DNA of 37,445 nt. Source: Candidatus Helarchaeota archaeon. Its GTDB lineage: Archaea; Asgardarchaeota; Lokiarchaeia; Helarchaeales; HEL-GB-A. This document shows, in pieces, positions 1-37,445 of the stretch (position 1 is the stretch's first letter; every line of letters begins with the position of its first letter). The translations under genes were made by a program, and so were the position numbers. Under the pieces are notes generated by a model, which saw only the letters and a list, made by a program, of their open reading frames with translations, did not search any database and was not told the origin of the DNA. The stretch covers positions 1 to 37,445 of the forward strand of contig JAEOSY010000013.1 of NCBI GenBank assembly GCA_016840125.1. Direction: 5' to 3'.

Positions 1-78
1 AGAAATTGTGTGAGAAGGTGCGATCCATATGAAAAATGTATTGTCCGTCTCGGATGTGGCGACGGCTGACAACTTCTT

Positions 79-96
79 CACCAGCGAAAGCAGGTG
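79..96. repeat. REP-like short palindrome
   Basis: CACCAGC and GCAGGTG flank a GAAA loop, forming a 7-bp stem with one mismatch. One frame across it reads PAKAGVQ, reminiscent of the PAKAGIQ reading of widespread bacterial palindromic repeats; that comparison is from memory. It lies just 5' of the surviving hydrolase fragment, where the reading frame is broken. No second copy was noticed in the window. Confidence 0.35.
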
Positions 97-118
97 TCCA
101 AGTTTGTCCAGTTTATAG

Positions 119-274
119 CTATCTGTAGAATACATGCAGGAAATCTTTGACCGTCTTGAAAATTCGCGAAATAAGAAGTTAGAGATAATTGAAAATGCCG
201 CTCATTTGATCCTTCATGAACGACCTGATGAATGTTTGAAACGAATAATTCCATGGCTAAAACAAATTTTTTAA
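119..274 (+). pseudogene. C-terminal remnant of an alpha/beta hydrolase
   Basis: The frame open from the TAG at 116-118 to the TAA at 272-274 reads like the last 50 residues of an alpha/beta hydrolase. IENAAHLILHERPDE carries the C-terminal catalytic histidine region, followed by a final helix ending WLKQIF. In-frame stops at 11-13 and 116-118 and the palindrome at 79-96 cut it off from any N-terminal part, and no nucleophile Ser motif is visible upstream. An ATG at 134 could start a 46-residue peptide but has no convincing ribosome-binding site. It is probably a decayed gene end; a gene starting left of the window and broken by an insertion is also possible. Confidence 0.5.
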
Positions 275-450
275 TTGAAATAAACGTCGCCGCAATTAAA
301 ATAATGGCTGCAATAGTGGAATCCCTTCCATATAATGAAATTATTGAATGTTATCTACACCCCGCAGACAATCAAGGGAAAATTGAAACAATTCTTTTAG
401 CCAACTTATTCTAAATCTATTTTTGTTTGAGTTAAAACTCTCGATATGAT

Positions 451-460
451 AATTTAAAAA
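451..460 (+). promoter_or_regulatory. putative TATA box for the 509 gene
   Basis: AATTTAAAAA lies about 50 bases before the ATG at 509. This would place a transcription start near 485 and leave a short leader containing the ribosome-binding site AGGAGGT. GAGTTAAAACTC, an inverted repeat, sits just upstream at 429-440. Confidence 0.35.
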
Positions 461-508
461 GAGAAAAGGATAAGAATTATCTATAATCATTATAGGAGGT
501 AAAATAAA

Positions 509-904
509 ATGAGCGGTGCAAGAACGGCAGGCGGCGTTTTAGCAATTATTGGAGGTGCAGGCTTTCTAGCCGGGGCGTTATTCATACCATTTTCCATTTT
601 CGGTCCCTCTTTTCCACTTCAGTTGATAATAGCTTTAATTATTGGAGCTCTAGCACTAGTAGGTGGAATAATTGGGATGACATCGAGTAAAAACGCGGGT
701 GGAGGGCTCTCACTGGCTGCAGGTATAGCTGCATGTGCCATAGGTGTTATATACTTTATTTTCCACATAACTATATTTGCAATCCATGATTTCGCTTTAT
801 TAGAATCTTTTTTCCCTTTTGACTACTTAGTGTTCGGTCTCACCATTGAAGCGGTTCTGATTCTTATCGGTGGCATACTCCTACTTGCTAGCAGCGATCT
901 CTGA
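509..904 (+). CDS. small four-helix membrane protein, unknown function
   Basis: A 131-residue, very hydrophobic, glycine-rich protein with about four membrane helices, near residues 8-30, 37-57, 66-92 and 107-127. Helix 1 and helix 2 carry small-residue runs (GGVLAIIGGAGFLAG and GALALVGGIIG) that suggest tight helix packing. The start is supported by a strong ribosome-binding site, AGGAGGT, eight bases before the ATG. There is no signal peptide apart from the first helix and no catalytic motif. It appears to be a single-gene unit with its own TATA-like box and a poly-T terminator. I do not recognise the family; a small integral membrane protein is certain, its role is not. Confidence 0.75.
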   Translation: MSGARTAGGVLAIIGGAGFLAGALFIPFSIFGPSFPLQLIIALIIGALALVGGIIGMTSSKNAGGGLSLAAGIAACAIGVIYFIFHITIFAIHDFALLESFFPFDYLVFGLTIEAVLILIGGILLLASSDL

Positions 905-910
905 AATCAT

Positions 911-931
911 GTTTTTTCCCTTTTTTTTTTA
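911..931 (+). terminator. poly-T terminator
   Basis: Two T-tracts, one of ten Ts, directly follow the stop codon at 902-904, as expected for intrinsic archaeal termination. Confidence 0.55.
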
Positions 932-975
932 TTCATCTCCAGAAGCTATATTTCTAATCTGAGAGAAGAACCGCA

Positions 976-998
976 TTTCATAAATATTAATTTAAAAT
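976..998 (+). promoter_or_regulatory. putative TATA region for the lyase gene
   Basis: TAAATATT and TTTAAAAT lie 70-90 bases before the ATG at 1069. Either could be the TATA element; the leader shows no clear Shine-Dalgarno motif. Confidence 0.25.
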
Positions 999-1068
999 TG
1001 TGTATCAGTAATAAGATTGGAAATTAGAATATATTATCACAATAACTAGGCTTATGAATTGAGTTAAG

Positions 1069-3546
1069 ATGAAAAAAACGCACCTTCTCCGAGGCATTCT
1101 TCTACTGTCCGCAATATTTTTTTTAGTCCTCTATCCGCTAATGCCTCTCGACAATTCCGTATCGAATGATCTGTTCTCAATTTTGCGCTCGGAGGATCCA
1201 ACACTACAAGAAATAAGCGAAACTGCAGCCCAGGGGAATATAACTGGCGCAAAACTTCTTTTACACAGCTATTTCGTGAATAGAACCCTTGAGCCCTATT
1301 CAAAGATCTCGAGTAGTAATGTATCACATGAAATGCAGATGGCTGATTTAGTGATCCAACGCATTTTTACCATTATTGGGCGAACCTTTAGCATGTATAA
1401 TTGCTCAGAATCAGGTATTATAACCTTAAATAGCAGATCAATTTATGATACAAACTGGCACAGGAACCCTTATCCATACGATGATGAATGGATCTGGCAG
1501 CTAAGTCGTTGGGGATGGCTGCGAGATGTTGGACGTGCATATCTCGGGAATATCGCACTAGGTAATTTTTCTCTCGCTGAATATTATGCTGAAGCATTGG
1601 TAGACCTCGTAACGGACTTCATCCAGAAAGAGCCAGTTGGAACTGCCTATTCATGGCGGACAATCGATTCCGCCGGTCGAGTTTCAAATGCCATCGCCTC
1701 GGTTGAGGCGATTAAAAACAGTAGCGCCTTTACCCCCGAATTTTGCTACATCTTTTTACGATTCCTGGTAGATCATGGGCGTTATCTTGCGGATTTTCAT
1801 AAAACCCAATTTAACTGGGCGTTTATTGAATCAGGTGCAATGATTGAACTCTGCTCATTTTTACCGGAAATTACCCTAATCGATTCGTGGCAGCAAACTG
1901 CCTGGAGTCAATTCGAAACTGCAGTTGAAAATACATTTTACCCTGATGGGGGTAGTAAAGAGCAAGCCATTAATTATCACCGAGTTTCTACCGGTAGATT
2001 AGCAAGTGCGCTCCGTATCGCTCAACAGTTTAGCCACATTACAGCTCCTACAAATCTGCAAGATATGATTTGGAAGATGTACGTCTATATTTTACACAAT
2101 ACTCTACCGGATTATTATTCCACAACATTTGGTGATAGTGAAGTCGATTGGCATAAAGGGCACCTTGGATCTGCGTCCCAGCTCTGTGATCATCCAGAAT
2201 TAGATTATTTTGATGCGAATGGAGATCCTATTCCCGGTAATGATCCTCCGCGATTAAATGCGGCATTTCCTGACAGCGGTATTTACATCTCTCGGAGCGC
2301 TTGGAATGATTCGGACGCATTGTATTCATTTTTTGATGGCGGACCCTTTGGAGAGTTTTACCATTGTCATTATGACTTCGGTAGCATTCAAATCGCGGCG
2401 TTTGATAGAAGGTTAATTGTAGATCCTGGGCGTAGCTCTTATACAATGGACGAATTGAGCATCTATACCTTAGAGTCTTACAGTCACAACGTCGTCTTAA
2501 TTGACGGTAAGGGTCAGGGCTCTATTAACCCGACTTCCTCCTCCTGGGCAGCGGGGTATTTAGGATCTTGTGTTCGGGCTGCCCACACAGATTATGGGGC
2601 TACGTTAGAACGGGAAGTCACGTTTTCTAATTTCCGAAAAAATAATACTGGCGATATTAACTTAACTATTCCCTCGAGTTCAGACGATACGGGGCGTTAT
2701 TGGATTGTCTCGGACTTTTGGGGTGGGTCTGGTTCTCACGATGTAGCCATGCATTGGCAAATGCCATTATATCAACCAATTTTTATTGATAATAGTTCGA
2801 AGGAGATCAATCAATCCGACTTCGACAATTATATTCGCTGTGTAAAAACGGATTTCGGGTACGGAAACCTTGGGGTTTATGGATTTGGTCCATGGTCCCA
2901 GATTTTAAATATTTCTGGTGGTGACTCCGCTACATACGGTCAACCTTATGGATGGTATAATAATGAACTGGATCAGTTTGTGGAGGGTGTTACACTACGG
3001 TACTTGGGGAGTGTAAATGGTCCGAGTAATTGGTTTACTATACTCTATCCCGCCCAGAACGATCCTAATATATCTGTAATTACCCCTCTCTTTCAGTATG
3101 GGGGGCAGAGTTACATGAGTGGAGGATTAGGTAACGCCCCTGGGAATATTATATACGTTCAGCATGGAAATGGTGCTGAATTGCACATCACTCTCTCCGA
3201 ACCAACGACTGGGGCTAACCAGATTGAGTTAAATCTCACAGGTTATAACATTAGTTTCAAAGGGCGCCAAATCACTATTCACTTCAATTCAACTAACAAT
3301 ATTACGCAAGTTTTTACTCAATATTTAAAAGATTTATCAATTGACGGTGAAACCTTACTCTCTCTTAGTTCTGGGATTTTAAATATACATGAGAATAACA
3401 CGTTAAGTGCTGTAACATGTGGATTAGAGCCCTTGGATTCTATAAATTCAATCAATGTTGGTGCAAAACTATTACCTTCGACCAACTACACGATCGAAAA
3501 TAATGCAATTAGCCTTGGATCAATTATATTAGGAGGTAATTTCTAA
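1069..3546 (+). CDS. exported heparinase II/III-like polysaccharide lyase
   Basis: An 825-residue protein. Residues 8-26 form a hydrophobic signal or anchor, so it acts outside the cell. About 30-360 is an alpha-helical toroid-like domain typical of heparinase II/III and alginate-lyase families (NWAFIESGAMIE near 249-260, YPDGGSKEQAINYH at 291-304). About 395-600 is the beta-sandwich part, with GIYISRSAW, HCHYDFGSIQI at 432-442, RLIVDPG and SHNVVLIDG at 472-480. Conserved His and Tyr in INYH and HCHYD match where the lyase acid/base residues of this family lie. It should cleave uronic-acid polysaccharides by beta-elimination; the substrate cannot be read from sequence. Many N-x-S/T sequons suggest glycosylation. 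The stop overlaps the next start by one base (TAATG), so the two are probably co-translated. Confidence 0.8.
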   Translation: MKKTHLLRGILLLSAIFFLVLYPLMPLDNSVSNDLFSILRSEDPTLQEISETAAQGNITGAKLLLHSYFVNRTLEPYSKISSSNVSHEMQMADLVIQRIFTIIGRTFSMYNCSESGIITLNSRSIYDTNWHRNPYPYDDEWIWQLSRWGWLRDVGRAYLGNIALGNFSLAEYYAEALVDLVTDFIQKEPVGTAYSWRTIDSAGRVSNAIASVEAIKNSSAFTPEFCYIFLRFLVDHGRYLADFHKTQFNWAFIESGAMIELCSFLPEITLIDSWQQTAWSQFETAVENTFYPDGGSKEQAINYHRVSTGRLASALRIAQQFSHITAPTNLQDMIWKMYVYILHNTLPDYYSTTFGDSEVDWHKGHLGSASQLCDHPELDYFDANGDPIPGNDPPRLNAAFPDSGIYISRSAWNDSDALYSFFDGGPFGEFYHCHYDFGSIQIAAFDRRLIVDPGRSSYTMDELSIYTLESYSHNVVLIDGKGQGSINPTSSSWAAGYLGSCVRAAHTDYGATLEREVTFSNFRKNNTGDINLTIPSSSDDTGRYWIVSDFWGGSGSHDVAMHWQMPLYQPIFIDNSSKEINQSDFDNYIRCVKTDFGYGNLGVYGFGPWSQILNISGGDSATYGQPYGWYNNELDQFVEGVTLRYLGSVNGPSNWFTILYPAQNDPNISVITPLFQYGGQSYMSGGLGNAPGNIIYVQHGNGAELHITLSEPTTGANQIELNLTGYNISFKGRQITIHFNSTNNITQVFTQYLKDLSIDGETLLSLSSGILNIHENNTLSAVTCGLEPLDSINSINVGAKLLPSTNYTIENNAISLGSIILGGNF

Positions 3547-4310
3547 TGACCGGCAAATCATATAATAAATACTACCTCCTCATTGACTGGTTATTTCACC
3601 CAAACCGATTCTTTACAAAAATCTCGGAATCCTTCGCCGAACTCTCTGGTCTAAAGAAGACTTTGGTATTCCTCTTGAGTTATTTAGTTCCATTAGTATG
3701 TGGAGTCGAATTATACTGGATTTGGTCCCAGTTTGCGATTTACATTATCTCAGACCGCATTATATCTACAGAGATCGTATTTCTAATTCTCCTCGGAGCT
3801 GTTTTAATTATCAATTTCGCTCTTTTGTTCTATTTTCAATTAGGGTTCAAAAAGGATATTAATAACCAATTAACCGCTAACTCTAGTACTCCAACCGAAA
3901 CAGAAAAACCGAAAAAAACTCGTATGAGAATCTTCAGCCGATTATATATAACACGAAATAATCTCTATTTCCTCCCTATGGCTGTAGTTCTGTTTAGCAT
4001 GGGAATCACGAATATTTCACGGACTTGGAATATTTACAATTTGGGATTATATTTAACAATTACGACGTGGATTCTTCTATTATGGATGGGTTATTTTGCC
4101 TTCACCTCTCTTTTTTCCATGGGTGCTGAATTTCCACAGATTCGAAAGCCACGAATTACCATTAAACGTCTTCTATGGCGAGCTGCATTATCAGTAACTT
4201 TGTACATAGTATTTGTTCTTGCTTTAAGTGTTCCATTGGATCAATGGATTGGTGCTGAAGGAATGCCGCTCTGGTATAAGATAGCCATGTTTTTACTTCA
4301 TGGAAATTAA
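3546..4310 (+). CDS. five-helix membrane protein, possibly Yip1-like
   Basis: A 254-residue protein whose start shares a base with the preceding stop, implying translational coupling with the lyase. An N-terminal amphipathic stretch (LLIDWLFHPNRFFTKI, residues 11-26) precedes about five membrane helices, near 39-62, 75-98, 139-155, 165-190 and 210-231. A charged, T/E/K-rich loop lies at 101-128. The opening DWLFHPNRFF plus five helices resembles the layout of Yip1-domain proteins, but this is a fold-level impression without a diagnostic motif. Being coupled to an exported lyase, it could assist its anchoring or secretion, or uptake of the products; that is inference only. Confidence 0.6.
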   Translation: MTGKSYNKYYLLIDWLFHPNRFFTKISESFAELSGLKKTLVFLLSYLVPLVCGVELYWIWSQFAIYIISDRIISTEIVFLILLGAVLIINFALLFYFQLGFKKDINNQLTANSSTPTETEKPKKTRMRIFSRLYITRNNLYFLPMAVVLFSMGITNISRTWNIYNLGLYLTITTWILLLWMGYFAFTSLFSMGAEFPQIRKPRITIKRLLWRAALSVTLYIVFVLALSVPLDQWIGAEGMPLWYKIAMFLLHGN

Positions 4311-4439
4311 TTTAAAATTCCCTTTTTTCAATTTGAATACTACATAAAAAACATAAAACTCAACTTTTAACCTCCGCATTAAGTCAAATTTACTTAGAAG
4401 AATTTCCCCCCACAAAGAGGAAATAGATAGGTCGCAAAT

Positions 4440-5027
4440 TTGAACATGGAGCAGCTGATTGCATTCATAGTTTTAAGTGGAATTTCATTAGCGGGCATGA
4501 TTTACCTAGTCATCGAGCAATCTGATGTTCTCGATCTGCCATTGATACCCGTCTTTGCTACGACATGTATATTTGGCGTTATCAGTTCAATTATGACTCT
4601 CCTTGAGATCGAATTAATGATTATTCTACTGGTTGCTACACTTATTTGCCTCGGCCTTTTTTTCGCCATTTATTACACCTATAAAGCTATGATTACAGAA
4701 CCTCATGAGCTCTCTACCTATATCAACAAAAAGGCAATTGTTCAAATCGCAATCGGTCGGAACTCTACTGGTCGAATAAAAATTCTTAGCGCTGAAAATC
4801 CATTGGAATTTCCAGCTAAAGCAGACCTCGCAGTCTCTAAAAATAGCGAGGTTTTTATTGAAAGATTCCTTGGAGCAGTGGCGTATGTGATTCCACTCCC
4901 TTCAAGGGATGAGACAACACATAATGACTTATTCCAATGTGAGAAGTGTAAGGCTACAATTGATTCTACAATTGAATTCTGTCCATATTGTGGGGCGCGA
5001 ATCGAGAGTGTATATATTAATGAATAA
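4440..5027 (+). CDS. NfeD-like membrane protein with C-terminal zinc ribbon
   Basis: A 195-residue protein. Helices lie near residues 7-27, 33-52 and 58-83. A small beta-rich domain follows at 95-152 (INKKAIVQIAIGRNSTGRIK ... VFIERFLGAVAYVIPLP), matching the OB-fold of NfeD proteins, which partner stomatin/flotillin proteins. A four-cysteine zinc ribbon follows (C167, C170, C181, C184; CEKC and CPYC), which is not part of standard NfeD. The next gene, 20 bases on, is a flotillin, the classic NfeD neighbour. The start is TTG at 4440 with AGGT seven bases before it; ATG at 4446 is an alternative. NfeD-SPFH pairs organise membrane microdomains; the zinc ribbon suggests an extra cytosolic binding surface. 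Confidence 0.7.
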   Translation: MNMEQLIAFIVLSGISLAGMIYLVIEQSDVLDLPLIPVFATTCIFGVISSIMTLLEIELMIILLVATLICLGLFFAIYYTYKAMITEPHELSTYINKKAIVQIAIGRNSTGRIKILSAENPLEFPAKADLAVSKNSEVFIERFLGAVAYVIPLPSRDETTHNDLFQCEKCKATIDSTIEFCPYCGARIESVYINE

Positions 5028-5047
5028 AAAATTTAGGGAGGTTTTGA

Positions 5048-6268
5048 ATGTCTTTTAATCCAGCAGGTCTGATAGTAGCATTAGTCATAATCGGCATAGT
5101 TGCAGTGATTCTTCTGGGAGTATTTCTATCAAGAATTGTAGTAGTCCCCCCCTCCGAATTTCATGTGGTCGTGTCAAAAGATAAGAGAAACGTCTATGAT
5201 GGAAAGGGAAGGTATTATTATTTTCCAATGTTCAATCGTCGGATTATCATTCCCAAACGTGTGCTAGACATAGAAGTAAGCCAAATCAGGCTTCACGATA
5301 AACACAATCTGCCTTTCATCTTAGAAATTTCATGCAAAATTCAAGTAAAGGATCCAGGCAAAGCAGCAGAATCATTGGGTTTGATTGATGAACATCACCT
5401 TCATACTCTAGTCGAAGATACCGTAATGTCCGCTTCACGAAGTATCTGTATGATGATGGAGATCTTAACCATAATGCGGGAGCGAGAGGAAGTAGAAGAG
5501 GCGATTTACAAAATGATTGTCGACAGTATGATGAAATTGGGTCTAGAGCCCGTGATCTTCGATATAAAGAACATTTCAGATGCCGAAGGAAGCACTGTAA
5601 TAAAAGATTTTGAGCGCGTCAAATCTGCAGAATTGCGAAAAGATGCGCGGATTGCAGAAAGTCTTCATCTCAGTGAAGCTGAAATTATGGAGAGCGACAG
5701 ACATAAAATGGCCCAAGTTAAACGTGAAGGGGATTTGATGGAGGAGGAACAAGCTAAGATTCAGAGACAAATGATCACCACCGCAAAAACGAAAGAATTA
5801 GTTACCAAGCAAATGGAGATTAAACGGGAAGAAATTACCAAAACTGCCGAAATTGAAAAACAAAAACTCATGCTTCAAGCAGAAGCAGAGGCCGAATCTA
5901 TTCGTGTAAAGGCGCAAGCAGAGGCAGAAGCCATCGAAATGCGCGCACATGCCGAAGCCGCTGGTATTCGTGAAAAAGCAAAAGCTTTAGAAGAATATCA
6001 ACAAGCAGGTGAAAAAGGAACAAAAATTAAATCACTTGAAATCCTGGCGGATGCAATGGTGAAAAGTTCCGAAAATATGGCGTTTGCATTGAAATCAAAC
6101 AGCAAGATTGTCATGCTCGGTGGAGGAGGAAATGGTAATGGCAATCCTGGAAATGCTCTTTTTAACTTGATACCAATGTTTTCCCTTCTAACCGAGAACG
6201 GCTTGCTTTCACTTGTGCCTGATGAGCTCAAACCGGTCAAAAAAGCAGCAACTTTATTGAGCGAATAA
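5048..6268 (+). CDS. flotillin-like SPFH/band 7 membrane scaffold protein
   Basis: A 406-residue protein with one N-terminal membrane helix (8-30), an SPFH/band 7 domain (about 31-185, starting VVVPPSEFHVVVSKDKRNVYDG), and a long coiled coil (about 190-345). The coil is rich in Glu-Ala repeats (AEAESIRVKAQAEAEAIEMR), the hallmark of flotillins. It ends in a glycine-rich stretch (GGGGNGNGNPGN) and a hydrophobic tail. AGGGAGG five bases before the ATG gives a firm start. Flotillins oligomerise on the inner membrane face and mark membrane domains. Together with the upstream NfeD-like gene it forms a conserved two-gene unit. The family call is firm; the cellular role in this organism is not known. 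Confidence 0.9.
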   Translation: MSFNPAGLIVALVIIGIVAVILLGVFLSRIVVVPPSEFHVVVSKDKRNVYDGKGRYYYFPMFNRRIIIPKRVLDIEVSQIRLHDKHNLPFILEISCKIQVKDPGKAAESLGLIDEHHLHTLVEDTVMSASRSICMMMEILTIMREREEVEEAIYKMIVDSMMKLGLEPVIFDIKNISDAEGSTVIKDFERVKSAELRKDARIAESLHLSEAEIMESDRHKMAQVKREGDLMEEEQAKIQRQMITTAKTKELVTKQMEIKREEITKTAEIEKQKLMLQAEAEAESIRVKAQAEAEAIEMRAHAEAAGIREKAKALEEYQQAGEKGTKIKSLEILADAMVKSSENMAFALKSNSKIVMLGGGGNGNGNPGNALFNLIPMFSLLTENGLLSLVPDELKPVKKAATLLSE

Positions 6269-6271
6269 ATA

Positions 6272-6310
6272 AATTTTTCAATTTCTATTTTTCTTTTTTA
6301 TTTTAAATTA
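6272..6310. terminator. T-rich terminator between convergent genes
   Basis: Runs of T on the plus strand follow the flotillin stop at 6268 and abut the end of the minus-strand methyltransferase at 6318. This short spacer is likely the termination zone of the flotillin transcript. Confidence 0.4.
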
Positions 6311-6317
6311 CAGAATC

Positions 6318-7442
6318 TTATTGACGATAGTATCCATATTTATATGCGGCATCAATGATTGCTTTCACATTTTCAATGGGTGCATCAAAAGCCACTTCAC
6401 AACCACTACTTAAAATAAAGCCACCACCTTCTCCAACAGTTTCTATTAGTTTCTTACTTTCTTTTTCGATTTCTTTCGAGGTTCCTAACCGTTGCAAGGT
6501 AGAATTAACGTTCCCCATGATTGAAAAGTTGGAACCACAAATTTCTTTCGCTTTTTGAATATCCGTGTTCTCTAGTTGAAGTGTGATTCCTTTTTTATGA
6601 GGTAGAAATTCATTAAACAATTCGAGCATGGGTGTCCAATCCGTATCGAAATGCAAATTGACTTGAAATCCATCACGCACAAGGTAGTCAACCATGATTT
6701 TTAAACTCGGGAAGAAGTATTCAGCACTCATTGTAGGTGAAATAAAGGTCGCTGATCCACGGACGCCCCCAATAAAAATGCGTTTATGGCCTTTTGCTTG
6801 GGAATACATAAATTCAGCCGTTGCAGCAAGACCTGGGGCCATAAATTCTGCAGTTTCCATAATTTTATCTGGTTGCTTGCGCATATCTATGAAAAATTTA
6901 CTCATGCCCCGAAGATGTGAAAGTAAATCAAACGGACTTATGGTTGTGGCAGAAATAAACGTATGAACCTGCCGTTCTCGTATCCAGTACTTGAGTTCTT
7001 TTTTCATTTTCGATTGCATGGAAAAAATATTTTGTAAACTGTAATCGCTTGGGCGTTTCAACCAAGGCATAACCCCCTCATTGATGATTTTATCATAATC
7101 CTCACGGTCCATTAAGGGATATTCCCGCATTTGTGGAGGTAGATTTTCGAGAAATTTCCAATCAAAGAAGAGACGTGAATGACTGTTGATAAATGGGGAG
7201 TTATAAAGTAATCCAACACCACCTGGAATGAAGGTAATAATATCTAATCCTTCATAAATTTCGAACACTTTTCGCGCCGCTTGTTGAGATACTTCAAAGT
7301 TAAATAGGAAGTCCCTTACGGGAACATCTGCTACTCTCGCTGCATGGGCTGCAATTAGAGGTGCGACAGGTACGCGATCCGCCTCTTTCAAATCAAGGGC
7401 GGTCTCAACACGTTCTATAGAATTCATTGTATCCTTATTCAT
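6318..7442 (-). CDS. URO-D-type corrinoid methyltransferase
   Basis: 374 residues from ATG 7442, which has AGGTGA eight bases upstream; GTG at 7454 is an alternative adding four residues. It belongs to the uroporphyrinogen-decarboxylase fold superfamily used by MtaA/CmuA-like methyltransferases: N-terminal RVPVAPLIAAHAAR, middle ISATTISPFDLL, and C-terminal VNLHFDTDW, IMGNVNSTL and GGGFILSSGCEV. Possible metal or substrate ligands are H264 and D266 (HFD) and C348 (SSGCE). True heme-pathway UroD is unlikely because no heme genes are nearby and the HFD/GC pattern is that of the methyltransferase branch. It probably moves methyl groups to or from a corrinoid protein encoded elsewhere. It overlaps a 51-residue upstream gene by eight bases. 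Substrate unknown. Confidence 0.75.
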   Translation of the reverse strand: MNKDTMNSIERVETALDLKEADRVPVAPLIAAHAARVADVPVRDFLFNFEVSQQAARKVFEIYEGLDIITFIPGGVGLLYNSPFINSHSRLFFDWKFLENLPPQMREYPLMDREDYDKIINEGVMPWLKRPSDYSLQNIFSMQSKMKKELKYWIRERQVHTFISATTISPFDLLSHLRGMSKFFIDMRKQPDKIMETAEFMAPGLAATAEFMYSQAKGHKRIFIGGVRGSATFISPTMSAEYFFPSLKIMVDYLVRDGFQVNLHFDTDWTPMLELFNEFLPHKKGITLQLENTDIQKAKEICGSNFSIMGNVNSTLQRLGTSKEIEKESKKLIETVGEGGGFILSSGCEVAFDAPIENVKAIIDAAYKYGYYRQ

Positions 7443-7590
7443 CACTTTTTTCACCTGTTAGCCGCGAATCGATAACTGGAGCCTCTTGAATCGACTTCAT
7501 AAATTTCTCCATTGAAAAAGTGGGTTCATCTTTCCCATAAAACAACTTTCCAATATCTTGCATCATTTTTTCTTTATCCATCTTCACCAT
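7435..7590 (-). CDS. small 51-residue protein coupled to the methyltransferase
   Basis: The frame begins ATG GTG AAG ATG and encodes a charged, Met-rich peptide (MVKMDKEKMMQDIGKLFYGK ... LTGEKSDE). It ends at TAA 7435-7437, overlapping the methyltransferase start. The overlap and the fit of the peptide right up to the next gene argue that it is translated. It has no cysteines and no membrane segment. It might be an accessory or regulatory leader protein; alternatively it is the N-terminal remnant of a split gene. I do not recognise the family. Confidence 0.45.
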   Translation of the reverse strand: MVKMDKEKMMQDIGKLFYGKDEPTFSMEKFMKSIQEAPVIDSRLTGEKSDE

Positions 7591-7727
7591 TCTAATTACC
7601 AACTTCTAATGAATTTCTCATTTTCTTAAAAATTTCGCTTAAATTTGTTTCAAAACTTTAAAATAAGACCTATCTATGATTCTTAACCCTAGAACGATAA
7701 TTGTTTCCTCGACTCTGAGGTTGAAAT

Positions 7728-8960
7728 ATGTCCCAACAAGAACGAATTGAAGAACTTAAAGGCTCTGTCGCTGCTCTGCAAGTCGATTTAGAGCATACCC
7801 GACAAGAATTAGCTCAAGAACGGGCGAAATTTGAGGAACAAATTTCCAATATCGCAGCTGAACAGGATAAGATGAATTTAGCAAGAGATACAAGAATAAA
7901 CCTGATGCAGACACAATTGAAAGAAAAAGATGCAAATATTAAAGAACTTCAGGAATTATTAGAAGGAAAAAAAGCCATTAAAGAGCTGCAAAATAAGTTT
8001 AACATTCAAAAATCGTTAAGTGATAAGAAACAAAAGCAAATTGATAGCCTAACAGCCCAAAATGAGAAGCTTAAAGGTGAAATTGACAAATTAAAATCAA
8101 AACTAGAGGACCTGTCTCGGAAAGGCGTCAAAGAGTTACAAAACGAACTCAAGAAAAAACAAGCAGAAGTTGACGAATTGCACTTGAAAATCGCAGACAT
8201 CGATGGTTTACAGACTGAAATGCTAACTGAACAGAAAGAAATAGTTACGTCATTTGAAAGTCAAGCAGGCAGAACAAAGGAGCTAGAAACCATTAATCAA
8301 GAACTACAAGCAGAAATTCAACGCCTCTCTACCGGGCTGGATGCCCAAAAACTAAAGGCTTATGATGAATTTGTGCTTCAGCTTCAAAATGAGTTAAACT
8401 TAGTTAAAAATGAGCTACAGCAGTCAGAGCAAATTCGATCCGAACAAGAAGGGAGTATTGGAAAATTTGAACTTATGTTAAATCAGATTCAGTCGCAAAT
8501 CTCGCAGCAGGAAGCTGCCGCTGCCGTTGCTCCCCCGCCTATGCAAGCCCCAATACCGCCACAGCCAACTCCTACGCAGGCTCCACAATCATATGCCCCT
8601 GCTCAACCCCAATACCAACCAATTCCTCCCCAAGCTCCTGCAATGGCACCGCAACCAACACCCCAACAACCCGCTCAAATTACCCCTCCTGTTAGTGGCC
8701 CAAAGGCACAGGTTATTATGCTTTTTGACAGTATCCTTGTGAAGGCACAGACTGGAATGACTGCCCCCCAACTCGCGGCGGAAATGGAACAAATTCGAAA
8801 TCAAATTGTGGAAATTTTTGAATGGCATCCGACCTTATTTGAATTAGCAGCCTTCGCTCGACGGGTGAAGAGGGGTCCCGCGAACACACCGATCGATCCA
8901 ACAACTCTGCAGTCGTTGATCGAGAAAGTTGAGGCTTGGAAACAGCGCATCCTCATGTGA
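7728..8960 (+). CDS. long coiled-coil protein with proline-rich linker and C-terminal helical domain
   Basis: 410 residues in three parts. Residues 1-262 are an almost continuous coiled coil, rich in E, K, Q and L with heptad patterning. Residues 263-323 are a Pro/Gln/Ala-rich flexible linker (APPPMQAPIPPQPTP and similar). Residues 326-410 form a compact, probably helical domain (AQVIMLFDSILVKAQTGMT ... WHPTLFELAAFARRVKRG). There is no signal peptide or membrane helix, so it is cytosolic. It lies 45 bases before a cyclophilin-fold gene. The coil-linker-domain layout suits a scaffold or tether. I do not recognise the C-terminal domain; a cytoskeletal or membrane-linked role is speculation. Confidence 0.7.
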   Translation: MSQQERIEELKGSVAALQVDLEHTRQELAQERAKFEEQISNIAAEQDKMNLARDTRINLMQTQLKEKDANIKELQELLEGKKAIKELQNKFNIQKSLSDKKQKQIDSLTAQNEKLKGEIDKLKSKLEDLSRKGVKELQNELKKKQAEVDELHLKIADIDGLQTEMLTEQKEIVTSFESQAGRTKELETINQELQAEIQRLSTGLDAQKLKAYDEFVLQLQNELNLVKNELQQSEQIRSEQEGSIGKFELMLNQIQSQISQQEAAAAVAPPPMQAPIPPQPTPTQAPQSYAPAQPQYQPIPPQAPAMAPQPTPQQPAQITPPVSGPKAQVIMLFDSILVKAQTGMTAPQLAAEMEQIRNQIVEIFEWHPTLFELAAFARRVKRGPANTPIDPTTLQSLIEKVEAWKQRILM

Positions 8961-9005
8961 TCTTACTATAACTTCTTCTCCTTTTTCTTTTAGGAGAGTG
9001 TGATA

Positions 9006-9392
9006 ATGGGTAAAAAAATTAAGATAATTTTTAAGAGTGCTGGCATTGAACTTCGGGGAGAATTATACGATACGCCAACGGCACAGAAGGTATGGGACGT
9101 CTTACCACATTCAACACCGATAAATACATGGGGCGAAGAAATTTACTTCGATATCCCTGTAACCCTGCCTCTAGAACCTGACGCACGAGCTAACGTAGAA
9201 GTTGGGGAAATTGGCTATTGGAACGTTGGAAAGAGTATGTGTCTCTTTTGGGGTCGCACTCCCGCAAGCAAAGACGAAAAACCTGTTGCAGCTAGCCCTG
9301 TAAATATCTTTGGGAAAGTTATTGGTGATGCAACTGTTCTGAATGCGGTTGAAGATAGCGCAGAAGTGATTGTTGAAAAAGATGAGACGTAA
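9006..9392 (+). CDS. cyclophilin-like fold protein (TM1367/DUF369 type)
   Basis: A small soluble protein of 128 residues from ATG 9006, which has AGGAG nine bases upstream. The GTG at 9000 is only three bases from that site and so less likely. The pattern KIKIIFKSAGIELRGELYDT, AQKVWDVLPHSTPINTWGEE, FDIPV and VEVGEIGYWNVGKSMCLFWG matches small cyclophilin-like proteins typified by Thermotoga TM1367. These share the cyclophilin barrel but generally lack the prolyl-isomerase active-site arginine. Its substrate is unknown. The short gap to the coiled-coil gene suggests one operon, although proline-rich neighbours need not be its clients. Confidence 0.7.
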   Translation: MGKKIKIIFKSAGIELRGELYDTPTAQKVWDVLPHSTPINTWGEEIYFDIPVTLPLEPDARANVEVGEIGYWNVGKSMCLFWGRTPASKDEKPVAASPVNIFGKVIGDATVLNAVEDSAEVIVEKDET

Positions 9393-9514
9393 AAAAAAAT
9401 ACACCCCCTCCATAATTTTTGCCAATTCAAAAATGTTTTATTTCAAAAGAAATTTATAGAAATTGCGGGATTTAAACAATTGATTTCTTAAAAAGAAAAT
9501 GCCCTGAAATTAAC

Positions 9515-10324
9515 ATGAAAGCAAAAATCAGATTTCTTTCTCAGATTATTCTTTGTTGTTATTTAGTTATTTTGGTTTCGGGTAATTTCTCAATAGCATT
9601 TTCGTCCGATTCTTTTTTTCAAAAAGTTGGTGATGGATTCATATGGGAAGTGAAAAATGCGGATGTCGTCGTGGTAGGTCCGGAAGTTGCGAATCTTGGT
9701 GATCGTCTGAAAGTAGAGATCACAGTAGCAGAGTCCAGTTGCCCTGACTGTTGTGGTCATTTCGGTGATGTTTTATACGGAAATATGTACAACAATTCCC
9801 TAGCAGATCGCATCTGGACTCTTTTTGAAACGGATAATTTTTTTGCAGTTTATAATAAATCCACTGGATATTTCGGATCAAGTGGGCAATTCTTCATCCC
9901 TCATAATGAAACTGTAGTAAATTCAACCATGTACATTACATTTACTTCCGATTGGCATTATCAAACATATGAATGGATTGGTGGTTCTCATGGATATGAT
10001 GGACTGGCATACGGATTCAATGGTTCCGTGACTGGCGATGTTAATGAAAGTAAAAAGGAATATGGGTATAATGTGGATGGAGTCCTTCAGTATTATAAGG
10101 AATATAATGGTACAGGAAGTGACTGGGATTTAATTTATCACATTGAACTAATTGATTCTTACTCCGCATGGGATCCTATCCCTCTAATCATTATAATTTC
10201 ATCTGTCACAATTTGTTGTATCGGATTATATCTTTTTTGGGATTATAAAAAGAAGTCAAAGAAAATTAAACAAATTCATCGAAAACCGCTTAGAAAGGCA
10301 GTAAACTTTCTATCTACGTTTTAA
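9515..10324 (+). CDS. secreted, C-terminally membrane-anchored protein, unknown
   Basis: 269 residues with a signal peptide (about 8-30), an extracellular part (31-225) and a single C-terminal helix (about 226-247), followed by a basic cytoplasmic tail (DYKKKSKKIKQ). The outer part has many N-x-S/T sequons and Asp/Tyr/Trp-rich beta-type sequence. A CPDCC cluster near residues 75-79 could bind metal or form disulfides. The first ATG after an in-frame stop region is used; there is no strong Shine-Dalgarno motif. Its 3' end overlaps the oppositely transcribed NAD synthetase by 15 bases. It is a surface protein of unknown function; no family recognised. Confidence 0.65.
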   Translation: MKAKIRFLSQIILCCYLVILVSGNFSIAFSSDSFFQKVGDGFIWEVKNADVVVVGPEVANLGDRLKVEITVAESSCPDCCGHFGDVLYGNMYNNSLADRIWTLFETDNFFAVYNKSTGYFGSSGQFFIPHNETVVNSTMYITFTSDWHYQTYEWIGGSHGYDGLAYGFNGSVTGDVNESKKEYGYNVDGVLQYYKEYNGTGSDWDLIYHIELIDSYSAWDPIPLIIIISSVTICCIGLYLFWDYKKKSKKIKQIHRKPLRKAVNFLSTF

Positions 10325-11071
10325 GGCAGGGGGTAGTTCAATTTTATGTCGGTTTTTTCTTTTTAATTCTACTAATTTTTTGTATTTTTCATCTTTTGGG
10401 TCAAAATTCTTCTGTTCTATTTTCTCCAACATCTCATCTAAGAAATCATAGGTGATCGAAAAACCTAGTTGTTTTGAAAGTTCGTCCTCATCTGTTTGGC
10501 CGTCCCATAAGCCTGCAGAAGGTTTTCGAGTTATTATTTTTTCAGGGATGCTAAGGTAACCTGCCATTTCACGCACCTCATGCTTATATAAATGTTGGAT
10601 GGGATGAAAATCAACACCACCATCCCCATATTTAGTGAAATAGCCAATATCATCTTCGGATTTATTCCCAGTTCCAGCTACTAGGTAATTCAGCTGATTC
10701 GCGTAATAATAAAGGGTAGACATACGCATTCGAGGTTTTAAATTCGCTTTTGCAAGCGTCTTGGGTGGTTTGTGATCAAGCGAGAGAACTTCTAAAAATT
10801 TTTCAAAAACATCCGAGAGATAAAGTATTTTATATTCAATTTCTAAAAAATTCGCCACTAATAAGGCATCGTCAACATCATCCTGCTTCGATTGAATTGG
10901 CATTATTAACGCTAGTACTTTCTGTTTCCCAAGTGCCTGTACACATAATCTGGCAACAAGTGCACTATCGATCCCCCCACTTAAACCCACTATAATACCT
11001 TCTGTCTTTGAATTCTCAACCATATCCTTAATAAAATCGACTATTCGCTTTACCTCATTCTCGATGTCCAT
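10310..11071 (-). CDS. nadE: NH3-dependent NAD(+) synthetase
   Basis: 253 residues from ATG 11071, preceded by GAGGT at good spacing; TTG 11077 is a weaker alternative. It converts nicotinic acid adenine dinucleotide, ATP and ammonia to NAD. The PP-loop SGGIDSA lies at 31-37. Later family motifs are present: GTGNKSE ending at 139, GDGGVD at 149-154 and PSAGLWDGQTDEDEL at 184-198. There is no glutaminase domain, and the length fits the short ammonia-dependent class. It appears monocistronic, divergent from the 11191 gene, and tail-to-tail with the secreted protein gene, whose 3' end it overlaps. Function is well supported. Confidence 0.93.
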   Translation of the reverse strand: MDIENEVKRIVDFIKDMVENSKTEGIIVGLSGGIDSALVARLCVQALGKQKVLALIMPIQSKQDDVDDALLVANFLEIEYKILYLSDVFEKFLEVLSLDHKPPKTLAKANLKPRMRMSTLYYYANQLNYLVAGTGNKSEDDIGYFTKYGDGGVDFHPIQHLYKHEVREMAGYLSIPEKIITRKPSAGLWDGQTDEDELSKQLGFSITYDFLDEMLEKIEQKNFDPKDEKYKKLVELKRKNRHKIELPPALKRR

Positions 11072-11190
11072 TGCCAACTACCTCACCTTAGAATTCGAAT
11101 GCCTCTTTTTAATTTTATAGTTGTAAAAACTAGGGTTTTATAGATGTTTGTGATTTAATATTTCAGAACAAAACGGAACCTCTGAGCAAT

Positions 11191-11856
11191 ATGATCCCTA
11201 TAAACAATGAGCGTTTTGAAAAAAATGTAGAAATATTACGAGAGCAGTGGCGCTTTGAGCTAGAGGAATCTATGGAAGAAGTCGAGGATCGGATTAAAAA
11301 GGAGTTCTATACTGGAGTATGGGTCTTATTATTTAATCGGATTGTAGCTAACGTTTACAGTTTCTTTTTATCAAAGGATATAAAGCATAAAATTTTGAAG
11401 CAAGGCGACCTCTTAATTGAGGCGGTGCGGGAATTTAACGGCAGGCAATTTGATGGGAATTCAGAAGAGATTGTTGAAAAATACTATCAAGAATACATCG
11501 CTAATGATCCCGCATGGGAACGATGTAAAAAACGGCATTCCAAATCACCTGAATTGAAAGAACGGATTAAAAATGCCTTTGTTCTCATGTTACAGAACAC
11601 CCATGATTTATTATTTAGCAAAGGTGAATGTTATGATGATTTGCTATTGAATGCCTATAGTACGAAAGAAGCTGCTTGGAAGGCTACTTTTGATCTCATT
11701 GACGATACAGAAAAAACAATTAACTTCACGGTTCAAAACAAAATGGTGAAAATTAATCGGCTCATTCGAGATCAGACCATTAAAATACTGCGCCGGGAGA
11801 TTGAAATCGCCCGCGAATACTATAGCCAAAAACTGAACGAACTTTTTGGAGCTTAA
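11191..11856 (+). CDS. helical cytosolic protein, unknown
   Basis: 221 residues, strongly charged and predicted helical throughout, with Glu/Lys/Arg-rich segments at both ends (EQWRFELEESMEEVEDRIKK; IKILRREIEIAREYYSQKL). There is no signal peptide, and one weakly hydrophobic patch (YTGVWVLLFNRIVANVYSFF, near 40-59). No catalytic motif is visible. Its stop codon directly abuts the end of the histidine kinase on the other strand. It lies divergent from nadE, with a short AT-rich spacer (11072-11190) holding TTTTATAG-like promoter elements. I do not recognise it. Confidence 0.6.
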   Translation: MIPINNERFEKNVEILREQWRFELEESMEEVEDRIKKEFYTGVWVLLFNRIVANVYSFFLSKDIKHKILKQGDLLIEAVREFNGRQFDGNSEEIVEKYYQEYIANDPAWERCKKRHSKSPELKERIKNAFVLMLQNTHDLLFSKGECYDDLLLNAYSTKEAAWKATFDLIDDTEKTINFTVQNKMVKINRLIRDQTIKILRREIEIAREYYSQKLNELFGA

Positions 11857-13653
11857 TTACTCTGGAGCTTCAGCTAACCGAGGAAGAAATATAGAAAATG
11901 TCGTTCCCTTACCAAATTCACTATCCACACTGATATTTCCTGCATGTAATTTGACAAACTCATTAGCAATTGATAATCCCAGCCCTGTACCTGGAATGGC
12001 AGCTACATCAGCTGCTCGGAAAAACCTTTCAAATAATCGGGGAAGATCCTTCTCATGAATACCGATTCCTGAATCACGAAATTGAATCCACATTCCATCT
12101 TCATCTCGTACGTTATATTCCCCTCTATAATGATCTATCACATTTATTTTCAAGGATCCCATTTTTTTCGTATATTTAATTGCATTATCAATGAAAATTC
12201 GGAAAATTTGACGGATCTTCTTCTCATCACCATAAAGATGCGTTTCCTCTGGTATAGAAATGGTTAATTTTATCTCCTTTTCTTTGAGGCGAGGTTCCAT
12301 TTGTTCCAACACTTTCTGTATAATTAAAGAAAGGTCATATTTTTCCCACTCTAATTCTACTCGGCTTTCGTCTAATTTTGAAATAATGAGGAGGTCTTCT
12401 AACAATTCAGCAAGAGCATCTGCGTTTAAAGAAATAATATTTGCCATTTTATGAAGAGTCTCCTTGGAAACAGTATCAAAATGGTTTAATATGATAGATG
12501 CTGATAACATAATTGCAGTCGTGGGAGACCTTAGCTCATGAGATACCATGGACACGAATTTCTTTCTTAAATCATCAATTTCTAGTAAGGTTTCTTTCGA
12601 TTCTTCTAAATCTTGGTAAATTCGTGCGTTTGATATTGCTAAAGCTGCTATTCTATTCAGAAAATGTATTAGATTAAGATAATGTTCTCTGTATTCGGGG
12701 AACTTGATATTGTTAATTTTAAGAAAGCCTAGTGTTTGGCGTTTGTATTCTATCTTTAAAGTAAATCCTTGTTCTGAAGGGTTCCAAAGAGAACTATCCT
12801 TCATATCACCAATTTGCTTAATCAGACTCTCACGATTGATGGTTATTTCTGTTGAAACTTGTAGGTTTCCCGGGTTTTTCTCAATAATCGGAAGATATAT
12901 GATATTTTTTGGCGCAAAAAGCATGGTGAGAATGTTAAAAAAGTTCTGAATTACTTTCTCCTCGGTGGTTATTCTTGTAATATTGTCAAGTAGGTCGAAT
13001 ATCATTGCATAATCCGCAAGCCGCCTATTTCTCATGTTGATTTCAGATGAAAACTTAGCTTCTTGTACTCTATCCCTCCATTCCAACACTATATTCGTTA
13101 TATATAATCTGAAGTGGTCCAAACCTACTGGAAGTGCTTCAAAAGGGCGATTAACAAATTCGGCAAACTCCTGAAGTTGAGTTTCAATGTCCTCAATGAC
13201 ACCCGTATCCAATAGGACGATTTTCTTTATCGATTCACCAAAAAACTCTTGCGCTGTTCTCTGATCAAATCCTCCCCTAGTGATATGGTCGCGCCAGCTA
13301 ACCAACCACCCTGGAGTCAAAGTATGGACTCCCTCCCGAAATAAGTGATTAACTAGGGTCTGATTCAAAAACATATAAGCACAGTTCGATAACTTACTAA
13401 TGCCGCAATTCTGTAATTCTTCAGGAGGGTTTCGAAGATGTGCAAAGCAGGTCCCCCCTATTAAATATGGATTGCTGTCTTCAGCTTTAATCTTTTGAAA
13501 TACCTTGATTATTTCCTTCCAATCTTTCGGGGATTGAAAGGTTTGAACTGGAAATGTTATGATTTGAACATCACTAAAATCCTCTTCATTCAAAACTCTC
13601 TTCGCTTCCCGCAAATAAGCCTCACAAATTAGAAGGGTGAGCTTATCTTTCAT
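11857..13653 (-). CDS. soluble histidine kinase with DUF1638-like and GAF-like sensor domains
   Basis: 598 residues from ATG 13653 (TTG 13662 possible). About 5-190 resembles DUF1638, a domain I recall near corrinoid methyltransferases: IGGTCFAHL, LSNCAYMFLNQTL, LTPGWLVSWRDH and IVLLDTG, with conserved Cys and His. About 215-345 is GAF-like. Then come a short coil, HisKA with phospho-acceptor H372 in FVSMVSHELRSP, and a HATPase domain: N-box DNAIKYTKK with N490, DSGIG 527-531, and GTGLGLSIANEFVK from 555. There is no membrane helix, so it senses inside the cell. No response regulator is visible in the window. It overlaps the end of the methyltransferase gene, placing it last in the four-gene cluster. 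It probably reads the state of the methyl-transfer reaction or its substrate; the ligand is unknown. Confidence 0.82.
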   Translation of the reverse strand: MKDKLTLLICEAYLREAKRVLNEEDFSDVQIITFPVQTFQSPKDWKEIIKVFQKIKAEDSNPYLIGGTCFAHLRNPPEELQNCGISKLSNCAYMFLNQTLVNHLFREGVHTLTPGWLVSWRDHITRGGFDQRTAQEFFGESIKKIVLLDTGVIEDIETQLQEFAEFVNRPFEALPVGLDHFRLYITNIVLEWRDRVQEAKFSSEINMRNRRLADYAMIFDLLDNITRITTEEKVIQNFFNILTMLFAPKNIIYLPIIEKNPGNLQVSTEITINRESLIKQIGDMKDSSLWNPSEQGFTLKIEYKRQTLGFLKINNIKFPEYREHYLNLIHFLNRIAALAISNARIYQDLEESKETLLEIDDLRKKFVSMVSHELRSPTTAIMLSASIILNHFDTVSKETLHKMANIISLNADALAELLEDLLIISKLDESRVELEWEKYDLSLIIQKVLEQMEPRLKEKEIKLTISIPEETHLYGDEKKIRQIFRIFIDNAIKYTKKMGSLKINVIDHYRGEYNVRDEDGMWIQFRDSGIGIHEKDLPRLFERFFRAADVAAIPGTGLGLSIANEFVKLHAGNISVDSEFGKGTTFSIFLPRLAEAPE

Positions 13654-14704
13654 AATCCTCAACCCAATCGAGCGGATAGCGCCCCCATTTGTGAACGGCT
13701 TTTGAGATGGCTAACAGAATTTTCTCCGGAACTTGCCATGGGATTTCACCATGATTGTCTGAAAGAATAAAACCTCCCCCTGGACCCGCCCGGGCAATTA
13801 AATCTTTTACCCTGGCTTCTGCTATCTGCGGCGTCCAAGTTCGCATCTCAATGCCGTTCAAATTTCCAAGGATACATATTTTACCCCGACAAGCTTCTTT
13901 TAATTCTGTAATATCTTCGAGGGTGCTAACTCCAACAATTAGCGCTCCAGAGTCTTTAATATCATCAATTATTGGTAAGGTTCGACCGGAAGCGAGATGA
14001 ATCGCAGCAGGACCTTTAAATTTCGAGAGGGTTCGTTTTGCAATTTTGTATCCCGTTTCCAAGTAAAGGGTCCTCGGAATAATTGTAGGAGACGAAATCG
14101 GATCAAAATATCCGATTGCGGTTGCCCCAGCATCTATTTGTGCATTGGCCCATTCAATACAAAACTTTTCATTCAATTTTATTAGATGGTTGAATAACTT
14201 TCGATTATCATATAGTAAGTCAAGATATCTATCAAATCCCATTTGCATAACTGGCAAGGAAAAGGGGGACATTACAACTCCGATAATAGGGGCTTCATCA
14301 CCAACTTCTGCTTTCAAACCCGCAGTCGCTTTTAAAACCTTCTGCAGACATTCAGCTTCTGATATTTCGGGCATTTCTAAAGTTTCTATCTCTTCTGAAC
14401 TTTCAATGACTGGTCTGCCTGAATTTGCCGGACCATCATCGCGAAAAATTACCTCTCCCCCCATAGCTTCTATCTCAATGGGTGCATAGAAGATGTTATA
14501 GAGGCAATCATTCTGATATTTTTTCCACATCCGAAGTTGGCCTTTGATTACGTTTTCAGCCTTTGAGAAATATTGAGAAATTGACATATTAAGTTCTTTT
14601 GCCCCATGCATTGTCACAAGTAGAAACAGCGGGACTCTATCAGGCTCCTTATGGCCAATCGTAGTTAAAACTCTTTGAAGAGAGCTTGTTTTTGTTGAAG
14701 ACAT
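13643..14704 (-). CDS. URO-D-type (MtaA-like) methyltransferase lacking Cys ligands
   Basis: 353 residues of the same superfamily as the 6318-7442 enzyme but clearly diverged: EPDRVPLFLLVTMHG near the N-terminus, VVMSPFSLPVMQMGFDRYLDLL in the middle, IHLASGRTLPIIDDI and GPGGGFILSDNHGEI at the end. In MtaA-type enzymes the zinc ligands sit in an HxC motif plus a later Cys; here these positions read H236-L-A238 and SDNHGE (315-320), so both cysteines are missing. It is therefore likely to use another metal arrangement or act directly on a methylated substrate. It lies two bases after the corrinoid-protein gene, its presumed partner, and overlaps the sensor kinase downstream. The ATG start abuts the corrinoid-gene stop. 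Confidence 0.78.
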   Translation of the reverse strand: MSSTKTSSLQRVLTTIGHKEPDRVPLFLLVTMHGAKELNMSISQYFSKAENVIKGQLRMWKKYQNDCLYNIFYAPIEIEAMGGEVIFRDDGPANSGRPVIESSEEIETLEMPEISEAECLQKVLKATAGLKAEVGDEAPIIGVVMSPFSLPVMQMGFDRYLDLLYDNRKLFNHLIKLNEKFCIEWANAQIDAGATAIGYFDPISSPTIIPRTLYLETGYKIAKRTLSKFKGPAAIHLASGRTLPIIDDIKDSGALIVGVSTLEDITELKEACRGKICILGNLNGIEMRTWTPQIAEARVKDLIARAGPGGGFILSDNHGEIPWQVPEKILLAISKAVHKWGRYPLDWVEDYER

Positions 14705-14706
14705 GT

Positions 14707-15345
14707 CTATTTTCCTCCCATTTGATTTATTAAATCTACAATTCTAGAGCCACTATAGCCATAAGCATCCGCCTCCACCTCTTTCCAGAGCTCCGCATCA
14801 AAATTGAACGGCGCACCCCCTACCACAATCTTTATTTTAGCATTAATATCTCTTAACTTTTTTGTAAGCTCCTTGATTTTCAACGCTGAAGGTAACATTA
14901 ACGTTGATATTAAAAGAAGTTCAATATCCTCCTCATTGATAGTATTAATTAGATCCTCTGTTGTGACTCCATGTCCTAAATCTAAAACATCAAACCCTGC
15001 AGAGCGTAAAATACTGAGAATAATTCGTTTCCCTAAAATATGATAATCTTCAAACACTGCAATTGCAATTCTTGGGTGTTTAATGCGTGCCGATGCACTT
15101 GATGGAAGGATTGCATTGATTAATTCTTCACAGATACGACCACTCATATAAACTTGAGACAGGGCAATTTCCCCTTTTTCCCAACTTTTTCCAATACGAT
15201 CTAGGGTTGGAATTATTATACTTTCTATGATTTGAAATGGATCATCAGAGGCTCTCGCATTCTCGAACAGCTTTTTGGCAGCCTGCCTATCAACTGCAAG
15301 GAGTGCTTGCTCAAAGTCATGAACTCTATCTTCAATTGATGACAT
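14707..15345 (-). CDS. corrinoid (methyl-B12) binding protein of a methyltransferase system
   Basis: 212 residues with the standard two-domain layout. A helical cap (1-88) contains SWEKGEIALSQVYMSGRICE. A Rossmann B12 domain (91-212) holds the cobalt-ligand motif DxHxxG as D100-Y-H102-I-L-G105, the S-x-L motif as S147-T-L149, and VVGGAPF at 174-180. It carries the methyl group between the substrate methyltransferase and the acceptor enzyme. Its start overlaps the last codons of the big surface-protein gene, and the URO-D enzyme follows after two bases, so all are likely made from one mRNA. Length and motifs match MtaC/MttC/MtmC-like proteins. No specific gene symbol is justified because the substrate is unknown. 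Confidence 0.9.
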   Translation of the reverse strand: MSSIEDRVHDFEQALLAVDRQAAKKLFENARASDDPFQIIESIIIPTLDRIGKSWEKGEIALSQVYMSGRICEELINAILPSSASARIKHPRIAIAVFEDYHILGKRIILSILRSAGFDVLDLGHGVTTEDLINTINEEDIELLLISTLMLPSALKIKELTKKLRDINAKIKIVVGGAPFNFDAELWKEVEADAYGYSGSRIVDLINQMGGK

Positions 15346-18300
15346 AGTTAAACATATCCCGAGACTTGGGTTTTCGTTTCTTATAATAGATTACAATAAC
15401 AACCAATAAATCAGCAAGGATGATAACCACTGTGAGGGTGCTTTCAGGTCCTATAGGTGGTTCCCCGCCTCCATTTCCACCCGGTGTTCCATACCCCATT
15501 CCGGCACTAAAGATTGGAGAGACTTCAGGAATTGTCTGATTATCACGGAGTTGAGCGAACATGAATTTTGGCCAGGTTCCATCTGAGCTGAGGTTCCATG
15601 CTACATCCTGCTGGTATGTGACCCAAGTTGTATTCTCCAAGGCACTGAGATTATTTGTGAGCCGCATTTCTGTTGCGTTAAAGGCATTAGAAAGAGTTCC
15701 ATCGTTTTCAACCTGATAGATTGTTAAGCTTACATTGGTCATTTTTGTTAATTTTGTTCCATTATTGATTATCAAACAGCCCTCTGGGGCTAGCACATTA
15801 TCTTTGGGCATTATTTCGTAGGCACGACTCAACCCTGTTTTCCCATTTGCGAGTGATTGGGCGGCGAACCGATAATAATAGGTGTTATAATTTATAACGG
15901 CTGGATCCGTGAAGTTGATAGTGAAAGGTCCGTTGAAAATCGGAGCTCCATAGTTAAAAACTGGGGTAGATGACCGGAAGACCGTGAGATTGTCATAATC
16001 TGATGGATTTGCGCTTATCAAGAAGGAAACTGTCCAATTCCCGGGATATGTGCGGATATTTGGAAATTTATCAATGGTATCATCTCTGGGATGTAATGGT
16101 TGCTGCCCTTTACTGATTTCTGATCCATCACCCTGACCACCTTCATCCGTATCGCCCTTGAGAGGATGGGTGCCATAAAAGAATTCATCCTCATTCATTA
16201 ACTCATCTCTGTCTGGATCTCCCAAAGCACCATCCTCCCCAACTGCGCTCGAGGCGTTCAAGCCATGAAATTTTTCCCATTTGTTGGGTAAACCGTCAAG
16301 ATCTGTATCATAATTCAAGGGTTCAGTATCTTTAAACACATGAAATGCGCCCGTTTTCAACCGGGTAAAGGGACCATACGGGCCTGAGACCCCTGTTGCG
16401 TTTATTAAAAATGAATAGGTTCCGTTTTCGGAGGTCTGCGTAAAATAATTCCCATAAATCCCATCGTTCGGAGCCCCATCGCCATGTCCGCCATCATCAA
16501 GTAACGGCATTAGGAATTTAGTTAAATTAGATTTATACCCAGGTGGTGTTGTTTCCATCCAGACATCCGCATTACGGATCGGTTGGGTATCGGATAAACT
16601 TACCATTATTGGGATGCGATCTCCAATATGATGCGCTTTTCCCCATTCCGACGATACGGATCCAATAGGGGGGGCCATAACCCGCATTGTGATCATCCCA
16701 TGTTCCGCGCCCTCAATGAAGTAGTTTAGGGACGCTACCGGGGAGATATTCACTCTCCAAGGACCAAAATCAGGATTAGATATGCGATATAATTTATGAC
16801 CCATCCCTGCTGCATCATATTCTCGCGTCTGAGAAATAGTAGTCCCATTAGGGGATTCTAATGTTATAGTTGGAGTTGCCGAGGAGTTATAATTCACCAC
16901 AATTTCTATCATATCGGCCTCATTTCCAACTGGTATAAGGAAGGAACTATTTCCTGTAACATTTCCCCTGGCTTGATAGAACCGCTGTAAATTCCGAACA
17001 GTCCCCACAATGGACCGGTAGATTTCGGCTAAATCATTTGGAATATCACCACTCGAGGGATCGAAGCAAAAATGATAGCTGCCACCTGTATCTGCCGCTA
17101 AATCCTGCATCTTCGCATGGTCTGCATCGGACCCGATTGTAATTGCATGCACTTTAGTGGCATTCCCTTGAAGCATGGGTTTGACATCCGCAATCGAAGG
17201 CATCCTGTTTTCCAGCCCGTCTGATAGTAGAATAATTTCCTTCGAGTAATTTGCAATACCCCGTAATGTTAGTTCATCTTGCCCTTTCCATAGACCATCG
17301 CCAATTGACGTTTGACCAATTGCAGTTATTCCTTCTATAGCAGTTATGGCGTTAGACCGGTTAGTAGAATCTAATTTTGTCAGTTGATGTAAAACAGTTG
17401 CTGAATTATTATACTTGACAACTGCCATTTGATCTCCACTGAGGTAACTATTTACATACAAAATGGCTGCATTCTGAGCTGCTAATAGTTTGTTATTTGT
17501 ACTCATGCTCGCAGAATGATCAATCACAACGGCATTATCAATATAGATCTCGCCATACTCGACCGAACTTAGTCGCAATGATGTCCCTATAGATGTACCA
17601 TCATTATCAACCAGATCCACCCTGAGCGCATATAGTCCATCAGCGGTTTGGTTTGGAGCTTGGATCTCAAGGAAATATTTTCCATAGACATCTACAGCCG
17701 ATACCACAGTTGCAGGCTCTAACCCAACCGTCGCACGAAAATTTTCGGTTGAAAACCCATGGATTGGGATTGTCATATCACTAACATCTACAACCGCCAC
17801 GAATTTTTCTGAGGCGTTATGGGGACCTGCCCGTGCTTTATACTGTAAGTTGGGGGTTTCGATTGTAACCTCGGGATCTGAATCCCAAACCCTATAGTCA
17901 CCCACCGCTGTATTAAAAAACTCATTATCTAACGTCACCACAATGAGCGCAATCTTGTCATAATTATCATTTACTATCGCCCGGCGAAAATTATTATTCG
18001 ACTCCACCGTGTAGGAATAGACCAGATCATTGCCCCGAATAGCCAATAAAGCATAAAATAGGGTATTTCCTATGGTTTCATTGATCTGAATTGTAACTGC
18101 ATTTACATCCGGGTCAAGACCGATCTCTTTATACTTACAAGCATAATTCATTAATTCAAAACTGCTTTGCCACGACCCACCTGAACTGAGATTTAAGATG
18201 GTTGGATCAATAAGGCTTGAATATGCTGCGGATCCATCCCCCGCGTTATCATCCACGTACTTCCATTCCGATGGGACTGTGGAATCCGCCAAATCTTTGG

Positions 18301-19225
18301 CATAATTCGCAACGCAAAAATTTTCAAACACGTCATCAAAAGTGGTCCCCGGACTTAAGCTGTTTAACGCTTTATTGAGCATGGTAATCCCATCTTGGCC
18401 TACCGGGTTCACCGCGGTATCCCAGAAGGTAGTCAAGGCATCAATCCCATAATCAGCATCCGTCTTATCCGCCCCAAATTGCTCCAAATAGTAATTCCAG
18501 AAAAGACAAGCCGCGTAGGATAGCTGGGTTAGGTCAATATCGGTACTTGATTCTAGGTAGCCATTTAATTCTCTCAAATAGCTGGTCCCAAGTTCGGTAC
18601 CATCTGCGTGATCTAGCCAATCAGAGAGTTTATCCTGAAGCATACGGGCCTGTCCTTCAATAACCCAATCTTTTGGGGGATCACCGGGATGTCTAAATTG
18701 TGTTAGATGGAACATTTCATGACCTGCCACTTTTTTTGGCTCTGCATAGTTAAAATAATCGGGATCTGTATGAGCTAAGTATTGTGGCAGAAATTGTAAC
18801 GTGAAATTTTCATCACCCCAGCAGACTGCCATACCATTATATCCTGTTGTGTCCGGTATCCATACCTCCACCGGCGGCTCATACCCCCCTTCCATTGGAT
18901 CAGGCAAGCTCCATCTGGTTGTAAGTTGATAGTAGACTGCTTCCAAGAGATCTGCAAACTGCTCCACTTCCGCTTGCTCAGTATAGAGATCATTCCAAAT
19001 CATGTAAAACCGCCCATAATCTGAGAGAAATGGAAGCTGCCAAGCACTAGTCTTGAGGTTATTTGATGATGAATTTTGCGATTCAACGGTGGAAATCGGT
19101 ATAACTCCATTACTAAATAAACTCATGAGAAAAATTAAACTGAATATACCACAAATTAAAATATTTCTAGGTTTTCTGCTTACAGAATTTCCCATCTTTC
19201 TCAAACTCCGATTTTTCATCCTCAT
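15332..19225 (-). CDS. giant surface protein: HExxH peptidase-like, VWA and Ca-binding repeats (CLCA-like layout)
   Basis: 1297 residues. Signal/anchor helix 20-42. About 60-320 is a metallopeptidase-like domain with H169-E-M-F-H173 and a later Glu in WVIEGQA (E190), a gluzincin pattern. A beta region follows to 550. The VWA domain at 562-740 has a complete MIDAS: D569-H-S571-A-S573, T639 and D669. At about 755-850 is a beta-sheet domain, and at 855-965 a beta-sandwich with LDDGGHGDGAPNDGIYG. About 972-1050 holds Asp-rich calcium loops (DTDLDGLPNKWE, GDPDRDELMNEDE). A last beta domain precedes a membrane helix at 1262-1280 and a basic tail. HExxH-VWA-beta order resembles CLCA proteins, which self-cleave. 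ATG 19219 has better Shine-Dalgarno spacing. The end overlaps the corrinoid gene by 14 bases. Confidence 0.85.
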   Translation of the reverse strand: MRMKNRSLRKMGNSVSRKPRNILICGIFSLIFLMSLFSNGVIPISTVESQNSSSNNLKTSAWQLPFLSDYGRFYMIWNDLYTEQAEVEQFADLLEAVYYQLTTRWSLPDPMEGGYEPPVEVWIPDTTGYNGMAVCWGDENFTLQFLPQYLAHTDPDYFNYAEPKKVAGHEMFHLTQFRHPGDPPKDWVIEGQARMLQDKLSDWLDHADGTELGTSYLRELNGYLESSTDIDLTQLSYAACLFWNYYLEQFGADKTDADYGIDALTTFWDTAVNPVGQDGITMLNKALNSLSPGTTFDDVFENFCVANYAKDLADSTVPSEWKYVDDNAGDGSAAYSSLIDPTILNLSSGGSWQSSFELMNYACKYKEIGLDPDVNAVTIQINETIGNTLFYALLAIRGNDLVYSYTVESNNNFRRAIVNDNYDKIALIVVTLDNEFFNTAVGDYRVWDSDPEVTIETPNLQYKARAGPHNASEKFVAVVDVSDMTIPIHGFSTENFRATVGLEPATVVSAVDVYGKYFLEIQAPNQTADGLYALRVDLVDNDGTSIGTSLRLSSVEYGEIYIDNAVVIDHSASMSTNNKLLAAQNAAILYVNSYLSGDQMAVVKYNNSATVLHQLTKLDSTNRSNAITAIEGITAIGQTSIGDGLWKGQDELTLRGIANYSKEIILLSDGLENRMPSIADVKPMLQGNATKVHAITIGSDADHAKMQDLAADTGGSYHFCFDPSSGDIPNDLAEIYRSIVGTVRNLQRFYQARGNVTGNSSFLIPVGNEADMIEIVVNYNSSATPTITLESPNGTTISQTREYDAAGMGHKLYRISNPDFGPWRVNISPVASLNYFIEGAEHGMITMRVMAPPIGSVSSEWGKAHHIGDRIPIMVSLSDTQPIRNADVWMETTPPGYKSNLTKFLMPLLDDGGHGDGAPNDGIYGNYFTQTSENGTYSFLINATGVSGPYGPFTRLKTGAFHVFKDTEPLNYDTDLDGLPNKWEKFHGLNASSAVGEDGALGDPDRDELMNEDEFFYGTHPLKGDTDEGGQGDGSEISKGQQPLHPRDDTIDKFPNIRTYPGNWTVSFLISANPSDYDNLTVFRSSTPVFNYGAPIFNGPFTINFTDPAVINYNTYYYRFAAQSLANGKTGLSRAYEIMPKDNVLAPEGCLIINNGTKLTKMTNVSLTIYQVENDGTLSNAFNATEMRLTNNLSALENTTWVTYQQDVAWNLSSDGTWPKFMFAQLRDNQTIPEVSPIFSAGMGYGTPGGNGGGEPPIGPESTLTVVIILADLLVVIVIYYKKRKPKSRDMFNYVIN

Positions 19226-19511
19226 TTCCTTCTGGTCTATTAAATAATGTTATTAAATAAAATACAACTAGTACTTTAACTTAGTTTACAAGTAATCATT
19301 TATCATTATTTTAGTAGATTTCTAATTAAATCAAAATTCTTTTTTTTCTCCTTTTATAATCAAGGAGTTTTCGAGGAAATTTTTTATCTTTCAATACTAA
19401 TCAAGTGGAAATAAGCGGTTATCGAGTTATTGTGATGGGATTCAAGTCGCTGAAATGGTAAAATGTCATAAACGCTGGATTCCGATCGTTTTTTTATATT
19501 ATGCCCACAAC

Positions 19512-19519
19512 TTTAAATA
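19512..19519 (+). promoter_or_regulatory. TATA-like box upstream of the zinc protein
   Basis: TTTAAATA, a good archaeal TATA core, lies 130 bases before the ATG at 19649. If it is used, the leader is about 100 bases and would carry both palindromes. Confidence 0.3.
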
Positions 19520-19574
19520 GATTATTTTTAACTTTATGATCAGTATAATAGGTAAATTTCTTCTTTTAGAGGTT

Positions 19575-19589
19575 AAAACTTCTAGTTTT
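19575..19589. repeat. short inverted repeat
   Basis: AAAACT and AGTTTT are separated by TCT. This is a small hairpin or binding site in the leader of the zinc-protein gene. Confidence 0.3.
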
Positions 19590-19603
19590 AGAATTTTAGG
19601 TAT

Positions 19604-19619
19604 CTAAATTGAAATTTAG
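19604..19619. promoter_or_regulatory. 16-base near-perfect palindrome, possible operator
   Basis: CTAAATTGAAATTTAG has 7-base arms with a two-base centre, ending 29 bases before the zinc-protein start. This is a position suited to a repressor site. Confidence 0.35.
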
Positions 19620-19648
19620 TTTTTATAACTAACCAAATGGTGAATGAT

Positions 19649-19801
19649 ATGAGTGGTAGACGCGACGATCGTGGTCGAGAATTGCATAAAGTAACTTGCG
19701 CTGATTGTGGGCAAGAAACTGAAGTGCCCTTTAAGCCCGATGGGTCAAGACCTGTGTATTGCAGGGATTGTTATGCAAAACGAAAACCCCGGCGATATTA
19801 A
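19649..19801 (+). CDS. small CxxC-x17-CxxC zinc-binding protein
   Basis: A 50-residue basic protein with one zinc knuckle: C17-A-D-C20, exactly 17 residues, then C38-R-D-C41. The sequence between (GQETEVPFKPDGSRPVY) matches the common CxxC-x17-CxxC domain of archaea and some bacteria. The tail is Arg/Lys-rich (AKRKPRRY) and the head Arg/Asp-rich, so nucleic-acid binding is likely. GGTGA five bases before ATG 19649 picks this start; ATG 19637 in the same frame would add four residues. It stands alone, flanked by a palindrome-rich leader and a T-rich terminator. Confidence 0.8.
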   Translation: MSGRRDDRGRELHKVTCADCGQETEVPFKPDGSRPVYCRDCYAKRKPRRY

Positions 19802-19824
19802 GACTAGAACCTAACTCCAGAGAA

Positions 19825-19890
19825 AAGGTAATTAATTTTTTAATTATTTTTCTCACCAAAATTTGGGTTCCACCCCTATTTTTTATTTTT
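19825..19890 (+). terminator. T-rich terminator of the zinc-protein gene
   Basis: TAATTAA and TTAATTA flank a T-run near 19830-19845. Further T-tracts follow at about 19879-19888, together a likely intrinsic terminator. Confidence 0.4.
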
Positions 19891-20056
19891 ACTAAAATGT
19901 AACACCCCTAATTTGATGAAATTTTTGTTTAATTCCAACCTATCAATCCTGTCGTAAAATAAGGCTTTCAAGAGATATACAGTCATAGTACCCACATAAT
20001 ATCCAAGAGGATTGAAATAGCAAATGGAACTTAGAATAACACCATTAGTAGCCAAT

Positions 20057-20070
20057 GTTTCAATTGAAAC
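20057..20070. promoter_or_regulatory. 14-base palindrome upstream of carAB copy 1
   Basis: GTTTCAATTGAAAC is a perfect palindrome, 130 bases before carA copy 1. A 13-of-14 match lies before carA copy 2 at 26368-26381. It is a candidate shared operator. Confidence 0.45.
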
Positions 20071-20200
20071 AGAACACTTATGACCAATTAGAGAAGAAAA
20101 GGTGTGAATTTAGTTGAAATTATCTTATGGTTTTCTTGCCAAGAAGTTGGTATATCACACAATTATTATGATTTTTCTCGATTTAATGCACAAGGATTGA

Positions 20201-21415
20201 ATGATTATGGAAGACGAACGAGTAGCAATATTAATGTTGAGTGATGGGACCTGTTTTGCAGGAACCGGTTTCGGTGCCGTAAAAAAAGTCCAAAAAAAGG
20301 TCCAAGGTGAGGTCGTATTCAATAGTACCATGGTAGGGTATCCTGGAATACTGACCGATCCCACTTATTATGGGCAAATTCTTCTTATGACCTATCCCTT
20401 AATAGGTAATATAGGCATTGCGGACCCTAATGCACGGGATGAATGGAATATCCCGCAATTCTTTGAATCTGATTATGATCATTACGCCCCGGGCCAGCAA
20501 ACCACACCGTATGAAACCCATCCGAATCCCCGCTTATTTAAAAATACGGGATTAGTTGTGTTTGAACTGTGTAAACAACCCTCCCACTGGAAAATGAAAA
20601 TGACTTTGGACGAGGCACTAAAGAAGCAAGGGGTCCCAGGGATCGAGGGAATTGATACTCGGGAACTCATGAAAAAATTTCGGGATGAGGGCGAAACTAC
20701 AGGAATTTTACAAGTTTTCGATGAAAATGAAGAGCCTGATATTGATCAATTAAAGAAGGAAGCTTCAAAAATCCCCAATCCAGGTGAAAAGAACTTTATA
20801 AAGGATATTTCCGTTAAAGAACCAATAGTATACCAACAAAAGAATGGGGCTCCGACAACAGTTTTAATTGATCTGGGTACCAAGATGAATATCATTAGGA
20901 GCCTTCTGAATCGAAATGTAACAGTCGTTCGTGTCCCATACAATTTTTCCATAGATCAGATTCTGGAATATAATCCTAATGGGGTGGTTATTTCCAATGG
21001 TCCTGGGAATCCAAACCATCCAGACTTAAAACCTACCATTGCAACGATTCAGGCGCTAGTCGAGAAAGACATTCCGTTATTGGGAATTTGTCTTGGGAAT
21101 CAGGTCTTTTCTCTAGCGATGGGTGCGAAACTTTATCGTATGAAATGCGGTCATCGGAGTCCAAATCAGACGTCTATGGATTTAGAAACCAAACGCTGTT
21201 ACCCTACTATTCAAAATCATGGATTCGCAATCGATAAGGACTCAATAGACAAAACCAACTTAAAATTATGGTTCAAAAATGTGAATGATAATACGATCGA
21301 AGGCGTTAAGCACAAAACAGCACGAGCCGTTTCCGTAGAATTCCATCCTGAATTGCAACCAGCTCCCATTGACGCGAAATATGTGTATGATCAATTTGTG
21401 GAGTTACTGAGGTGA
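20201..21415 (+). CDS. carA: carbamoyl-phosphate synthase small (glutaminase) subunit, copy 1
   Basis: 404 residues; it releases ammonia from glutamine for the large subunit. An N-terminal CarA domain (about 8-200) precedes the class I amidotransferase domain (about 218-404), with nucleophile C297 in LGICLGNQ and H382/E384 in EFHPE. The usual GHQ after the nucleophile reads GNQ. Between YPLIGN and LCKQPSHW lies a stretch about 25 residues longer than in bacteria, with WNIPQFFESD resembling the FES motif of eukaryotic CAD. GIEGIDTREL is conserved. AAGGA lies four bases before ATG 20201 and ten before ATG 20207, so either may be used. CarB copy 1 starts five bases after the stop. Confidence 0.93.
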   Translation: MIMEDERVAILMLSDGTCFAGTGFGAVKKVQKKVQGEVVFNSTMVGYPGILTDPTYYGQILLMTYPLIGNIGIADPNARDEWNIPQFFESDYDHYAPGQQTTPYETHPNPRLFKNTGLVVFELCKQPSHWKMKMTLDEALKKQGVPGIEGIDTRELMKKFRDEGETTGILQVFDENEEPDIDQLKKEASKIPNPGEKNFIKDISVKEPIVYQQKNGAPTTVLIDLGTKMNIIRSLLNRNVTVVRVPYNFSIDQILEYNPNGVVISNGPGNPNHPDLKPTIATIQALVEKDIPLLGICLGNQVFSLAMGAKLYRMKCGHRSPNQTSMDLETKRCYPTIQNHGFAIDKDSIDKTNLKLWFKNVNDNTIEGVKHKTARAVSVEFHPELQPAPIDAKYVYDQFVELLR

Positions 21416-21420
21416 ATTAA

Positions 21421-24400
21421 ATGGCACGATATGAGTGGATAAAAAAAGTATTAATTTTATCGTCAGGGGCGGTTAGGATCGGTCAGGCAGGCGAATTTGA
21501 TTACTCAGGAAGCCAATGTATTAAGGCCATGCGCGAAGAGGGTATTGAAACTGTTTTAATCAATCCAAACATCGCAACAATTCAAACTGATCCGAAACTT
21601 GCAGGGAAAGTCTATTTATTACCTCTTATTCCAAGTTTTATTGAAAAGGTTATTGAAAAAGAGCGACCTGATTCCGTTTTACTATCCTTTGGAGGACAAA
21701 CAGGTTTAAACTGTGGCGCACAATTAGCAGAACAGGGTATTCTTGAGAAATATAATATTAAAGTCCTGGGAACTCCTGTAAAGGCGATTCAGGATACTGA
21801 AGATCGGGAGCGTTTCAGGCAAGCTATGATGCGGGCAAACGTCAAAATCCCAGCGAGTAAAGTCGCGAACACCCTTGAAGAGGCGTTTGAAATTGCAAAA
21901 GAAATTGGCTTTCCCTTAATTATCCGTCCCGCCTTCACGCTCGGAGGCAAGGGTTCTGGCGTGGCTCGGAATAAAGAAGATTTCGAAAAAATTGTAAATG
22001 TGGGATTAACCCAGAGTATGATCCACCAAGTTCTAGTTGAAGAATATTTAGATCTCCCAAATTGGAAGGAAATTGAATACGAAGTCGTTCGTGACCGCGA
22101 TAATAGTTGCCTAATCGCATGCACTATGGAAAATATAGATCCAATGGGAATCCACACGGGTGATAGTATTGTGGCAGCCCCAGTTCAAACTCTAACTGCC
22201 TCAGAGAATGCTCGCTTATGTGATGCTTCCGTCCGTGTAATTCGCCAACTTGGGATCGTAGGTGAATGTAACATTCAATATGCGTTGCACGCCAAATCTG
22301 AAGAATTCCGCGCGATCGAAATTAATGCCCGCCTCTCACGGTCTAGTGCCTTGGCCTCCAAAGCCACAGGCTATCCATTAGCCTATATCGCAGCGAAACT
22401 CGCTATAGGCTACACGCTCCCTGAAATTGCAAACACTATCACCGGGACAACAACTAGTTGTTTTGAACCGACGCTCGACTATATGTGTGTTAAATTTCCG
22501 CGTTTTGATACGGTTAAATTCCGCGGTGAGGTGAGCCGGCGTATCGGTACGCAGATGAAGAGTGTCGGAGAGGTTATGGCAATTGGACGGACCCTTGAGG
22601 AAACTATCCAAAAAGCGATTCGCATGCTCGAAATAGGGAAGGTTGGATTAGTCGGGAATCCTGATGAAGAGATTGAGGAATCATTAGATAGTCTTAGAAA
22701 GGCAATAGCAGAGCCTACCGATGAGCGTCTATTTAAATTAGTGAAGGGGCTTAAAAAAGGGCTATCAGTTGATGAGGTCTACCAATTATCCGGGATCGAT
22801 CGGTGGTTCTTATATAAATTCAAGCATATTATAGACATCGAGAACCAATTAAAAGCGTTTAATATGCTAACCGATGAGAAAAAGTTAGCGAAGTTAATTC
22901 GAAAAGCTAAAGTCTATGGATTTTCAGATCAACAAATCGCCCAATGCCTCAAAATGGACGATTTAAGCATCCGGCGTATCCGTCAAAAAAATGGAATTGT
23001 ACCCGCCATAAAACAAATCGATACGATGGCTGCAGAATACCCTGCAAAACGAAATTATCTCTACGCCACCTACTGTGGTAATACTGACGATATTGAGTTC
23101 AAGAAGGTAGATAAAAAAATTATAGTCCTTGGTTCAGGGGTATATCGTATTGGAAGTAGTGTGGAGTTCGACTGGGGATCCGTTAATTTAGTTTGGGCTT
23201 TGAAGGAACTGAACATTGATGAAGTTATCATGATTAATTATAACCCTGAAACCGTCTCCACGGATTACGATATAAGCGATAAACTTTATTTTGAAGAGAT
23301 GACATTAGAACGGGTTCTTGACATTTACGAGAAAGAAAATCCCTATGGGATTGTCGTTTCTGTGGGCGGTCAAATACCAAATAATTTAGCCCCTCAGTTG
23401 ATGAAAGCTGGAGAATACTATAAAACGGTCCATGTCAATATTCTTGGGACGTTGGGACGAAATATTGACAAAGCGGAAGATAGAGCGAAATTCAGTAGTA
23501 TTTTGGATCAATTAAATATTGGCCAGCCCGAATGGAATGCTTTAAGTGATATGAAAGAGGCAGAAGCATTCGCAAATAAAGTGGGCTACCCTGTGTTGGT
23601 TCGCCCTAGTTATGTTCTCAGTGGCCAAGCCATGAACGTAGCGTATTCCAAAAAGCAGCTAATAAATTACCTTCAATACGCGGCGAGTGTCTCCAAAATA
23701 CATCCAGTCGTTATTACAAAATATATCGAGAACGCTCGGGAAGTTGAAGTGGATGGAATATCAGATGGCGAAGATGTTCTCATCGGTGCTGTTATCGAAC
23801 ATGTGGAAAATGCAGGCACCCACTCAGGAGATGCCTCTATGGTCATTCCACCCCAATCACTTGATTCAACGGTAATTTCCAAAATTGAGGATTATTCAAA
23901 ACAAATCGCTCGAGCTCTACAAATAAAGGGGCCTTTTAATGTGCAGTACATTGTAAAAGATAACAATGTGTCGGTCATAGAGTGTAATTTAAGGTCCAGC
24001 AGGTCGATGCCATACGTAACTAAAACCAAAGGTGTAAATTTAATAAAAATCGCAGCATCAGTGATGTTGGGGAAGAAATTAAGCGAGATAATGCCTAAAG
24101 GCATTCTCAAAACCTCTGATATCACCTACGCCTCTACTAAGATCCCTCAATTTTCTTTTATGCGACTCACAGGGGCAGATCCTATCTTGGGTGTGGAAAT
24201 GGTTTCGACAGGAGAGGTTGCCTGTATAGGTGAAGACTTTTATGAGGCACTTCTAAAAGGTCTTCTCGCGGCTGAGTTTGATGTCCCGCTAAACGGTGGC
24301 AATGTCTTAATTACAGTTGGGGGTAAACTCAAAGAGTCCGTTGTTCCGCTGGCCATAAAACTAGACAAACTGGGATATAAAATATTTGCAACTGCCCATA

Positions 24401-24738
24401 CCGCTGATGTATTCACAAAGAACAATATTCCCGCCATAACGCTTCATAAAATAAAGGATCCCTCACTAAAGCCAAATATTCTAGATTATCTTCTCGAACA
24501 GAAGATAGATTTAGTCATAAATATTCCCTCATCACAAACTTTGGAAAAAATGGTCGATATACTTGAGGACGAGTATGAAATTCGCCGGAGAGCTGTTGAA
24601 TTCAACGTTCCTGTCATTACCAACTTGGAGTTTGCGAATGCTTTAGTGATCGCCCTTGAAAAATCACAACGAAGAGAATTTACTTATACTGGTTTACATG
24701 AATATTTGTCGAAGTTACCCTTCAGATACGGAATTTAA
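21421..24738 (+). CDS. carB: carbamoyl-phosphate synthase large subunit, copy 1
   Basis: 1105 residues, the normal full length, making carbamoyl phosphate from bicarbonate, ammonia and two ATP. The order is: first preATP-grasp (RIGQAGEFDYSGSQ, NPNIATIQT), first ATP-grasp (about 130-400, with LGGKGSGVA and NARLSRSSALASKATGYPLA), oligomerisation region (about 410-550), second preATP-grasp (YRIGSSVEFDW, NPETVSTDYD), second ATP-grasp (about 675-870, with RPSYVLSGQAMNVAY and NLRSSRSMPYV), then the MGS-like allosteric domain (about 955-1105). NPNIATIQT and NARLSRSSALASKATGYPL are the forms I recall from eukaryotic CAD and Bacteroidota rather than E. coli-type CarB. It pairs with carA copy 1. It should feed pyrimidine or arginine synthesis; no other pathway gene is in the window. 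Confidence 0.95.
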   Translation: MARYEWIKKVLILSSGAVRIGQAGEFDYSGSQCIKAMREEGIETVLINPNIATIQTDPKLAGKVYLLPLIPSFIEKVIEKERPDSVLLSFGGQTGLNCGAQLAEQGILEKYNIKVLGTPVKAIQDTEDRERFRQAMMRANVKIPASKVANTLEEAFEIAKEIGFPLIIRPAFTLGGKGSGVARNKEDFEKIVNVGLTQSMIHQVLVEEYLDLPNWKEIEYEVVRDRDNSCLIACTMENIDPMGIHTGDSIVAAPVQTLTASENARLCDASVRVIRQLGIVGECNIQYALHAKSEEFRAIEINARLSRSSALASKATGYPLAYIAAKLAIGYTLPEIANTITGTTTSCFEPTLDYMCVKFPRFDTVKFRGEVSRRIGTQMKSVGEVMAIGRTLEETIQKAIRMLEIGKVGLVGNPDEEIEESLDSLRKAIAEPTDERLFKLVKGLKKGLSVDEVYQLSGIDRWFLYKFKHIIDIENQLKAFNMLTDEKKLAKLIRKAKVYGFSDQQIAQCLKMDDLSIRRIRQKNGIVPAIKQIDTMAAEYPAKRNYLYATYCGNTDDIEFKKVDKKIIVLGSGVYRIGSSVEFDWGSVNLVWALKELNIDEVIMINYNPETVSTDYDISDKLYFEEMTLERVLDIYEKENPYGIVVSVGGQIPNNLAPQLMKAGEYYKTVHVNILGTLGRNIDKAEDRAKFSSILDQLNIGQPEWNALSDMKEAEAFANKVGYPVLVRPSYVLSGQAMNVAYSKKQLINYLQYAASVSKIHPVVITKYIENAREVEVDGISDGEDVLIGAVIEHVENAGTHSGDASMVIPPQSLDSTVISKIEDYSKQIARALQIKGPFNVQYIVKDNNVSVIECNLRSSRSMPYVTKTKGVNLIKIAASVMLGKKLSEIMPKGILKTSDITYASTKIPQFSFMRLTGADPILGVEMVSTGEVACIGEDFYEALLKGLLAAEFDVPLNGGNVLITVGGKLKESVVPLAIKLDKLGYKIFATAHTADVFTKNNIPAITLHKIKDPSLKPNILDYLLEQKIDLVINIPSSQTLEKMVDILEDEYEIRRRAVEFNVPVITNLEFANALVIALEKSQRREFTYTGLHEYLSKLPFRYGI

Positions 24739-24741
24739 TTT

Positions 24742-24769
24742 TATAATGCAATCAATTTTGCGCATTATA
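24742..24769 (+). terminator. hairpin after carB copy 1
   Basis: TATAATGC and GCATTATA form a perfect 8-bp stem around a 12-base loop, starting three bases after the carB stop and followed by AT-rich sequence. It is a terminator or processing hairpin before the next gene. Confidence 0.45.
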
Positions 24770-24807
24770 TCTAAAATTTTATAAATTATAGGGGGTTTTT
24801 TAAAAGT

Positions 24808-25752
24808 ATGGTTATTGAACAACGGTTACTTGAAAAAGCCCAACGAATGGTGGTGCAAATTCTAGATTGGGAGCAAATTGAGGAAGTATTGCTCACATTT
24901 AATGGAAATTGTATAAGCACAGGGACTTGGAATTCTAATCAAGCGCTTCAGGTCAGACATTACGTAGAGACTATTCTCTCTCATGTCAATTACCTACATG
25001 GGGACTCATGGGAATACATCCTCTTGGAAGCGACGCATCCCACAAAGGGAAAACCTCCCTTCTCGCTTAACCCCCCCTACCGCCATATCATGATAACGCA
25101 CTACAAACAGAAAGTTGGCATCGTAGTCCAAGATAATGCAGTCGGCAAGCTCTATCCTGGTAGAAAATATTGTACTCACTTTGGAGTGTTTATCGAAGAA
25201 CTGGAGAAGGCGAGACTATATAAATTAGACGAAATCGCGAAAGAATCAGAACCTTTGAAGACTCTGCCTCCACAAGACACTTCAATAGAGATAGCGAAAA
25301 ATATGTCTCTGAATCCACAACAAAGGTCAGTAATTACAAATTATATTCATTTTTTCGATGCAGGTCAATCCAACAATATAATTGACAGTGTTTTAATAAT
25401 TGATGCTCAAGGACTGCTGATCCAATGTGATCCCCCTAACACAATTTTTGAGTCGCAGGCGACTTCTGTTTTTGAAATTAATCACGCCGCACGCCAAATA
25501 GCAGATCTGATCAATGGATCGCCCCTTACAGAAACACTAATCTTTTCAAAGAGAGAGTCTAAAAGTGTGACAACTCCTCAGCGCGCACACGTCATCTACC
25601 CATTGGAGGAAAAGGGGGCTCTTAGTATATATATACGTAATTTTAGTAAGTTTAGAATAGATCATCTTAAGCATTCGACGGTATTATTCTTAACTGACGC
25701 TCTCACCTTCAAAGAGGGGTATCGCCCCGCTTATTTATGGAAGGTCCATTAA
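24808..25752 (+). CDS. protein with two possible Roadblock/longin-like domains
   Basis: 314 soluble residues. The N-terminal half (about 15-120) alternates strands and helices (EEVLLTFNGNCISTG, VRHYVETILSHVNYL, HIMITHYKQKVGIVVQD). The C-terminal half (about 190-295) does so again (IDSVLIIDAQGLLIQ, AARQIADLI, GALSIYIRNFS). Both fit the Roadblock/LC7 pattern of a strand pair carrying a 'D-x-x-G' turn, a long helix, then three strands. Such domains are abundant in Asgard archaea and often bind small GTPases. No catalytic motif is seen. GGGGG lies 15-20 bases before the ATG. It sits alone between the two carAB pairs. The domain call is by eye and tentative. Confidence 0.55.
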   Translation: MVIEQRLLEKAQRMVVQILDWEQIEEVLLTFNGNCISTGTWNSNQALQVRHYVETILSHVNYLHGDSWEYILLEATHPTKGKPPFSLNPPYRHIMITHYKQKVGIVVQDNAVGKLYPGRKYCTHFGVFIEELEKARLYKLDEIAKESEPLKTLPPQDTSIEIAKNMSLNPQQRSVITNYIHFFDAGQSNNIIDSVLIIDAQGLLIQCDPPNTIFESQATSVFEINHAARQIADLINGSPLTETLIFSKRESKSVTTPQRAHVIYPLEEKGALSIYIRNFSKFRIDHLKHSTVLFLTDALTFKEGYRPAYLWKVH

Positions 25753-25858
25753 TTTTTCTAACAATGGTAGCAAGAGTTAACATTACAAACACTATGATCC
25801 CTATCCCAGATATGAGATTTAGTATCAAATTTTAATAGAACAAAATCAATGATACATT

Positions 25859-25984
25859 GTGGGAAAGAAAAAATTGCGCTCTCGGAAAGAGCTTCTCAAA
25901 AGAGCGTTCGGCTATCAACGCCAGTATAACCTACATCAACAAAAAATCCAAGAAGATCCTAAAGCTCTCTCGGTGGGTCATTGA
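25859..25984 (+). CDS. possible 41-residue basic protein
   Basis: GTG-started frame encoding a Lys/Arg-rich peptide (KKKLRSRKELLKRAFGYQRQ, then HQQKIQEDPKAL) that looks like real protein rather than random translation. It has no clear ribosome-binding site and no ATG. It could be a degraded or very small helical protein. It is the only content seen in the 300 bases between the Roadblock-like gene and the 73-residue gene. Confidence 0.25.
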   Translation: MGKKKLRSRKELLKRAFGYQRQYNLHQQKIQEDPKALSVGH

Positions 25985-26052
25985 AAAAAAGAAAAGGAGA
26001 ATTTTCTCTCCCATATTAATTATTATTTAGCTAAAGCGAAGGTATAATCATA

Positions 26053-26274
26053 ATGACATTATCAAAAAAAAGTATTCAAGGTCTAAAAAATAAACCAGTG
26101 CAATCGATTTGGAATTATATCACCGCACTTCAACAACTACAAAATGCCCTCTTTGAGCTGGAGCGGGAGGAAAATAATTCAGAACTACTCCAGGATTTAT
26201 CTACCCGTGCTCTTGAAATCGGGCAAGAAATTGAGGCGGTTTTACAATTATTAGAGGTTAAAATTGAAGATTAA
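26053..26274 (+). CDS. small 73-residue helical protein
   Basis: A short acidic protein with a helical hairpin pattern: a basic head (LSKKSIQGLKNK) and then two amphipathic segments (WNYITALQQLQNALFELERE; LSTRALEIGQEIEAVLQLLE). There is no cysteine and no membrane segment. It lies upstream of carAB copy 2 and ends 140 bases before it, with an inverted repeat between. The Shine-Dalgarno motif is weak (GAAGG about ten bases before the ATG). Unknown function; it looks like a coiled-coil dimer or a partner protein. Confidence 0.45.
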   Translation: MTLSKKSIQGLKNKPVQSIWNYITALQQLQNALFELEREENNSELLQDLSTRALEIGQEIEAVLQLLEVKIED

Positions 26275-26309
26275 TTTTCGTCCAGATCCTCAAATTCGCA
26301 CTATCCTCG

Positions 26310-26342
26310 GACCACTTAAGTAATGATTGATTTGGAGTGGTC
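26310..26342. promoter_or_regulatory. 7-bp inverted repeat before carAB copy 2
   Basis: GACCACT and AGTGGTC, perfect arms around a 19-base spacer, lie 36 bases after the 73-residue gene and 74 bases before carA copy 2. It could terminate the upstream transcript or regulate carA. Confidence 0.35.
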
Positions 26343-26367
26343 TGCAGAACATCATTTTAGATAATCC

Positions 26368-26381
26368 GTTTCAATTAAAAC
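26368..26381. promoter_or_regulatory. 14-base element upstream of carAB copy 2
   Basis: GTTTCAATTAAAAC differs by one base from the perfect palindrome before carA copy 1. It lies 34 bases before the ATG at 26416, where a TATA-proximal operator would act. Confidence 0.45.
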
Positions 26382-26415
26382 GCTATTTTTATCACTTATT
26401 TTTTGCTTTATCTCG

Positions 26416-27633
26416 ATGATACAAATGACGTCAGAACGTAAAGCAATTCTCATGCTAAATGATGGAACCTATTTTGAAGGGATCGGCTTTGGTGCCACAA
26501 AAGAAGTTGGCGGTGAAGTAGTCTTTAATACAGGCATGGTTGGCTATCCTGAGAGTATGACTGATGCCTCATATCAAGGACAGATTCTTACCTTTACTTA
26601 TCCCTTAATTGGGAATTATGGAGTTCCCGATCCAGACGCAAGAGATAAATGGAATCTTCCTCGTTTCTTTGAATCTGATTTCGATGAATATCGTCCTAAT
26701 CAACAAACAGAAGATCATAATAAACATCCCAAACCTCAAGGAATTAGAGTTAACGGAATCATCATACATGAACTTTGTAAAGAACCATCTCATTGGAATG
26801 CTAAAATGAGTCTAGATCAATGGATGAAGAGTGAAGGGATTCCGGGTATAGAGGGGGTAGACACCCGTGAACTGACGAAAAAACTAAGAGTTCATGGAGT
26901 TATGCTTGGATTATTGAAAATATATGATGAAGGTGAACAGCCCGACCCGAGCAAATTGACAGAGAAAGCTCTGAAAGTTCAGGATCCAAATGATAGAAAT
27001 CTAGTTGGAGAAGTCTCAGTTAAAACCCCCATAATTTATGAGAATAATGGATCCGCTAAGATTGTACTGATTGATGTAGGGGCTAAATTAAACATCATTC
27101 GAAATCTACTAGCTCGCAATTTAACAGTCATTAGAGTGCCTTACAATTTTTCCGCTAAAGAAATCTTGGAATATAAACCAAATGGGTTTTTTATTACGAA
27201 TGGACCGGGAGATCCTAAGCATGACAGTTTAAAGCCAACGATCGCCGCGGTACGAGAGCTCACTGACGAAGGATTACCTTTAATGGGGATTTGCTATGGG
27301 AATCAAATTTTTTCATTGGCTATGGGAGCTGATACGTACAAATTGAAATATGGTCATCGTTCACAAAATCAACCTAGCATGGATTTAGAGACTGGACGAT
27401 GTTATATTACTACACAGAATCATGGGTTTGCTGTCGATGCCGATTCCTTGAAAGATACGGATTTAAAGCTATGGTTCATTAATGTTAATGATAAGACAGT
27501 GGAAGGCGTCAAGCATACTAAGAAGAACGCCTTTTCGGTTCAATTTCATCCTGAACACTTCCCTGGTCCAGTCGATGCCGAATATCTCTTCGAGGAGTAT
27601 ATTAAAAGAATAGGTAATGGAGGGGGGCAATAA
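26416..27633 (+). CDS. carA: carbamoyl-phosphate synthase small (glutaminase) subunit, copy 2
   Basis: 405 residues, colinear with copy 1 and clearly its paralogue, but diverged by amino-acid changes throughout. The amidotransferase triad is intact: C293 in GICYGNQ, H378 and E380 in QFHPEHFPGP. Compared with copy 1 it is closer to the eukaryotic pattern (YPLIGNYGVPD, WNLPRFFESD, GIEGVDTRELTKKLR, YGHRSQNQP, QNHGFAVD, FINVND). It shares the long loop after FESD. There is no evident Shine-Dalgarno motif at ATG 26416. The stop overlaps carB copy 2 by one base (TAATG), tighter than the five-base gap in copy 1. Confidence 0.93.
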   Translation: MIQMTSERKAILMLNDGTYFEGIGFGATKEVGGEVVFNTGMVGYPESMTDASYQGQILTFTYPLIGNYGVPDPDARDKWNLPRFFESDFDEYRPNQQTEDHNKHPKPQGIRVNGIIIHELCKEPSHWNAKMSLDQWMKSEGIPGIEGVDTRELTKKLRVHGVMLGLLKIYDEGEQPDPSKLTEKALKVQDPNDRNLVGEVSVKTPIIYENNGSAKIVLIDVGAKLNIIRNLLARNLTVIRVPYNFSAKEILEYKPNGFFITNGPGDPKHDSLKPTIAAVRELTDEGLPLMGICYGNQIFSLAMGADTYKLKYGHRSQNQPSMDLETGRCYITTQNHGFAVDADSLKDTDLKLWFINVNDKTVEGVKHTKKNAFSVQFHPEHFPGPVDAEYLFEEYIKRIGNGGGQ

Positions 27634-30600
27634 TGGGGAAGTTTGAGTGGATTAAAAAAGTGCTTGTAATCGGTAGCGGTGCTATTCGTATTGGGCAGGC
27701 AGGGGAATTCGACTATTCCGGCAGCCAATGTCTGAAGGCTCTTAAAGAAGAGGGGATTGAAACAGTACTCATCAATCCGAACATCGCCACGATCCAAACT
27801 GATCCCCAATTAGCCGATAAAGTTTATCTCTTACCCGTGCTCCCCGATTTCGTTGAGAAGGTTATCATAAAAGAGCGCCCTGATTCAGTTTTACTTTCTT
27901 TTGGGGGGCAAACTGCACTCAATGTGGGGGTAGAATTAGATCAAAAGGGTATTTTTGAAAAAAATAATGTAAAAGTTCTCGGAACTCCGATTAAAGCCAT
28001 CATGGATACGGAGGATCGTGAAGCCTTTCGTCAACAAATGTTCAAGGCTGGAGTAGAAATCGCGAAGAGTAAAAGTGCTACGACGCTAGAGGAAGCTCTT
28101 GAAATAGCAAATGAAATTGGATTTCCAATAATTATTCGGGTTGCATATACATTAGGTGGGAAAGGTTCAGGTGTCGCTAGAACTGAAGAAGAATTTATAG
28201 AAATTGTAAAAGTGGGACTTTCCCAAAGTATGATCAGTCAAATTCTAGTGGAGGAGTATCTAGATATCCCCTTTTATAAGGAGGTTGAATACGAAGTAGT
28301 GCGCGATTATGAAGACAACTGTATTACAGTCTGCAACATGGAAAACTTCGATCCTCTCGGAATTCACACCGGGGATTCCATTGTGATCGCCCCCTCCCAA
28401 ACATTAACGAATTCGGAGTATCATTTACTACGTGATGCCTCAATTCGCGTCATCCGCCAACTCGGAATTGTGGGTGAGTGCAACATCCAATATGGGCTCC
28501 ATCAACTCTCCGAAGAATTTAGAGCCATAGACGTTAATGCTCGGCTATCTAGATCAAGCGCATTAGCAAGTAAAGCTACAGGCTACCCTCTTGCATACAT
28601 AGCAGCCAAAATTGCTATTGGTTATAACCTCCCTGAGCTCATCAACAAAGTAACGAATGTGACAACTGCTTGTTTTGAACCTGCTTTAGATTACTTGGTC
28701 GTAAAGATACCTAGGTTCGATACCACTAAATTCCGGGGCGAGGTAAGCCGACTCATAGGCACACAGATGAAGAGTGTTGGGGAAGTTATGGGGATTGGAC
28801 GGAATTTCGAGGAGGCTTTCCAAAAAGCAATCCGCATGTTGCAAATCGGAAAGATTGGTTTGGTGGGGAACTCAGATGATACGAGCCATATGTCTTTGGA
28901 AGAATTAAAACGTGAATTGGCGGAACCTACAGATGTAAGATTCTTCAAGATTGTAGATGGCTTTAAGCGTGGTTTATCTGTGGAAGAATTATTCCAATTA
29001 ACTGGTATTGATAGATGGTTCCTCAGTAAAATCCGAAATATTGTTGAAATTGAGGTAAAATTGAAGAATAGATCGATTCTCGAAGATGACCAGAAATTAT
29101 CAAAGGCGCTTGCTACTGCTAAAAAATACGGATTTTCGGATGAACAAATAGCCAGATGTCTCAAGTTGGACGATTTAAGCATTAGAAGAATGCGTGAACG
29201 TGTGGGTATAGCCCCAATAATCAAGCAGATCGATACACTTGCGGCTGAATGGCCTTGCGAAACTAATTATCTATATGCAACCTATGGGGGAACGACAGAT
29301 GATATCGATTTTGCTGAAAATGGGAAAAAGATCATAGTATTAGGATCAGGTACCTATAGAATCGGAAGTAGCGTAGAATTTGACTGGGGGTCGGTTAATC
29401 TAACTTGGGCGCTCAAGAAGCTCGGTGTAGATGAGGTTATAATGTATAATAACAATCCTGAGACTGTTTCCACAGATTATGACATCTCAGATAAGCTCTA
29501 CTTTGAGGAAATGACTTTAGAAAGAGTGTTGGATATTTATTCAAAAGAAAATCCATATGGTATTTGCGTCTCTGTTGGAGGACAAACCCCAAATAATTTA
29601 GCTCCTAAACTTGCCTCATCTCGAGAATATTATAAAACAAAATACATCAACATCTTAGGTACGCTGGGAAAGAATATCGATAAAGCGGAGGATAGATCCA
29701 AGTTTAGCAGTATCCTGGATCAACTAAATATCGGGCAGCCTGAATGGAATGCGTTAAGTACTCTTGAAGATGCCCAAGCTTTTGCTAACAAGGTCGGCTT
29801 TCCAGTGTTAATACGCCCCAGCTATGTTTTAAGTGGGGCTGCAATGAATGTAGCTTACTCAAACACTCAATTGATGGAATATCTCAAATTCGCAGCCGAT
29901 ATTTCCAAGGATTACCCTGTTGTAGTCTCAAAATATATTGAAAATGCACGCGAAGTCGAGGTTGATGCGATTTCAGACGGTGAAGACGTCCTCATCGGTG
30001 CCGTGATCGAGCATGTTGAAAATGCCGGAATCCACAGTGGTGATGCGTCCATGTCCATCCCTCCATTAACAATAGAACGCAAAGAAACTGCAAAAATCAA
30101 ATTATACACCCGCGAAATCGCGCGAGCCTTGCAGATCAAAGGCCCCTTTAATGTTCAATACATTGTGAAAGGGGATAACGTTTATGTCATCGAGTGTAAT
30201 TTGCGTTCCAGTCGTTCCATGCCCTATGTCTCGAAAACCAAGGGAGTCAACCTGATGGAAGTTGCGGCATCGATTATGCTAGGAAAAAATTTAAGGGAGG
30301 TCGGAGTGTTAGAAACCCCCGAAATTAATTACTGCAGCACTAAAATACCTCAATTTTCATTTATGAGACTTACGGGAGCAGATCCCATATTAGGGGTCGA
30401 AATGGTAAGTACAGGCGAGGTTGCATGCGTGGGTGAAGATATTTATGAAGCCCTCTTAAAAGGGCTACTTGCTGCAGAATTTGACGTACCCTTACATGGG
30501 GGAAATGTCTTGATCACGGTGGGTGGCGAATTAAAACAAATGGTAGTCCCACTTGCCCAAAAATTACATAAACTGGGTTATCAGCTTATGGCTACAGAAC

Positions 30601-30947
30601 ACACAGCTGAGATTTTCACCCAAAATAAGATTCCAGTTACTATTTTACACAAAATTAAGGAACCTTCTAAAAAACCCAATATTCTCGACTACCTAACTGA
30701 ACGCAAAATTAACCTGGTCATCAATATTCCCGTCACAGGGACCAGAAAGATGGTGGATATCCTCGAGGACGAATTTGAAATTAGAAGACGCGCCGTGGAC
30801 CATAATGTGCCAGTAATTACAAATTTAGAGTTAGCAAATGCCTTGGTAATTGCTCTTGAAAAATCACACAGACGCGAGTTCACAATTGTCTCTCTGAATG
30901 ATTATCTAGACAAGCTACCCTTCACGTTTTGGACTGGTTTGGAGTAA
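27633..30947 (+). CDS. carB: carbamoyl-phosphate synthase large subunit, copy 2
   Basis: 1104 residues with the full CarB layout: two preATP-grasp/ATP-grasp halves, the oligomerisation region between them, and a C-terminal MGS-like domain. Motifs are RIGQAGEFDYSGSQ, NPNIATIQT, CNMENFDPLGIHTGDSI, APSQTL, NARLSRSSALASKATGYPLA, NPETVSTDYD and RPSYVLSGAAMNVAY. CNMENFDPLGIHTG plus APSQTL is strikingly like the eukaryotic CAD sequence as I recall it. The end (LDKLPFTFWTGLE) differs from copy 1 but is nearly repeated in a relic at 33116-33193. The two copies differ in the MGS phosphate-site loop (NIPSSQT against NIPVTGT), so their feedback ligands may differ. Confidence 0.95.
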   Translation: MGKFEWIKKVLVIGSGAIRIGQAGEFDYSGSQCLKALKEEGIETVLINPNIATIQTDPQLADKVYLLPVLPDFVEKVIIKERPDSVLLSFGGQTALNVGVELDQKGIFEKNNVKVLGTPIKAIMDTEDREAFRQQMFKAGVEIAKSKSATTLEEALEIANEIGFPIIIRVAYTLGGKGSGVARTEEEFIEIVKVGLSQSMISQILVEEYLDIPFYKEVEYEVVRDYEDNCITVCNMENFDPLGIHTGDSIVIAPSQTLTNSEYHLLRDASIRVIRQLGIVGECNIQYGLHQLSEEFRAIDVNARLSRSSALASKATGYPLAYIAAKIAIGYNLPELINKVTNVTTACFEPALDYLVVKIPRFDTTKFRGEVSRLIGTQMKSVGEVMGIGRNFEEAFQKAIRMLQIGKIGLVGNSDDTSHMSLEELKRELAEPTDVRFFKIVDGFKRGLSVEELFQLTGIDRWFLSKIRNIVEIEVKLKNRSILEDDQKLSKALATAKKYGFSDEQIARCLKLDDLSIRRMRERVGIAPIIKQIDTLAAEWPCETNYLYATYGGTTDDIDFAENGKKIIVLGSGTYRIGSSVEFDWGSVNLTWALKKLGVDEVIMYNNNPETVSTDYDISDKLYFEEMTLERVLDIYSKENPYGICVSVGGQTPNNLAPKLASSREYYKTKYINILGTLGKNIDKAEDRSKFSSILDQLNIGQPEWNALSTLEDAQAFANKVGFPVLIRPSYVLSGAAMNVAYSNTQLMEYLKFAADISKDYPVVVSKYIENAREVEVDAISDGEDVLIGAVIEHVENAGIHSGDASMSIPPLTIERKETAKIKLYTREIARALQIKGPFNVQYIVKGDNVYVIECNLRSSRSMPYVSKTKGVNLMEVAASIMLGKNLREVGVLETPEINYCSTKIPQFSFMRLTGADPILGVEMVSTGEVACVGEDIYEALLKGLLAAEFDVPLHGGNVLITVGGELKQMVVPLAQKLHKLGYQLMATEHTAEIFTQNKIPVTILHKIKEPSKKPNILDYLTERKINLVINIPVTGTRKMVDILEDEFEIRRRAVDHNVPVITNLELANALVIALEKSHRREFTIVSLNDYLDKLPFTFWTGLE

Positions 30948-30949
30948 AT

Positions 30950-30985
30950 TGAGTAATCATCTATTTTTCTTTTTAATAAATAGCT
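30950..30985. terminator. T-rich terminator between convergent genes
   Basis: CTATTTTTCTTTTT follows the carB copy 2 stop. The spacer to the end of the minus-strand transporter is only 62 bases. Confidence 0.4.
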
Positions 30986-31009
30986 GGGTATAACCGTCAT
31001 ATAAACTTT

Positions 31010-32629
31010 CTATTGGTTTTGCATTTGCTTAAATTTTTCGACCTCGAATATACGTTCTACGATAACTTTTCCAGGTGTAAATATGGTGGTATCACCGATC
31101 CAATTTTTGAAAAATTCCCTAAAGAACTTTTCAAATTCTTGAGTAAAAGCGTCTAATTTCCGATGTAATACTTTCAGATCTTCTGTCACTATGAGTGCAG
31201 AAGTCACAAAACCTCCGTGATTAAGGAGAATGGTTGCATTTTCTTGTTTTATCACTTTTAATTCACTTTTGCTCATTGTCAGTTCTTGAACTAGAGAACA
31301 TAATCCTGAAATTCCGCCTGAAACTAATAACGCATCCTTCTTTTGCGGAATAAACGGGTAATTAAATAAATTTATTCCTGCTTCGTTAATAACATATAAC
31401 TGTTGTAATTTAGAAAACCATTGCCGCTCCTTTTTTGGCGGTAGCGTTTCCCGCGTATAAAGAATCACTAAGTACGTAGAGCTTGTGATAAAAGCGAGTA
31501 TAAATGATGCAAATAAAAAGTCGTACGGGATCATAAAAATTCCCAATGCTATACCTGAAGCTAATCCCAAACCCCATCCTAACCCAAAAAACAAACCAAA
31601 ATTAATCCAAATTCTATTCGGTGTCGTGGAATCTGCAATAAAATTAACCATTCCAATTAGGATAGCGGGAAGCGTGATACCAAGAAAGACAGATCCAATG
31701 GACAAACTTAAAATGTCTTGTGATAGCCCGTAAAGAAAAATCGCAATAATTGAAGACGTTATAGCAATAAGCCATATGTTCTTGCGACCAAATTTATCCG
31801 CAATCAATCCTATGAAAAAACTGATTAAAATACAGATAATTGCAATAAGAAAAACGGGAAATTCAGTTCCGACAAGAAATGTGGTGACTCCAAAAAAAGC
31901 CTCACTGAATAAGAGAATCGTTGGATAGATGGAACCCCAACATACATACACCATTACGGTTCCCCAAAAAAGACAAATCAAAAATAAAATGAGGCAGTAA
32001 AATAGAAAGTCTTTTTTTCGAATATCCTCTTTAATTTCGCTTTCAGATTGTTTGATCTCAATTGGAATATCTCTTGTATAGATCAAATTTAAAAAGCCAG
32101 TAATGGCATACCCCAGTCCAAGAATTATAAATTGAAATGATAAATCCAAATAAACAATAGAAAGTACAAGAAATAATAAAATAAATCCACCAATTACATT
32201 TAAAATCCCTACTACTCGCCCCCGCTCTTCAATTTTTGTTAGTTTCCCAACATAGACGCTGGAAATTGTCATAATACTCCCAGGAATGAGACAGGCGATA
32301 AAAATCAAAGTTAATCTGATTTCAAATGAACAAGAACTGATGAAAATCGAGCCAAAAGGAAGTATACTTCCATAAATAATGGCCAAAATCCACGAAAACC
32401 ATGGGGGTACCTTCCTACTAACTAATATACCAACTATAATACCTCCAATTGCAGTTCCAATATACGCTACCGTCCCACTCCAAATGGGGAGTCCATATGT
32501 TGCAATAATCTTAAGAATAAAAATTGTAGCGGCGACTATCGTTAAAAAGAATGACGTAGTGTATGAGATAAACAACCGAAAGAAGCTCCCCTTTGAGATA
32601 CTAATATCCTCTGTAAAGTAATTGACCAT
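31010..32629 (-). CDS. MFS-like transporter with C-terminal sensor-like domain
   Basis: 539 residues from ATG 32629, which has GGAGAGG just upstream; an ATG at 32656 would add nine residues. Residues 1-405 hold about twelve membrane helices in two halves, with an MFS-type loop GLIADKFGRKN between helices of the second half and KLTKIEERGRVVGILN in the first. After a basic linker (LPPKKERQW), about 408-530 is a soluble alpha/beta domain (YVINEAGINLFNYPF, LLVSGGISGLCSLVQELT, ELKVIKQENATILLNHG, SALIVTEDLKVLHRKL, FTQEFEKFF). It resembles the longin/Roadblock-like modules common in Asgard proteins. This domain is cytosolic if the tail faces in. Substrate unknown. Confidence 0.75.
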   Translation of the reverse strand: MVNYFTEDISISKGSFFRLFISYTTSFFLTIVAATIFILKIIATYGLPIWSGTVAYIGTAIGGIIVGILVSRKVPPWFSWILAIIYGSILPFGSIFISSCSFEIRLTLIFIACLIPGSIMTISSVYVGKLTKIEERGRVVGILNVIGGFILLFLVLSIVYLDLSFQFIILGLGYAITGFLNLIYTRDIPIEIKQSESEIKEDIRKKDFLFYCLILFLICLFWGTVMVYVCWGSIYPTILLFSEAFFGVTTFLVGTEFPVFLIAIICILISFFIGLIADKFGRKNIWLIAITSSIIAIFLYGLSQDILSLSIGSVFLGITLPAILIGMVNFIADSTTPNRIWINFGLFFGLGWGLGLASGIALGIFMIPYDFLFASFILAFITSSTYLVILYTRETLPPKKERQWFSKLQQLYVINEAGINLFNYPFIPQKKDALLVSGGISGLCSLVQELTMSKSELKVIKQENATILLNHGGFVTSALIVTEDLKVLHRKLDAFTQEFEKFFREFFKNWIGDTTIFTPGKVIVERIFEVEKFKQMQNQ

Positions 32630-32787
32630 ATTTTCCTCTCCAGAACAGATCCCCATAATAATTAAACTCTTATTTTAATCTTCTCCCAGAGTTACGGTTC
32701 GTTATTTTATCATTTTATTTAATTGAGATTCAAAAAAAAGATAAAAACAAATAATTTTCTGAAGTAACACACGTATTAAAAAGAGGA

Positions 32788-33115
32788 TTAGGGTAAAGCT
32801 TGCTCGATTAACTCTAAAAGGTCAATCATCCTTCTTTTTGAATTAGTTGCTTTAAGGGCATCAGACAAATTTCAATTACAAAAGGGACAAATGCTGACTA
32901 GATACTCCGCACCAGTTTCTTCGGCCTCTTCAATTCTAGATTTTGCAATCTCGAGAGCTAACTCGGGAAACGCTTTCTTCACGCCTCCACCCGCACCACA
33001 GCACTTTGTATTCTCTTTTATAGTCCTCATTTCTTTGATTTCAGCCATCTGGGCAAGTATCTTACGTGACTTTTCATAAAGCGGCTCATCTCCTGATCCC
33101 CGTCCTGTATGACAC
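32788..33115 (-). pseudogene. fragment of a CCG-domain Fe-S oxidoreductase (HdrB/HdrD/GlpC-like)
   Basis: Reading from about 33115 leftwards: PCHTGRGSG, KCCGAGGGVKKAFPELALEI, and CPFCN at 32875, the cysteine motifs of a CCG domain that binds a noncubane or cubane Fe-S centre in heterodisulfide-reductase-like and glycolate/glycerol dehydrogenase subunits. A TGA at 32872-32874 breaks the frame; beyond it the same frame continues with NLSDALKA and a normal-looking helix to TAA at 32788-32790. The N-terminal part is missing: upstream sequence is a carB relic on the opposite strand. It is a truncated, stop-interrupted gene and unlikely to work as is. Confidence 0.75.
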
Positions 33116-33193
33116 GGAAGAGAGTTTACAATAATCCCCTTAAATGAGTATCTCGATAAGCTACCCTTCACCTTTTGGACTGGTTTGGTGTGA
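33116..33193 (+). pseudogene. relic of the 3' end of a third carB gene
   Basis: This stretch encodes REFTIIPLNEYLDKLPF, then TFWTGLV and a stop. The carB copy 2 end reads REFTIVSLNDYLDKLPF, then TFWTGLE and a stop. DNA identity to 30896-30947 is high (about 44 of 50 bases over the last part, by eye). No other carB sequence precedes it. It lies head to head against the Fe-S relic, so the junction near 33113-33118 marks a rearrangement. Confidence 0.75.
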
Positions 33194-33338
33194 AAAAAAC
33201 AATATGGCGCAAGCGCTATTTTTCTTCTTCCAAGTATTTTAAAATACTTAAACGATAACAAGATACTATTCATACTACATTAATTCCTTATCACATGTGG
33301 TTAATTTATTTAAATAATTAGAAGCGGAAGGGATAAAA

Positions 33339-36300
33339 ATGAAGCGAAATCAAAAGATTTTTGCATTATTGTTAATTATTTCAATCTTTTCAGTATCATT
33401 CGTATCATTATTTGAAGTGGAAACCCCGTTTACAAGTAACTCGGAAGTAAAGCTAACGATAAACGCAAGCGACCCGTTTAACATTACTCATAATGCTGAT
33501 TTTACCCTTTATCACAATGGAACGGGCACCGGAATTGAGGGTGATCCTTACTATATCGTGGATCTTGTCATCGATGCCAGTGGTAAGAATGCGCATGGAA
33601 TCTTAATTAACAACACGGATGCGCATTTCGTCATCATGAATTGTACAATCATGAATGCAGACGTGGGATTTTCGGGTCTTACACTTGATAATGTCACACA
33701 TGGGCGGATCATGAATAACACGGCTTTTAACAATCACAATGGAATTTATTTGGAGGATTCTGACAACAACACGCTGACCGAGAACACGGTTTTTAACAGT
33801 ACATCAAGTACAGGATATTCTGCAAATGGAATTTACTTATTTGGTTCAGATTATAACACGCTGACCGACAACACGGCCTATAACAATACTCGGGGATTGG
33901 GAAGTTATGCTGGCAATGGCATTTTTTTAAGGGAGTCAGATTATAATACGCTGACCGACAACACGGTTTACAACAACTCTGGGGGGGCTGGAGATATTTG
34001 TGGAAATGGAATTTTATTCAGGTTGTCACATTTTAACACGGTGACCAACAACACGGCTTATCACAATACTGGAAGTGGACTTTGGGCTGGAAATGGAATT
34101 TCGATTTGGGATAGCAGTGACAACAACACGTTAACCGATAACACGGTTCATCACAATACGGGGGCTGATTGGGGTGGAAGTGGAATTTTTTTGTTAGCTT
34201 CGGATGATAACACGCTAAATGGCAACACCGCCTATAACAACACACGAGGCGCCGGAGATTATTCAGGAAATGGAATTCACATATATAATTCAGAAAACAA
34301 CACGCTGACCGACAACATGGTTTATGATAATATTGGTGGGGGTGGAGCTCAATCTGGAAATGGAATTTTATTGTATGATAATAGTATTGACAACACGCTG
34401 ACCAACAACACGGCCCATAACAATATGGGAAGTGGAGCCAATTCTGGAAATGGAATTTATTTACATTGGCAAAATGATTATAACATACTGACCGGCAACA
34501 CTATTTATAATAATACTAAGAATGGAATTCAGGTAGATGGATCGAGCCAGAATAACACGATAAAATGGAACTTCATTTCTAATAATACTCTTAGCGGTGT
34601 ATACATTACAGCTAGTTCTGATAATTCAATCTATCTTAATTACTTTAAAGGAAATAATGGCACGGGAGTTCAAGCTGTCGATGATGGCACGGGTAATTCT
34701 TGGAATATCACCAAGCTGGGAAATTATTGGGCGGATCACGAATCACGCTATTCTGCGACTCCCGTAGATACTATCTATTGGAACGTGGCATATGAAATAT
34801 CGGGGAGTGCAACTGCTCAAGATAATTATCCATTGATTTCCTTTAACCCCACTTCTGTTTATCCAATTATAATTAATGGAAATGCTGAATTAGCAGCTTT
34901 TTCAAGTGGAGGCCTTGGAACGGATCACCATCCCTACATCATTGAAAATCTCATAATCAATGCGATCGGGCAAGGAGCTCATGGGATATTAATCAACAAT
35001 ACAGATGCGCATTTCCTTCTGAGAAATTGCATGGTTGCTGGAGGGGATCCAGGATATAATGGCATTCACCTTGAAAATGTAATAAATGGTAACATTATTA
35101 ATAATACGGTCTCTAACAATCCTTGGGGAGGTGGATCCTTTACTGGAAATGGAATTTATTTGGATTCATCAAGCAATAACACGCTGACTGATAACACCAT
35201 TTACAATAATACTGGAAGTGGACAATATTCTGGAAATGGAATATTCTTGTATTTTTCAAGCAATAACACGCTGACCAACAACATGGCTTATGACAATATT
35301 GGAAGTGGAAATTGGGCTGGAAATGGAATATTCTTGTATTTTTCAAGCAATAACACGCTGACCGACAACATGGTTTATAACAATACAGGAAGTGTAATCT
35401 ATTCTGGAATTGGAATATTTTTGTATTCATCAAGCAATAACACGCTGACCAACAACACGGCTTATGACAATATTGGAAGTGGACCCTATACTGGAAATGG
35501 CATTTACTTGTATTTATCTAGTAATTGGAACACACTGACCAACAACACGGCTTATAATAATACTGGGGGAAGTGGAGGCAATTCTGGAAATGGAATTTAT
35601 TTACTTTTGGATTGTGATTATAACACGCTGACTAACAACACGGCTTACAACAATATTGGAAGTGGAGACAGTTCTGGAAATGGAATTTTTATCGTAGTGT
35701 CAGATTATAACACGCTGACAGACAATACAGCTTATAATAATACTGGGGGAAGTGGAGTCTCTTCTGGAAATGGAATATTTGTTTCATTTTCTAATAATAA
35801 CACGCTGACTAACAACACGGCTTACAACAATATTGGAAGTGGAGACAGTTCTGGAAATGGAATTTTTATTTCAGTGTCAGAAAATAACACGTTGACCGAT
35901 AACACGGCTCATGACAATACAGGAAGTGGAAGCTATTCCGGAAATGGTATTTTAATGTATGATAGTTGTTTTGACAACACGCTGACTAACAACACTGTTT
36001 GTAACAATACAGGAAGTGGAAATTATTCCGGAAATGGTATTTTAATGTATGATAGTTGTTTTGACAACACGCTGACTAACAACACGGTTTGTAACAATAC
36101 AGGAAGTGGAGATTTTTCCGGAAATGGGATTTACATTTTTTCCGGATGTGATAATACCACGCTGACCCACAACACGATTCATGACAATACTGGAGGTGGA
36201 GATTATTCCGGAAATGGAATCTTTCTAAGAGATATTTGTGACAATAACACACTGACCAACAATATGATTCATGAAAATACAGGAAGTGGATATTATTCCG

Positions 36301-37445
36301 GAAATGGTATTTCCCTTTATTCAGATTGTGATTATAACACGCTCACCGACAACATGGTTTATAACAATACTGGGGGAAGTTTTGCGTCTTCTGGAAATGG
36401 AATTTATTTATTTCAATCAAGTGATAACATGCTGAGAGATAACACGGCTCATGACAATACAGGAAGTGGAAGCTATTCCGGAAATGGTATTTTGATGTAT
36501 GATAGTTGTTTTGACAACACGCTGACTAACAACACGGTTTGTAACAATACAGGAAGTGGAAATTATTCCGGAAATGGTATTTTAATGTATGATAGTTGTT
36601 TTGACAACACGCTGACTAACAACACGGTTTGTAACAATACAGGAAGTGGAAATTATTCCGGAAATGGAATTTCTTTTCATCAATCAGGCTATACCACGCT
36701 GACCGATAACACGATTCATGACAATACAGGAACTGGAGATTATTCTGGAAATGGAATTTCTTTTTATCAATCAGGCTATACCACGCTGACCGACAACATG
36801 GTTTATAACAATACAGGAACTGGAGATTATTCCGGAAATGGAATTTCTTTTTATCAATCAGGCTATACCACGCTGACCGACAACATGGTTTATAACAATA
36901 CAGGAACTGGAGATTATTCCGGAAATGGAATTATTTTAATAAATCATTGTGATGATAACACTTTAATCAACAACACGATTCATAACAATACGGGAAGTGG
37001 AATTTTATTACATTCAACTTGCAGTAATAATAGCCTAACTGACAATATTATCAAGTACAACGCGAAACATGGAATCAATATCTCATCATTTTGTGATGAA
37101 AATGATGTCTGGTTCAATGAAATCTGGTATAATCTTGGATTCGGAATTCAAGTTTATGGTGATGATAATTGGTTTCTAGGAAATAGAATCATGAAGAATT
37201 TCGATACGACTGCAATTAATCAAACACGCGATTATGGAACCGGAAATTTATGGTTAGGCAATATTTTAACGGATGACCAGGATGGTGATGGGCTATTGGA
37301 CAGTGAGGAAATTGCTCTAGGAACAAATCCACTGTTACCTGACACGGATGGCGATGGGTTGAATGTTTCCGACGAAATCAACGTGCCTGGCACTCACGCC
37401 CCTTATCACGACACTGAGGACGAGGGATTACCGGTGGGGGGAGAC
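33339..37445 (+). CDS. giant right-handed beta-helix surface protein (NosD-like), 3' end outside window
   Basis: The frame is open from ATG 33339 to the window edge, 1369 codons without a stop. GGAAGGG lies about eight bases upstream. Signal peptide 1-25. Two modules each open with a spacer and HGILINNTDAHF (about residues 90 and 550) and continue as beta-helix coils. Module 1 ends with GNYW and DNYPL motifs like NosD repeats. Module 2 (from about 34860) has some 20 coils of mostly 30 residues (SGNGI, NTLT-x-NT, YNNTGSG). The end carries calcium loops (DQDGDGLLDSEE, DTDGDGLNVSDE). It is an exported adhesin or polysaccharide-binding or -cleaving protein; which one cannot be told. Nearly every coil has two to four N-x-S/T sequons. 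Confidence 0.85.
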   Translation, partial: MKRNQKIFALLLIISIFSVSFVSLFEVETPFTSNSEVKLTINASDPFNITHNADFTLYHNGTGTGIEGDPYYIVDLVIDASGKNAHGILINNTDAHFVIMNCTIMNADVGFSGLTLDNVTHGRIMNNTAFNNHNGIYLEDSDNNTLTENTVFNSTSSTGYSANGIYLFGSDYNTLTDNTAYNNTRGLGSYAGNGIFLRESDYNTLTDNTVYNNSGGAGDICGNGILFRLSHFNTVTNNTAYHNTGSGLWAGNGISIWDSSDNNTLTDNTVHHNTGADWGGSGIFLLASDDNTLNGNTAYNNTRGAGDYSGNGIHIYNSENNTLTDNMVYDNIGGGGAQSGNGILLYDNSIDNTLTNNTAHNNMGSGANSGNGIYLHWQNDYNILTGNTIYNNTKNGIQVDGSSQNNTIKWNFISNNTLSGVYITASSDNSIYLNYFKGNNGTGVQAVDDGTGNSWNITKLGNYWADHESRYSATPVDTIYWNVAYEISGSATAQDNYPLISFNPTSVYPIIINGNAELAAFSSGGLGTDHHPYIIENLIINAIGQGAHGILINNTDAHFLLRNCMVAGGDPGYNGIHLENVINGNIINNTVSNNPWGGGSFTGNGIYLDSSSNNTLTDNTIYNNTGSGQYSGNGIFLYFSSNNTLTNNMAYDNIGSGNWAGNGIFLYFSSNNTLTDNMVYNNTGSVIYSGIGIFLYSSSNNTLTNNTAYDNIGSGPYTGNGIYLYLSSNWNTLTNNTAYNNTGGSGGNSGNGIYLLLDCDYNTLTNNTAYNNIGSGDSSGNGIFIVVSDYNTLTDNTAYNNTGGSGVSSGNGIFVSFSNNNTLTNNTAYNNIGSGDSSGNGIFISVSENNTLTDNTAHDNTGSGSYSGNGILMYDSCFDNTLTNNTVCNNTGSGNYSGNGILMYDSCFDNTLTNNTVCNNTGSGDFSGNGIYIFSGCDNTTLTHNTIHDNTGGGDYSGNGIFLRDICDNNTLTNNMIHENTGSGYYSGNGISLYSDCDYNTLTDNMVYNNTGGSFASSGNGIYLFQSSDNMLRDNTAHDNTGSGSYSGNGILMYDSCFDNTLTNNTVCNNTGSGNYSGNGILMYDSCFDNTLTNNTVCNNTGSGNYSGNGISFHQSGYTTLTDNTIHDNTGTGDYSGNGISFYQSGYTTLTDNMVYNNTGTGDYSGNGISFYQSGYTTLTDNMVYNNTGTGDYSGNGIILINHCDDNTLINNTIHNNTGSGILLHSTCSNNSLTDNIIKYNAKHGINISSFCDENDVWFNEIWYNLGFGIQVYGDDNWFLGNRIMKNFDTTAINQTRDYGTGNLWLGNILTDDQDGDGLLDSEEIALGTNPLLPDTDGDGLNVSDEINVPGTHAPYHDTEDEGLPVGGD
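33740..34540 (+). repeat. tandem repeats of beta-helix module 1
   Basis: About eight imperfect in-frame repeats of roughly 100 bases, each with an AACACGCTGACC-like core encoding NTLT. They are more diverged from each other than those of module 2. Confidence 0.7.
35140..36640 (+). repeat. tandem 90-base repeats of beta-helix module 2
   Basis: Repeats spaced mostly exactly 90 bases: AGGAAGTGGA recurs at 35921, 36011, 36101, 36281, 36461 and 36551. A core encoding SGNGI then NTLTNNT is present in each. Neighbouring units are nearly identical in DNA. Confidence 0.85.
35898..36110 (+). repeat. 213-base block, duplicated at 36438-36650
   Basis: This block matches 36438-36650 with only two mismatches, at a 540-base offset, which is exactly six 90-base units. 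It is a recent in-register duplication or gene conversion. Confidence 0.8.
36438..36650 (+). repeat. second copy of the 213-base block
   Basis: Same sequence as 35898-36110 apart from two bases (A to G in one ATTTTAATG, T to G in one AACACTG). Confidence 0.8.
36641..36930 (+). repeat. 87-base repeat variant
   Basis: After 36641 the period changes from 90 to 87 bases (AGGAACTGGA at 36728, 36815 and 36902), one residue shorter per coil. It has its own signature, TATCAATCAGGCTATACC, and near-identical units. Confidence 0.8.

Follow-up and report, generated by a model that had tools for sequence, protein, structure and literature searches.

A recurring cassette encoding a corrinoid protein, a URO-D-fold protein and a DUF1638 sensor kinase, a putative corrinoid-coupled sensor

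The closest described counterparts of the proteins considered here are pairs of the MtaA/MtbA/CmuA type, which are built from the same two folds and whose DxHxxG motif is kept in the corrinoid protein of the present locus. Among the sensor kinases of Methanosarcina, MsmS is linked to methyltransferases. RdmS, from the same genus, is cytoplasmic and is referred to in a cited title as a methyltransferase-associated sensor kinase; both RdmS and MsmS are described in the available text as being without an H-box (PMC11784639), whereas the kinase reported here has an H-box together with a DUF1638 domain. In the mec cassette of dichloromethane fermenters, a histidine kinase again lies beside corrinoid and URO-D-superfamily proteins. 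As far as the available portion of that account goes, the sensor domain of MecA is PocR, and a receiver and an MTII are encoded (PMC9768040), whereas the sensor here is DUF1638-GAF. PGA1_c13340 from Phaeobacter inhibens also contains DUF1638. It adjoins the B12-binding part of methionine synthase, and its mutants are rescued by methionine, but it is a stand-alone protein for which the accessible text proposes no specific function and mentions no signalling role (PMC5764234). In the same text, the fitness of a stand-alone DUF1638 protein correlates with that of B12-dependent methionine synthase (PMC5764234). In its stand-alone form the domain has been connected with corrinoid reactivation in the literature. 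A literature search, covering papers in part, found nothing joining DUF1638 to a kinase.

Gene arrangement in the archaeal window

The locus lies on contig JAEOSY010000013.1 of a Candidatus Helarchaeota archaeon, and the window refers to the whole stretch of 37,445 nucleotides that was analyzed. An earlier account based on the letters alone (the sequence-only reading) had described four minus-strand open frames, and all four are present (Table 1). It had not seen DUF1638 at the N-terminus of the kinase, nor that the last three genes recur elsewhere without the surface protein gene. Its description of the gene packing holds, and the overlap of the surface and corrinoid genes was read directly. 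The URO-D gene starts 2 bases past the corrinoid stop, and the kinase/URO-D overlap, given earlier as about 11 bases, is 11 from the ATG or 20 from the upstream TTG. The start of the corrinoid gene agrees with the N-terminal length of its relatives. Because of the 14-base overlap, the surface gene is likely co-transcribed with the other three in this one genome. A terminator scan of positions 15000-15700, of a type that does not model archaeal terminators, gave no site on the minus strand and one on the plus strand.

Table 1. Features of the locus within the window
Feature	Positions	Strand	Remarks
Surface protein gene	15332..19225	-	1297 aa; CLCA-like; upstream neighbour, probably outside the module
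Corrinoid protein gene	14707..15345	-	212 aa; B12-binding_2 cap and B12-binding domain
URO-D/MtaA-fold protein gene	13643..14704	-	353 aa; subfamily highly conserved
Sensor histidine kinase gene	11857..13653	-	598 aa from ATG 13653; 601 aa from TTG 13662
DUF1638 of kinase	13108..13506	-	residues 50-182; PF07796 match
GAF domain of kinase	12610..13038	-	residues 206-348; from the predicted structure, not Pfam
Kinase core, HisKA and HATPase_c	11878..12567	-	PF00512 7.4e-10, PF02518 9.1e-27
Overlap of surface gene end and corrinoid gene start	15332..15345	-	14 bases, read directly

Recurrence of three genes, and the surface neighbour

Ten close bacterial loci, with URO-D proteins 53-66% identical to that of the window, were located through searches with the corrinoid protein (four) or the URO-D protein (six). 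The presence of these two genes is thus a matter of selection; the third gene was not selected. In all ten, the corrinoid protein (43-52% identical), the URO-D protein and the DUF1638 sensor region follow in order, and a kinase is present in eight. The loci belong to Spirochaetota, Bacteroidota and Pseudomonadota, and the window is archaeal. The cassette accordingly recurs in unrelated bacteria and in the archaeal window, and the recurring unit is of three genes, not four. There are variants. In locus G728 the sensor region is matched only from residue 148, and residues 1-231 of the URO-D protein run into sensor residues 148-343, whereas G381 carries URO-D and DUF1638 in one frame and the GAF-kinase part in another; both arrangements are simply described here. 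In two loci, G623 and G721, DUF1638 is not fused to a kinase, nor did any kinase match turn up elsewhere in the stretch read; sensing is accordingly not universal.

A looser second type, found in two bacterial phyla, comprises a corrinoid protein, a distant URO-D protein (19-23% identical; seven aligned in alignment A3), DUF1638 and then a sensor kinase, mostly as separate genes. Locus L058 is truncated by the end of its contig, and L059 and L092 display only PAS domains in the stretch fetched. DUF1638 also occurs apart from these partners. No corrinoid or URO-D match lay within ∼1.5 kb of it at 9 of 18 places in the order of G003, or at 23 of 30 fetched places in the phylum of G001; three of one set of 33 places had no locus and were left out. 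For places of this kind, the flanking genes were scanned with Pfam in L047 and L055.

A comparison of contig sizes took in 120 of 263 kinase matches, 120 of 4356 URO-D matches and all 44 surface protein matches. The kinase and URO-D lists have 12 contig sizes in common, the window's own included, whereas 2000 jittered draws gave 0.97 on average and never more than 6. None of the 43 other surface homologues shares a contig size with the 119 listed kinase or the 119 listed URO-D relatives.

The surface protein contains an N-terminal hydrophobic segment, DxDxD motifs at residues 973 and 1003, and a C-terminal membrane segment. VWA and choice-of-anchor X domains are assigned, with sub-threshold matches to HExxH-metalloprotease and CLCA-channel families. 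Members of the CLCA family, which is known from bacteria and archaea, similarly combine HExxH, VWA and a downstream beta domain, according to the available text (PMC3650047). Indeed, in the surface protein an HExxH motif (HEMFH, residue 169) precedes a VWA domain at residues 566-727 with DxSxS at 569. The match to the CLCA family model TIGR00868, however, is confined to residues 566-945 and reaches 74.2 of the 900.85 bits of its cut-off, and no CLCA-named Pfam family was matched at E-values up to 0.1. All six homologues that carry an organism name come from Asgard archaea.

The sequence-only reading had suggested that this surface peptidase may be part of one system with methyl transfer and intracellular sensing. 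Proteins of the latter two kinds are indeed joined, as seen in the ten loci above; membership of the surface gene is not supported, for the gene order conserved in bacteria stops at three genes and the fourth was matched in none of the ten (in the stretch read, which extends at least 7 kb upstream in eight). Since the named homologues are all Asgard, this absence is in itself weak evidence. A four-gene unit, in which the peptidase and a methyltransferase sensor would serve an external substrate, is suggested by the 14-base overlap in this genome, but given the bacterial loci and the contig sizes we judge it very unlikely. On these two grounds the surface protein was rejected as a cassette member. 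It is probably a separate Asgard surface protein and is perhaps co-transcribed here.

The surroundings of the cassettes bear on a second alternative, namely that they are ordinary methyltransferase operons, with the URO-D protein an MTI-type demethylase that loads a corrinoid protein, and the DUF1638 kinase acting mainly in corrinoid reactivation or assembly, or as a local regulator of that operon. This would suit the trios without a kinase, the mec cluster, the published tie of DUF1638 to B12 reactivation, and the existence of zinc-free MTIs in the URO-D superfamily such as CdmB, as given in the available part of that report (PMC13222342). An obvious C1 context was seen at the locus of Azoarcus sp. 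KH32C only, where the cassette lies among methanol-oxidation genes, with fae/formylmethanofuran genes on one side and a PQQ methanol/ethanol dehydrogenase on the other; the kinase that follows matches the NahK/ErcS model, under its cut-off. Among those flanking genes of the cassettes that were scanned, none stood out as an MTII. A RACo-type reactivase was found in three of nine cassette genomes (none seen in six) and MTTB in one (none seen in eight). Signs of a catabolic methyl pathway are thus often missing, although these absences are soft because the genomes are MAGs of unstated completeness. These genome counts, the cassettes without a noticed MTII and the varied signalling outputs to which DUF1638 is fused (see below) speak against the operon explanation, which we consider unlikely.

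The corrinoid and URO-D-fold proteins

The corrinoid protein consists of two B12-binding domains (PF02607, 4.5e-15; PF02310, 1.5e-21) and contains the DxHxxG motif as DYHILG at residue 100; it thus has all three hallmarks of a methyltransferase corrinoid protein of the MtbC/MtgC type. It scores under the cut-offs of the individual family models (TIGR02370, 102.4 of 215.3 bits; MtgC_2, 82.5 of 370; MtbC, 75.5 of 350). There is some resemblance to CarH-type proteins (5c8a, 4.7e-5; NF052513, 3.8e-11), as would be anticipated if it were a photoreceptor or cobalamin sensor holding adenosylcobalamin, with the kinase answering to light or B12 supply. The matches to methyltransferase corrinoid proteins are far better (7xcn, 2.4e-16; TIGR02370, 2e-29), however, and such a scheme leaves the conserved URO-D partner without a role. 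We regard it as very improbable.

The URO-D protein matches PF01208 with an E-value of 8.9e-54, and its predicted model (pLDDT 92.5) displays the fold expected of MtaA/MtbA. The best Foldseek match is MtaA (4ay7), with HemE structures close behind, and the TM-scores by query against 4ay7/4ay8 are 0.81-0.84. A single-sequence search places HemE (4wsh, 1.1e-10) slightly ahead of MtaA (2.6e-9), and MtaA ranks first in a profile search. Alignment A2 was built from 34 relatives picked of the 119 listed, four loci and the window, and its 39 members have a mean column identity of 78%. As can be seen in it, His 236 is kept and aligned with the MtaA histidine, and the stretch D316-N317-H318-G319-E320 is invariant. 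In MtaA the His-x-Cys motif presumably supplies a pair of zinc ligands; the third ligand falls outside the compared alignment. Here the protein differs from the MtaA/MtbA/CmuA-type pairs, in that A238-S239 occupies the site of the MtaA cysteine and alanine stands two residues past the aligned histidine in 39 of 39 members, such that the His-x-Cys pair is found in none of them. Five NCBIfam families were matched, each with a score short of its cut-off, among them PRK06252 (102.5 of 244 bits), MtaA (87.8 of 400), MtbA (62.3 of 600) and TIGR01463 (85.8 of 235.4). On the basis of the alanine and of these scores, assignment as an MtaA-type CoM/thiol methyltransferase was rejected. Viral contigs searched with the URO-D protein, its alignment and the surface protein yielded nothing of use.

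The DUF1638 kinase and a possible mechanism

The overall architecture of the kinase is DUF1638, GAF and histidine kinase. DUF1638 is matched with E-values of 8.2e-13 and 1.9e-12 in two scans, the latter at 47.8 bits against a gathering cut-off of 27. The motifs HELRSP, NAIKY, DSGIGI and GTGLGL provide the H-box, N-box and ATP-lid of a two-component histidine kinase; no response regulator was recognized among the 22 window proteins scanned. The kinase, corrinoid and URO-D proteins are all without predicted membrane segments. The kinase is accordingly predicted to be soluble and probably cytoplasmic, and sensing is probably cytoplasmic as well. The external methoxylated substrate proposed by the sequence-only reading thus finds no direct support.

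A search with the sensor region (residues 1-340) gave matches to 263 proteins, its own included. In a sample of 44 (43 picked of the 119 listed relatives, and the window's fragment), Pfam finds DUF1638 in 44, HATPase_c in 22, GGDEF in five and SpoIIE in one, which suggests one sensor with several outputs. A near-invariant DUF1638 cysteine, present in 40 of the 44, is a threonine in the window protein. When the sensor model was compared with known structures, it was chiefly the GAF part that was tested; among the matches listed, none was clear for the DUF1638 part, which does not in itself argue for a new fold.

On balance, we favor the interpretation that the three genes encode a cytoplasmic corrinoid-coupled sensor kinase. 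In its favor are the ordered gene set of the ten loci, the single sensor with several outputs, the repetition of the same logic in the looser second type, the fitness correlation of a stand-alone DUF1638 protein, the genomes in which RACo or MTTB was not seen, and the methanol-oxidation surroundings of the Azoarcus cassette. Against it count the two loci lacking a kinase, the C1 context being obvious at one locus only, the many DUF1638 places away from corrinoid and URO-D genes, the window threonine at the near-invariant cysteine, the RACo of three genomes, and the lack of a recognized response regulator among the window proteins scanned. The URO-D protein would bind a small methylated compound, a methyl donor, and either present it to the corrinoid protein or hand over the methyl group. 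DUF1638 may dock on the corrinoid protein and read its methylation or redox state, with the GAF linker relaying the signal in that direction to the histidine kinase, which would phosphorylate a partner encoded elsewhere. Reaction with such a compound may thus be the means by which the cell senses it. More tentatively, and with less confidence than doubt, this sensing by catalysis may represent a widespread class of receptors, in which a dedicated URO-D enzyme lacking the His-x-Cys of MtaA and a corrinoid protein sample a methylated metabolite by chemical means, and DUF1638, a reader of corrinoid state shared with B12 reactivation, conveys the result to a kinase, diguanylate cyclase or phosphatase.

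The compact three-gene set ties DUF1638, a domain of unknown function, to signalling. For the 26 methyltransferase systems of Acetobacterium dehalogenans, to take one example, the available text describes regulation as largely unexplored (PMC13222342). If the interpretation favored here is true, methyl-transfer chemistry would itself be the sensor for C1 compounds, and this would help to explain how methyl metabolism is regulated in methylotrophs and anaerobes.

A recurring three-gene cassette

Frame analysis, domain searches, and direct reading of the overlap bore out what the sequence-only reading proposed for the four genes: open frames on the minus strand, overlaps between them, and broad domain assignments. 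Coordinates are provided in the table.

Features of the window
Feature	Coordinates	Strand	Length or Pfam
Heparinase II/III-like protein	1069-3546		PF16889, PF07940
Second, diverged URO-D	6318-7454	minus
DUF1638-GAF-histidine kinase	11857-13653	minus
URO-D	13643-14704	minus
Corrinoid protein	14707-15345	minus
CLCA-like surface protein	15332-19225	minus	1297 aa
Carbamoyl-phosphate synthase pair	20201-24738
Carbamoyl-phosphate synthase pair	26416-30947
CCG-domain protein	32872-33273	minus	133 aa, PF02754
Repetitive protein	33339-37445	plus	1369 aa, runs off the window

The corrinoid protein search led to four bacterial loci, with record titles of Spirochaetia, Bacteroidetes, and Bacteroidales (twice), and a plasmid search revealed that Azoarcus sp. 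KH32C carries a URO-D at 58.8% identity to that of the window. URO-Ds of this close type are rare, since genome searches with E up to 1e-80 located them in 1 of 198 genomes in the phylum of locus G003, 2 of 296 in the phylum of locus G001, and 5 of 295 in the order of G003, with genomes overlapping between searches. In total, ten distinct loci were compared (G001-G004, G381, G623, G721, G728, G752, and Azoarcus). All ten display the order corrinoid, URO-D, DUF1638 sensor region; in G728 the sensor match begins only at residue 148, in the same frame as a shortened URO-D. A kinase, either fused or in the next frame, is present in eight of the ten; G623 and G721 contain DUF1638 alone.

The proposal of a four-gene unit thus holds only in part. 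Whereas the three cassette genes recur together, the surface gene, used as a query at E 1e-4, was absent from the match list in all ten loci, for which the sequence covered extended at least 7 kb upstream in eight and less in G381 and G721. The gene packing is real, but the recurring unit is composed of three genes rather than four.

The surface gene and the remainder of the window

The surface protein is characterized by an N-terminal hydrophobic segment, an HExxH motif, a VWA domain containing DxSxS, and, near the C-terminus, a membrane segment followed by a basic tail. DxSxS occurs in 44 of 44 family members and HExxH, anywhere in the sequence, in 40 of 44, the window protein included in both. 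The six homologues bearing organism names belong to Helarchaeota, Lokiarchaeota (three), Heimdallarchaeota, and Promethearchaeota; judged by the surface gene, the window probably stems from an Asgard archaeon. CLCA-type proteins of bacteria and archaea have already been reported, according to the available text of PMC3650047.

Linkage within the Asgard archaea was assessed indirectly, with equal size of the longest contig as a proxy. The listed kinases and URO-Ds, 120 entries each with the window's own counted, have 12 contig sizes in common, as compared to a mean of 0.97 and a maximum of 6 in jittered draws. The other 43 surface homologues share no contig size with either list. The nearest kinase relative (P0002) and the URO-D P0170 share a contig size of 16,033 bases, which is absent among the surface homologues. 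Two surface homologues, P0138 and P0141, share a longest-contig size (37,700), a hint of paralogues on one Asgard contig.

The large subunits of the two tandem carbamoyl-phosphate synthase pairs, each of a small and a large subunit, are 74% identical (818/1103), and a 314-residue protein without a Pfam match lies between the pairs. The repeats of the very long protein, of the NTLTDNTAYNNTGSG kind, are presumably of the NosD/parallel beta-helix type, and DxDxDG-like motifs lie close to the window end. The short Cys-rich CCG-domain protein may represent only part of a larger protein resembling heterodisulfide reductase. The Heparinase II/III-like protein is encoded in what is probably an archaeon.

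The URO-D protein

The nearest solved relatives of the window URO-D are MtaA, which ranks first by profile and by fold (4ay7), and HemE, which ranks first by single sequence (4wsh). In an alignment of 39 members the subfamily is unusually conserved, with a mean column identity of 78%; D316-N317-H318-G319-E320 is invariant and H236 is kept in 38. Whereas MtaA has a cysteine two residues past the conserved histidine, all 39 members have alanine there, and for this reason it is unlikely that the window URO-D would activate a thiol in the manner of MtaA. It may instead act on the methyl-donor side, as does CdmB, which shows no zinc in the available text of PMC13222342, or it may serve purely for binding. 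The MtaA cysteine position also lacks cysteine in all seven aligned URO-Ds of a second, diverged type; those at L056 and L058 have a cysteine four residues past the histidine. The diverged URO-D of the window lies 4 kb from the cassette and is 22% identical to the first; its first site reads HFD, and a cysteine stands near the second (SSGCEV).

DUF1638 neighborhoods and function

Searches with DUF1638 revealed 18 places (L numbers) in 17 of 295 genomes in the order of G003 and 33, one under the family cut-off, in 23 of 296 in the phylum of G001. Corrinoid and/or URO-D genes adjoin nine of the 18, eight by locus matching and L064 by its frames and Pfam. G752 has a fused kinase and a close URO-D, G623 a stand-alone DUF1638 and a close URO-D, and the other seven a distant URO-D. 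A kinase-domain gene comes next in five of these seven (L056, L057, L060, L061, and L064); the gene following in L059 showed PAS domains alone in the fetched stretch, and L058 is cut at the contig end. In L061 a single frame holds both URO-D and DUF1638.

In the phylum of G001, URO-D adjoins seven of 30 fetched places, including G001 and G381, with a matched corrinoid gene in all except L083. The sensor gene is separate in L076, L080, and L092, of which L076 and L080 showed a kinase domain, and DUF1638 and kinase share a frame in L083 and, by translation reading only, L082. The remaining places of both sets had no corrinoid or URO-D neighbors matched within about 1.5 kb. Pfam scans of the neighbors of L047 and L055 identified a hydantoinase-like and a pterin-binding protein adjoining the former and RACo the latter. 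Second-type sets, with a corrinoid protein, distant URO-D, DUF1638, and separate sensor gene, are L056, L057, L059, L060, L061, L064, L076, L080, and L092. Three DUF1638 sensor proteins of ∼420 residues (P0026, P0041, and P0076) carry a terminal Cys-rich tail (CKKIR ... CPDC) in place of the kinase, a candidate further type of output.

Stand-alone DUF1638 shows cofitness with a split B12 methionine synthase in the available text of PMC5764234, which assigns it no specific function. In that of PMC12478193, it is more abundant in R. pomeroyi on N-osmolytes and is predicted to help in recharging cobalamin. Among nine cassette genomes, all MAGs of unstated completeness, RACo occurs in three, MTTB in one, and B12-binding_2 in nine, the single place in G001 and in G721 being the cassette's own. 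The Azoarcus cassette has formylmethanofuran/fae genes on one side and a cluster for a PQQ alcohol dehydrogenase on the other. A kinase that follows the cassette scores 351.7 bits against the NahK/ErcS model, short of the cut-off of 400. On the basis of this gene context, methanol or another C1 compound is the first candidate ligand.

Most likely, the cassette functions as a cytoplasmic sensor kinase that is coupled to a corrinoid protein and detects a methyl donor; the genes and their repeated occurrence are observed, and we infer the chemistry. It would join MecA and RdmS among the methyltransferase-associated sensor kinases, with DUF1638 as a putative new reader element.
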